A DNA stretch of 64,000 nt from Diadema setosum (lineage: Eukaryota > Echinodermata > Echinoidea > Diadematoida > Diadematidae). The translations under genes were made by a program, and so were the position numbers. The stretch covers positions 29,226,132-29,290,131 of the forward strand of contig NC_092694.1 of assembly GCF_964275005.1 (NCBI RefSeq). The letters run 5' to 3'. Shown here in pieces: positions 1-64,000 of the stretch. The notes under the pieces are model-generated. The model was not told where the DNA came from. It ran no database searches and worked only from the letters and a program-made list of their open reading frames with translations. How positions within the stretch are numbered: the stretch's first letter is position 1; each line of letters begins with the position of its first letter.

Positions 1-993
1 GCCAATGGGCGTCTCGTACTGAGTGCGCGAATGCTTGCTTAGTGCGCGAACCTTTGTTACAAGTGTGCGCGATAAACATGTTGCCCGTGGGGTGGGGGAG
101 AGGGAGGGGACGGCTGGGACACCTCAAAATGAGCTTATGGCTGATCAACCCGCTCTGTCACAAATTGTCTGCTGCCCTCAACGGTCTATAAACCCCTTGT
201 GTGTAGTATAATTTGCATGCGGAAAAGATGCCAATTGGGGAATAACTTCAGTTCCTTGTGTTTATCATTATTATCAATTAATGTATCATATGTATTTTTT
301 TTTTCTTCTTCCTTTTGTTACTGTTAATATGCTGGTTTTGTTAATGTTATTGTGTTTTCTAGTTTTGGTGGCCAATAAATGGTGACCAGATAATAGCTGG
401 TCTTCGAACAAGAAAAGGACCTGATGCTATTTTTGCAGCGCGTTTAATTTCCCACATCCGGTTTGAGAGCAGGGTAAAGGGAAAAGAACGAATCGCTGGG
501 CAGGGAGAGGGGGAGGGGGAGTACTATAATAATTTGGTAGAATACATTATAGGGCTCACACGGGTAAATAAATCCCCATAGAGACGTGTGTTAAAATTCA
601 AATTTCAAAAAATTCTGTAAAATAGCTGGGAGAAATGAGGTGTTTCATATTCACTAACCTGAATAAGTGAGATATACCCTTTCATCCATTAGATTTTCAA
701 GGCAGGTTCTTCGGCTCAAACTCTGTCCAAGGGTCCGCAAAAGCCAGACTACGAGTTCTTGTCACTCAAAAAATCACCTATTTTCGGTACATGCAGCCAA
801 TGAAATATAGTCCCCTCAAATTCCATCAGAAAAGCTTTCATCTTCCAACCAAATGCAGTTTGTAGAGGAATTCATACTCAATATCTACAGCTATTCATTT
901 GTTTGTTTGGTTTTTTTTGCCAAACTGCATCACTGATTTTTAATCAATTTTTCTCTTCATTTATTTTGGTATCTTTGCTACGAATTTGTGAAG
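1..993. other. 5' flank, no gene recognised
   Basis: This is upstream flank of WASHC5. Short open frames are present but none resembles a known protein or shows conserved exon structure. The sequence is AT-rich with scattered homopolymer runs. It may hold the end of a neighbouring gene that I cannot see. Confidence 0.4.
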
Positions 994-1093
994 NNNNNNN
1001 NNNNNNNNNNNNNNNNNNNNNNNNNNNNNNNNNNNNNNNNNNNNNNNNNNNNNNNNNNNNNNNNNNNNNNNNNNNNNNNNNNNNNNNNNNNNN
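994..1093. other. Assembly gap (100 N)
   Basis: Exactly 100 consecutive N, the usual placeholder for a scaffold gap of unknown size. The open frame that reads across it is meaningless. Confidence 0.99.
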
Positions 1094-1479
1094 GTTTGTT
1101 TTGGAATTGTATAGGTTCAGCATAAATAGGCCTATCTATATAACTCTTTCACTTCTCCGTAACGCTGTTGCTGATTTGAACACTTCCTTGCAAGCAAACG
1201 TGCTCTGTTGGTCTATAAATAATCACTTTGACAAGAAACTAACTTTGGGTTTAGCTCCCAAATAGGCCGATAAGGAGTCATTTCCGTACTGCATTGTCAC
1301 CGGTAGAGATTGTCTGCCGCCCTAACATACAGGAAAGCAGTTTAAGGATAGGACATTGGGGAAACATGCTCAACAGCTATATCAAGCATCGTTGATTAGC
1401 AGGTTGTGTCTAAAAAATAAGACTTGGGTAGATTATTTAGCGTGCACAAAAGGACCCGTATAATAAGCTCGAATGCTTT

Positions 1480-1860
1480 GTAATAGACCAGTTCGTAATT
1501 CCACTTTGCGCATGAGCAGAAAAAGGTCATTTGTACCAACAGGCATTTTGGTTTGTTAATCAACGAAGATAAGCATCTGTGACAAAACAATGAACAGGAT
1601 ACTTGCTAAAATGTCAACTGATGGACTATTCTGGTCACCTGGTCTGAACGCAAGTTCATTCTTTGTTTGAACACGAATTCCATAAATTGTTACGTCGAGA
1701 AAGCTTAGGCCCTATGCATTATGCCGCTTTGAAAACGAGCGAAGCGCCTATAACCACCTGAGAAAAAGAAAGGTCATTATTTTGTACCAATGGGTACATG
1801 AGCTAATTACGAATTGGCTTATTAAAGATGCGGTAGGGAAGACAGACAGATTTTAAAGAT
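1480..1860 (-). repeat. Dispersed repeat, inverted copy of 34060-34540
   Basis: Three blocks in this segment are reverse complements of blocks at 34060-34540, in matching order. They contain the words CTTTGCGCATGAGCAGAAAA, GGTCACCTGGTCTGAACGCA and a 'gccgctttgaaaac' block. Family unknown; an interspersed transposon fragment is likely. Confidence 0.6.
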
Positions 1861-2160
1861 AGTGATTTCAAAGTCTATTATTTCTGAGAGAGCAATTAAT
1901 GATTCCTTTCTTGCTAGTGATTTTTTGAAATTCTCTTTCCCTTCTATGTAACAATAATAACACACATGATGCTTACATTAATATTCTAGCGTTTCCGTTG
2001 AGTTACTGCAATACCCAATAATATGATATCCAAGTACAAAAAAGACACGTATTTCATATATGACATACATACAAACGTGTAGGCCTAATCATTTCAGCTG
2101 CTCTTGATTATGTCCAGAGCATTGAATTTGTTCATCTAGATGGAAATGAGGATAAGATTA

Positions 2161-2462
2161 CAGAGACTCCAACCCAAAGCACCTTCTGATCTGGAGATTC
2201 TCCAGCCTGAAACCCCTAGCAAACGGAGACTCCAAGTTGATGTGTGCGAAGCGCCAAGTTCCTAGGGTTGTAGATGCTCTCTGGTGCTATCTAAGGTTTA
2301 TTTTTTCAACATACAATAGCAATAAGTAAGAAATCCTTTCCAACGGGAGACACAGAGCCAGGGCGGGAGAAATTAGATCTCAAGCGGGAGAACGGGAGAT
2401 TTTGCAAAAATGGGTTTTCGGCGGGAGATCTCCCGTCGAAAACGGGAGAGTTGGAGTCTCTG
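2161..2462 (+). mobile_element. 302-bp inverted-repeat element (CAGAGACTCCAAC ends), copy 1
   Basis: The element begins CAGAGACTCCAAC and ends GTTGGAGTCTCTG, a 13-bp perfect terminal inverted repeat (TIR). The inside is rich in CGGGAGA words. A second copy of exactly 302 bp lies at 51395-51696 in the opposite orientation, in the intron after the last WASHC5 exon seen. It has no coding capacity and is probably a non-autonomous DNA transposon (MITE). Confidence 0.75.
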
Positions 2463-2504
2463 AGATTAGGGGTGCAGAAGTTGAAGAGGAACGAGAAGGA
2501 AGAG

Positions 2505-2538
2505 CTGAAGAAGAAGGAAGAAGAAGAAGAAGAAGAAG

Positions 2539-2569
<31 letters not shown>

Positions 2570-2800
2570 TGAAGAAGAAGTTTCAAGTTTATTTATTCAT
2601 TTGTCTTTCTTCCAACAATAAGCAATATAACAATAACATAACAATAACATTGACACTTTCTTTCAGGAAGAAGAAGAAGAGAAGAATAAGAGTTAATAAG
2701 AAGATGAGGAAGAGTAGGAGGAGGAGAGCAAGAAAATGAACAAGAAAGAGGAGAGGGAGGAGGATGTGAAGGAGTAGGGGGAGCCGCGAGTATCAACATG
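2505..2800 (+). repeat. (GAA)n microsatellite and purine-rich tract
   Basis: An almost perfect (GAA)n run covers about 2508-2580, and a GA-rich tract covers 2660-2790. The segment between them reads, on the minus strand, like a LINE tail (AATAAATAAACTTGAAA). The leucine- and proline-rich reverse frames here are products of this composition, not genes. Confidence 0.8.
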
Positions 2801-2879
2801 ATCAAAGCAGTCTCTTCCCACCTCCCTGATGATCAAAGCATCTCATGATTGAATCGATCGTTGCAGAACGGTCATGATC

Positions 2880-3014
2880 GATGTATCGGTGATTTGTCTT
2901 CACATGACCCAAAATGGCTGCACCCTGGAGATTTAGGAGATAGTCTTTGTCTTTCGCAGAATTTGTCTACCGAGGTGTCTTTTGGAGAGTTATAAGAATA
3001 TCCGATTGCAAACT
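2880..3014 (+). promoter_or_regulatory. Candidate WASHC5 promoter / non-coding first exon
   Basis: The coding start of WASHC5 lies just after a 3' splice site, so at least one 5' UTR exon must lie upstream. This segment ends in a good donor (ACTgtgagt, GT at 3015). It holds a YY1-like word CAAAATGGCTGC at 2909-2920 and an M-box/CLEAR-like word TCACATGA at 2900-2907. Assignment as the first exon is inference from splice site and motif alone. Confidence 0.3.
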
Positions 3015-3230
3015 GTGAGTACCCTGTGCCTCTTTGGCCAATTTCACTCATTTTCGATGAAATACGAAGATATCTGAATAAGTTTTAGGCATGTCAGTTT
3101 GCGGGGGCGTAACCTGGAAGTCGTTTATAGTTCAGTCCCACTCGTTGAATTGTGAGTGGTGTAAAGCTTGAAGTGGCTCTTGATCAATAAACTCCGCCAC
3201 CAGGCAATAGGCCTACAACTAGACACTAGT

Positions 3231-3750
3231 AGGGTTGGGGGTACCACGTATCGACACCCTAAGGATCTGTAGCTTGTTTATTCTAAAAATATAATACAAA
3301 TCCGCCTAATTCTTACCTCAAATATGCCATAAATACTGCAGTTTTGAATGTCGTGACCGTCTCGTTGATTATGAATCTCCGTTTTAAAATAGAGCAATTT
3401 TAGTGCGTGCGTTCCGTTTTCTTCGCGCAGCTAAAAAGGGAACCTTGCGATCGACACCCCCTCTCCTCCATAGGTATACACGTGAATTTCACAGCATAGG
3501 TAATACACGTGAATTTCACAGGCCAGGCATAGGTAATACACGTGAATTTCACAGCCATGCGTCGTTACTGATCGGATGTGTAATTTTTAGCTTGGTTTGT
3601 TTGAGTTTGATTTTCGTTTCTTCGTTTTTATTGTTTTTATAGCTAATGATACTTAATCCCGCGCGTACTTTTTCGTTCTATACGCAAACAGCCATGATAC
3701 GCAGGGTGTCGATGGGAAGGTGCCCTGTCGATAGGTGGTGCCCCAACCAT
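3231..3750 (+). mobile_element. TIR element with internal tandem repeat
   Basis: The ends AGGGTTGGGGGTACCACG and GTGGTGCCCCAACCAT are imperfect inverted repeats. The words 'atcgacaccct' and 'agggtgtcgat' also pair further in. Inside, 3471-3556 holds three tandem copies of a unit containing ACACGTGAATTTCACAG. No transposase is seen; probably a non-autonomous DNA transposon. Confidence 0.55.
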
Positions 3751-4411
3751 ACTAATACTAGGCTAGCAGTACAGCTAGACTAGTCCGACAGACACGGACT
3801 GAACATTTATTCAGACTGTTAATATTCTTAGCACGCCTCTTTTTTTTAAGTACTTTTCTGTAGATCTGCAGTACCTCTTGCACATCTTGTAAATATTAAA
3901 ATTTAAATATTTAGGCCCTAAGTCTTAGTGTAGGCCCCTACAAATTACAATACATTTTAATTTCTCATGAACAGCTAGCTGATGAATTCACAGAATATGT
4001 AATATGAGACAGTCTAATCGTTACACTATTGTCAAGTTGTAAGTCATTCCCTTGAGCTGAGTTATTTTCTGGTGTTATGACAATGAGTAGACTTTAAGAT
4101 GGTTATCAAAAATTAAGATCAATATCATTCATCGCAACTTTATAAGTTCATAACTTAAGTCTGATTAGAATCCGACATCTTTTGTTGCGATCAGTGTCTG
4201 CAGCTTTTAATCCCAGTGATGGCCAATGCAACATCATTCATCATAGACATCGTAGACAACAACATGGAAATAAAGAGATCATGGCTTCAAAGTATTTATT
4301 TAAGTCCAGAAACCTTTGAACCCGCTAGAATCGAATAAGATGATATTTAACAGGTCAACATTTATTATCATCATTCATTTATTATTGTTGCTCTTGTTTT
4401 CCATCCAGAAA

Positions 4412-4636
4412 ATGGCTGACTTTTTGGCAGAAAACAATCAGTGTGGCCAGACCATACTAAAGCTTGTGTCACGAGGGAATGCCATCATAGCTGAACTGCT
4501 ACGCCTGTCCGTCTTCGTGCCGCCAGTGTTCCGTCTCGACAATAAGCATGATCAGATGAAATATGGAGACATCCTATTTGACTTCTCCTATTTCAAGTCA
4601 TTTGATTACTATGACCATCGCATTGACTCCAGGCCG
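4412..4636 (+). CDS. WASHC5: WASHC5 coding exon 1 (residues 1-75)
   Basis: The exon starts at 4409 after 'tccag', three bases before the ATG. The protein begins [20 protein letters not shown], matching the human N-terminus, and contains [12 protein letters not shown] and [13 protein letters not shown]. The upstream Met in the same open frame (4316) lies in the intron. Donor GTAAGC, phase 0. Confidence 0.95.
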
Positions 4637-7600
4637 GTAAGCACGCAAGCAACTTGTCTTCATATTTGCCTGAGCTCATTAAATAACACTAGCTCATTAT
4701 TCCTACATGTACTTTCTTTAATTTTAATTTCAACATGAATCATTTTGAAAAATATAGTACTAAGAAAATGAGACTGAAATCTCGCATTAAACTACAATTC
4801 CCTCCTCATCCCCCCCCCCCCTCCGCCCCAATTTACATACTGCTCAAGACAGTTTTGTCCATTTAGCAGTCATAAGAACTAATGTATGCATTCATTGATA
4901 CTACATGTATTCAGCAGTTGACAGAAACATTCCTTTCTGAATGTGATTATTTTATAAGCATTTAGCAACTTGAACAATGTAAAACCAATGATAGAAAACA
5001 AACAAGACTCTAATGCTTTCCTTTATTGTATATTTATCATCAGCAAAACCAAATCTCAAGAGATATTATTTTGTATAATTCCTTTGTATATTTTTATTAA
5101 TGTTATCTATTCTCTATAATTGTTATGGCTGTGTTCATGTTTTGTGTCCTTCATGTGATATTTGTGTACTTCCAGGGTTAACATGTTATACGACTTGCAG
5201 TTCTTTTGTTGATCCCCATTCACATAAAATGCATTCTGTATGTTTGTAGCTGCATGTTTCTTTGTGTTTCAATGTACCTGTATTTTTATGATGAATGAAA
5301 TAAACTAAACTATAGATTGCTGCATGAAATTATTTACATGGATATTGCATTTTTTGTTGTTCGAAGTGGTGTATTTCCAACCCACAGATAGTAGGTCTAA
5401 TGAATACCGCATCGATTACATGGCAAAGTTTTTGCTACCATATCTTAATTTGACAGGAGCTGCAAGACCTTGATGAGATGTTCAGGGAAAACCACATGGA
5501 GATCCTCCGCCGCTTCTACCTCGCCTTTGAGAGCATCCACAAATATGTCATGGACCTCAACAGGTGTGTGCAAATTAAAGGACAAGTTCACCTTCATTAA
5601 CATAAGGATTAAGAAAATGCAGCAATATTAGTAGAACACATCAGTGAAAGTTTGAGGAAAATTGGACAATCGATGCTAAAGTTATGAATTTGTAAAACTT
5701 TTTTCTTGGAACCGCTGGATGAGGAGACTACTAAGGCTCGTGATGGCATATGAGTACAACTGTATAAAGAAAATGTAAAGAAAATTCAACATATTTTCAC
5801 TTTTTTCGCATAGTAAAAGAGCACTTGACTTGCCTCTTTCTAAAGGCAATGGGAATAATATTACCCATAACATATGTCAGTAACGAGTCAAGGGAATGTG
5901 TACTTTTCTCAAAAGATGAAATTTTGTGAAATTTTCTTTATATTTTCCTTATATTGTTGTACGCATGTGACATCATACACTGTAGTAGTCTTCTCATCCA
6001 GCAGTGACTGCACAAAAACTTCAAAAATTCATAACTTTTGAACGGATTGTCCGTTTTTCCTCAAACTTTCAATGATGTGTTCTACTAATATTGCTACATT
6101 CTCTCGATCCTTATGTTAATGAAGGTGAACTTGTCCTTTCATCACTCATCAAAAAGTGAACAAACATAACATACATGTAACATATGAAAACCATTGACAG
6201 AAAATGACGAAAAAATGTAAGGAAAAAAAGACAGTAAAGTAGTAAGAAAATATTCCAAGGAGTAAAGCTGTTTCGGAGTCTACCATGCAATTCTTCTTAG
6301 CCAGTGATTACAGACACTGTGCTTTTTCCTGTGGTCTTTGCTTCAGAGAGAGCAAGAGTTGAAAATTCTATATTGTTTGATAAGTTCAGCCTTCTTGATA
6401 TTCCAAGGTATGTTGTCTGATGATCAAGCCATTTCTGCCCTAGACAAGTAATAACACTGATTAGAACTGTTTTCCGTAGTGTAACAAAATTGCAAAGTAC
6501 ACATATATCGTCTTCATTGCATTTTTCTTCTTTTGTTTTTCTTCACTCATACTGCTTGGTACATTACTCCATCAGATGTACAGTGCAGATGTGTTTATCA
6601 TATTGAATGTATCTAAAGTTGCTGTGAATTTTGTAGCTTTGTGTAGGAAGAGCAAACAGTCAGCTTTGCTGCACTCTCTGTCAATAATTACAGTCTCTGC
6701 TGTAGATTCTGAGAAAATCTCCTGAAAGTGAGAGACTGAATGAGAGCTCCTCTCTAGATAGAGAGTTCTTTCTAGAAAGTTCGCAAAAGACTTTTCTTGA
6801 TGCTTGCTAATTAAAAATGTTAGGTGTGTACCACCAATCTTCATGAAAATGAAGAAGGGTATTGTATGAGAGTTTTAACCACATGGTATTACTAAACATA
6901 TCCCCTTCAGAACTCACCTTGGAATGTTTTAAAGATCATTGTGTCAGGTTTTATACAAAGTCTTTTCCAAGCACATGGATGTTTCCTTTAACTCTTTGCT
7001 TCCGTTTCTGCAGATTTCTGGAGGAATTGGATGAAGGGGTGTTCATCCAGCAGACCCTTGAGACGGTCCTACTGAATGAAGACGGCAAACAACTCATGGT
7101 GAGTTTTAGTGCCTTCCATGTGAATGTCCTCTTTTTAACTCTTTCTGTGCCATTATGTAAGCCCCCTGTGTGCCACATTATTCTGAGACAGCAACGTAGT
7201 CGCTGTGGGAAAATATACTGTTTTTTCAAATCTATGTAACTTTTCTAGATTTTTGTTACCCTGGACATTGTAATGAGCAAAGTTGCAGAGAAAATGCCAA
7301 GCTTTGTTTTGATGTAAATTGTATGACAAGTCTATGATCGTTTTCCTTTCAAGTGATCAGTAGCTGCATTATTGTACAGTATGTCCCACAAGAATTACAA
7401 TCAGATTTTCGCATTGACAACACCCAGTATGATTAAACTGTCTAAGTGCTACGTCAGGGTCTTCAAAGAATATAATATCTTAGCTCTATTTTGCAGAAAA
7501 CCCCATTCAATTTGATTAAGCGGTCACAGAGAAATGTGGATTGCTGTAAAGCATGTCATGAGTGTGATTCTTCCAAGTTTAGCACTTGGATGCTCTTGTG

Positions 7601-10600
7601 TGTGAACACAATAGACAGATCTTGGAGGGAAGAGATTCCTGACATGCTCTAGAAAATTCCTTGTTTCTCTTTGACCACTGAAGCAAATTGAATGGGGTTT
7701 TCTGTAAGATGCGGGCAATGAGTTATAGTTTCACACCCTGAAATTGTATTTGGATTGATTCACTATTTTTAAAGTTATCATTTCTGAGGGTCCCATTGTA
7801 ATTTTTTTTTTTTTTGGGGGGGGGGGGGGGACATACGTTAGGGGCATGTCCTTTGCACACAAAACATTGACAGAAATTTTCAATAGGATTTACTCGTAAA
7901 TCCAGGAGGGAACACTGCTTGATTGTCAATCACCACATGAAAAGCAGGCTACGTGTGACAGGAGTGGAATTTCGAGAAACGCTTTCATTGGACTGTGGTA
8001 TTTGATGATTTATTGATCGGTTTGGGCGGGTCTGTGCGTTTGAGGAGCAGAATATGTGCAATTGGCACGCCGTCGACTGAGTCAGGCTTGCGAATGCGGC
8101 GCATAAAGAGTTAAACATACAGGCCCGAATTCTTGAAGGTGGTACAAATGAAACCATGGTTTAAACCATGGACAAAAACTGTGGAGTGCCAAGTGTCGCA
8201 CGGAATATTTCGTTACGAAATTGGTCATTTCGTCGACAAAATGACCGTTTCGTTAACAAAATTATCATTTCGTGGACGAAGTGTTCATTTAGTTACCAAA
8301 CGTTGTCATTTCGTTACAAAATAATCATTTCATTGACGAAATGACTGATTTCGTAACAAAATATTCCATGCGACACTTGGCGCTCCATAGATTTTGTCCA
8401 TGGCAAAGGAGGAAGAACAGACAATGAATGTGATGAAGGAGAAGAAGAGAGTGAAGAGGATGAAGATGAAATGAAGGTGAAGACAAAGATGGTAGGGAAA
8501 AGGAAGGAGGAGGAGAGGGTGAAAGAAAGATGACCTATTATAGACTCTATTTGTGGAATCCATACCCTCTCAGAACCTACATGTAGTTAGCTTTTTTTTT
8601 TCTGCACTACTTGATACTTCACAGTGAGTAGATGTGCCTGTAAAATTTGATATTGATGTAAAATTCACAGTTTATCCATCCTGTTCTTTCCACTTACAAT
8701 AATATGCCTGTGAAGAATTAGAGCTGTAAATGCGGCACTCGCAGCAATCTGCAGACCAAACTGTGGGAATACATGTATGTGGGTTTATACATGTTGAGTT
8801 GTTTGCGTCTATTTATTTTTTGTTTTGTTTTAGATAGTGCATCATTGCATATGTTCAGTGATAACTTGTATGCTTCTCATAGCTTTTGTGAAATGTGGAA
8901 GGTTAATTTCTTATATGTAATTTTGTTTAGGAATACAAATGTACTTCAGCGAGGAATCTAAGCACAAGAACGATAATTCGAAAACACCCTGCATTTTGCC
9001 GTCATATTCAAATAATGACGATTTTGACCTCTTTTCTTTTTCAGTGTGAAGCGCTCTACCTCTATGGCTGCATGCTGCTTGTCGTTGATATGAGAATTGA
9101 AGGCAGGGTTCGAGAGAGGATGCTGGTTTCCTATCACAGATACAGGTGCGTTCACACTCGCTCATTGCTGGAAAATCTCATTGATGACAATAGCCATGGT
9201 CAAACTACGCGATACTACATTGTATGCATGCATAGTTTCACCACCGGATATTGTGCTTTGCGAAGTTAGGACAGTGTGACCTTTAACTTCTCAAGAAAAT
9301 ACCAACCAAATTTCAAGTGAAACTTTCACTATCTCAGATACAGTTGCGTTCACACTCACTTGTTGCTGGAAAATGGTGACAATAGCTGTGGTCATACTAC
9401 TTGATAAACTATGCACACGTACAATATGTAGTTTCACCACTCATTATTTTGCTTTTCGTTGTTTGGGCAGAGTGACCACAAACTTCTCAAGAAGTTACCC
9501 ACCAAATTTCCATTGAAACTTTCCGCTTGCACTTGGAAAGTTTCTCACTTTTCACAAAGCTAAACATAGCTTTGTGTAATCTGACCATGGCACAACTGAT
9601 GCTTCGAGGAGTTTGTCGTGTGATTAGATACAATTCATGTTGTGTACATGCACATCATGCATTATTTTGCATCCTTTGTTGCATGTTTGCATTTTTTTTT
9701 TTTTTTTTGGATATTCGAGGAGGACGCACGTTTTTGCTTGTGTGGAGTATGAAACTATTCATGAGCAGATTTCCATCTCACAAACTACATTGTATGCATA
9801 CTTTTGTCAGTAGTAGTGTGACCACATGCTCAAACTTGTGAAAGTTATTGAGAAGTAAACTATGCATAGTTTAGCGCAGTGTGACCGTGTTTAATGAGAC
9901 TTGGTGCTCTTGAAGCTTGTAAAACCTGTAGAAGGTTGTTACAGTCATGGAAAAGAAAGCATGGACCGATGGTTTGTTAAAGGGTGTGTACAGTTCTGGT
10001 CGAGGTGATGATTTAGCTTTTAATGTTTTGTGAGATATTCAGAAACCACTCTATGAGATGTCAAAGAGCATGCAGTTCTAAGGGGTATCAAAACTTTGTT
10101 CGATGAAAATCGGTTTTGAAATGGCTGAGATATCCAAAAACAAGGTGAAACAAAGAGATACTAATAAAGTTGGGGCATGTCGCCTTTTATTATTAGCACT
10201 TTTTTGGATATCTCAGCCATTTGAAAACCAATTTTCATCAAATAAACGTTGAATCCTTCTTAAAATTACATGCTCTTTCATATTTCATAAGAGGCTTTTC
10301 ATTATCTCACTTAGGAATGTTCAAAACATGAATCCCTACCTCAACCAGTACTGTACAGTCCCTTTAAAGGGATGGTACAGTATTGGTGGAGATGAGAATT
10401 GGGCTTTTAACTTTTTGCGAGATACCAAGAAAACTCTTATGATATAGTACAAAGCATACCATTTTAAGAGGAATTCAAAGTTTATTTGATGAAATTCGGG
10501 TTTGGAATGACCTAAACATCCAAAAACAAAGTAAAGCAAAGCGTTCGTAATAAAGTGTGGGTCCCACACTTTGTTAGAATCGCTCTTTTTTTTTATATCT

Positions 10601-13600
10601 CAGCCATTTCAAAACCAATTTTCATCAAATAAACGTTGAATTCCTCATAGAATTACATGCTCTTTCATATTTCATAAAGGTTTCTCATTATCTCAACAAA
10701 AGATGTTAGAAACCTGAAATTAGGTCTCAACCAGAACTGTACGATCCCTTTAAGCACTTTAACCAATTAAAAGAGGACTACTGGGTACCTTTCTGATAAC
10801 ACAGGACTGATAAGTACACATGGCATTTGATTTTAGGACCAACTGTACCAGACTATGAAGGGTGTGAATCTGAACTGTGTATCCAGTGAAAAAAAGAAAA
10901 GAGCATTTTAGTTATGTTTGTATTCTATTGAATTTGAATATGGCGAGAAAAACTCATTTGCATTGGTTATGTACTGAAAATTATGTTTTTGAACCACTTT
11001 CGGTCAGACAAGCCTGTATAAAAGGTCGCGCAATGTCATAATTGTATGCCCGATTTTCACAAAAATGGTGTCATAAGACATGCAAGACTTGAAAGCAAAA
11101 AGTCAGTGAGCGTCGCAGTCAAAAAAATTTGTATGGTGGAATGGTTGTGGAAAATGTCAAGGGGGAGTTGATTCAAGCCCCCCGGCCGTTTTAGGGTTAA
11201 ACTAGACTTGCCCTCACTATTTTTTTTTTTCAATGCCTCCTCTGCATCCAGTGCCTCAAGAGCGGCAGTTGATTCAAACATGGACGATGTATGCAAACTG
11301 CTGAGGAGTACTGGCTACCATCCGTCGCCCACAGCCAAGAGACCACCGAACTACCCAGAAGACTACTTCAAGTGAGCAACATGTTCGATTTCAAATTGTG
11401 TCTTCTGCATGCTACATGCTTTCGTACTGGATATTGGTCATCCGCACCTGTTCTTTATGCTAAATTTGGGAAATGTAAAAATAAGTCAAACACAAAATCT
11501 TTCTCAAACTCCATATATGATTTTATCATTTTCAAATCAATTTGTGAAATAGACCCTGCTTGTGGACCGTGTGCACACTAATTGTAAGCCACAAGTGTCA
11601 CTGCAACCCTGTGCATCAGAGACATAAATTCATCATAGATTTGGTAGCTGATGCTACCAGGTTCTTGTACATACATGCACATGTACTGTATGTGATTGGA
11701 TAAATTTTGACTCTGCTCTTCAGTATTGTGCTATGATGTGTAAAAGGAAATTCCTTGTCATTTGAAGTGATTGTCGCTGGAGCCATCAAGGATGACTATC
11801 CTTTCACCAAAGTTTGACAAGACAAAATGTGACAAGACATAGCTTGTCAGTCTCCCTGTCTGTCTGTCTGTTTGTCTGTCTGTCTATTTGTTTGTCTATA
11901 TGTCTATCTTGTCTCTATTTATTTAAATCTATCTACACAGTACATTCCATCCACTAGTATGTCATTTTGTTGGTGCCCATGTACCACCTTTTTTATTTCT
12001 ATCTCTCTCTCTGTTTTTTCATTTGAAACAGACGCATTCCCATCAGTAGAACATTCATAGAGATGGTGATTGGCCGACTACGCTCTGATGACATCTACAA
12101 TCAGGTAAATGAAGAATGAGCATAAAATGCTTCAGTAATATTTAACCAACCAAGTCCAATATTAGTAGATCTCATAGTGAAGGTTTGAGGAAAATTGGAT
12201 AATCAGTTCAAAAGCTCTGAATTTTTTAAAGTTTCAGTGCCACCATCGCTTGAGATAGAGCACTACAGTTTTTGATGTCACATGTATAGAATGATATAAA
12301 GAAAATATAAAGAAAATTGAACATATTTTCCCTTTTCTCACATAAATAAAAGAGCACTTGACTTGTCTCTTTCAGAGGGCAGGGAGAATAATGCTATCCA
12401 TAACATACATCAGTAATAAGTTGAGGGAATGTGTACATTTAAAACAAAAGTGACATTTTGTGGAATTCTCTATAAATTTTCTTTTATCGTTCTACGCATG
12501 TGACATCACAGATTTCCCGTCCAGTGATGGTGGCAGTGAAACTTTAAAAAAATTCATAACTTTTGAATGGATTGTCTGATTTTCCTCGAAGTATCATTGA
12601 TGTGTTGTATGAATAATTATTGCTGTGTTCACTCTATACACACATTTATCAAGGGGAACTTGTCTTTCAATTGCTAATTGCAACAGATTCTTAAATTTGC
12701 CAACACTGTGGCTTGAAGAGGATTAAAGGTCCTGTTTTTTCTATTACAAATAATATTACATCAAGGAGATGTGTGAATGATTCCATTGTGTGATGTTGTG
12801 AAGATGACTGCATTTTCTAGCATTGGTGATTTGGTAGCACTGGTGATTTGGATCAGTTGGTAGCATGTCTGCCTCCAGAACCAAAAGACATGGGTTTGAT
12901 TCCCGAGTCTGACTGAGCAATGTTGGATGTAATCATACCGTCCCTTCCAGTAAGAGGCAAAAACACTCTGTCCCTTGGATAGGACAGAAAATGGAGGTCC
13001 TGTGTGTGAGAGTCACAACTCATGCACAAAAAATATCCTGCTTCATTCATTCATCGCAAAGAGCAGGGTGCATAACCCAGTGAAGTGGTCATGCCTTACA
13101 TCCAACTGGACACCATGCAAGACCAGCTAGTGCTGCTGACTATGGACTATCTAGCCATCTTCTCAGATGTAAAATGAAACACACAAACAAACAAACAAAC
13201 ACTTGACATGTACTGTAAACGTCAATATTTTCGCGCGATTAATTTTTCGCGCTGAGTGGCTCGAAAACATATTCGCGGGTTCTTAAATTCACGCTCCGCA
13301 GTGGGTTAATACACAGTCTCTGTTTTCATCCAGCAATGCCAGCGTATGATAAGCGACGTAGCGAGCGGCGCGAGTGCGAGTACAAGCGCTCAACTACGTA
13401 GTACATGTGTATTTTACTCGATACATGTGCTGTAGTACTAGTACTAGTACTGTAGTCGTGGGGATGTAGCACACCAATCGGCCATGGGCTCGGTGCGTGC
13501 GGTGCGTGAGATGATACTGCTATATGCGTAAACATGTCTGTACTACGTAGCTGTATCATCGACGAAGCGCACACAATTCAGGCCGTTCAAAATGTGCATA

Positions 13601-13987
13601 GAAAATTGCGAAAATATATTCGCGCGTTTTTGAATTCGCGCTAGCCGAACGTAGCGCGAAATCCGCGAAAATTAATGTACCGCGAAAATTTCCACGTTTA
13701 CAGTTTCCTGACTCTTTGCCACTCTGCAGATCTCGGCCTACCCCCTGCCGGAGCACCGGAGCACTGCCCTTTCCACCCAAGCAGCAATGCTCTACGTGAT
13801 CCTCTTCTTCTCCCCGGACACACTCCACTCCCAGCAGGCCAAGATGAGGGAGATTGTAGACAAGCATTTCCCGGATAACTGGGTGAGGATTGCATCTACA
13901 TTTGTATGGGAAATAGTGGAGGGCATCTGTGAGGGCGAAGATGATGATTATTATGGTGAAGGTGATGGTGATGATGATGATGATGAA

Positions 13988-14042
<55 letters not shown>

Positions 14043-16007
14043 ATGATTATGACTAGGATGTGGCTGATGACGAGGATGAATATGATGGTGATGTTGGTTA
14101 TTATTATGAGAGTAATGGTGATGGTGATGGTGAGGATGTTGATGATACAATGATTATGATGATGACAATAATAATGATGATGATGATGAGGGGGATGAGT
14201 TAAAGCTTCATGTTGATCAGCTTTGATTTCAATGGACAACAGATTCCCACTGCTCAGATGAAACAAACAAAAACAAAACAAACAGTTGTCACCGTGAGAG
14301 AGAATTAAAATTCACTGGCCACGACAGCTTTTCAGCACTAGAATATTTCCGAGTAGGGATGAGGACTAGCTTTGTAAAAAAACACTCTGTCGTCTCATCT
14401 CAGATGATGATGATGGTTACGATGACAACAATGACCAATGTGTTGTGATGATGATAATCGACAGATCACCAAAATACATGGTATTACTTCAGAGCCTTCA
14501 ACTGAAATGTGTCCGAACATGCTAACATCATTTTACCCCTCAAATGATCGTCAGCTCCTGTGCGGTAGACACACTCGTACAAAGAATAGCTTTGTCTCCT
14601 CTGCAGGTCATCACTGTCTACATGGGCATCGTGGTGAACCTGGCGGACGCCTGGGATCCATACAAGGCAGCCAAGACAGCTCTCAACAACACTCTGGACC
14701 TCAACAACATCAAGGAATTGGTAAGAAAAAAAAACTGTATTAACAGATTGTAGTTGTATATAGGTTTCTCAGCCCTTTAGAGTAATGGTAGTTGGTCTTT
14801 TGTGCGTGTGTGATTTTACGTCAGGATTTTTTTTTTTTTTTTTTTTTTTGGGGGGGGGGGGAGGGGGCATTGGGAGGGCGGGGTCTTGTTGTTTTATGTA
14901 ACAAACTTTGTTCCCCAATAAAACCTGAGTCCAAGATATGTGGGGCAATGTTGTATATGATGAGGTGTGTGGAACCAGGGGTCCATTGCAAGACAAGTTT
15001 CAATATTGATTGCAACTCCCATAAAGTAAATCCTGAAATATATTGTCAGCTGTGTTTTTGTCAATATTCATTGCATGAACAAGTTGCCCATGAAAATTGA
15101 ACAAAACTCTCAATCGAATGCAGTTTGCATAATGATCTACATTGTAAGTTGCAGCCAATCAATGGGCCACTGATCATACTTCCCTTTGCTGCTCTAGCAT
15201 GGTCAGTTTGACCAATGCTTACAGTCATAAAATATGTTCCAGATCTTTTGATGGTAATGTATATGTGCACTTTGTAACACAACATCCTGAAAGAACTTCA
15301 TATAGCCTCGTACAGCTTCTTTCTAAGCAGTCACAGTAAATGTGGATGAATAGAATGATTGGGTGTTTGAGTTCAGAATGCAAGAGGTGATTCTACACAG
15401 AGTGTTTCAAACCAAATTCTTCATTTTTTTTTCTGCGCAGTCATAGAAATTTACCAGCTGCAACTTTCCTCTATTTTCTTATCACATGACTGAGGTCGAG
15501 GTCATAAGTTCAAGCAGCGGAGAAGGGTCATATATACACATATGTTTACACTGTAAGTCACAACCTCTCTGTGGCAGGCAATAAGGCACAACAAGAGGCT
15601 GGAGCAGCTGGTTCAGATGACCAAACACTACCTGACGGAGGGCAACCTGACGGAGGAGTACGTCCTCGACAACATCCCCAAGCTGATGAATTGCCTGCGG
15701 GAGTGCAACGTCACCATCCGCTGGCTCATGCTCCACTCGGCAGAAGGACGTGAGTGGTGCTGTAGTCTCTCCCTTCCTCTCCCTCCATCATCCACCATCA
15801 TCACCATCATCATCATCATCATCTCAATTACCGTCATCATTATTACCACCATCATCATCATCATCATCATCTCCATCATCATCATCATCACCATCATCAT
15901 CATCTTCATCGCAATCACCATCATCATCATCTTCATCTCAATCACCATCATCATCATCATCACCATCACCATCATCATCACCATCATCATCATCATCACC
16001 ATCATCA

Positions 16008-16038
<31 letters not shown>

Positions 16039-16648
16039 TATTTATAATGCGCTTTGCCCACAAGGCTCAAAGTGCTTACAATCAATTCAAAGCATGTACG
16101 ACAGTATATATAATTGGATAGATGTTACAGCTACGAACTAGTTGCTACTAAAAAGATGTGTTTTCAAGGCTTTTTTGAAAACACTGACTGATGGAGACTG
16201 TCTAACGGCAAGTGATAAATTGTTCCAGTGCTTTGAAGCAGACACAGTAAATGCCCTATCACCGGCTAAGGTGCGAGTAACAGAGTATGTGAGACGAAGC
16301 GGATCACTAGATGACCTCAAATTTCTAATAGGTGTATATAAAGTCAAACAGGCGTCTAGATATTTCGGAGCTTGATTGTTGAGGATTTTATAGACAAGCA
16401 AAACTAGTTTGAAGATTATCCGTTGCTTCAAAGGAAGCCAGTGCAACGACTTCAGAAGTGGCTGAGATGGGTAGTCCCTAGAAACCTGAAACACTAATTG
16501 GGCTGCCCAATTTTGAAGTCGCTGCACACGATCCAGTTGAGTTGAAGGAATGGAAGAGAGAAGCACGTTGCAATAATCTATACGGGATAGAACTAAAGAA
16601 CGCACCGCGTTATGACATGCAGATTGATCAATAAATCTCCTAATCATT

Positions 16649-16679
<31 letters not shown>

Positions 16680-19600
16680 CTATCATTATCATCATCTTCA
16701 TCATCATCATCATCTTCATCATCATCTTCATCATCATCATCGTCATCATCATCATCATCGTCATCATTATTATTATTAAAGCCACCGAGGAGTGAAAGTT
16801 TCTTTAAAATCCAGTAAAGTCATGAGAAAGTGGAAGGAGTGAAGCTAGCCATGTTTCGGATTTTACATATTTGAAACTATGAAAAACACCATTAATAACA
16901 TGGCCCCCTCTGTTTTAGGAGCACCAGCCTTTGAGAAGAAGATCACTTCATGTTTAACCCTAAAAAGACTGGGCTATTTTGGTAGCTCGAAAGACTGGGG
17001 GGGGGGGGGGGCCTAAAGGGCCCCCCCTTAAGATCTCGGCCGTGGATCACGCGATTGCTGCGGAAATTTGCACAATGGTAGTGTGCGATGTAATCTACAA
17101 GATCATATATTTAAATTGTACAAAATAGTCTTCTTTTATTTTATTTTGATTAATTATGCTAATTTATGCGAGAATTCAGACTCTTTGATCTAAATCAGTA
17201 AATAAAGCTCCAAAAGTGCTCATTTTTGGTGTAATTATTCTTTGTGGCATTCTTAGCAAATGTACTTGAAAAAAAATTCGGTATCAAAATTAATTTCTTA
17301 TTTATTTTATTGTTTTATGAATTTCTTATGTATTTCCTTGTTTTTTCGACCTTTTGTTTTTGTTGTTTTTTTAACAAAATTTGTGGCAGACACTTTTTAA
17401 AGCATAATACTCCTAAAACAAATTAATTTTAGCCATTGAGAGTAAAAATAAGCATATTTATGTGAACCATGTGAAAAAAACTCAATTTGCATTGACTTTG
17501 TACACAAAATCACATTTTTGAGCCATTTTCGGCCTCGCGTGCATGTACAAAAAGTTATGTAACTTCAAAACCGTACCCCCGGGCGTCACAAATTTAGTGT
17601 CAAAATGTGCGGGAAACTCGAAAGAAAAAAGTCATAGAGCATCGCGATGAGAGCATTGCGTGTTGCAGAGTAATCGCGCGAAATGTCGAGGGGGGGGGGG
17701 CCCTTTTAGGCCCCCCAGTCTTTTTAGGGTTAACATGGTGTACATACATAGAAGAGATCATTTAATTCCTACATTATGTAACTGTTATTAAAGTGCACCA
17801 TAGCTCTATTTCATAATAGGTTGATATGAAAGCAACTCTTGCTGCAATGGCCAGGGTCGTTAGTTGGTAACAACAAAAATCCCATTTCCCGATTGGCTGT
17901 TGCAACAAAAAGTTACCATTCTTGCAAGAATTGCTAATATGTGTAACATGACATCTTTTATGAAATGGGGCCTTGTACGTGTACAAGTGGAGAAGTCATG
18001 ATTCAATGACGCTGGTACAATGTAATATTCTGTTGTGTCTCCTGCAACATACCCTTGTTGTGTCTCCTTGCCCCGCCCTTGGCAGCTTGGGACCACAACA
18101 AGAAGGTGCGGCAGATGCGGGAGCAGCTGGTCCAGGAGGGCAAGTACAGCCCCCAGAAGATGTTTGAGTGCCTCCTGAACACTGCCCAGCTGGAGTTCAA
18201 GCTCAAGGAGGTATTTAAAGTCACTTCCACTTCTGGGTCAGGGGACAGGAACTGTATCCCCAATTCGCTTTTACCTGAAAATTTAGATCAAACACATATC
18301 TGTAAATGCTGAATTCTGATCGGCTGACATCTGACTTATGTTTTCTTTTTATGCAGTGGGGCCCAGTGTCCCCTTAGGAGGGGAATGATATAAAAAACTT
18401 CTTACTGCTACCGTAATACTATTTTCATTATTATACTGTTTCAGATTATTATTATTATCACTGGTGGCTGAAGTAGTATAATCGTTAATGTCATCAATAC
18501 TATCACATTATCCTTTCCATGTTTTCATTTTTGTCAAAAGTATGGCATATTATCATTGTTTTTAATTTTCACTTGCGGCTGGAGTAGTCTCATCACTGTT
18601 GTCATCACTACTATCGCCATGATCATTTCCATGTTTTCTTGGTTGACACCTTCTCGCTGAAAAAAGATGTTCAAGAAGATGTTGGCTGAGAAGGAGGACA
18701 AGTGGAACACCTACAAGACTGAGGGCATCGAGAGGATGACGGAGCTGGCTGAGGTCTTCTCGGGAACCAAGCCACTGACCAGGGTCGCCAAAAATGGTGA
18801 GAGAATCTACTCCTCTACTGCCCCCTGCTACTGCCCCTGCTACTAGTCCAGCTGTCATTTTTACTGTAGTATTGCCAGGGTCTGTTTTACACACTTGAGT
18901 CAAAAAAGGTGGAGATGTTAAAACACCTTGTCCAAGGATACACACAACTGAAGGGGGTGGCACAGTGTGAGTGCATGCGTAGAAGCTGATGACGCTCGAA
19001 AAGATGAACGCCTCTTGCGTTACGTCTCACTGCCTAATGGCAAATATCTAGATTGCAGTCGGCATAATCTGTCGGGAACTGGTTAGAAAATTATCCTTCA
19101 GGTAAGGAAATGAAATCCCTGATGAAATTATTTCTAAAGTTTTATGTATTATTTTTAGACATTAATGATGAACAATGGAAGTGTTTCAGCCAGATTTGTT
19201 CTGATAAAGTGATTCCTGGTTCTGATTAAGCGGCGGAAATAACGTGAAAAAATTTGTGACATCAAGTTTTGTTGCACTTAAGCAGGGTTTCCGTTAAAGT
19301 GGTTCCTGATTACCAGTGAGCACTGTAATTATAGTATGAACATCATTAAATAGATGGTCATGGCATAGAGAAAAGAAGATAGAACATATCAGTGAAGAAA
19401 AAGATTATCTCATGGTTATATTTCCACCGCCCTTTCTGCTCACATCAATAGTAATATGATGTATGTATAGCACACCCTGAATACTACTTTCCCTGTGATC
19501 CCTAATCATCCGTTCTTTGATTTGAACTTGCTACACTATTACCAGCTGTGGTTGTCCACCTGTTAGCTAAACATAAAAGTATAATCTGTCAAGCATGTAT

Positions 19601-22600
19601 GTATGTATGAAGATGCATTCTTGAATTAGGCACCCACTTGATTGCTGAAATATGAACCCTTTCCCACCCCTCGAAAAGGGAAGGAATATGATCATTGTGA
19701 ATAAACGGAATGAAATGAAAGACTTGTCCCTGTAATTAAATCACTTCATTTGCAGATAACTTGCAGGCCTGGTTCAGTGAGATGTCTAAGCAGATTACCT
19801 CCCTGGCCTACGATGACTCCACAGCGGCTGGTCGCAAGATGGTCCAGCTTATACAGGCTCTGGAGGAGGTTTGTTATCTCATTTTGCTTGTTTGTCTATA
19901 AAGCAGAACAGTCCTCAAATGTGAAGTGTAGCTTACAAATACAGTGTATATATTTTGAAGACAACACTGGCTAGATATCGTTCTCTACTTCAGTTACAAT
20001 AAGATTTGTGATAAACAGTGTTCTTGAAGTTGTGGACAAGCAAAATAAAAGTGGAATCTTGAAAATGTAGTAAAATGAAACAAAGATATGAAAACTGACT
20101 GGTGATTGTAAACACTAAAAATTACCCACACAGATGTGGGCTTGTCAATCTACCGACAGCATTCAACAACTTTCCTTGTAGTATTTGCATTCATAATTGA
20201 TATTGTCTTCTCTCTCTCTCTCTCTCCCTCACTCTCCCTCTTCTTCTCATCCTCCTATGTAATTGTAATTGATGTTGCCGTCGTTGCCATGACGATGTCC
20301 AACAGGTGCAAGAGTTCCACCAGCTGGAGGCCAACCTCCAGGTGAGGCAGTTCCTGGCAGAGACCAGGAAGTTCCTCCACCAGATGATCCGCACCATTAA
20401 CATCAAGGAGGAGGTCCTCATCACCCTCCAGATCGTGGCCGATGTCTCCTATGCCTGGGAGATCATCGACAGGTAGGGTTGAAGTTCAGAGGGGCAATAT
20501 TCTTTAAATTGTGCTTAAATTGTGTTTCCATCATAAAATGACATTATCCATGTCTTCGCATTTCATCTGTGAATTTTCCTACCTCATATCTCCCTGTCTA
20601 TTTGTATCTCTCTGATAGTCTTCATGTATAAAGCTCTTTTACATCGATCTATTGATCTATTGATCTATTGATTATTGTCAATCCCTCTCCTTGTCTGTGT
20701 AGTCCTACTGATATAGCCATGTGTCTGATGCTGTATATCAGTATTTTCAGGCCTTCTGAACATCTTGCTTCAGCGACACAATTGTTTATTTTTTTTTTTA
20801 AACAGATTGGCACTTGTCCCCCTGAGTGTCTCTCCGTTTTCTTGATTCTCGCAATTTGATTAGATTTTTTTTTTTTCAATTTTAACACTTATTTATTCTC
20901 AAAGTAAATATCTTTTTATAGCTTTGACTTCACACTGCATTGTTGGTAAATGATCTGACAAGTTTAATGCCATTGTTTTTCTTTTGTTTTTGTTCAGTAA
21001 ATATTGTTGATTTCTTGTATTTATGCCTCCGCCACGAAGTGGTGCCGGAGGCATTATGTTTTCGGGTTGTCCGTCCGTCCGTCCGTACGTACGTCCGTAC
21101 GTCCGTACGTCTGTACGTACGTCCGTCCGCTTTCGTTTACGCGATAACTTGAGTAATGTTTACTGGAATTTTACCAAACTTGGTCCAAGTATGAAGTATG
21201 ATGGGGCAATGATTTGATTAGATTTTGGGTGAAATCGGCTAAAGGTCAAAGGTCAAAGGTCAAGGTCAAATCATGAAATTGTATCCGTTTACGCGATAAC
21301 TCAAGACTGGATGGAGAAAATTTCACCAAACTTTGTTGGAGGATGATGTATGATGGGACAATTACTTAATTAGTTTTTCAGTGAAATCGGACAGAGGTCA
21401 AAGGTCAAAGATCAAGGTCAAATCCTAAAATTTATCTGTTTACGTGATAACTCAAAACTGGATGAAGCAGCTTTCACCAAACTCGGTCCAAGGATGATGT
21501 ATGATGGGACAATTAGTTGAGTAGATTTTAGTGACATTGGCAAGAGGTCAAAGGTCAAAAGGTCAAGGTCAAATGCTAAAAATGTTGCTATTTCCCCCAT
21601 ATCTATGCAATGCCAGTAGTTATTTTCTTGAAACTTAGTGTAGACATGTACTACTGCGGAAAGATTCTTCAGAGAGAGTTTCATGTCATAAGGTCAAAAG
21701 TCAAAAGGTCAAAGGTTAGGTGAAAATGTTGCAATATCACTTTTCTCGCAAATGGTTCAATGTATCTTCATGGAACTTGGTACATATGCATGTACTGACT
21801 GGCAGGGATTATCTAGGGAATTTAGGGGTCATGGGTCAATAGTCAGAGGTCAAAGGTCAAGATCAACTCCTAAAAATGTTACTATTTCCCTCATATACTA
21901 GTATATGCAATGATTGCATTATTAGTTTTAAAATTTAGTATATGTACATGTATTACTTAATGAAGATTCTCTTGGAAATTTCTAGCCAGAAGGTCAAAGG
22001 TTAAGGGTCAAAGGTCAGGTTTGAATGAAAAAAATATATATATATGTACTGTAATTACACTCTTTCTTCATACCTTGAAAATTATACTCAATGCATAAAC
22101 TTATAATAAGGTCGGTCAGAAGTCAAGTAAAAATTTTCAATTCCCCAAATATGTGTACCTGCACTCCTTAATAGACAATTATAGCAAACCCAGTTCATGG
22201 AAAGTGAGCATTCAAGATATTTCTGACAAACCTGTCCGATATTTTGCCAGTTATGTGAAACTGTCATCACACATTGTGAAGACATTGTACTATACACCTC
22301 CATTGGGAGAATCGTGCATTATGGCGGAGGCATCAGTCGCCATAGCGACATTTCTAGTTTTTTTTTGAACTTGTTGAAGCGCATTGAGTCTATGTAGAAA
22401 AGTGCCATGTAAATATTGGTTATTATCATTATTTATATGCATACATTTTTTTTTTTATTTCGCATGTTAATAAATGATTTTCTTGTCTCTTTACATTTGT
22501 TTCTTCTTCTTCTTCTTTTTTTTTTTTTGGTCTCTATTTAGCAATCTCACTGTCTCTACTTCCACCTCTCTTCTAAATGCATTCTATTCCGACGATGAAA

Positions 22601-25600
22601 TACCCATTCAGCTCTCTGCTGTTGTGATATAGTGTAAGAAATTTCAGAAAGTGATGCAGCAGAGTAATATATCATCTCCTACCCCACTTCTCTCTTCCCC
22701 CAGCTACACTCCATTCATGCAGCAGGGGATCAAGAATTACCCCGCCCTCGTCATCAAACTCAGGGCAACCTTTCTCAAGGTGAGGAGTCGTTCATCCTGT
22801 GTGTGCAAGCTAAAGCCATTCCCATAAAATGCATGTTTTAAAACGTACTGATTGCAGCCACAGGCAAGGTGTACATCTTCTAGTTTCTAGATTTATTTTA
22901 GCACTGAAGATAGAAGCTTGTAGATAACTCCAGCAAAAGTTTTCCAACAGACATAAAAGTAAAACTTCTACTCGGGGAATTACCTTAGCAGTGGGAATCA
23001 GCCAATCATGCTATGTAATTTGCCATAATCAATGGAATAGGCAACGATAACTGTCAATAAAAATCAATTATGAACAAGGTCCTCCACCATGTTTTCAAGT
23101 ACATTACTGTATAAGCTGTTATTTTCGCGAATTTCGTGAATTGCAGTTGGATCGCGAATGTAACAACACACGAAATTGTCTCCATGCGCTTTGTTAATAG
23201 AGCATTAACGTAAGCATCGGTGTCGATTCGCGAAAACAACATCTCACGAAAATGTCTATGACCTCGTCATTCGCGAAAATATCTGTATGCGAAAATAACG
23301 GCATATACTGTAGTATGTGAACAGGGCTGTCCTCTAAAACTATCTTCACATGAAAGTGGCACATGAAGTGTCACTGTGAATGAAGCATTTCTGTTATGAC
23401 AAGTCTGCAAATTTTTCGTCAAGTTCAAAAATCTGTGCTTGTCACACTTTGATGTCTGGCAGATAAGCATCATTGAATGGGTATAGATCAATCTGATGTA
23501 ATACTGCCTTGACTAGGTTTACTGTTTGTGAACATATTGCCTTCGATATTTGTATATTTGTGAAAGATATCTTTGTGCTCAAAATTTGTGAGCATAATTC
23601 TGACTATCTCTGATTTTTGTCATTTCTCTGCTCCTTCTATGGCAGCTCGCTTCGGCTCTTGATTTGCCCCTGATCCGCATCAACCAAGCCAACAGCCCAG
23701 ATCTTGTCAGTGTGTCCCAGTATTATTCCAACGAGCTCGTCGCGTATGTTCGGAAGGTAAGTGCTGTAAGAGCTTATGACCACACCTGTATGCACTATGG
23801 CACAATTTGCTTCTTAGAATCACAGCTTGCTACACATCAAACTGCTCTATTTGGCTCTTAGTATCCTTTATCAAAACCTGACACCCGAAAATAGAGTAGC
23901 TTGGAACAAACTAGTCATTTAACTTTTTGCGAAACTTTACAGGGATCTCTGCAAGGATGCTTAAAAGAGCTGAGAGGAAGGGGCATTTCATAACCCTCTA
24001 CCACTCAAACCCCTCCCAAGTGTGCCATGAGGGTTCAATTCAAATTTTGTGCCGTTCTCTGTATATTTTCTTTGTACTGATGTACATATGTGACGTCACG
24101 AACTGTTGTAGTCTTCTCATCCAGCATTTGCTGCACCAGGACTTAAAAATTCATAATTTTCGCATGGATACCCTCTTCTCTGGTGTGTTATACTATAGAT
24201 ATTTCTGCATTCTCTTAATCCACTTATGTCTGATGTATTTGGGTTCCATTCTCCTTGAAATAAAAGACTGAAAATTGATCTTGAACTTGACTGATTGCTT
24301 CTCCCAACAGGTGCTGCAGATCATCCCGCAGACGATGTTCTCCCTCCTCTCCCAGATCATCCAGCTCCAGACCCACCACATCAAGGAGGTGCCCACGCGG
24401 CTGGAGAAGGACAAGCTACGGGACTATGCCCAGCTGGACCAGAGATACGAGGTGCGCAGTGCCCAACTACGTACGGGTGACTCCCGTTGTAACAAAGTTC
24501 TTGGGACCAGCAGTTTTCTTTTGTTTTATCGAAATTTCATTATAGTCAAAAGGAATTTTGTACAATAGACTTTAATAAGAGTAATGATGGGACCTGAATT
24601 TTTAATCTGTTGTTAAAAAAAAGAATGTTGTTATAACTGTGCTTGTTATAATGTGACCACCCTGTAAAACATACAAACAAATATGCATTCCTCGATATGC
24701 CTAGATGATATCCACAACGTGAATCCATAACAGAGTTCTCGTCAGTATTAGCCGGTGGTTCCCACAGATCTGTCTACTTGGAAAATAAAATCTCCAAAAC
24801 CGGTGGATTAATTAAATATAATAAAACCTTCAGTACAACGTCCTTTCTAGTTTGTTGTAAGCACTTTGAACTCTGACTAATCCTAATGCATCATATGGAT
24901 ACCAGATGACCACTACCTTTTTTGTAGGGTGTTAACGCCCACCTGTAGTGTGTTCCCAGGTGACAAGAGCACTAGTTGTGTTATCGCGACTTATTTTCCC
25001 CTCATCTTGTATTCATGTCTCCTTTGTTTGTTTGGTTTTTCCGATCAGGTGGCAAGGCTTACTCATTCCATCTCGGTGTTCACAGAAGGAATTCTTATGA
25101 TGAAGACAACTCTAGTTGGTATCATAAAGGTAAGCAGTAGTTCAAAGAACTGCACTTTGTATGCATTTTGTGTGTTTTTTTTTTCATTTCAACCAGCACC
25201 ATAATGTGTCCACTGGTGTATACATCCACTGGCATACTTTGCTCGGCAGTTAATTGATCGGTGGTTTAAAGCTAGACATCATTGAATATGTATGAAATGA
25301 TCCTTCCTTTCTTCTCTTCATATTACAGTTCCCCATGTGTGGGACTGATGCATTCTAAAACTGTCTGTGTAACATGACAAGACTGTTTTCTGGATTGATA
25401 GACCCTCTTGAGGATCGCGTTTCTGAAAGTTTGTTGACACAGTACGGTGTCTACCAGATGATAAGTGGAAGATGGCTGGATATTGATAAGAAAGCATATC
25501 AGGTTAAAGGTCCTGTTTACCTTTGGGAACAGTGATTTTTAAAAATTTCAAGATTTGAAATTTAATGCATATGTCTAGGTCTGTTGTACCACTGAACATC

Positions 25601-28600
25601 CTATCATATAAAATTTTCGCGATAAAGCCTAAAATATAACGAGACATCTGTATTTTTCTTAATAAACCGTAACTGTACACGGTTTAGTCTGGAAACATTT
25701 TTATTATAAGTATTGTTCACATTTTGTATATTTAACAATACTTAACACCGATTTTACCGATTCAAATTTTTACAGTGGTTGTTTCTATCCCTAACACACG
25801 TTTTAGAACTATTTTAAAGCACTAATGCTGGGTTTTTGTTTCATCTGCAAATGGTAAATTATGCCTTTAATACCTACAAGGCAGGACAGAAAGGGATAAT
25901 GACCATGATGAAGATGCGCTTCATGTCGTTGCGTCTTCTCGTCTCCTCAACAGATTGACCCCAAGCAGCTCCTGGAGGATGGGATCCGCAAGGAGCTCGT
26001 GGCCCAGGTCGCCAGCGCCCTACACAGTTCCCTCATCTTCAACCCCAAGGCAAAGGTAATGTCGCCCCCATTGTCTGACCTATTAGTCACATCCACTACA
26101 GGGTCATGAACATGTGAAACCAGATCATGATGATCATGATTCTGGTCTTAAATATACCCTGGGATTCCTGCCACTTGTGTAACCCCCTGTCGCTATGTAC
26201 AGCATCTGTTGTTCGATGTATACGCCTCCAACAAGCGAGACATTTTGAGCCAAATACATTGTATCTCGTCCTTGGGATGGGGCAAACTGGACATGTATAG
26301 AACTCAGCATCTCCTGTTTACAAGTCTAGTCTCTGCTTTATTTGAAATTGGTCACCAGTGATTGAACATTTTTATTTCCTAAGTTGCCTTGCTATTCAAC
26401 TGCAATTTCCTCCATCCTCTTCACCCCACCCTTCCTGCTGCATCTTTCACCCCTCCTACCCCCCCCCCCACCTTCTCAACCATCATTATTACTACTACTC
26501 ATTGGCTTCCTCTTGCCTTCTCCTGTTCTACCCTCTCTTCATCTTTCCCGTCCAATCAACCCTTTGTTATTCCATCTACCTCTCCCTCTTCCATCCACCC
26601 CTCTCTCTTCTATCCATGCCTTATCTTCTTTTTACCCTCTTTCTTTTCCTTCTACTTTCCCCTCTCTTCCACACACATCCTCTTCACCATTGTCCATTAT
26701 TTGTCCCTTCCTCCTTTAACCTCCTGCCACTTCTTTTTTTCCTCCTCCTCTGATTGCCCCTTTCCCACCTTCTTCATCCTTCCCATTCCTCCCCCCTCCC
26801 CCACACTTGCATCCTTTTCTTCCTCTATTACCTGCCCTCTTTGCCCTTGATCCACCATTTCCTCGTATCATTCCATCTTCTTCTAATCATGCCCTCCTCC
26901 TCCTCCCCCGATTCCTTCCTGTTCTGCTCTTTTCAAACTCCCCCGGATCTTCCTTTGTGACATACCCCTCCTTCAACTTCTTCTTCAATCCATTCCCTGT
27001 CCTTCAACCCCTTCTCTCCAACCCATTTCCATTTTTTCAACCCCTCCATCCAAACCCCTCCTTCCAACCCCTCTCCTTCATTTTAATCCCCCCCCTCCTT
27101 CTAACCCCCTCTTCTTCAAACCCCAACCTCAACCCCACCTCAAACTTCTCCCCTCTTTCTACCCCTGCCCCCTTCCACATCATTCCCCCTTCCAACTTCT
27201 CCTCCTCCTCCCTACCCCTTTTTCTTCTTCCAACTCCTCTTTCTAATACCTCCTCCTCCTTTCAACCTCTCCTCCTCCACCCCACCCCTCTTTCTAACCC
27301 CTCCTTCCAATCATTCCCCCTCCTTCCAACTCCTCCCTTTTTTCCAACCCCTCACCCTTCTTCCAACCCCTCCCCCTCTTCCCAACCCCTCCTCCTCCTC
27401 CCCACCCCTCCCCCTTCTTCCCACCCCTCCCCTCTTTCTAATCCCTCCTTCCAAACCCCTCCCCCACTCCACCCCCAGGTGTGCGAGCTCATGCCCAAGC
27501 TGGATGCCCTGGGAGCCCGCATGGATGGCTTCATCCGCTCCTTCGAGTACATCCAGGACTACGTGGACATCCACGGCCTCAAGATCTGGCAGGAGGAGGT
27601 CTCCCGCATCATCAACTACAACATGGAGCAGGAGTGCAACAGCTTCCTTCGCACCAAGGTCAGTGTTTGTGTGCACCATCTTCTCAAGAAGATTTACTGT
27701 AAAACAAGGAATGTTTGTATGCATTTTGATATCACAAGAACCAAGGTTTGCAATATTAAAATGGCATGTGAAAGTTCGTGTGTACACTTTATGCATCAAA
27801 TATTTGAGGCAGTCGCGAAAATTTCATGCCGTGAAAGAAAGGCCAGCGGCTCTCATTCACAAAACTTTCATGATGCAAAAACATCTTGTTTTATAGTATG
27901 CACTTTTGATAACCCCTCAGAAGGGAATGCCTGTGTGTTATGCTGCCCGCTTACAGGCAATGTTTGAGAAGTACATTATGTTAATGTTGTTGTACGACTT
28001 ATTTCACCCCTTTCCGGCTGGCAGTTTGTGTTGCGTGTGCGTAGTAAAAATGCTTAAACATTAATTAATGTGACTGGTTGTCCATCATTAAATAGTGTTC
28101 ATTTAATGACAGAAACCTTCATTGACAGATAGGGTCAATGCACTCTGCAGTGTTTTTAAAGATTCACTTTTCCTGTTTTCATACCTTATCTCAATGATTG
28201 CTACAGTGTAGATCACAGAATAAGAACGTCAATAACAGCCACACTTCCCCCCTAGTCCCCATCTCATCCCCACTTTAACATACCTCACCACTTAGCACAT
28301 GATTTTCACAGGATACGTGCTGACAGGAAAACGTGGCTAATAGCTCGCGCCAAGCAGTAGTGAATCAAACTCGGGAGTCAAATATTTTTGATGATATCTA
28401 TAGATTAAAAAAAATGTGTGAGTCAATAATGATGGTGGTTTTCATGGGTGTGTTAACATCAAAATATGGCTAGAAGCTTAAAGGGATGGTACAGTATTGG
28501 TGGAGATGAGAATTGGGCTTTTAACTTTTTGCAAGATACCAAGAAAACACTTATGATAAAGTACAGAGCATACCATTTTAAGAGGTATTCAAAGTTCATT

Positions 28601-31600
28601 TGATGAAAATCAGGTTTGGAATGACTGAAACATCCAAAAACAAAGTAAAACAAAGCGATCGTAATAAAGTGTGGGTCCCACACTTTATTAGAATTGCTCT
28701 TTTTTGGATATCTCAGCCATTTCAAAACCAATTTTCATAAAATAAACATTTAATTCCTCATAGAATTACATGCTCTTTCATATTTCATAAGAGGTTTCTC
28801 ATTATTCGAAGCGAAGCGTCTATTTAGTGTGGCTAATTGTCTCCTGAATCATAAGAAGTCATCACCCCTTCCAGCTCATGTGAATGCTCAATCCTTGGCA
28901 CAGCTCTTCATCCAGTTCTTCAAGTCAAAGATTAGTAACATATGTAGCAAATTTCACGCAGATGTCACCCCTCAACCACCCTTGCAAACAAGTGCATATT
29001 TGTTATCATTTGAATCTACCACTCCAGCTGAGATTGAGAAACTTCTGCGCAACATATCACCAAAGTCCTGCGAGTTAGATCCGATTCCTACCATCTTAGT
29101 GAAAGAGTGTGCTACAGTTTTTGCACCTATAATAGCCAGCATTGTTAATTTGAGTCTTCAGCAGGCATCAGTCCCAGTCTCATTGAAGTTGGCTTACATT
29201 CACCCTTTGTTAAAGAAGCCATCCCTTGATCCTGAGGCTCTGCAGCATTACCGGCCTGTATCGAACCTTCCATTTTTGTCCAAGATTCTTGAGCGTGTTG
29301 TCTTTTCACGATTATCAGACTATCTGCTGGAGAATAATCTCTTAGATAACCGTCAGTCAGCATATCGGCCGCATCATAGTGTTGAGACCTTACTAGTTAA
29401 CTTATCCAATGATATTTTGAGAGATATGGATGATGGAAAGATTACTGTTCTCTTACTGCTTGATTTATCATCAGCATTTGATACTGTTAATCATACGATT
29501 CTGGTGAATACTTTGAAGTCATTAGGTGTTAATGGTAAAGCTCTTGAGTGGTTCAAGTCATACTTATCTGAAAGGTTTCAGGTTGTTTGCGTTAATAATG
29601 CAAAATCTGATCCTGCTCCATTAGACTGTGGTGTCCCACAAGGATCTGTCGGGGGCCCAACGCTTTTCTCGATTTATATGACTGGTTTGAAAGAGATTTT
29701 ACATTGTCACTCTTTTAACTATCATTGTTATGCTGATGATATCCAGATGCTGTAAAAGTGGATATTTTCGCGTGACTAATTTTTCGCGCTAGGCCGGGTC
29801 AGAAGAGTTTCGCATGTTTTTAATTCCGCGGAATCAAGACATCACGCACAGGAACGTATGGCAAGCAAAAATATTCGCGTGTTTTTATTTTCGCGCTAGT
29901 TTCTGGTTGCGCGAAATGCGCGAAAATTTCGACACCGCGAAAATTTCCACTTTTACAGTATATACATCATTTCTACCTACCCAAACCAATGTCGTTGACA
30001 TCATTCAGAAACTTGAGGCTTGCATTCATGATATCAAAAAGTGGATGAGCTCGCATTCATTGAAGTTAAATCAGGAAAAGTCAGAGTTGTTATTTATTGG
30101 TTCCAAGGTTCTACTTGACAAGGTTAGTCTTCCTTTTTTAACGGTTGACAATGATGTGGTTATTGCTCCATCTAAATCATGTAGAAATCTTGGAGTATTA
30201 TTTGATTCTACAATGTCCATGTCTGTTCAGATCTCTGCTGTCTGTAAATCCGTGAGATATCAGTTACGCAATTTGGGCATTATTCGCAAGTATTTAACTC
30301 GTTCAGCCACAGAAAAAATAGTTCATGCTCTTATATCATCCCGACTCGACTTTGGTAATGCACTCCTATTTCAGCTACCACAATCTCAACTTTCACGGTT
30401 ACAAAAATTGCAAAATTCAGCAGCCCGCATTGTTACCCTTACCAGGAGAAATACTCACATTACCCCTGTTTTGTCCTCATTGCATTGGTTACCTGTTGAA
30501 TCTCGCATTGTATTTAAACTATTACTATTTGTTTTTCATTGCATACATGGATCTGCCCCAGAGTACAATGTTAATTTACTGACATTTTATAATCCTTCCA
30601 GATGTTTAAGGTCATCCGATTGTAGATTGCTTGTTGTTCCAAAAACGAAGAAATCATGGGGGGATCGGTCGTTTGCACATGCTGGACCTTACCTGTGGAA
30701 TCAGTTGCCTCAAGCTATCCGTCACATTTCGAATGTTGACTCCTTTAAAGTTGCCCTCAAGACTCATTTGTTCATGACCATTTTCCAGTAGAATTGTATA
30801 TTATGATGTATATTTTTTCATTATCATTATTGTGTCATTCATTTTCATGTGCATGTTTGTGTAAGGATTTTTGTATTTCATGACTTACTTCTTCTACTGC
30901 GCCTTGAGCACATTAACTATGTGGAACTGGCGCATTATAAGTACCCTGTATTATTATCTCACCAAAAAATGTTAGAAACCTGAAATTAGGTCTCAACCAA
31001 AACTATACGATCCCTTTAAGCCAGGTAGTAATGAATTAAACTTGAAGGTCAAATATTTTGATAATACATTGGATCTACTGATGAAAATGTGTGAGTCAAC
31101 AGTGATGATGGTTTTCACAGGTGTGTTAACAGCAGAGTATGGCTAGAAGCTCGACCCAGACAGTTATGAATTATGAAAACTTGAAGGTGAAATATTTTGA
31201 TAAAATCTATTGATGAAAATGTGCCTGTGAATAATGATGACTCACTCGCAACAATCCAGCCACATTTCCATCCAGATCATCTAAGGCCGTGTTCATGCGA
31301 ATTTCGTAGCCAGAATCACAAACATGAATCATGATTCAAAACGGCGTTTCAAATCACGTCTCAGCGGAAGAGCGTTCATGCGGGCTTTGGCAAAGCTGAT
31401 TCTGGCTCTGCTCATCCTTTGCCATTGCGCAGCGCACTGCGCAGTTTGACCATGTCTCTGCAACTTGAGCCAGTAGACCTCCTTATGCCAACTGATTAGT
31501 CAGTTTATTATAGGCCTTTACGTTTTTATTTCGGTGAATACTTTCCAATAAGCTGTGGCATTCAGGCTCTGCCCACAGATCGAGGAATAATCGTAATTCT

Positions 31601-34600
31601 TCGTCTCTCCAATTGTTTTCCCTTGGTAGACACAGCGCTGCAGCCATTACTATTATCAACTCAATCGGAGAGTAATTACGTGTATTATTATATTAAACAG
31701 CTAGATACTATAGAATCGGTATATGGCGTTGATGTAAACAAACAAGTGCAAGTATGGTACCGAAACACACGATTCATAAGACGTACACAAGCACGCGAAC
31801 AGAACAAGAAGCTGTGGGATACCCCATGAGACACGCATGCGCACAGCGCACAATGACGTCATAGAATCATGATTGAAATCGCGGTTGCGTTCATGCGGTT
31901 TCGGCGATCGTGATTCTGGCAGAATCATGATTCAAAACACCCTTTTTTCTGCATGTCAGATCGGTGTTTTGAAACGCGTTTAAATGGAAAAATCGCATGA
32001 ACGCAACGCAACTAAACACGTTTTGCGACTAAACGTGTTTAGAAATGCAATTCTAGTTTCGCATGAACGCAGCCTAGAAGACTGACAAACTGTAGCTGGA
32101 AAAACAAAAAAACAAAAAATCTGAAAAAATGTAGTCTAGGTCATGATATCACGATAGGTATCAGAGCAGTGAAACAGGTGGCGTGAATCAGTAGCATGCT
32201 GTTAGCCTGTTTGCCTTTAATGTTATCAGGACATGGGGGGGTTGTGACATAATGCAACCAACCGACCGAGCTTGTGTTGTGTGTGTTTTCTTGTGCTGCC
32301 CTTTCTTTTGACAAACGAAGAGTGTTCTGTCCTTTTGATGGGACACACACAGAGTCAAGGTGCCATTTCTGAGTAAGTCATGACTTGGTTGACACAAAAG
32401 AATCCACCTCAACCCTCACAAAGGGCATAGGTTTTTGTGTGTGCTTTTAAACTGGAGTCAATGAATATTTCTTGATTCCATTCATTAACTCGAAGGTAAA
32501 ATAATAGAAATGCTACGTTGTGATACAAAAATAATGAAAGCCAAGAAGGGTGAAAAGAAAAAAAAAAATCAGGCAGTAGCATGCAGCCCATTGCATTGTA
32601 ATTGGTGTAAGACATTATACTTTGCACACAGTGCAGAATGAAATGATTTAAAGGACAAGTCCACCTTCATAGACATGTGGATTGAGTGAATGCAACAATA
32701 TTTTAGAACACATCAGTGAAAGTTTGGGGAAAATCGGACAATCCGTTCAAAAGTTATGAATTTTTGAAGTATCTGCGCAGTCACTGCTGGATGAGAAGAC
32801 TACTACAGTGTATGATATCATATGCGTACGACGATGTAAAGAAAATAAAAAGAGAATTTCACAAATCTTCACTTTTTGAAGAAAGTGCACATTTCTTCGA
32901 CTTGTTACTGACATATGTTAAGGGTAATATTATTCCCCCTGCCTTCTGAAAGAGAGAAGTCAAGTGTTCTTTTGTTATGCGAGAAAAGTGAAAATATGTT
33001 GAATTTTCTTTATTCTTTCTTTATATCGTTGTACACATGTGACATCACAAGCTATAGTAGTCTTCTCATCCAGCCGTGAGTGAGCAGTATAGGACTGTGC
33101 AATTTGTATATTACACTAATACTTTGTTAAACAATTCATATTTTTGCAATGTGCATCACTCTTGTAGTATGTGTTACCATGCAACTCAATTTTTACACCT
33201 TTTTGTTGTACATTGTTAATCAGTGCTTTTAACGCAAAAGTTGAATGCTAAGATTTGCCTAGCACTCAGATACAAGCCCTCTCTGTAGATCCATCACAGT
33301 GCTGAAAATGAAAAACTGGAGGCCGAGATTCAGGTCTGAGGGCCAAAATGCAATTCTGTCTATTAGACCGAGGCAAGTCGATGAAGGCCATGAAACAGAT
33401 TTTCCAAACATACTGTCACTACCATAATGCAGGTCCATGACTGGCAGAGCGTGTACCAGTCCACCACGATCCCGATCCCCAAGTTTCCGCCCGTCGACAG
33501 CTCCATCAACTTCATGGGGCGGCTGGTGAGGGAGATCCTCCGCATCACCGATCCAAAGTGAGTCTGCTAGAATGGAACCTCCCGTTAACTCGCTCAGCCC
33601 CACTGGCTACACGTCTATGTACAATGGCATTGCCGTTTTAAGATGGCAGTATTACTAGGATTAAGGGGCTCAGGTGATTGTACTTCAGTCCAATCTTAGT
33701 TATCAAGGCCATCAATTTTCTGGATCTTTCTATTATCAGGACGTGGACTTGCACATGGTTGTCTTCACATTTATAGTGTGAAATTTTAGTAACAGTATCA
33801 AACAGCAATATTCCCTGGCAATTGCGAGGAAATGAGAATTCAGGAACGCAATGTACGATACATGTCAATCACTGAAGAAAAGAGTTGCTTTTAACTCTTA
33901 TCAGTTGCACCACCACTGAACAACACATCTGATTCGCATAGCACTGGATAGAATTCTAAAAAGTCAGAAAGGTAAAACTTTGACATAACTTTTCACCAGC
34001 ATTTCCTACTTGTCTTGTCAGAAGCTTAATAGAGAGGGATTTCAGACCAAAATTCAAAAATACTTTCATTCTGTGCCCGTGGGCAATGAGCCAGTTTGTA
34101 ATTAAGTGTAGCTCATGTACACATGGGTACAAATGACCCTTCTTTTTTCTCAGTTGGTTAGGCACTTCACTAGTTTTCAAAGCGGCATAATGGACCAGCT
34201 TACCCAATGTAACAATATATGGAATTCATGTTCGAACAAATAATGATCTTGCGTTCAGACCAGGTCACCAGAATAGTCCATCAGTTAACATTTTAGCAAG
34301 TATCCTGTTCATTGTTTTGTATCGAATGCAATAACAGATTTTTTTTTTTTCATATTGCGAAATACCATTCTTGCTGTCAGGTGCATGTGCTGGCAAGCAC
34401 CGTTTAGATAAGGATCACGTGAATAATCATCACATCACAGATGCTTATCTCAGTGAATTAACAAACCAAAATGCCCGTTGGTACAAATGACCTTTTTCTG
34501 CTCGTGCGCAAAGTGGAATTACGAACTGGTCTGTTGTGAGGAAATGAGAAATTAGGAACGCAATGTACAGATGTCAGTCAGTAAAGAAACCAGTTATTTT

Positions 34601-37600
34601 TGGCTGAAACTCTCTCAGTTGCACCACCACTGAACTACACATCTGATACACATGGCACTTGATAGAATAATTCTAAAAAGTGAGAAATGCAAATTTTTTA
34701 CATAATTTTTCTCCAGCATTTCCTTCTTGTCTCATCAGAAGTTACACTGGAGAGGGATTTCAGACCAAAATTCAAACAGACTTTCAGACTGTGCACGTGG
34801 GCAAACCCTTTGAAAATTGTTTCTGGTCTGCAAGAGGTGTGAGACTTTGCATCTCTCCCCTTTTAAAGGTACTAGCCCACATTTGCAAACCCACGAAAAT
34901 CAAAACTGCATAAAACAGGTCCAATATGACTTCAAGTACAAGGTATAACAGTAACATACCTCACCTGTCGCTCTTTGTCTATACCATTCGATAAAAGAGA
35001 GAAAATCATCGTTTTAAAATCAATTTTCAAACCGGGTCAACCCGACCCAAAATCGAATTACGAGCGCGGGCTATAGTTACGTACATTGTACATGTAACAT
35101 GTACGTGGACCGGAGCTAGCGAGCTTTATACGCATGCATACGGATTACGGTGCATTTTCATTTATTTTTATGAAAGTAATGGACTAATTGGAACGAAATT
35201 TTGCACAGGTGTTACTGCAATCATACCCAAACTCCATGCTAACTATGAGACCAATTGCTGCAGGTTTACAAATGTGGGCTAATACCTTTAAAGGATACCT
35301 CCACATGATTTTCAGACTTTTACATATGAACAACTATAAATAGGTTACACTTGGTGCAGAGTTTCAGAATTTATAGTGATTGGGATGAGGAGTAGGAGTG
35401 TTTTCAAAATTTAAAACAAATCAGAATGAACAAGGATGATGACATGGCAGCCTCACAACAAGAATGCATGAGGAGGGGCTCAAGGAAGCAGAACAAAAGA
35501 AGAAGGCATGCATAAATTCTACGCAGGTGAAGTTGTTAAGCATGTGGTATTGTAATGGAATTACATTGCCTAAATTACTGAAATATGTGAGGCTCCTTTG
35601 TCATCATATTTGTTCAGTGTAAGACCCCATTTACAGTGCAGGGCTGGGCCGCGCCGCGGCCAAGCCGTGGCCGAGCCCCGCAATTTTGTCTGTTTACACT
35701 GCCGGGCTTGGCCGCGCTTTTAATTCAAACCTTTCAATATTTTGTCGTAGTGGCGCTCTGCGTGTAAACAAACGCAATTTGGTATAGCCTGGTTTTCAGA
35801 CCCTTTGCCAACTGGATTCCGTGGCGATGAAGTCGCCGTTCGGGCAAAGGCCTTTGCCGAAGGAAAAATCCTTTGCAGGACAAAACCACCTTAAACTATA
35901 CTAGTTTTCGACGTTGAGGGGGTTAATATCGTGAATAGCGAAATAGTACGGGCAGAGGGTCTGGAAGCCAGACTAAAATTGGCCGCGCATTTGGCCCAGT
36001 TTGCGTTTACACCAAGAAGAGGCCGGGCTCGGCCGCGGCCGAGACCACCTCCAGAGCGAGGCCAAATGCGAGGCCAATTTTGGCCCCGCATTTGGTCTTT
36101 TGCGCGTTTACACTGAAGCGGGGCTGGGCCAAGCCGCGGCCTCGCCTCGCACTGTAAACGGGGTCTAATTCTTTTGGGTTTTGATAGAGTATTGATTTCT
36201 TTGCTCAAGGACAACAATAAATTCCTCAAATCTACACATGTAGCTGTTGATTTATGTACTACAGGATATGAACTTATGAAAATTGTCTGGAATGCCCCTT
36301 TAAAGGAACAGTCTACTTTAAGTGCTACAGGATGTGAAATTATGAAAATTGTCTGAAATGCCCCTTTAAAGGTACAGTCTACTTTATTGTGCAAATTCTT
36401 AGCACCTTCTTACCCTCCTCTCCTTCCACAGGACCACATCATACATTGATGCCATGAAGACCTGGTATGATCTGAAGACCAGACAGGAGGTGCTAGATAT
36501 GAAGGTCTTCTCCAAACTCCAGGTCTGTATACATCACTAGAGCCGTCTCTTCAACTTTTTATTACCTCCACCAAGGGAGGAGTTTATGTTTTCATTTTTG
36601 TTGGTTTGTTTGTTTGTTTGTCCGTGTGCAAAAGAGCTCAAAAAGTTGCAAACGGATTAAGTTGCAAACGGATTTGGATGAAACTCGCAGGAAAGGTTGA
36701 GAATGACACGAGGAACAGATGATTAAATTTTGGTAGTGATCCGGAAATGGTTATGGATTGTATAAAGGATTTTCGACATTTTGGCAGCCATTCAAGTTCC
36801 GGAATCATATTATCGTCACTGCTTGCGATATAACGATTTTGATCCTCGCCGCATTAGTCACATGATTGCATTATGACCAATCATTGACCAGTATGTAAAT
36901 GACGTATGTAGACCATTTACTATGTTTTTCTATCCCTACCCCCCAACCCCCAACCCCATTGCACCCACAGCAAAGCATCGGGACCTACGGGCTCACCGGG
37001 CTGGACCGCCTCCTGTGCTTCATGATCGTGCGTGAGCTGCAGAACTTCCTGACGATCATCGAGAAAGGCGTGCTGCGCGACAAGGCCTGGCTGGAGATGT
37101 TCGGCAGCCTGATGAAGTCGCTGAACCCCGTCAAGGGGATCATCAGTAAGTGGACACACCCTAACATCCTTGTCCCTCACTCATCCTCACTCATTTGCAT
37201 ATTATTACCTCCGCCAAGGGGGGAGGTTATGTTTTTGTTACTGTTGGTTGTTTGTTCGTTCGTTCGTTCGTTTGTCCGTACGCAAAAACTCAAAAAGTAG
37301 TTAACGGATTGGGATGAAACTTGCAGGAAAGGTTGAGAATGACACAAGTACTAAACGATTAACTTTTGGTAGTGATCCGAGAATTTTGGGGGAATTTATG
37401 AAGGATTTTTGATATTTTAGCAGGTAGGGTCAATGAACTTGCCGGTTCAGGCTGCGCGCATTTGAGGTTTGCATGCGCGCACTAAAGTGCGTGCTCTAGT
37501 TTCTGTTAGGGCGAGGCACGCCGTGCAGCTGAGGGTTTATGACGTAACAAAGGCTTCTATATTGGGATTCGGGCGACTCTGCACACAATGCAGTACGTAT

Positions 37601-40600
37601 GGGTGGAAATAATAGAAGAACAAGATCAGTGGTGGAAATGAGCTGCATGCTTGGCGGAGGTCTGCGCTCTCAGAGTGCTTTTCTAGTTATAAGCTGTTTG
37701 AGCATTGTTTTTTGCAAAAATAAGCAAAACTTCACAATTTCATAACTTCCTCATTCTTACCCAATTTTGACCAAATGTTTTCATCTTGTGCTTATTGAAA
37801 CTGGTTCTCTCTCTCTTTTCAGATAACTTTTTTTTTTTAACTGGTCCAGAATTCCCCTGTAACTGGGGCGAGGTTATTTAAACAGTGTGGAACAGATATT
37901 CATTTCTTCTCTGAGTATATGTACATGTAGAAACTCTGCACTGTCTCTGCTGTGCAAAGTGCTTGTCTCATGAATATGCACTGGGCACTTAACATCCACG
38001 AATGTGAAAATCCGAGAAGAGCAAAGCACTTAGGGTGCTTTCAAGCAGGCAGAGCGCACCGTACCATACTATAGCGAGCCAAAAGCGGACCACTTCCCGA
38101 TGCGCTCCGAAAGCGTACCACAACTGCACCAGAAGTTGGCATGCGAAGAATACCAACAGGACGCACATACGTCATAATTCAAAGAGTTTATTCTCTTTGT
38201 TTGGTACACCTGTAAGTAGCGTATTAGCGCTCCAGTAGGCGTTTTCACATCAGCCCGATGTTTCGAAATAGCGCGCTATTTTCTGACTTGGGAAATTGGA
38301 AAATATCTCGAGCTTGGATTTTTATCGGGCTGATGTGAAAACGCCTAGTGTGTATCAACCTGTGGCTACAAAAACATTTGACCCCCTCCAGAAATAAATC
38401 ACAAGGTATGCTTTCTCCACAGAGTGTTTGAACACTCCAAAGTACAATAGTACAAATGTATGGTACGCAATAGTTTTGATCTTTGTACAAATATCTTGTG
38501 CCATGAAGATTATTGGACATGTACACGTACATGTAGTCATACATGTACATTCCATCATGTTTTAGATATAATTATGCACCTTGAAAATTAAATGCCATGT
38601 GCATACAGTGTACATAAAGTTGTGAAGTGTTTCTCTACTGTGAGCATTTGGCTCCAGTTTCCCACTTTTGGCCATGATTTCTTGCCTCATCCAAGTCAAA
38701 AACATCAACATAGACCAGGCTGAGCCAAATGAATAACCCATATACTAGGATGTTACAAGGATGTTTTACTATAGATACACTTTTGCATGGATTTTATTAA
38801 TGCAGATTTAAATGTGAGACAGCCAGAACTGGAATGTTATCAGGGAATAGGTGGGTGGAAGGGGTTTCACACCTACAAACGAGGCCATTTGTGGTTTCTG
38901 GAACATGTTTCTAAACAGGTGTAGAATTACTTTGGGGATTATCAGAAATAGTTCAAGTTTGTATCCATAGGGGTCACAGTTTGATGCATTTTTTTCCTTT
39001 TTTTATCAGCTGTAGATCCTTTTATTGCTGTTGTTTGCACTTTTACAGAATTGATGTTGAACACCAATGTTATCACATCTCCATCTTTTCTGTTGTCAGG
39101 CAACCCTAGCAAATTGTACACCCACTACATGACGAAGGCTGCCAAGATGTGGTTACCATTCATCAACGTGGTGCTCAAGGTAAGAGACTTGGCGGGCTGC
39201 AAAAGTTTTAGTTCTCTAACCTATGTGATGAGGGACTTACCCATGTGAGTTGCATGATGTAATATCTATACCAGCTCCTGGGGCTTTCTCCCAGCACCTC
39301 AATGGCTCCAGAGGTAAGCAATTTATTGAGTCATCCTTCATGAGAGAGGGAATTCCCCTCAGATACACTTGTGAGGAAGCAATGAATGCAGAACAGTTGC
39401 TGTATACGCCGAATACATGTATTTCGTGAGGTTTTTATTTTCGCGAATTTGCGAGTCAGATGCTATCCGCGAAAATAAAGACACGCAAAAATATTGACTC
39501 TGATCCCGATGCGAATGTGATGTACGCATGTACATTTTCCGTTCAGTACAGGACTCCACAATCACGAATTTAGCCACTCCCGAACTCGTTGGGAATTCCC
39601 GATTCGCAAAAATTTAGACTCGCGAAATATATGGCGTATACAGTAGTACATTACAAATAATGCACAGGCGAGAGTGTGTTAGTGGAGTTGCAGTGCACTC
39701 AAGGGTATTTACAATGGTGAAACATATACAAGGCATAGCCGAGTGCATGTTGCACTACGTTGTGATTACCCAAGAGTGAGCTGCATATCCATTAACGTTA
39801 CAAATATAAACCTGCTCATTATTTAATTAAGGCGAAATTTCTTTTGTACACAACCAAAGAAACCTATTTACCTTGCGTGAGCTTTCACCTATTGTCTGTA
39901 GGCTTCATCAGACTGACGTTGACTCGCCGTAGATGGGGTGTAGGCAGTCTTACAGTCCGAGAGAATGGGAATGTACGCTGAAGATAATTTGTATTGCCCC
40001 TCGTTCAGCGTACATTCCCATTCTCTCGGACTGTAAGACTGCCTACACCCCATCTACGGCGAGTCAACGCCAGTCTGATGAAGCCTACAGACAGTAGGCT
40101 AAAGCTCACACAAGGTAAATAGTTTTCTTTGGTTGTGTACAAAAGAAATTTTGCCTTAATTAGAGAATTACCAATCAGATGAACCTCTTCCAGGATCTGC
40201 TCATTATTTGTTTTATAAAATGGGTCGTAAACCAATAGCATTTTTCATGTACCTTTGTGAGTGAATACCAGTCTGCTAAATGTAGAATTTGCTCGAAAGC
40301 CAAGATGTCTGAAGATGTTTGTTTCGAGCAATCAGCAAATGCTGTAGGCATACACATGCGCAAGGCAAAGACAGCACAAACTAGAAGTTGTTTACCGAAA
40401 TAAGTGATTGAGAGTGTGCGATGTGCTTGTAACAACTTATTGAGTGCATACTGCTAAAGTATGCATTGTGACGTCAGTTAGCGTGCGGTTATGCTTTCTC
40501 GGTAATGTCCTATAGGATAGAACTCTCTGCTGTTCTGCTTTTTTCGTTGCACACTTTTTGCATGGCTGTGCATGTTAGAAAATAAAGAGTGCACATGTTA

Positions 40601-43600
40601 CTCATTTCAGCCCTGCTGATTGGCTACGTTCTTGAACCCGTTTTATGATAGAACATATCCCTGAAGTTTGAGGAATTTGTGACAAGCTGTGCAAGAGTTA
40701 GGAATTATTAAAAGTCCTCATTCAATTCCATGTTCGGACATTGCTGAATGGCAAGACCGCGTAAGAACATCGTAGGTGATGTCAGTACAACGTTTGAAGA
40801 GAGAATATGAAGAAAATTTCACACAATTTCCTTTTCCTAACATGATGAAACAGCTCTTGACCTACACGTACCTCCTTCAGAAGGCAGGGAGAGTAATATT
40901 ACCCTGCGTCTACAACAAGTCAAGATAATATGTACCTTCCATAATGCCTCAAATTCTTGTTCCTCTAACTTATGTTTCTCCCCACAGACTTGTGTAGAAA
41001 AATTCAAAAGATCAAGTGGAGGAAAATGAAATAAGAAAACACATGCATTCGCAAACACAAAATATGTCCTGTAAACGTCCTTTAAGAGTCCTTTATTTTC
41101 ACTTCGTCAATCTTGTATGAGGCCCATGTAAAGAACTTTGTTGAGCTGTTCACATGTGACTTCTTAACCCTAAAAGGGCCAGGGGGCGGAATCCGCCCCC
41201 CCTCGACGTTTCGCGCTATAATTCTGTAACGCGAGAAGGCCTCATGGCGAGGCTTCTTGACTTTGTATGATCAAGTCTCGCGCAACTTTTGAGACCAAAT
41301 TTGCAACGTCCGCGCATACACTACTGTACTTTTGCGAAGCCACGCCCATTTTTGTGACAGAATGTCACCCCAAAACGGGCACAATTTAGTGATTTTGTAC
41401 ACATTTCCTATGGAAAACAGTGCTGTGTCATGAAAGTCATAAAAACCTGATTATTTTTACAATTAATCACTTTCATTGATTAATTTTGTGCTAATTATGG
41501 TAGAAAAGTGGTCAATGACAATTTCCAATGAAAAAACAAAAAAAAAAAAGTTGAAAAACAAAGAAATACATAAGAAATTCTAAAACAATAAAATACATTA
41601 GAAATTAAATGAGTTTTGGAAGTTTTTGTGATGTACAATTGTTGAATATGCTAAAACAGAGTTACAGATTAAAAATTAGACTCTCAATGCTTTTAATTAG
41701 GCAAAAATATGACCTTGACCTTAATTTACATAATTGATTAATTAAAATTAGAAATTGATTGTTTTAAAAAATCTTATGACACAATCTTGTAGATTATGAC
41801 GTGGGTCTCACGCATGCAAAATTTCATTGCGATCGCGCCACCGATGGCCAGGGATGGGGGGGGGCGGGGGCGGAATCCATCCCCCCGTCTGAGCATAGCC
41901 AAAAAAGCCCGGGCCTTTTAGGGTTAACCCATACTTGGAAACACGCTGGAAATGGTTTCGGTTTGGTTTTTACTGTGGCGTGATTGAGTGTTTGCTTCCT
42001 TGTCAACTGTGCCTCTATTTAATGATAACATGATAATAATAGTAATAAGGTCTTATTTACCCAAGGTAGCCTCTTCAGTGTTGTCACTGCTCTACCAGAA
42101 AGCCCTGCTGTTATTATTACTCTATGGTTGCCTGGTACCCAGCTATACACCTTGGTCGAGAGGGAAATAGTGGGTAAAAACATCTTGTCCAAGGACGTAA
42201 GCACTGGGCGGGATTCGAACTTGGGTCCTCCGATTGGGAGTCGGGAGTCTTATCCACAGTGCTCCACTTTTGAGTATGTTGTTTTCAAACTAAAATCTAT
42301 CTTTGTGAGGAAGCTGGCTGCCCTACAATCCTAATAATGCAATCAGAGAGCTTGTCTACACTCTTGATCATGTAGACTAACACCCTCACAAAATGCTGGT
42401 TGTACTAACAGATTTTAGAAAGTGTATGAAAGCCACATGGATTTATGGCTGCTACCCATGTGATTGCTTGTCATTGAAAAAAAAAATGATGTGAATTGAG
42501 TTTGGTTTCCAGAATTTCAGATCATGATAAGAATGACCATCTTGTTGAATGTTTCTCACATATTTGGTTTCATTATACATCATGTACTTTATTACATAAT
42601 GGTCTTGACAAAGTGGTTCGGGTGTGTTTGCTGATTTTAGCATGAAAAAGAAAACTGTAAGAAATTCAATTGCAAGTAGAGCTGTACATGTACACATTGT
42701 ATGTGGTCTACATGCACTTTCAAATCTCAAATGGAAAGATTTAAGTCACCTTACATTGAGTGGGATCTCAAAGCTCACCTGACTTTGAGTGAGATATGCG
42801 GCATGTTTTCATGATGAGTCATAGATGGAAAAGTTTTGCTGGAGATTTTGCTGACTTTCCATCAGCAAAATATGTTTTCCTTGCATTCACACTGCATCTG
42901 GTAATTGATGATGAAAAATCTGAAGACCCTTCACATGCTTTCTATAAGTTTCACATGTAGAATCTATCAAAAAATTCACTGGACTTTGAGTCAGATATAC
43001 ATCATAATTATGACACATTTTCGTGATGAGTCATGGACAAGTTTTGCCGGAGAGCAGTTGAAAGAAGAAAAAGAAAGCTGAAGATCCTTCACACACTCTC
43101 TGTGGGAATTTGGATTCTAGGATCTCAGAGCTCACCTGACTTTGAGTGAGATATGTGGCATGTTTTCATGATGAGTCATAGATGGAAAAGTTTTGCTGGA
43201 GAGTCGGTTTAGCCCACAGACTAAATTTCTACTGTAGCCAAATCTTATTTAGTTCATTGCAACCCAAAGGCTTCTCACTTCCCCTCCGTATTCAGACTGT
43301 TACAAGTGTATTGCGTGTGAATTAACGTGCACATGTATGTGCACGAACCCAAGCGAGGCTTGCTCTACTCTCGAACGACTCTAAAACTGTTAAAGGGAAC
43401 GCAAACCCAAAGGACAACGTGGATTGAGTTAAAGCAGTAACATTAGTAGAACACATCAGTGAAAGTCAGGAAAATCAGGCAATTGATGCAAAAGTTATGC
43501 ATTTTTTACAGTTTTGGTGTTGGAACTGCTGGGTAAGGAGACTACTGGAGGTTATGACATACAAGCTGTATGAGTGAACTACGTACAATATAAAGAAAAT

Positions 43601-46600
43601 ATAAAGGGAATTCAATAAAAATTCATTTTCATGAAAATTACACATTCCAACAACTTGATGCTGACATATGTTAGGGGTATCACTTATTCCTCCTGCTTTC
43701 TGAAAGCGGTTAATAGTCAAGTACTCTTTCATTTTGCTGAAAAAATGAATTTTTGTGGAATTCCGTTTGTATTTTCTTTATATTGTTGTCCACTCATACG
43801 TCATAACCTCTAGTAGTCTCCTCATCCAGCGATTCCAACACCAAAACTGTAAAAATTCATAACTTTTGCATCAATTGTCCAATTTCCCTCAAACTTTCAC
43901 TGATGTGTTCTACAAATGTTAATGCTTTTACTCCATTCACATTGCTCTTTGTGTTTGCATTCCCTTTAAACTGTAATGATTGACCACATAATGACTAACA
44001 GTCCTAGACCTGTATATTGTCAGGAACACACTGTACAGTGTATATACAGTAAAGCATGTACGGTATAGCATGTCCTAACCTCGGGCTTGGAAGAACTACT
44101 TCACTGAAGTTTCAGTCCCTTTAAATTTCATCTTGGGACATAAAGGCATAATTTACCATTTGCAGATGAAACAAAAACCCAGCTTTGGTGCTTCAAAATA
44201 GTTCTAAAATGTGAGTTGGGGATGAAAACAACCAACTTACAAATTTGAATCAGTGCAATCAATGGTTCATATTATTAAATATACAAAATGTGAACAATAG
44301 TTATAATAAAAATGTTTTAAGACTAAACTGTCTGCAGTTCTGGTTAAGTTGGAAATATAGTGACGTCTCTTTCTATTTTTAGCTTTATTACTATTTTTTT
44401 TTCCATGGTAGGATATTTTTTGATACAGCTGACCTACCACTTATCAAATGTGATATCTCGGACATTTTTTTTTAATCACTGCTCCCAATGGTAAACAGTA
44501 CCTTTAAAGGGACATACATATCTCATTTCAAACACATCAGCCCGAATTCACAAAGGTGGTACAATCTTGTCCATGGTTTAAACCATGGACAAAGACCGTA
44601 GTTTTTTTTATGGGGCGCCAAGTGTCGCATGGCCTGTTGCGTTATGAAATCAGTCATTTCGTTACGAAATGTTGTCATTTCATTTAATACAAAATTATAA
44701 TTTCGTCAACAAAAAAAAATGATAAAGGTTGTACCACCTTCGTGAATTTAGGCCATCAGGTGGAACATTCTGCACATTCATAATTTCTTGCAAGTCATCT
44801 AGGATGCGGTGGAATGTGTTTGTGGACTGTGTGGAAAACCCCCAAGAAACCACATGCTATCCCCCCTTCACTCTCACACCCACGCAGATCCAGTCAATTC
44901 CCGTAAGGACAGGAAGTCTTTAAAGATATATGAAACCTCAGCTCAGGTTGTACAAGCAGTATGATTGATTTCTTTGAAGAGAGTATCGCTGGAGCATCTA
45001 TTTTTATATAAGCCACTTAACTCGCTTAAGATTGCTTGAGGTCATTCCTGTAAGCACAGTTGCACAGGTGCCCCAGAAGCTTGTAGTACTTTGAATGTTA
45101 TTGAAAGGAATTTGAGATGATATTGCATGCGCCAGAGCAAAATGTGTCACATGATTTGAGATGAGTGTATATTATGTGGTGCTAACCAAGGGCAATATTT
45201 TCTGGTGTACTACGAGATGAAGTACGTAATGCAATATATAGTGCAATAAACATGTTTTTTTCACAAAATTACAGTCCCCTACCTCTGAGAGTTTTTAAAG
45301 GGTGTGTACAGTTCTGGTCGAGGTGAGGATTTAGCTTCTAATGTTTTGCGAGATATTCAGAAACCACTCTATGAGATATCAAAGAGCATGCAGTTCTAAG
45401 GGGTATCAAAAGTTTATTCGATGAAAATCGGTTTTGAAATGGCCGAGATATCAAAAAACAAGGTGAAACAAAGAGATCCTAATAAAGTTGTGGCATGTCG
45501 CCTTTTATTATTAGCACTTTTTTGGATATCTCAGCCATTTGAAAACCAATTTTCATCAAATAAACATTGAATCCTTCTTAAAATTACATGCTCTTTCATA
45601 TTTCATAAGAGGCTTTTCATTATCTCACTTAGGAATGTTCAAAACATGAATCCCCACCTCAACCAGTACTGTACAGTCCCTTTAAATGCGGTACTTGCTG
45701 TTTGTTGATCAGGATATAGCAAAGCGTGCAGTTTTCTCTCTGACTTTGTTGTCTCACATGTCTAACCCCCCCCCCCCCCCCCCGTTCAGACTAGAAAGTT
45801 CTCATATAGATTTACGACGTATGGATATAGGACATTTTTATGTGTCTGAATACTCTAACATTGAAACATCATTTCAATATACATCGTATATCGAAACAAT
45901 GATTTGAGTGTCATTTCAAATCATTATCCTTTATCCATTTGACATATATTTGTGTCTGAACGCTCTCACATACATACGTCGTATGAGTAGGTGGGGCTTA
46001 TTCGCAGCGCCCGCGGAGTGTTCACATATCGGCGGTGCGGACTTATCAGGCGGCTGACAGATTGATTGTGACATAATAATGATCTGGCGCGAACTAGCGA
46101 ACTACCGGATGAATCCAAGGCAGAGCATAAACACTATGCGCAAAGCCTGCATAAATTACGTACTGTGCATGGAAGAGAATCACATCAAGAACTATCGCCT
46201 GTGCACTAGGTCTGAATGCTCTGATACGATTATCGTTTTACGGGATGCTGTGTCTGAACGCTCTCATATCGAAATGTCGTACCAATATGCGATAATTTGG
46301 TGTGTCTGAAAGCCGCATCTCAAACTTTTCGATAAAGAAAGTTCCATGGCATTGAAAAAAAAAAACACTTTTTCCCAAAGGCTACAGCCTCAGAACAATG
46401 TGGCACACACTGGGGGTATACACCATGTCACACAAAGAGTTTATGTACAGTTGTACAAATATACAATGTACATGTATATGTTACACAGTGGATAGGTATG
46501 GAGATATACACATGTATGTAGGGCACAGAAATGTCATTGTGGTTTGTGTTGTGAACTGCTAAACTGTTTGATATGTGCATTGTATTGATTGCTGGTGTTT

Positions 46601-49600
46601 GACAGTTCATATTTCCTATTTATCTTTGTCAATGCCAGAGGAAATAGAGTTGGTGAAGAGAGTTGTTTTTTTTTTTTTTTAAATGTCCATTTTCCTATAG
46701 GAACAAAACAGTTTCCCATAGGGATTCACAAATGAGGGTGTACAGTCACCTCACATTTTTATTGATAGGTGGTGTCCACAATTTTGGGCATGTGGCTTTA
46801 ACGCTTTATGTGCCTTGGTGTAAACCCCCTGTGTGCCACATTATTCTGAGATTGCAACATAGTCTTGCTTTGGACAAACGTTATGTTTGCTGTTGTTGTT
46901 GGGGTTTTCTTGGGAGGGGGGTTGGTTTGTTTTTTTCAAAACGATGTGGGATAACTTTTAAAGATTTTTTTTTTTTTTTTTATCCTGCACACATAATGGC
47001 CAAAATTGGTAGAAAAAATGCCACGTTTTGCTTTGATGTAAATTGTGTGAAAAATCTATGATTGCTTTCCTTTCAAACGACTAGCAGATACAGTATTGTA
47101 GAGGCATAACTTTTGCACACAAAACAGTGATAGAAACTTCAGATTTACTCACAAATCCTCTGGGGAACACTCCTTGATAGTCAATCACCTCGTAAAATGC
47201 TACATGTGATAGGAATGGAATAGCGAGAAACGCTTTCATTGGACTGCGGCATCTGGCGATTTGTCGATCGGTTTGGGCGGGCTTGCACATGTACGTTTGA
47301 GCAGAATATGCGAAGTTGGCACGCCGTCAACTGAGTCAGGCATGCGAACGTGGCACATAAAGAGTTGATGGGAAAAAAAAAAAACACAATCTTGACCTCA
47401 TGCTTTAAGTCATGCACATGTATGTGCGAAGATTCCTAGCTTCTTGGTTCTTGCTCTAGGAGTGTAGCTCATGCTCTTTCATTGCTGTCTTCATCTTATT
47501 TCAGGGCATTTGACCGCTGTGAGTGAACAGCAATCCAAAGATCAAAATCTTTGGCCACAGTTCTAGTGATGTTTAGTTTATACAGTTAGTCTCGTTCTTT
47601 CAGGGTGTTAACAGTTTTGAGGTATGAAGCTTAGAATATGTCACATACTTTTTTTTCTAGGATGTTTGACAAAAGTTTTGACATGATATTGCAATACCAA
47701 AATGAGACATCACAACCACAACTAGCCATGGACATTTGAGGGTCACAAAAATTTGCTCTTTTTTTTTTTCGCATGTTGCTCTCTAGGCCCAATAGCTTTT
47801 TGGAATATTGCATTGGGACTGTTCAGGCAGAAGAATAGCAAGACTTTAAAAAATTCAGGCTGTTGCAGAATCAGTAAATTTTTGCTTTAAGGTTAGTAAA
47901 TCTTGTGTTGGTTACAGTCTAAATTGCCTTCCATGGTTGTGAACTGTCCCCTACAACACTGCAAATTTTTTTATGCCTCCGCCTGGAAGTGACGCTGGAG
48001 GCATTATACTGTTTTCAGGTTGTCTGTCCTTCCGTAATCAATTTTGTGGACAGCGTAACTAAAAAAACTGTTTGAGGTATCGTAATGAAACTTGGCACGT
48101 ATGTACAATGAGTGGGTGAAGTTGTGCCTATCAACTTTTGGGTGCACATGCTCAAGGTCAAGGTCAAATGCTCAAAATTTCACTATTTCCCCCATACCCC
48201 ATATCTATGCAATGCCTGAAGGTATTTTCTTGAAACTTAGTGTATACACGTACTACCCAATAAAAATTCTCTAGAGAGAGTTTTGGGCTATGAGGTCAAA
48301 GGTCAAAGGTCAAGTGAATATATTGAAATTTCACTTTTTCTCCCATTTATATACATTGTATATCGGAAATGGTTCAAGGTATATTCACAGAACTTGGTAC
48401 ATAGAAGGTATTCATGTACTTACTGACAGTGATTGCATGTATCTTGGGAATATCGGGGTGAAAGGTCAAGGGTCAAAGGTCAAGGTCAACTCCTCAAAAT
48501 TTCACTATTTCCCTCATATCAATGCAATGCCTGCAGGATTTTTCTTGAAACTGAGTGTATACACATATTACCCAATAGAGGTTCGTTGCAAAAGGTTTTT
48601 GCCAAAAGGTCAAAGAGCAAGTTAAAATGCTAGATTTGAGTTCTTCCTCCATTTCTCAGAAGTGGCCAAGGTATCATCATGAAGCTTTAATAGTATATAT
48701 TTATACATGTACTGCCTGACAGTGATTCTCTTGGGAATTGTAGGGTCAAGGGTCAAAGGCTAGGGTAAAATCTTCAAATTTTACTCTCTAATACTGAAAT
48801 TACACTTTTTCTCCATACCTTGAAAATTACTCAATGCATTTATGAACCTATAAAAGAAGTGAAGTAAAAATCCTCAATTCCCTAAATACCTGCTCTCTTA
48901 GACAATATAGCAGTTCATCCAATTAAACCTGGTTAATATTTTGCCAATTATCTGAAACTGTCATCACACATTGTCAAGACATTGTACCATAGACCGATCA
49001 GGAGAACCATGCATTATGGCAGAGGCATACCAGTCGCCTAGTTATTTCATGTCATTAACTTTTTTATTGTTTGGCTGACATCTGCACATCTACATGTACA
49101 TGTGATCTACATGTACATGCACTGTACATAATCTACGACTATTGGGGAAGTATCCGACTTCAGAGTAAGGTACTAAAAAGCAAAAGTGTCCTTTTTTCTT
49201 TGGATAACATGAGCTGCAAAAAGTACTTATTTATGGCAAAATAACTGTTGACTTGCAATCTGCGTGACATATGTACATGACTACTTGTGAGCAGCTATCA
49301 GCTTAACCTCAAAATCAGTTTAGAGATACTTATCAAATGTACACGTATGTTACAGAATTGTCTTGCCTAAATCTCCTTAACCCTCCATGTGCCACATTTA
49401 CACTGTATTTCCTGACATAATGAAATGTGTGTACATTTGACTTGGTAGCACAGAAGGGGTTAAAGGAGAAATTCACCTACATAGAAATGTGGATTGAGTG
49501 AATGCAGGAATATTAGTAGAACACATCGGTGAGAGTTTGAGGAAAATCGGACAATCCATTCAAAAGTTATGAATTTTTGAAGTTTCTGCTTAGTCACGGC

Positions 49601-51293
49601 TGGATGAGAAGACTACTACAGCTTGTGATGTCATATGAGTACAACGATATAAAGAAAATATAAAGAAAATTCAAGATATTCTCACTTTTCTCACATGGCA
49701 AAAGAACACTTGACCTCTCTTTCAGAAGTCAGGGGGAATAATATTACCCCGAACATACGTCAGTAACAAGTCGAAGAAATGTGCACTTTATTCAAAAAGT
49801 CAAGTTTTGTGAAAATTTCTTTTTATTTTCCTTGTATTGTTGTACGCATGTGACATCATATACTGTAGTAGTCTTCTCCTCCAGCAGTGATTGTGCAGAT
49901 ACATGTACTTTGAAAATTCATAACTTTTGAACGGATTGTCGGATTTTCCCCAAACTTTCACTGATGTGTTCTACTAATATTGTTACATTCACTCTATCCA
50001 CATGTATATGAGGGTGAACTTGTCCTTTAAATCACAAGTGGGAGGGAACTTGTCGCACATCGTACTCTTGATACTTTGCTGATGATCAGATCATGCCTCT
50101 GTTCATTTGTTAGCAAAAAAAAAACAAAAAAAAAAACACAACAAAAATAGAAAAAACAATGAGAAAGGAAACAAGGCGTTAATGTTAGCATGGCAAGCCA
50201 CTGAATGAGTCAAGTGTGGGAACATACACTTGTATTTCTCAGAGAGTCGACCCAGCACTCATCTCCTTGCTGTCATCTTTTTCATTGCTGTTTAAAGGGG
50301 AAGCCCACCCTACAAATCGTCGGTTTGAGAACCAGAGGGGCATTATCGCATTCTAAGATTTGAGTGTAAATGAAGACAAAATCAGTTTTCCTGGGATGAA
50401 AAGTTAATCTATAAACCAAGAGTGGATGGATTTTCAATGTATATAAAAAAAAAAAATTGTTCCAAATACCCAGTAAAATAGTGCCCTTGTGGTTTTGATT
50501 TTTAACATTAATACTGAAATTTGAAATAATTTTAAGATGAAACCATAATGTAAAGGCTATTGAGCTCTACAGTGGGATACCAGTGTAACTCAATACCCCC
50601 CCCCCCCCCAAACTTGCAGTAATGGCCTTCTAGTTCTTAGCCAATGAAATGGTACTTTGTGTGAAAAGAAGCAGAAAACGTAGGGCTACAGGACAGTGAG
50701 TGTTTGAGCAACTTCTGATGAAAAATTAGAAACATAGTTTTGAGAGTCTGCAGTTATGATCAATCAGTCAAAATTTGGCAATTCTGTGATATCACACACA
50801 AGATCATCCCCCCCCCCTTTTGCTCTGTACTAATACGTGTAGTAAGAAATTCTAACTTTCCCTGTGAAGTACATGTCAATTTCCATCGTACATGCACCCT
50901 TGTCTCCTGCATTAACTAATGTTCGACTGTGGCTTGACATCGTATACTATAGTTGAGAGTGCACACCACGCTACCGACACATAAAACCAGCACTCTTACA
51001 ATAGTATATCTCGTCGTCAATTGTGAAAAAAAAAAGAGAGAGATTCTTATGTTTGATTTCTTTTTTTCCTTCTTGATGTACGTGAGACCAACGTTTGGCT
51101 ACTAGCCACCTCATTTGCAAAATTGATGCATTTCAACGTAATTACAGTATGGAGTGAAATTATTTTGCATGCTTTTTTTTATGTATTAGGTTGGTCAGAT
51201 GCAGCTGCTGAGGCGCATGATTGCCAACGAGCTGAACTTCTCCTGCAAGTTTGACTCCAAGTTTTTGGCCGGAGCACTAGAGACCATGAACAA
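4412..51293 (+). CDS. WASHC5: WASH complex subunit 5 (strumpellin), 24 coding exons, 3' end outside the window
   Basis: Strumpellin is a large helical-repeat subunit of the pentameric WASH complex. That complex activates Arp2/3 on endosomes and drives retromer-dependent sorting and fission. Coding exons: 4412-4636, 5457-5563, 7014-7098, 9045-9145, 11252-11371, 12032-12104, 13730-13882, 14607-14720, 15578-15749, 18086-18210, 18667-18796, 19756-19868, 20306-20472, 22704-22779, 23646-23756, 24311-24451, 25049-25129, 25954-26055, 27479-27658, 33433-33557, 36432-36522, 36971-37145, 39100-39179, 51190-51293. All junctions are GT/AG and phase-compatible, giving 2951 coding nt (~984 residues). The protein is collinear with human WASHC5 from MADFLAENN to ALETMNK. 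There is no signal peptide or membrane segment. The C-terminal ~175 residues (human ADIEAHYQDP onward) were looked for between 51294 and 64000 and not found. Gene identity is very secure; individual boundaries are read by eye. Confidence 0.96.
5457..5563 (+). CDS. WASHC5: WASHC5 coding exon 2
   Basis: Encodes [20 protein letters not shown] and onward to YVMDLN, matching human ELQDLDEEFRENNIEIV. Donor GTGTGT at 5564, phase 2. A transposable element begins only 13 bp downstream of this exon. Confidence 0.95.
5577..6139 (+). mobile_element. Family A MITE (AAAGGACAAGTTCACC), intact copy
   Basis: A 563-bp element with 33-bp perfect terminal inverted repeats (5577-5609 and 6107-6139) starting AAAGGACAAGTTCACCTTCA. 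It also has long internal palindromic pairing around 'gaggagactactaagg' and 'tagtagtcttctcatcc'. No ORF of note. Related copies: ~12150-12679, 32650-33085 (truncated), 43392-43967, 49462-50028, and a split copy at 57880-59825. More diverged pieces lie near 23935-24200, 40640-41095 and 56330-56760. Confidence 0.85.
7014..7098 (+). CDS. WASHC5: WASHC5 coding exon 3
   Basis: Encodes [20 protein letters not shown] then NEDGKQLM, almost identical to human. Acceptor 'tttctgcag', donor GTGAGT, ends in phase 0. Confidence 0.96.
7379..7838 (+). mobile_element. TIR element inserted in the 7135-8114 element
   Basis: This segment is absent from the sister copy at 46798-47367. It starts TATGTCCCAC and ends in a poly-T/poly-G run followed by GGGACATA, with inner ATTACAAT/ATTGTAAT pairing. 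A hairpin unit lies within it (next entry). Confidence 0.55.
7495..7703. repeat. 209-bp palindromic unit
   Basis: The outer arms AGAAAACCCCATTCAATTTG (7495-7514) and its exact reverse complement (7684-7703) give 20 bp of perfect pairing. Inner arms 'gcatgtcatgagtgtgattcttcc' and 'ggaagagattcctgacatgc' pair imperfectly. Likely a small MITE. Confidence 0.65.
8122..8403 (+). mobile_element. Palindromic MITE (GGCCCGAATTC), copy 1, truncated
   Basis: Starts GGCCCGAATTCTTGAAGGTG eight bases after the previous element ends. It contains GCCAAGTGTCGCACGGAATA and its inverted partner CCATGCGACACTTGGCGC, separated by alternating 'atttcgtnacnaaa' words. A second copy is at 44538-44754. The outer right end is missing here. 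Confidence 0.65.
9045..9145 (+). CDS. WASHC5: WASHC5 coding exon 4
   Basis: Encodes [20 protein letters not shown], then [13 protein letters not shown]. Acceptor 'tttttcag', donor GTGCGT, phase 2. The last bases of the exon (AGATACAG) are repeated 198 bp downstream as part of an intronic tandem duplication. Confidence 0.96.
9138..9535 (+). repeat. Tandem duplication (198-bp period) overlapping an exon-intron junction
   Basis: The two units start at AGATACAG at 9138 and at 9336 and share words such as GCGTTCACACTC, TTGCTGGAAAAT, 'gtttcaccac' and 'acttctcaagaa'. The first unit carries the live donor of WASHC5 exon 4 (AGATACAG then GT). The second has TT in its place. Further diverged pieces with 'actatgcatagttt' and 'agtgtgacc' continue to about 9890. 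Confidence 0.7.
9977..10367 (+). mobile_element. Family B MITE (TTAAAGGGNTG), copy 1
   Basis: Begins TTAAAGGGTGTGTACAGTTC and ends CTGTACAGTCCCTTTAA, a TIR of about 18 bp. Internally 'atatctcagccatttnaaaaccaattttcatca' pairs with its inverse. A close relative lies at 45297-45687. Confidence 0.8.
10364..10753 (+). mobile_element. Family B MITE, copy 2, abutting copy 1
   Basis: Starts TTTAAAGGGATGGTACAGTA at the point where copy 1 ends (the two share the CTTTAA) and ends ACGATCCCTTTAA. It is the same subfamily as the split copy at 28478-28805 plus 30953-31019. Confidence 0.8.
10935..11199 (+). mobile_element. TTAACCCTAAAA-family element, 3' fragment
   Basis: Matches the last ~270 bp of the full copy at 16954-17733 (shared words: 'aactcatttgcattg', 'ccactttcgg', 'gcaaaaagtca') and ends 'ttttagggttaa'. 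It ends 53 bp before WASHC5 coding exon 5. Confidence 0.65.
11252..11371 (+). CDS. WASHC5: WASHC5 coding exon 5
   Basis: Encodes [20 protein letters not shown], then [20 protein letters not shown], aligned with human [20 protein letters not shown]. Acceptor 'gcatccag', donor GTGAGC, phase 2. Confidence 0.94.
12032..12104 (+). CDS. WASHC5: WASHC5 coding exon 6
   Basis: Encodes [20 protein letters not shown] then DIYNQ (human [20 protein letters not shown]). Acceptor 'gaaacag', donor GTAAAT, ends in phase 0. Confidence 0.94.
12150..12679 (+). mobile_element. Family A MITE, diverged copy
   Basis: Shares the internal blocks of family A ('tattagtaga', 'gtgaaggtttgaggaaaattgga', 'gagcacttgacttgtctcttt', 'cataacttttgaatgga') and ends GGGGAACTTGTCTTTCAA. 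The left TIR is degraded. Confidence 0.65.
12835..13202 (+). mobile_element. tRNA-derived SINE
   Basis: The head carries a Pol III A-box-like word TGGATCAGTTGGTAGCATG and a B-box-like word GGTTTGATTCCC spaced as in a tRNA gene. A tRNA-unrelated body follows, then an (AAAC)n tail at 13177-13202. It is oriented with the host gene. The acceptor stem is not tRNA-like, so it is not a functional tRNA gene. Confidence 0.75.
13213..13703 (+). mobile_element. CGCGAAAA-family MITE ending 26 bp before exon 7
   Basis: Starts CTGTAAACGTCAATATTTTC and ends AAAATTTCCACGTTTACAG, a TIR. It has CpG-rich 'ttcgcgc' and 'gcgcgaa' words and a palindromic inside (GTACTAGTACTAGTAC). Same broad family as 29750-29958. 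Confidence 0.8.
13730..13882 (+). CDS. WASHC5: WASHC5 coding exon 7
   Basis: Encodes [20 protein letters not shown] then [20 protein letters not shown] and [11 protein letters not shown]. Phase 0 at both ends. Only 26 bp separate this 3' splice site from an upstream MITE. Confidence 0.96.
13930..14215 (+). repeat. (GAT)n microsatellite
   Basis: A near-perfect (GAT/ATG)n core lies at about 13972-14041, with degenerate repeats out to 14190. It explains the poly-His, poly-Met, poly-Asp and poly-Ile frames on both strands. Confidence 0.9.
14607..14720 (+). CDS. WASHC5: WASHC5 coding exon 8
   Basis: Encodes [20 protein letters not shown] then [18 protein letters not shown] (human ISIYMGITVNLVDAWEPYK). 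Acceptor 'cctctgcag', donor GTAAGA, phase 0. Confidence 0.96.
15578..15749 (+). CDS. WASHC5: WASHC5 coding exon 9
   Basis: Encodes [20 protein letters not shown], then [20 protein letters not shown] and [11 protein letters not shown]. Donor GTGAGT at 15750, phase 1. A (CAT)n tract begins about 45 bp downstream. Confidence 0.94.
15793..16010 (+). repeat. (CAT)n microsatellite
   Basis: Imperfect CATCAT/CACCAT repeats running into the tail of a minus-strand LINE. They explain the Ile-, Ser- and Met-rich frames. Confidence 0.9.
16011..16650 (-). mobile_element. 5'-truncated L2/CR1-like LINE, reverse-transcriptase C-terminal part
   Basis: The minus strand reads [20 protein letters not shown], then [34 protein letters not shown] and [10 protein letters not shown], followed by a stop near 16138. 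This is the region after the RT domain in the L2/CR1 group of non-LTR retrotransposons. On the minus strand the 3' tail runs through 'gcgcattataa'-like sequence into (AAT)n at 16006-16035. The RT core and endonuclease are absent. It lies between two (CAT)n blocks. Confidence 0.85.
16643..16780 (+). repeat. (ATC)n microsatellite
   Basis: ATCATC repeats with interspersed TTC, on the far side of the LINE fragment from 15793-16010. Confidence 0.9.
16954..17733 (+). mobile_element. TTAACCCTAAAA-family TIR element, full copy
   Basis: Begins TTAACCCTAAAAAGACTGGG and ends with its reverse complement CCCAGTCTTTTTAGGGTTAA, a 20-bp perfect TIR. Poly-G and poly-C runs lie just inside. Related full-length copy at 41164-41927 and fragment at 10935-11199. 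AT-rich interior with no transposase. Confidence 0.85.
18086..18210 (+). CDS. WASHC5: WASHC5 coding exon 10
   Basis: Encodes [20 protein letters not shown] then [21 protein letters not shown] (human [20 protein letters not shown]). Acceptor 'cttggcag', ends in phase 0 with donor GTATTT. Confidence 0.94.
18667..18796 (+). CDS. WASHC5: WASHC5 coding exon 11
   Basis: Encodes [20 protein letters not shown], then [20 protein letters not shown] and AKN. The acceptor is unusual: 'ctgaaaaaag', purine-rich next to the AG, with the pyrimidine stretch further upstream. Donor GTGAGA, phase 1. Confidence 0.92.
19756..19868 (+). CDS. WASHC5: WASHC5 coding exon 12
   Basis: Encodes [20 protein letters not shown] then [19 protein letters not shown]470 (human N471, substituted in SPG8) is the second residue encoded here and is conserved. 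Donor GTTTGT. Confidence 0.95.
20306..20472 (+). CDS. WASHC5: WASHC5 coding exon 13
   Basis: Encodes [20 protein letters not shown], then [20 protein letters not shown] and [15 protein letters not shown]. Nearly identical to human through [20 protein letters not shown]. Donor GTAGGG, phase 2. Confidence 0.96.
21021..22360 (+). mobile_element. ATGCCTCCGCC-ended repeat element, copy 1
   Basis: Starts ATGCCTCCGCCACGAAGTGG and ends with 'atggcggaggcat', an inverted repeat. Behind the left end is a CCGTCCGTACGT run. The body repeats a module built on 'aaaggtcaaaggtcaaggtcaaa' at least five times. A second copy is at 47971-49045. It resembles a non-autonomous DNA element seen in several marine invertebrates; that comparison is from memory. 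Confidence 0.75.
22366..22445 (+). mobile_element. LINE 3'-tail remnant
   Basis: 'gaagcgcattgagtctatgt' followed by 'gtgccatgtaaatattggttattatcattattt' looks like the short hairpin and ATT-rich 3' end typical of L2-type LINEs (compare 30900-30952). Confidence 0.45.
22704..22779 (+). CDS. WASHC5: WASHC5 coding exon 14
   Basis: Encodes [20 protein letters not shown] then ATFLK (human [20 protein letters not shown]). Acceptor 'tcttcccccag', donor GTGAGG, ends in phase 0. Confidence 0.94.
23106..23312 (+). mobile_element. CGCGAAAA-type MITE (ACTGTATAAGC)
   Basis: Left end ACTGTATAAGCTGTTATTTT and right end AAAATAACGGCATATACTGT form an imperfect TIR. The inside is rich in 'ttcgcgaa' words. About 207 bp. 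Confidence 0.7.
23646..23756 (+). CDS. WASHC5: WASHC5 coding exon 15
   Basis: Encodes [20 protein letters not shown] then [18 protein letters not shown]618 (human L619, an SPG8 site) is conserved in NELVAYVRK. Phase 0 at both ends. Confidence 0.96.
24311..24451 (+). CDS. WASHC5: WASHC5 coding exon 16
   Basis: Encodes [20 protein letters not shown], then [20 protein letters not shown] and QLDQRYE. The first codon is V625, equivalent to human V626, the best-known SPG8 substitution site. It is conserved and sits at the splice junction. Donor GTGCGC. Confidence 0.96.
25049..25129 (+). CDS. WASHC5: WASHC5 coding exon 17
   Basis: Encodes [20 protein letters not shown] then TLVGIIK, nearly identical to human. 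Phase 0 at both ends. Confidence 0.96.
25504..25875 (+). mobile_element. ~370-bp TIR-like element, copy 1
   Basis: Starts 'ttaaaggtcctgtttacc' and ends 'caaatggtaaattatgcctttaa'. An inverted copy lies at 44140-44517 (shared words: GATGAAACAAAAACCCAGC, 'tagttctaaaa', 'tacaaaatgtgaacaata'). Non-coding; probably a MITE. Confidence 0.7.
25954..26055 (+). CDS. WASHC5: WASHC5 coding exon 18
   Basis: Encodes [20 protein letters not shown] then [14 protein letters not shown]. Acceptor 'ctcaacag', donor GTAATG, phase 0. Confidence 0.95.
26390..27478 (+). repeat. 1.1-kb polypyrimidine tract ending at a 3' splice site
   Basis: Almost 1.1 kb of C/T-rich sequence with few purines, including degenerate repeats of the type 'ccaacccctcctt'. 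It runs directly into the acceptor of WASHC5 exon 19 (ccccag at 27478). It creates long Pro/Ser/Phe frames on the plus strand and Gly/Glu/Arg frames on the minus strand, none of which I take as genes. Confidence 0.9.
27479..27658 (+). CDS. WASHC5: WASHC5 coding exon 19
   Basis: Encodes [20 protein letters not shown], then [20 protein letters not shown] and [20 protein letters not shown]. One of the best conserved parts of the protein, and markedly GC-rich relative to its introns. Donor GTCAGT, phase 0. Confidence 0.97.
27659..28477. other. Intron, nothing recognised
   Basis: Intronic sequence between exon 19 and the first mobile element of this intron. The words 'gtgtgttaacatcaaaatatggctagaagct' near 28440 recur near 31120 ('gtgtgttaacagcagagtatggctagaagct'), so part of it is a local duplication. 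Confidence 0.4.
28806..30952 (+). mobile_element. 5'-truncated L2-like LINE with reverse transcriptase
   Basis: The open frame 28829-29752 encodes the finger and palm part of a non-LTR reverse transcriptase: [52 protein letters not shown] and the catalytic YADD. After a 209-bp insertion the frame continues (to 30791) with [51 protein letters not shown] and [10 protein letters not shown], then a stop. The 3' UTR ends in 'gcgccttgagcaca...ggcgcattataagtaccctg' and ATT repeats, as in L2-type tails. The endonuclease domain is missing. Broken as a gene, but both frames are long and clean, so it is fairly young. Confidence 0.9.
29750..29958 (+). mobile_element. CGCGAAAA-family MITE inside the LINE
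   Basis: A 209-bp element starting CTGTAAAAGTGGATATTTTC and ending AAAATTTCCACTTTTACAG, rich in 'cgcgaaa' and 'tttcgcg'. It interrupts the LINE frame directly after YADDIQM and must therefore have inserted after the LINE. Confidence 0.9.
31281..32077 (+). mobile_element. ~800-bp TIR element (AGGCCGTGTTCATGCGAA)
   Basis: Ends CTAAGGCCGTGTTCATGCGAA and TTCGCATGAACGCAGCCTAG pair imperfectly. Internal words 'gaatcatgattcaaaac' occur in both orientations near each end. A 68-codon open frame at 31623-31829 has no recognised domain. A PIF/Harbinger-type non-autonomous element is possible, judged by end style only. Confidence 0.65.
32650..33085 (+). mobile_element. Family A MITE, 3'-truncated copy
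   Basis: Starts AAAGGACAAGTCCACCTTCA and follows the family A consensus through 'tcttctcatccagcc', then diverges. The right TIR is absent. Confidence 0.8.
33433..33557 (+). CDS. WASHC5: WASHC5 coding exon 20
   Basis: Encodes [20 protein letters not shown], then [20 protein letters not shown] and P (human [20 protein letters not shown]). Acceptor 'taatgcag', donor GTGAGT, phase 2. Confidence 0.95.
33826..34086 (+). repeat. Local direct repeat, unit 1 (~712-bp offset)
   Basis: Matches 34538-34804 over about 260 bp (GAGGAAATGAGAA, CAGTTGCACCACCACTGAAC, 'gagagggatttcagaccaaaattcaaa'). The intervening sequence is the family shared in inverted form with 1480-1860. Confidence 0.7.
34060..34540 (+). 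repeat. Dispersed repeat, partner of 1480-1860
   Basis: Reverse-complement match to 1480-1860, including AATTAACAAACCAAAATGCC and CAGACCAGGTCACCAGAATA. An extra ~100 bp around 34330-34440 is not seen in the partner. Confidence 0.6.
34538..34804 (+). repeat. Local direct repeat, unit 2
   Basis: Second unit of the duplication described for 33826-34086. The sequence differs by scattered substitutions and small indels, so the duplication is not recent. Confidence 0.7.
34862..35291 (+). mobile_element. TTTAAAGGTA-ended TIR element
   Basis: Starts TTTAAAGGTACTAGCCCACA and ends TGTGGGCTAATACCTTTAAA, a ~19-bp TIR with one mismatch, plus further pairing ('tttgcaaacc' / 'ggtttacaaa'). 430 bp, non-coding. 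Confidence 0.85.
35622..36166 (+). mobile_element. GC-rich palindromic TIR element
   Basis: Starts AGACCCCATTTACAGTGC and ends GCACTGTAAACGGGGTCT. The interior has inverted blocks of GGCCGCGGCC and 'gggctgggcc', making a strongly self-complementary, CpG-rich island in AT-rich intron. The Arg/Pro-rich frames on both strands are shadows of this composition. Confidence 0.85.
36432..36522 (+). CDS. WASHC5: WASHC5 coding exon 21
   Basis: Encodes [20 protein letters not shown] then [11 protein letters not shown] (human [20 protein letters not shown]). Acceptor 'ttccacag', ends in phase 0. Confidence 0.94.
36561..36850 (+). mobile_element. CCTCCACCAAGG repeat element, truncated
   Basis: Shares with 37204-37688 the left end ATTACCTCC(A/G)CCAAGG, a GTTTGTTTGTTTGT run, and 'gatgaaact(c/t)gcaggaaaggttgagaatgacac'. 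The right end is missing. It starts about 38 bp after exon 21. Confidence 0.75.
36971..37145 (+). CDS. WASHC5: WASHC5 coding exon 22
   Basis: Encodes [20 protein letters not shown], then [20 protein letters not shown] and [18 protein letters not shown]. Acceptor 'cacccacag', donor GTAAGT, phase 1. Confidence 0.96.
37204..37688 (+). mobile_element. CCTCCGCCAAGG repeat element, fuller copy
   Basis: Starts ATTACCTCCGCCAAGGGGGG, followed by (GTTC/GTTT)n, and ends 'gcttggcggaggtctgcgct' and 'cagagtgcttttctagtt'. 'ctccgccaag' and 'cttggcggag' form the inverted ends. Second member at 36561. Confidence 0.8.
38034..38235. other. Possible fragment of a GC-rich repeat
   Basis: A CG-containing patch ('gagcgcaccgtacc', 'ccgaaagcgtacc') that stands out from the surrounding AT-rich intron. 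It has no pairing partner in the window and no recognised protein. Confidence 0.25.
38236..38347 (+). mobile_element. 112-bp MITE with 24-bp perfect TIR
   Basis: Left arm 38236-38259 begins TAGGCGTTTTCACATCAGCC. The right arm 38324-38347 is its exact reverse complement. The whole unit is 112 bp. Perfect arms suggest recent insertion or strong constraint on the hairpin. Confidence 0.9.
39100..39179 (+). CDS. WASHC5: WASHC5 coding exon 23
   Basis: Encodes [20 protein letters not shown] then FINVVLK (human [20 protein letters not shown]). Acceptor 'tgttgtcag', donor GTAAGA, ends in phase 0. The next intron is 12.0 kb. Confidence 0.93.
39400..39643 (+). mobile_element. CGCGAAAA-type MITE (CTGTATACGCC)
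   Basis: 244-bp element, 11-bp perfect TIR CTGTATACGCC / GGCGTATACAG, with 'ttcgcgaa' and 'gcgaaaat' words inside. Related in style to 23106-23312. Confidence 0.85.
39825..40161. mobile_element. Near-perfect palindrome, 158-bp arms, 21-bp spacer
   Basis: Arms at 39825-39982 and 40004-40161 are reverse complements with only a few differences. The block 39812-39824 (CTGCTCATTATTT) is repeated exactly at 40197-40209, so the palindrome plus a 35-bp tail is bounded by a 13-bp direct repeat, like a target-site duplication. Each arm carries a CTGATGA word followed by a hairpin and then (G)AAAGC, reminiscent of hammerhead-like motifs in Penelope-like retroelement termini. The family call is inference. 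Confidence 0.8.
41164..41927 (+). mobile_element. TTAACCCTAAAA-family TIR element, copy 2
   Basis: Starts TTAACCCTAAAAGGGCCAGG and ends 'gggccttttagggttaa'. 764 bp with the same layout as 16954-17733: GC-rich ends, and an AT-rich middle with an A-rich stretch near 41540. Confidence 0.85.
42112..42275 (-). mobile_element. tRNA-derived SINE (minus strand)
   Basis: On the minus strand an A-box-like GTGGATAAGACTCCCGAC is followed by a B-box-like AGTTCGAATCCCGC, then 'ccttggacaagatg' and an (AAT)n tail at 42108-42125. The order matches a tRNA SINE. The tRNA-like part lacks a proper acceptor stem, so it is not a tRNA gene. Confidence 0.7.
42761..43205 (+). repeat. Three-unit tandem repeat (~180 bp units)
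   Basis: 'gactttgagtgagatatg', 'atgatgagtcatagatgg' and 'aaaagttttgctggaga' recur at about 42780, 42983 (diverged) and 43139. The first and third units are closest to each other. Confidence 0.7.
43392..43967 (+). mobile_element. Family A-related MITE with different ends
   Basis: Ends AAAGGGAACGCAAAC and GTTTGCATTCCCTTT, with family A interior ('tagtagaacacatcagtgaaagt', 'actgatgtgttctac'). A sub-lineage of family A with its own TIR. Confidence 0.8.
44140..44517 (-). mobile_element. ~370-bp TIR-like element, copy 2 (inverted)
   Basis: Reverse-complement partner of 25504-25875. Starts 'aaaggcataatttaccattt' and ends 'ggtaaacagtacctttaaa'. Confidence 0.7.
44538..44754 (+). mobile_element. Palindromic MITE (CAGCCCGAATTC), copy 2
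   Basis: Left 'gcccgaattcacaaaggtggtac' pairs with right 'gtaccaccttcgtgaatttaggc'. The inside includes ACCATGGTTTAAACCATGG-type palindromes and GCCAAGTGTCGCATGG, shared with 8122-8403. Confidence 0.8.
45297..45687 (+). mobile_element. Family B MITE, copy 4
   Basis: 391 bp, close match to 9977-10367 along its whole length (same length, same ends AAAGGGTGTGTACAGTTCTG and ACTGTACAGTCCCTTTAA). This is the closest pair of family B copies in the window. Confidence 0.85.
45745..46325 (+). mobile_element. Possible TIR element with 'gtgtctgaa' repeats
   Basis: A poly-C run followed by CGTTCAGAC at the left and repeated 'tgtgtctgaacgctctcatat' words at 45950, 46250 and 46303. It contains a CpG-rich middle (45990-46060). 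Boundaries uncertain. Confidence 0.4.
46798..47367 (+). mobile_element. TTAACGCTTTATGTGCC element, uninterrupted copy
   Basis: 570-bp sister of 7135-8114, with ends TTAACGCTTTATGTGCC and GGCACATAAAGAGTT. It lacks the inner insertion. Confidence 0.8.
47971..49045 (+). mobile_element. ATGCCTCCGCC-ended repeat element, copy 2
   Basis: Starts TTATGCCTCCGCCTGGAAGT and ends 'gcattatggcagaggcat'. It shares 'gtcaaaggtcaaggtcaa' modules and 'gaaacttagtgta(t/g)acacgtacta' with 21021-22360. No coding region. Confidence 0.8.
49462..50028 (+). mobile_element. Family A MITE, near-complete copy
   Basis: Starts AAAGGAGAAATTCACCTACA and ends GAGGGTGAACTTGTCCTTT. 567 bp; interior collinear with 5577-6139. 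Confidence 0.85.
50029..51189. other. Intron, no gene seen
   Basis: A-rich stretches (50118-50160), a poly-C run (50587-50598), and a possible element starting 'tttaaaggggaagcccaccc' at 50293 whose right end I could not find. Confidence 0.35.
51190..51293 (+). CDS. WASHC5: WASHC5 coding exon 24, last one in the window
   Basis: Encodes [20 protein letters not shown] then [14 protein letters not shown] (human [20 protein letters not shown]). The acceptor 'tttttatgtattag' is weak but matches the phase. Donor GTGAGT at 51294, phase 2, so the reading frame must continue in an exon further downstream. Confidence 0.95.
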
Positions 51294-51394
51294 GTGAGTA
51301 CACATCCATACACCTTTGTGTCCCTGTAACAGTGCTGGTGTAGAAAGACAGCATTGAATGTAGTGTGGTGGTGTCAGTGTACAGTGTACATGTA

Positions 51395-51696
51395 CAGAGA
51401 CTCCAACTCTCCCGCTTTCAACGGGAGATCTCCCGCCGAAAGCCCATTTTTGCAGAATCTCCCGTTCTCCCGCTTGAGATTTAATTTCTCCTGCTTTAAA
51501 TGATTTTTTATTTGATTTCATTGTATGTTGAAAAATAAGCTTTAGATAGCTCGAGAGAGCATCTAGAACCCTAGACCGCGAGGAACTTCGTGCTCGTGAT
51601 GTGCACTTTGCACACATCAAGTTGGAGTCTCCCGTTTGCTAGGGGTTTCAGGCGGGAGAATCTCCAGATCAGAAGGTGCTTGGGGTTGGAGTCTCT
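51395..51696 (-). mobile_element. 302-bp inverted-repeat element, copy 2
   Basis: Same length and ends as 2161-2462 but opposite orientation. It lies 101 bp downstream of the exon 24 donor. Confidence 0.75.
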
Positions 51697-52272
51697 GCAT
51701 ATACATTGCACACATAGAATATGTACAACATGTTGGTCAGTGGGTGCACATGTCAGTTTTTGTTTTGTTTTGTTTTTTTCTAAGCTGACAGTTTAATAGT
51801 GTGTTTGTGTCAGGTGTATCATGTGTGTAGTCAACAGTACTACACTGTATAGTGTCAGTGAACTAGTTTCTGTGTCATTGTGTCAATGTTCCAGTGCCAG
51901 CAATGTTGTACAGTGAATGAGCATTGGTTTTGCCAATTACAGCATGCAAGTGTTGATACATGTATACCCTCACATCACTGTTTGGTGTTTGTGTAATAGT
52001 TTATTTTACGTCAAAGAAATCCCTCATGTTTTGAAAGTCTGAAGCAACTACACAGTATGAATTTTCATCAGGATCTGACTCACAACACACATCTGATGAA
52101 GATTGTCTTCGAAACATTTTCATATTTTTCAGAGCCAAATCTTGGCACCGCATTGTACGTGTATGTACCTTTAAAGAAGCGCCACACAAAAGGGCATTCA
52201 AGTTGACTGTTTGAAAATGCTCTTAATTGTACACTTTCTTCCCTGAATTTCTCTTTCTAATTGATATAATTT

Positions 52273-52884
52273 AATGAAATTTAGCTTTATCCTTTTACAT
52301 CAAACTATCATAGCATTGTGAAGTAATGGCATGTGAGGAAAGAAGAATAGGTTTTTGAATCATTAACCCCCCCCCCCCAAAAAAAAAAAAAAAACAAACA
52401 AACAAACAAACACAATTTGCATGTTTATGGAGGAAGAGAGAGTTACGTGGGGGGTGTGAGTCATCATGAGGTATAGATAGTGTGTGTTTGAAAATGACAA
52501 ATCTGTGACTAATGGCATCATTGTCATGTGATGTACATTCCAGATGCAGTAGGAAGTTAATGGCTGTGAAGTACAACACGGCAATCTTAAAATGAAATTT
52601 AGCTTTATCCTTTACGTCAAACTATCATAGCATTATGAAGTGATGGCATGTGAGGAAAGAAGAAGAGTGTTTTTAAATCATTGCACCCCTAGAAACAAAC
52701 AAACAAACAAACACAATTTGCATATTTATGGAGGAAGAGAGAGTTAGGGGTGTGAGTCATTATGAGGTAGAGATACTGGGCGTGGAAAAGACAAATCTAT
52801 GACTAATGGCGTCATTATCATGTGATGCAATATCCAGGTGCAAAAGGAAGTTGGCTGTGAAGTAAGACGTGGCGATCTTAAAGG
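52273..52884 (+). repeat. Tandem duplication, 318-bp offset
   Basis: Unit 1 starts AATGAAATTTAGCTTTATCC at 52273 and unit 2 the same at 52591. Both contain 'catcatagcatt(g/a)tgaagt', an (AAAC)n run, and 'tttatggaggaagagagagtta'. Each has its own homopolymer changes. Confidence 0.85.
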
Positions 52885-53225
52885 GACTCATGCAATGAAA
52901 TTAATGGATTTATGATACCCTGACCATGGGTTAGTATGTGTCAAAAAATGATGTGACTGTGCATCACAGAATCAACAAAAAGTGGCATGCCCGGATTCTA
53001 CGTTAGGACTCAAAATTTATAGGTGCAATGAGTTCAGCCCAGTCAATCTTGAGTTGTTTTACATCCTATGAAAGAGTGATTTTTCTTTAACTTTATTCTA
53101 AAACTTCTGAACATAAACCCAATAGAATTTTGTGGGTTGTTGTTTTTTGTTTTGTTTTTTTGGCTGTTTTTCAAGAACACCTTTTCTTGTGTAGAATATT
53201 GTGATTAGGTACACTATGTCTTAGA

Positions 53226-53487
53226 GGCCCCGTTGCAAGAAACTCAAGTTGCGTTTAAACGCAACTCACATCCTACGCAAGTATCTCACGCAACTTGCGT
53301 TGGATACTTGCGCGCCGTTGCTAGAAGAGACTTGCGTTTGATTGCAACTTGCGTTTGATTGATAAACGCGCTATCGGAACGAATTGTCATGGACGAGCCT
53401 AATTTCCGGTATTTCCCCGAAAAAACGGAACGCGCGTCTCCAGTCAGCGTAGCTCTCAATCGTCTGCTCCCTGTCGTTGCTCCACCG
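53226..53487 (+). promoter_or_regulatory. CpG-rich first-exon/promoter candidate of the Myb/SANT gene; possible transposon end
   Basis: The sequence changes abruptly here from AT-rich intron to CpG-rich DNA. It starts (tta)GAGGCCCCGTTGCAAGAAAC and then has inverted words 'aagttgcgtttaaacgcaact'. The segment ends in a strong donor, CCGgtaagt at 53488. An ATG at 53389 opens MDEPNFRYFPEKTERASPVS, but joined to the next exon it would stop after ~50 codons, so it is better read as an upstream ORF. The 5' edge, after TTA, resembles PIF/Harbinger ends. Both readings are inference. Confidence 0.4.
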
Positions 53488-55195
53488 GTAAGTATTGGTA
53501 AAATTGAAGTCGACTAATAAATGCTATTTTAGTCGTTGAAATGATGGTATTTTGAGTGAATTATTAACAGCTTCAATTATTTAACGTAAGTGGAAAGCAT
53601 AGATAAAGTTCTTTTCGTTGTAATAAGCATTTCACATGCTAATAATAAAAATACTTCCGATAATAGTTACGTGCTCACTCACGATCGCACGGTCGTGCGG
53701 CGATGCGGGTGAAGCTGCTGATGATGTGCTAGTACCTGTAACGTTAGTTTCGAACGTTAATTTGATTTCATTTGGCCTGCGAGTGTCGGCTTAGGTCCCC
53801 GCGTGAATATCCGCTGAACGCTCTAAAGTGTGCTGTATTTCCGTTCCATTATAGGGTCTATCGTCTGACGTTACTTGTGCTTGTGGTAGAAGTTAGATAG
53901 AAACGATCTAATTAGGGCCAACAGCAACACTGCAGAAACCCTTGTATCAGGCCTAACATGTTACTATATAATAGATCTAGGTAGCCCTAGCCCAGGCCAG
54001 GCCCAGGGCTAGTTTTGTTTCAGGGTTTGCCTTTTTCATTTGCTTTGGGTTGGGTTGGTTGTAGCACTTGCGAACCCTTGTCTAACGTTTAATAGTCTTT
54101 ACTCTTAACCTGTTTTAGTCTTTATTGTAATTAGAGATAGACTATAGCCTGAGCTAATCTTATTAAGAATGTTGTTGAGTTTAAAAAAAAAAAAAATCCG
54201 TGGGGCAGACATAGGCAGGGAGTGGTGAAAACTGCTTGAGACCAACAAGGACATTAAGAGTAACAAGCCCATGATTTGCCCAGTGCTATATGAGTATGAT
54301 TGGTACAGCCTAGTAGGCCTATTCTTCTTCTTGTTGTTTACTGTCCAAAACCCCTAAATAGTTGGGACCAACCGGACAGGGTTTTAAGAAGCATTCTTTT
54401 AACACTGAAGCTAATCTAACGTTAATTATAAGTATAGGACCTTGGCCTAATAAATAATTCACATAGCAGTCTTGTATACATGTAGCTAGATCTAGGCCTA
54501 TAGCATGTTTTAAATCTTGATACAGCCTGCTACCTCTTGAAATTCACAGTAAACAGGGCAGCAAAGACCTGAAGCTTCACAAAAAGTTTTTGATCTTTAT
54601 GACCTCTTGCCAAACTAGATTTCAATCTGGAAATTAGCAAGCGACTTAAGTCGCGGTTCTTATTTTGGACCGCTGTGCACCAGTAGTTGTGCACTGAATC
54701 GTGATCTAATAGTCATCTTGTGCAATTGAAGTTTGTTGTGATGTTTATTATAGTCAACAGCAGCCAGATTACAAATGACTAGTGAGCTCACAGAGATAAT
54801 TTACATTTAATGCTAGTCAGCATCACCTCCAGACAGCACTGTGCCATGATTGGTACCTGGTACAGCTACAGCATGATTCTTATTGGTGATAATGTTTAAG
54901 CACGCAAATTAATGGAGTTGTATTACAGTGCATAACAATTGTGTGTGTGTGTGTACGAATCAAGGACCTTTGTAACTAACATGGCACAAGAGAAGGTATT
55001 ATAAATTCCACTTTTTTTTTGCAAAATTTCTTATATAATTTTTATATCTCGAATATGCATATCAGAATGTCATTATATTGACAAACAATCTTCCGAAAGA
55101 TACACTCAGGACTTCATATATTTTGGAAAGTGAATAGCATGAAAATCATGAAGTGTACCAAACTTGGGCATGTTACTCTACATAGCACTTAGAAC
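53488..55195. other. Intron of the Myb/SANT gene, nothing recognised
   Basis: AT-rich from about 54000, with a (GT)n run near 54937. I see no coding exon and none of the missing WASHC5 C-terminal exons. Confidence 0.4.
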
Positions 55196-55660
55196 CTATC
55201 CGTAATCAAATGCACAGTTTTTCCAATGCTGGTCGAGCTTATCATTAAAAGCATTAACAGAGCATGCTGAGACCACATCTTCTGAGAATTCTACATATGG
55301 ACCACTGTTGGCAAAAAAATACTTGCTCACATCCACTCTAATTACATACCATTTTCCAAGCTTCATTGAGTGACCACGAGTTCTCACAACACTGTTACAA
55401 CTCAACATATCACTTAGTGTGATAATTACCATGCAAATATTTGTACACATCAATCATGTCCCCTCTTTTTGCCTGTAACTGAGAGGTGGTAGGGGTAGGT
55501 GACACAGGCTATAAGAGTCTGACAAATGTCTCATTCCTGGAATCATTTTAGTGGCCCTTCTTTGAATACTTTCAGGTAGTCTCCTTTGCTCCCCTAGTTT
55601 GAATGTTATATGGACAAGTTGATGAGTGAAGAATAATTTGCTGATGATTGTACTGTCCAT
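55196..55660 (-). mobile_element. LINE fragment (CR1/jockey-like RT C-terminus), minus strand
   Basis: Minus-strand frames give ESIQRRATKMIPGMRHLSDS and, in another frame, VVRTRGHSMKLGKWYVIRVD followed by SKYFFANSGPYVEFSEDVVS and ACSVNAFNDKLDQHW. This is the characteristic C-terminal block (RRATK.IP, TRGHS.K, YFF, VN.F...LD.HW) of non-LTR reverse transcriptases common in marine invertebrates. The RT core is absent and the frame is broken. Confidence 0.85.
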
Positions 55661-56001
55661 TAACAGCCTGTACTTTTTTATTACATTGTTATACCTCCGT
55701 TATCTTGTAGGGTAATGGTATTCTGTGATTTATGCATTGACCTGTGGAAATGGTATTTTATTTCCAGAATATTTCATAATGGATTGCTCACAAAATGAAG
55801 TGGATTAATATTCAGTATCAATACAGATGCTTTCATATGCCATACAAGTCTGCAAAGTCAGCTGTCATAGTCATAATGTCAAACATCATTCATCGACTAT
55901 GATGTTAAGTGATTAAGAATGAATCACTTGGTGAATTTTTCTGTATCAATGGTTCTGAAGTTATTATCTTAAGCACACATTATCTCTGTCTTATTTTTCA
56001 G

Positions 56002-56026
56002 GTTGCTAGCTCATATCGTCAAAATG
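56002..56026 (+). CDS. Myb/SANT gene exon 2 with the start codon at its 3' end
   Basis: A 25-bp exon between 'tttttcag' and GTAAGT. Only its last three bases, ATG at 56024-56026, are coding. After splicing the context is CAAAATGGAA, a good initiation context. The first candidate exon (53389-53487) would join here. Confidence 0.65.
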
Positions 56027-59000
56027 GTAAGTCATTTTCAGAATCTGTGTTTTAGTGTCATTGCCAAATTGAAGTTATAAAATTGTGTAATATACTCTGC
56101 ATGTCTTTGTTGCCAATACAAATGAGAACTACTTGAATGAACAATTCTGGCTGTAATTTGGCATTCTTCACTTACAGTAAATTATAACTGATTTTCAGAT
56201 GCTGGATCTGTTATTTCATGTTTTCTGCAGAAAATAAAACAACAACAAACCAAAACAAACAAACAACTCTTAGATATCTATCCAAAATAGGCAGGGCATG
56301 AAAATACAAAGGATACTATATTTCCAACATGAATGTGGACTGAGTGACAGCAGCAGTAGTACTAATGCACATCCATTAAAGCTTGACATAACTTTGTCAT
56401 AAAAGGTTGCAAATCTTACAGTTTTGGTGGAATTATATCTTGATAGGAACTCTGTACACCATATGATGTCTTGATCAATATCAGGAAATTATGAAAAATA
56501 TTTAGAATGTTTTCACTTTACATATTAATAATAAAGCAATCAGTTAACCTTTTTCAGAAAGCAGGGTGACTGATATTACCCTAAAAATTATGTCAGTAAC
56601 AAGTTCCATTACTTTTATTGTATCATTTGCAAAACAAAACAAAAAGAAATCCTTCAAGATGTTACAATTTTACTTCTAAGCATTTTCCATGTCCGAAAAT
56701 GAGAGTATCAGCAGTTTTTGCCAATCTTCACTTTGTATAGGTTGCATCTGTTTCTGTTTGTTTTTCAGTAAAGTGTTACCATACATCACTATTGGAGGTA
56801 GCAATATATTCATAATTTATAGTTTTCATGAAGAAAAACAAATTATGTAAACGGACATTAAACTATACATTTAGTGAAATCTGCATTTTTCCTCTTAAAT
56901 TTCAGGAAGATCTGTCAAGAAGAAGGAGAAGTAATTGGAGAGAGGCAGAGGTGATGGCTTTGTGCCAATTTGTGGGAATGCACAAGTCTGCCCTGTTTGG
57001 CAAGGCAGGCCATGCCAGCGTTCCAGTAAGTTAGCCTGTACTGAAAGCTTTTACACAAACTTATATTAACACTTGCTTCATTAGAACTTCACTATTCATT
57101 CAGATTGTTTTGGTGCATGTATTTCTCACATACAATTTTTGTACCAAGACATATTCCTGGAACCCCCCCCCCCAATATAATTAGAGAGCATGTACTATCA
57201 TCTTTCAGTAATTCACAAACATCACAGCATCACATGTGCACATCATGTTCTCCAATTGAATGTATTCATGTAGGTATAATGTGTTTAGATATGTAGAAAC
57301 AGTAAAATGAATCTATATACAGGTATGGAGATACCTTGGCCAGTTATGTGATGGATGTATTATTATATAGATGATGACTGGCGGGGGAAGGAACATACCG
57401 AATGTTCCACCCGAAGGGTTTAAAATGCTAGTGAGGGAGGTTATAAGTCCCGAGAGGAAGTGGAGGGACTTAACCTCCCGAAATAGCATTTCAAACTCTG
57501 AGGGTGGAACGTTTGGTACATGTTCCCAACAACAAAGGTCATCATCTGTTATATTATATGGGTTAGTCAAATACGTCAAAGTAACGTCAGCCACCTATCA
57601 CATGCACAATGCACTCGATCGCTCGCTCGCGCAGAGCCAAATTCACTGTGCGCGCGGTCCTAGGCCGTCTGTCATTTGTTACGTGAAAATGTTTTCCCAT
57701 GGGAGAACATAACAAAAAATGTTCGCCCATGGGCGAACATAACGAATGTGCCTCCATCACGTGACTGTGTTTAGCCAATCACTAACCGATATTTGACTAA
57801 CCCATTTAATATTTTGTTATGACTGTGATGAGATGGAGGCCTCAGAGGATGTGGACTAAGTTCATTTGATTGCCTCATAGGGATAAGTTCACCTTTGTAT
57901 TCATGGTGATTGAGTAAATACATGAATATCTATTGAACACATCATTGATAATTTCAGGCAAATCTTGAAATATTTTCAAAACTTACAAAATATCTTCTTA
58001 CAATTTTCTATGCTTTGACTGGTCTCTACAAAGACTTAGCTACATTTTATGATGTGACATGCTTAGAAGAATTTCAAAAAAAAATGTAGGATATTCCACA
58101 ATTGATATCATTTATTTAATTCTCTTTGAAAGAACAATTTTCTTCGACTGAATGTTACTTTAATATATTGAGGGTAACATTTTCACAACAACTTCCTCAC
58201 AACAGCGCCCACGACGTCAACTTCGCTTCCCACTCATTACCACACCTATCGCTGGCTCCAGAAGACGCCCTCACCGACACAAGTCATCCACACCACCGGC
58301 GTCCACCCTATCTAGTCCGGACTCCAATCTCCGGCCACGACCTACTAACAGCCAAGTTAGCCCTCACAGATGTACTCCACCATCAACACACTCCGAGAAC
58401 AATAGAACGCATCAGCGACCACAACACTCCACCTTGCACGCCAACAGCCGACGCTCAGCCCGCCTGCGAGCCCGCCACAACCGACCACTTCCATCTAGGT
58501 CCGCATTCTCCATATATAGCCCGCCTCTTCTCAGGTCACGCTTCACTTCTGACGAAGGACAGTCAACCTGCCCGAAACGTCAAGTTCCTTGGTTCTCCCA
58601 GTTATTCTTATAACTAGACATCTTGCTCTACCTTCACTAGCACCTTTGACTCAGTATTTAATTTCTCTTTTTTTCTCTCTCCCCAACACTTTTGTCTGTT
58701 TCTACGTTACTCATCTTTTCTGTTCTCTTCTCTTTTCTTCTTTTTCATTTTATTTCTTCCTTCCGTACAACCCAACGGTCAATTTCAGGACCACTTGTAT
58801 TAATTTAAAGTTTTCTTCACAGGTTATTTCTCTTGCCTTGTCCCCTCAGGACTACACTTTAACCTTATTTTAATCTATCATTTTGCATTTCTCTCACAGG
58901 AACCTTTTCAGGATTTAACTGTCATCAATTTTCCTCTCCATAATTTTTTTTTCTCTCTCCTCTGCATCATTTATTTCTAAGAACCACCCAAGCCCCCTCT

Positions 59001-62000
59001 CTTTTACTTCTTGAATTTCATTTTTTCTTTTTCTTCTTCTTTTCTTTGTTTTCTCCCACCCCCCCCCCCCTCTCTCTCTCCCTTCTCTCTACATAGTCTC
59101 ATCTCTCCTCGACTTACCTTTCCTTTGCGGGATTATACGTCCTTTCTCCATTGATTCCGCATTACATAGTCCACATTGTTCGCCGACTTCGTTCTTCTCT
59201 TGGTTTCTTGAATCTTCACTTCTCTCTCCTATCTCCATGATTTCCAACATTCAACTCCTCCCTCTTCCTCTTCCCTTCTTTCTCATCTCTCTCCTTCTAA
59301 CGATGTCCGAACATCTTACTTGTTTCTCACTCTATTCTTCCTTACCACTCTCTCTGTTCCTTTCTCTACCGTCTCCACTAGTGCAACTTCAACTTCTAGC
59401 CCATTACTGTCCCCCACTCTTCACTTTTTGCCCTCCGTACAACCCCCATATGTCGCTTCCCTCTTCAATTCTCCTCTTTCCAGGCTCTTCTGCCAAACAA
59501 CGATCCGGTTAAGGACTACATACACATGTTGTCACCGCAAATCTTTCTCCCTCATTTTCCTTTCCTTCTAAAAGAAAATGAAATCATTCATTTATGCATG
59601 AAAATGAATATATCTTGAATTTCCTTCATATTTTCTTTGCATTGCTCTATGAATGTTAGCTAGGACAGCTAAAGTTGTCTCTTTATGCAGTGATGACAGC
59701 ACTGAAACTTGATAAATTTATAACTTTTAAATGCATTGTCTACTTTTACTCAAACTTTCAGTGATGTGTTATAGTGTTAAATCATTCACTCTATCCACAT
59801 GTTTAGTTATGGAAATTTGTCCCTGTATATCAATATAATCCATAACTGTATGATTACAGTACATTCATGCTACTCATTATCTTCTTCATTTCAGCAACAT
59901 ATACATTTTTTTTTCATACACAAAAGAGATATTTGTTCACATTTCCTCAAAATGATACTATATAAACAGTGGTGAAAGATGTGAAGGTGTAGTCCAGAAT
60001 ATTATAAATCGATAATATGTCTCTGCTCCTATTGTATGCATTCATGATTAGTTTCTTCATTTTCATTTATGTTTTTAGGTGGAAAAGCGGAAAAAAAGGT
60101 ATTGGAAGAAAGCAGCCGTACATTTGCGAGCAGTTGGTTTCTTCAGGGAGGAGGAGGAAGTAAGAAGAAAATGGGGTGACCTAAAGCAGAGGGCACTGAA
60201 ATACAAGAGTGCAAGAAATGCAACTGGTAACGTTACATATCAATGCATGCCTTTTCTGTTCACGCTCGCCGTATTCTTGTAATGTTTCAACATGCATAAC
60301 ATTTTTCATGCAAATATTACTGAAAAGAAATGAAGTATGATTTGAATGGGAAATGCGTTGTCATGAATCTGTAAAGACCCATACACCTAAACACACCAGT
60401 CAATGTCTTAACAGGGCAATATGCCATTGATCATATTTTATTGAAGCTAAAGATTTGAATGGTGCATTTCATATGTATATTGAAATTATTGTCAGACTAC
60501 ATATTGCATTGATTTTAAGTGAAAAGTTAGTTCCGGTAAGGACTTGTGAACCCGTCTTGCACCATTTCATATTTGCTTTGCAATATATTGAAAGAGTCTA
60601 CCAAGAAACTTATACTTGGATGACACGATTTGATGGGATGATGAGTTGTTTCAGATTATTTTGAGATTTAAAAAAAAAATTAAAGTCAGTTTATACCAAC
60701 TTCCAGAAGGATCAAGGTTTACTTGGCCTGAGGGACAACTCAGCCCGCTATATTTCAGACAATTTATACGCAGTTAGTGATCGCCATACATAGGCGCATG
60801 TTCATTTTGTAGGCGCGCCAAAGAGGTTCTTTGATATTTGCGTTGTATGAACTTGGCCAAAAACTGCGACCATCCAGAACACGATGCGCTCCCATAGTAC
60901 AACACTTTACAGTCCTTTACTGTAATCATACAGAGGGACAACACAGCCCCGCCATCAAAGTGAGGCCGAATTGTCCCAGAGTCCGAGTCAGCCTGACCCT
61001 GATCAGATAAGTTCTGATATGCAAACATTTCTTGTTAATATTTTGCATTTTTCGTCGTTATCCAACGGATATCTTGTTATTACAGCATTATTCCTTACAT
61101 TTTTTAGGCATACATGTATATTTTGGAGCAAAATTTGAGAGATTTGCAGGCATACCAGAACTATGTTTTGCCTCAAACTTCAGTCCATTTATTCTTTTGA
61201 AGCCTCTGCTAATTTTTGACCCGCTACAACAAAAGGATCCTAAAGTCGCTGACGGGTGAGCCGAGAAAATCGAGTTTGAAGTTAGATCATCAAAATCCGT
61301 CAAAACATTCGGATTTCTGTTTTTGACATAATTTTGCAGTGTAATGTATCTTCTATCATCTGCCGAAATTTCGAAGCTAAATGATCAAAGGAAAGGCAAG
61401 AAAATAACATTTTTCTTGGCCATGATTTTCCGACTTTCAACGGAACAGAAACGTGTCCGAAGATTTGGATTTAGCGCCGCAGCTAGACCCCGCCCTAGCA
61501 ATGAGGGAGTGATCTCATTGGTCAGTGCGTTGCATCCTGGTTACTGATTGGTCGTGCGTAGACCGCTGGCGCTAAGCTTGAATGAACATCGTGGAGGTTG
61601 CTAGGAGCGTACCTTCTATTGTCAAAGGTGAAAACTGTCTTGCTTCCCCTTGATCATGATAGCGTCGGAAGGAAATCTTTGCAGGAAGTTTTCTCGAAAC
61701 GCTGATTTCTTAAACCACTCGACATGCGCTAATAAAATCATCGATATATCCGCAACCGAGTAATTTCATGAGTCATGTATTATATGACATTAAAGTGGAA
61801 TACTAAGGGAAAAATGTCATGTCATTTTCAGAAAATTGTCCTCCCCCGACTTTCGGATCCTTTTGTTGCAGCGGGTCACATTTTTATGATATTCTAACAA
61901 ATCTGTATCCGATTTCAGTGTAATTCATTACCATAATTGCAATGAACAAATATCTAATTCCAAATACAATGTGTAAAATGAAACATCAGCATCGTACCAA

Positions 62001-64000
62001 AGTAACAAAAATAATCACACAGCATAGTGTTGAATCAGCGCATTTTATTACATTTTTGTGAACAGCCTCAGTCATAATAAATATACTTCTTTAATATCTT
62101 GGTACTGTGTCATTAGTCATTGTAATGGCTGTTTAAAAATAAAATTAATCTTAGGTAAGTTGAATTTACCATTAATCACCAAAACGAGCACGCTAAAGAT
62201 ACATGTAAATGTAATCTACACAACTCTTCAATTTTCAGATATTGTATTGGTGCAATTGATAGTTGTATGTACAGCCTCTGCACTTTTTTCCAGTCATATC
62301 CTAGCCCGGTGTCAACCGTGATCATAATGATTGCAGTGAACAACTGATTAGTCCCAGATGAATTGAAGCAAACAGCATTTCTACAGAAACAAACACATTG
62401 AGAGTATGCAATTGATACACTTTAATCCCTCACTAGATCATATAATTCCTCATATATTGAATCATAATTATAATAATTCAAATAACCTTTTTAACTTACA
62501 CGACTCTTCAATTTTAAGATATTGTATTTGTGCAATTGATAGTTGTATGTACAGCCTCTGCAATTTTTTCCAGTCATATCCTAGCACAATGTCAACAGTG
62601 ATCACAATGATTGCTATGAACAACTGTTTAGTCCCAAATGAATTGAAGCAAACAGCATTTCTACCGAAACAAAGACATTGATAGTATGCAATTGATACAC
62701 TTTAATCCCTCAATAGATCCTATATGGATTCATAATTCAAATTACCTTTGTGTCATATATGATACCTCTCATCTTATACCAAAATTGTAACATGCAGATC
62801 ACTAACGGAGTTTGTTATTGATTGGAGGGAAACGGCAAATTACTTTTCCTATTTAATGTAGGGCAACCAGGAAACATTTACCAATTGGCAAATTTATGGG
62901 AAGGAGGGATCCTTTAATTTTACCATTGTAATTGCAACAGATAACTGAAATAAGCAGTATATTACATAATCAGGCCAGACATGGCCTCTAAGCTCTATCA
63001 ACCAGAGGGTTCAACCATACATCACTCAGAGATCACAAGGCATTACAGAAGCAGGTGTTCCCTTTGTAGTTAGTATCAGTGTATGAGCAGACAGTCACAG
63101 TGTATGGGAATTTTGTTCCAAGTTCTGGCCAAACATAGTCATCTATTAAAGTCTACCTCTCTCAACTGTGAGTGTATTGTTTTCTATGTGATATGTACTC
63201 ATAGCAGGTCACTTCAAATATGTTCACTGATGTTACAAATGTGACATAAACATACAAGTTACTGACTGTTGACATATTATATTACATGCAGGTGGAGGAA
63301 GCCTTGAAATAAAACCCTTGATGGAGGCGGTACTTGAAGTGTTGGCCAAGGAGACTGTTGTAGGTGTAATGGGACAGGAGACTGAAGCGGGGTTCAGTTC
63401 ATCTCAGGTTGGGAAAGTGTTTCATGGCCATTTATCATGTTTTTTAATGAGCATTTGAATTTTTATTTTTCAATTTCACAAAAATAAAGTTTCCAACAAA
63501 ACATTCCAACTCCTGTCATTTTTTATTCAAGAAGTAGGCCTTTCTGTTCAAGTTTGGATTGTAGGATTATAACATTGTAAAAGGAATTACATTTTGATCA
63601 AAAAACTTGAATACTGAATTACTTTAATGCATCACTTTTTCTTTTAAAGGTTAATTTCTGTTTCAAGTTATAAGTCATAAAATTGAGAGTTAATAAGGAA
63701 AGATACATGAGGTAAATCGCAATAGACAATCTTTTAATGGATAATTGTTTAAAAATAGTCCTCTTCAATAGATAACATGAGCTATTACCAATTTGATTCT
63801 GTTTACTGTTTGTCCCTTTAATAGAGCACCAACGAAAGTGGAACCGACACTGCCTCAAACCTTTTGAAGCAGTTGCTTGAAGGGGCTGCATCCTCCCCAG
63901 TGCTCCCAACGATTTCAACTCCAGTGCAACCACCCACTCCCATCATTCCAGATCGTCCAGCTTCTCTTCCCCCTACATCTGATCCCCCTGCTACCCACCC
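56024..64000 (+). CDS. Myb/SANT-like DNA-binding protein (NAIF1/MSANTD-like), partial at 3' end
   Basis: Exons 56002-56026 (ATG is its last three bases), 56906-57025, 60079-60226, 63292-63407 and 63825-64000+. Phases agree throughout, giving at least 187 residues. Residues ~10-90 form a Myb/SANT-like helix-turn-helix domain: W12, W50 and W73 give the tryptophan triad, with SNWREAEVMALCQFVGMHKS, KRYWKKAAVHLRAVGF and EEVRRKWGDLKQRALKYK. A GGG linker, then LMEAVLEVLAKETVVGV, is the second block usual in this family. A Ser/Pro/Thr-rich region follows at the window edge. Such proteins are commonly partners of PIF/Harbinger transposases or host genes domesticated from them. It bears no relation to WASHC5 and lies in its last visible intron on the same strand. 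Function beyond DNA binding is unknown. Confidence 0.85.
56906..57025 (+). CDS. Myb/SANT gene exon 3 (residues 2-41)
   Basis: Encodes EDLSRRRRSNWREAEVMALC then QFVGMHKSALFGKAGHASVP. Acceptor 'aaatttcag', donor GTAAGT, phase 0. Confidence 0.85.
57558..57805 (+). mobile_element. 248-bp TIR element (ATGGGTTAGTCAAATA)
   Basis: 16-bp perfect inverted ends at 57558-57573 and 57790-57805. Contains 'atgggcgaacat' and 'cccatgggagaac' words. It is preceded by another palindromic stretch at 57391-57532 (GTTCCACCCGAAGG / 'ctgagggtggaac'), possibly part of one larger element. Confidence 0.75.
57880..59825 (+). mobile_element. Family A MITE split by a ~1.4-kb insertion
   Basis: Left part 57880-58139 begins GGGATAAGTTCACCTTTGTA. 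The right part from about 59576 resumes with family A interior and ends 'gttatggaaatttgtccctgta'. The insertion is described separately. Confidence 0.65.
58140..59575 (+). mobile_element. Inserted retroelement-like fragment, pyrimidine-rich
   Basis: An open stretch to 58615 in one frame is Arg/Pro/Ser-rich and ends SDEGQSTCPKRQVPWF before a stop. The DNA at 58549-58578 (CTGACGA, a hairpin, GAAAC) is a hammerhead-like core. Similar 'gacgaaggac...gaaacgtc' motifs occur near the ends of Penelope-like retroelements. Downstream, 58620-59570 is CT-rich and non-coding. Family assignment is tentative; no reverse transcriptase was found. Confidence 0.4.
60079..60226 (+). CDS. Myb/SANT gene exon 4 (residues 42-91)
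   Basis: Encodes VEKRKKRYWKKAAVHLRAVG then FFREEEEVRRKWGDLKQRAL and KYKSARNAT. Carries the second and third domain tryptophans. Acceptor 'tgtttttag', donor GTAACG, phase 1. Confidence 0.88.
61217..61878 (+). mobile_element. TGACCCGC-ended TIR element
   Basis: Left TGACCCGCTACAACAAAAGG and right CCTTTTGTTGCAGCGGGTCA: 32-bp TIRs (61217-61248 and 61847-61878) with two mismatches. 662 bp, CpG-richer than the flanking intron. No transposase. Confidence 0.88.
62224..62760 (+). repeat. Tandem duplication, 280-bp period
   Basis: Units start CTCTTCAATTTT at 62224 and 62504 and share 'gatattgtatt(g/t)gtgcaattgatag', 'gtacagcctctgca' and 'gaattgaagcaaacagcatttcta'. High similarity; the short frames in both are paired products of it. 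Confidence 0.88.
63292..63407 (+). CDS. Myb/SANT gene exon 5
   Basis: Completes a Gly codon, then GSLEIKPLMEAVLEVLAKET, VVGVMGQETEAGFSSSQ. Acceptor 'acatgcag', donor GTTGGG, ends in phase 0. Confidence 0.82.
63825..64000 (+). CDS. Myb/SANT gene exon 6, runs off the window
   Basis: Encodes STNESGTDTASNLLKQLLEG, then AASSPVLPTISTPVQPPTPI and a Pro/Ser-rich stretch, open to the last base. Acceptor 'tttaatag'. Low-complexity sequence typical of the linker after the SANT domain. Confidence 0.78.

Follow-up and report, generated by a model that had tools for sequence, protein, structure and literature searches.

A Myb/SANT gene assembled within intron 24 of Diadema setosum WASHC5 very probably belongs to a large NuwaI-type transposon

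Results

WASHC5 across the window and past its end

The locus was analysed as a window of 64,000 nucleotides from the sea urchin Diadema setosum (NCBI RefSeq assembly GCF_964275005.1, contig NC_092694.1, here C10; C10:29226132-29290131); positions refer to the window, or are called window-extended where the numbering is continued past its end. The main features are the greater part of a gene for WASHC5 (strumpellin) and a Myb/SANT gene that lies on the same strand in what is assembled as a WASHC5 intron (Table 1). A tblastn comparison of the human WASHC5 protein (1159 aa) with the window yielded collinear plus-strand exons from 4412 to 51294 that match human residues 1-985, and these have been spliced into a model of 24 exons and 983 codons with 0 stops, in which 699 of the 984 aligned columns are identical to human. 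The script that built the model accepted GT-AG junctions and open frames only, so both features are partly there by construction, and what the model shows is the availability of a suitable splice pair at 23 of 23 junctions rather than an independent test of any of them. The identity of the gene is based on PF10266 along its length and on the order of the exons; a comparison of exon 24 with solved structures gave no significant match.

The C-terminal part of the protein was not detected in the remainder of the window. Residues 986-1159 compared with 51294-64000 give a best match of 19.2 bits, a score equalled by 86 of 100 shuffled queries, while in the control all five 174-residue segments of residues 1-870 match the window at 1.6e-17 or better. 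Likewise, no Strumpellin match was found by Pfam in the six frames of 51294-64000 at E up to 1, the positive control being two plus-strand frames of 13700-26405, in which Strumpellin is recovered at 1.7e-92 and 3.6e-37. The intron preceding exon 24 is already 12,010 bp long, and hence a following intron of more than 12.7 kb is unsurprising.

A PF10266 profile search of the whole genome (912,680,840 bases in 102 contigs) returned 22 matches, all of them on C10 and with profile positions between 1 and 1084; the C-terminal ones, at C10:29316875 and 29320322, are on the same strand as WASHC5. The C-terminal exons begin about 27 kb past the end of the window on the plus strand of the same scaffold, and the junction of donor 51293 with acceptor 90755 restores a K codon and the reading frame; for the short exons 28 and 29 the best tblastn E-values are 6.1e-6 and 0.003. 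With matches extending to human residue 1157 out of 1159, the gene looks complete at the sequence level, with 29 exons that continue past the window on its own scaffold. Without the transposon described below, intron 24 would measure about 27.5 kb (1,932 plus 25,620 bases minus a 12-base overlap). A 1213-aa open frame proposed for two C-terminal WASHC5 matches was not reproduced, stops being in frame around 90744.

An earlier note on this DNA, made from the letters alone, had described WASHC5 as collinear and in frame up to a good donor at 51293 and as lacking its C-terminus within the window, and the 24-exon model and the tblastn and Pfam searches for the last 174 residues agree with it on both points. 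The check that it proposed, an extension of the scaffold past 64000, recovers five more exons on the same scaffold and strand. What it called the last WASHC5 intron is actually intron 24 of a 29-exon gene, and its suggestion that the gene may be broken fails on the in-frame splice to the exons downstream.

Table 1. Coordinates of the WASHC5 gene, the Myb/SANT gene and the transposon at the locus
Feature	Position	Strand	Remarks
WASHC5 (strumpellin) exons 1-24	4412..51293	+	spliced model, 983 codons plus 2 nt
WASHC5 exon 24	51190..51293	+	PF10266 at 1.3e-9; donor AA/GTGAGT, phase 2
WASHC5 intron 24	51294-90754	+	39,461 bp as assembled; four more introns follow
WASHC5 exon 25	90755-90884 (window-extended)	+	in-frame junction from 51293
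WASHC5 exon 26	91337-91433 (window-extended)	+	
WASHC5 exon 27	94207-94366 (window-extended)	+	
WASHC5 exon 28	from 102267 (window-extended)	+	short
WASHC5 exon 29	near 103996 (window-extended)	+	short
Window copy of the transposon	53226..64000	+	assembled to 65034, then scaffold gap
12-mer GTCTTAGAGGCC over the left junction	53218..53229	+	also opens the next contig, at 65135
Left terminal inverted repeat and subterminal region	53226..53356	+	GGCCCCGTTGCAAGAAACT..., clustered ACTTGCG/CGCAAGT
Myb/SANT gene, whole	53389-64211	+	five exons, 289 aa
Myb/SANT exon 1 (ATG)	53389..53487	+	also in the four other copies examined
Myb/SANT exon 2	56906..57025	+	
Myb/SANT exon 3	60079..60226	+	
Myb/SANT exon 4	63292..63407	+	
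Myb/SANT exon 5	63825..64000	+	runs on to the stop at 64211, past the window

The Myb/SANT gene

The exons of the Myb/SANT gene join at good splice sites into one frame, three of the introns being near 3 kb each, and the window holds 219 of the 289 residues. The spliced window part matches PF13873 at 1.6e-8 (34.8 bits), as against 11.5 bits in the unspliced frame, and the full 289-aa protein matches the same profile at 2.1e-8. A short exon had been read by eye at about 56003-56027; it breaks the frame and was dropped from the gene. Comparison of the protein with solved structures gave no significant match, and no paralogues were confirmed in viral contigs.

Exons 2-5 (to 64000) are CpG-poor, with 10 CpG observed versus 29.7 expected, and a CpG peak is seen at 53.2-53.8 kb, equal or nearly equal peaks being present in other WASHC5 introns. 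The interpretation of this pattern as CpG decay in an old resident gene under selection has been withdrawn in view of the 99%-identical copies described below, which make the CpG-poor body a property of the element family and not the result of decay at the window site.

Copies of the gene within a mobile unit

In a protein search of the same genome, the whole multi-exon Myb gene was found, besides C10, at C2, C9 and C15 (twice), with more distant relatives at C14, C51, C6, C17 and C13 at least; scoring was limited to the best candidates, and the number of copies is therefore a lower bound. The 289-codon frame is open in the window copy and in all four others (5/5), and in the C9 copy the inferred acceptor of exon 3 is preceded by TG instead of AG. 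In four of four pairwise comparisons the similarity to the window starts at 53226 and continues to the contig end at 65034, some copies carrying insertions within this shared unit. Over the main blocks the window copy is 98.7-99.4% identical to the C2 and C15 copies (99.05% in the comparison with C2) and 95-97% identical to that of C9.

At C2, C15 and C9 the unit extends 7-8 kb further and closes with an inverted copy of its own start, the element ends being GGCCCCGTTGC...GCAACGGGGCC and the lengths 18,955 bp (C2), 19,962 and 25,657 bp (C15) and 20,176 bp (C9). No right element end was found inside the window, as is to be expected of an element longer than its windowed part. The two ends of one aligned C15 copy match imperfectly over about 130 bp, and five of the nine ACTTGCG/CGCAAGT sites of the window fall within 78 bases, at 53276-53353. 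The flanks carry 3-bp CWG duplications, namely CTG/CTG at C2, CAG/CAG at C15 and CTG/CTG at C9. Each of two C15 stretches (C15:26160001-26200000 and 26298001-26328000, about 132-138 kb apart) contains the transposon, one copy with extra inserts in Myb intron 1; as these copies have common flanks and the stretches are 99.7-99.8% identical along most of the compared length, outside the element too, the two copies have been taken as one duplicated insertion and counted once. A CWG target duplication accompanies three of three independent insertions with both ends seen, a count that leaves out the window copy (left AGA, right unassembled) and the copy at C20 (right CTG, left unassembled).

Matches to DDE_Tnp_4 (PF13359) were found inside the C2, both C15 and the C9 copies, on the strand opposite to the Myb gene, and PF13359 is matched at C20 as well. 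In a C15 copy two presumed transposase exons match PF13359 at 1.6e-11 and 1e-8 and a third presumed exon matches HTH_Tnp_4 at 0.0055, below the cut-off, the joints between these exons having been inferred from separate open frames. Patterns for the D, D and E motifs were matched in four of the five stretches scanned (C2, both C15 and C20); in the C9 stretch the two D patterns were matched and the E pattern was not. The transposase domain is absent from the assembled part of the window copy, whose transposase half is off the window scaffold, and Pfam found no transposase on either strand of the contig after the gap (L009 from 1135) or of L010. At C51 and C6 there are related pairs of matches, Myb on the plus and DDE on the minus strand, with about 9.6 and 11.1 kb between the partners.

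The left junction, the scaffold gap and the half-element at C20

The window copy halts at 65034 and is followed by 100 N (65035-65134). At C20, the right half of an element stands directly after another 100 N (L043:1220-1319) and has a CTG right flank, and its first element base is the one that comes after 65034 in the C2 and C15 copies. Probably, a single contig had led from WASHC5 across the element into C20 and was cut in mid-element, so that its two parts came to lie on different scaffolds.

The left neighbour triplet of the window copy is AGA, with no CWG. The contig after the gap starts with the 12-mer that spans this junction, followed directly by TGATCTG, and to judge from its letters it resembles an unoccupied site in which CTG is the target (GGC-CTG-ATC; ACTATGTCTTAGAGGC-CTG-ATCTG). 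A similar flank, TTAAGAGGCCTG, is located ahead of the element in the C9 insertion. To the left of the C2 copy, a similar GTCTTAGAGG is found in inverted orientation within a repeat that is also present on the contig after the gap, so that the 12-mer could belong to the repeat. The two occurrences of this repeat, L009:1187-1351 and the C2 left flank, are inverted copies of about 76% identity with GTCTTAGAGG near the edge in both, and the repeat is possibly another Harbinger-like miniature element.

Other repeats around the locus

A palindromic miniature transposon of about 575 bp is present in WASHC5 introns at 5575-6145, 12157-12671, 32644-33087, 43416-43969 and 49460-50035, and another copy (64478-65034) is inside the large transposon, the contig ending within that copy. 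The inverted repeats of about 300 bp at 51395-51697 and 2161-2462, which are 79% identical and have ends read by eye as GAGACTCCAAC / GTTGGAGTCTC, are likely another miniature transposon. A retrotransposon reverse transcriptase occupies 28754-30788, in two frames, in a WASHC5 intron (RVT_1 at 8.4e-30 for the first part). Intron 24 also includes a P2RX7_C domain (2.2e-15) on the minus strand at L010:466-918 (about 74,466-74,918 window-extended) and, at L011:2000-5400, a long repetitive stretch in which both strands have open frames, the longest of 469 aa. Further 100-N scaffold gaps are located at 994-1093 and, past the window, at 119128-119227. Two candidates were rejected: a miniature transposon interrupted by a 1.5 kb insert (58.07-59.58 kb), whose flanks failed to align as one copy when joined, and hammerhead-like motifs seen by eye near 52070 and 58550, the Rfam matches in 51294-64000 being at chance level and none of them a hammerhead. 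In the whole window no Rfam family reaches its gathering score.

Discussion

Very probably, the Myb/SANT gene encodes the accessory DNA-binding protein of a NuwaI cut-and-paste transposon 19-20 kb long, which the assembly places within intron 24 of a WASHC5 gene that is complete in other respects. On the genomic comparisons made here it does not appear to be a host gene, and a same-strand nested host gene is not supported. A resident or domesticated NAIF1-like gene, nested in the WASHC5 intron on the same strand and spliced independently, would fit the intact five-exon frame, the NAIF1-type layout (alignment score 83 versus at most 52 in 500 shuffles) and the CpG-rich 5' end with a CpG-poor body, but similar CpG peaks occur elsewhere in WASHC5 introns. 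Same-strand nesting as such is ordinary: according to PMC8467205 it applies to 76 of 296 simple nested pairs in human and to 55 of 248 in mouse. The near-identical intron-bearing copies at other loci with sharp common ends, the inverted repeats, the target duplications in the other copies and the transposase nevertheless make a host gene highly improbable. Equally little credence can be given to a WASHC5 gene that is truncated or broken in the sequenced haplotype: C-terminal exons undetectable in the window and a scaffold gap between exons 24 and 25 speak for it, but these exons lie downstream in order and orientation, with an in-frame splice available from 51293.

The alternative that deserves most attention, though we consider it unlikely, places the element truly on C20 only, with an assembly chimera at 53226 and a WASHC5 intron 24 that has no transposon in any haplotype; it denies the element's place and not its nature, and its probability overlaps with that of the explanation preferred above. 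The right half on C20 starts, past a gap, exactly where the window copy stops and has a CTG on its right, the left junction is AGA and not CWG, and the contig at 65135 opens with the 12 junction-spanning bases in the manner of an unoccupied site. All of this speaks for a chimera. Against it, the element's first base is exactly where the junction lies, a position that a random chimera would rarely hit; a CTG is found six bases off in the empty-site sequence, and a similar flank precedes the C9 element; and the left half in the window is about 1% or more divergent from the copies at C2, C15 and C9. The opening of the post-gap contig, so like an unoccupied site, makes heterozygosity or polymorphism at this place probable. 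Of a heterozygous insertion that suffered some minor loss of sequence at its left junction and an assembly chimera without insertion, the former is favoured as the probable course of events, because the junction coincides with the element's first base.

The earlier note had left three possibilities: nesting on the same strand, a misjoin, or a WASHC5 gene that is broken. The Myb/SANT gene that it recognized is real by the PF13873 match of its spliced exons and does lie in the WASHC5 intron in the assembly, as the gene of a transposon and not an unrelated host gene; what had been taken for a complete 5' half is a nearly complete gene, with 219 of 289 residues in the window and the stop at 64211. 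The suspicion of a misjoin was partly right, given the gap at 65035, the C20 half cut at the same base, the AGA left junction and the repeated 12-mer. Chimeric transcripts, which the note had also raised, are conceivable, the inserted Myb gene running in the direction of WASHC5 transcription, but 51293 joined to each of the four Myb acceptors leads to a stop within 4 to 27 codons. What looked like a nested gene becomes a transposon insertion, and the locus illustrates that a gene model can be confused, and a scaffolded assembly interrupted, by one and the same large repeated element. In annotation, the Myb gene is best kept out of the host gene set, and the two parts of WASHC5 are to be connected over the gap.

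In Harbinger elements, as described in PMC9179366 and PMC9710019, the Myb-like protein interacts with the transposase, allows its nuclear import and binds the element ends, and the transposase then excises the element. The Myb-like protein of the present element would bind the terminal repeats, for which the ACTTGCG/CGCAAGT cluster at the left end is a plausible binding cluster, and would help the transposase to enter the nucleus and cut. The element may have inserted recently at a CTG in the WASHC5 intron, and WASHC5 would normally splice over it, leaving the protein unaffected. A more ambitious interpretation, to which we give an even chance, is that of a recently active, apparently autonomous NuwaI transposon of 19-26 kb with two genes containing large introns, which moves together with older nested miniature transposons and is still polymorphic at WASHC5, a filled and an empty allele being represented in one assembly.

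Comparison with known systems

NAIF1 is a domesticated Harbinger Myb-like protein of vertebrates and is single-copy. The protein described here shares with it the Myb/SANT-like domain, and a weak alignment to the NAIF1 sequence extends beyond the domain; unlike NAIF1, the Myb gene is here within a repeated mobile unit. PIF/Harbinger elements with a Myb-like ORF, as described in PMC9179366, PMC9710019 and PMC4482050, resemble the present element in having two genes, DDE_Tnp_4, Myb/SANT and GC-rich inverted ends. Target duplications of the PIF/Harbinger group are given as TWA in PMC4482050, whereas the element described here has duplicated CWG in three of three insertions, and an assignment to PIF/Harbinger sensu stricto was rejected for this reason.

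In PMC4482050, NuwaI is defined by a CWG duplication, a Myb/SANT ORF together with a DDE ORF, and terminal inverted repeats (TIRs) usually starting with GGG; it is listed there from animals only, with autonomous candidates averaging about 4,462 bp and TIRs of 12-61 bp. The present element agrees with this description in its 3-bp CWG duplications, Myb/SANT and DDE genes, inverted ends and animal host. If the CWG is taken as the duplication, the ends, GGCCCCGTTGC, start with GG, and the G of CWG makes this GGG. The element thus appears to carry the signature of NuwaI (PHIS superfamily, PIF/Harbinger-like), being filed by these features. It departs from the published NuwaI elements, as described in PMC4482050, in its length of 19-26 kb against the mean of about 4,462 bp and in an imperfect inverted repeat of about 130 bp (one copy aligned) against 12-61 bp, and further in a Myb gene of five exons with three introns near 3 kb and a transposase that is apparently multi-exon. 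In summary, the element combines the parts expected of a NuwaI type with a length some four times the published mean and with introns, which the Myb gene contains and the transposase apparently does too; this makes it a useful case for studying how such long cut-and-paste elements are mobilized.
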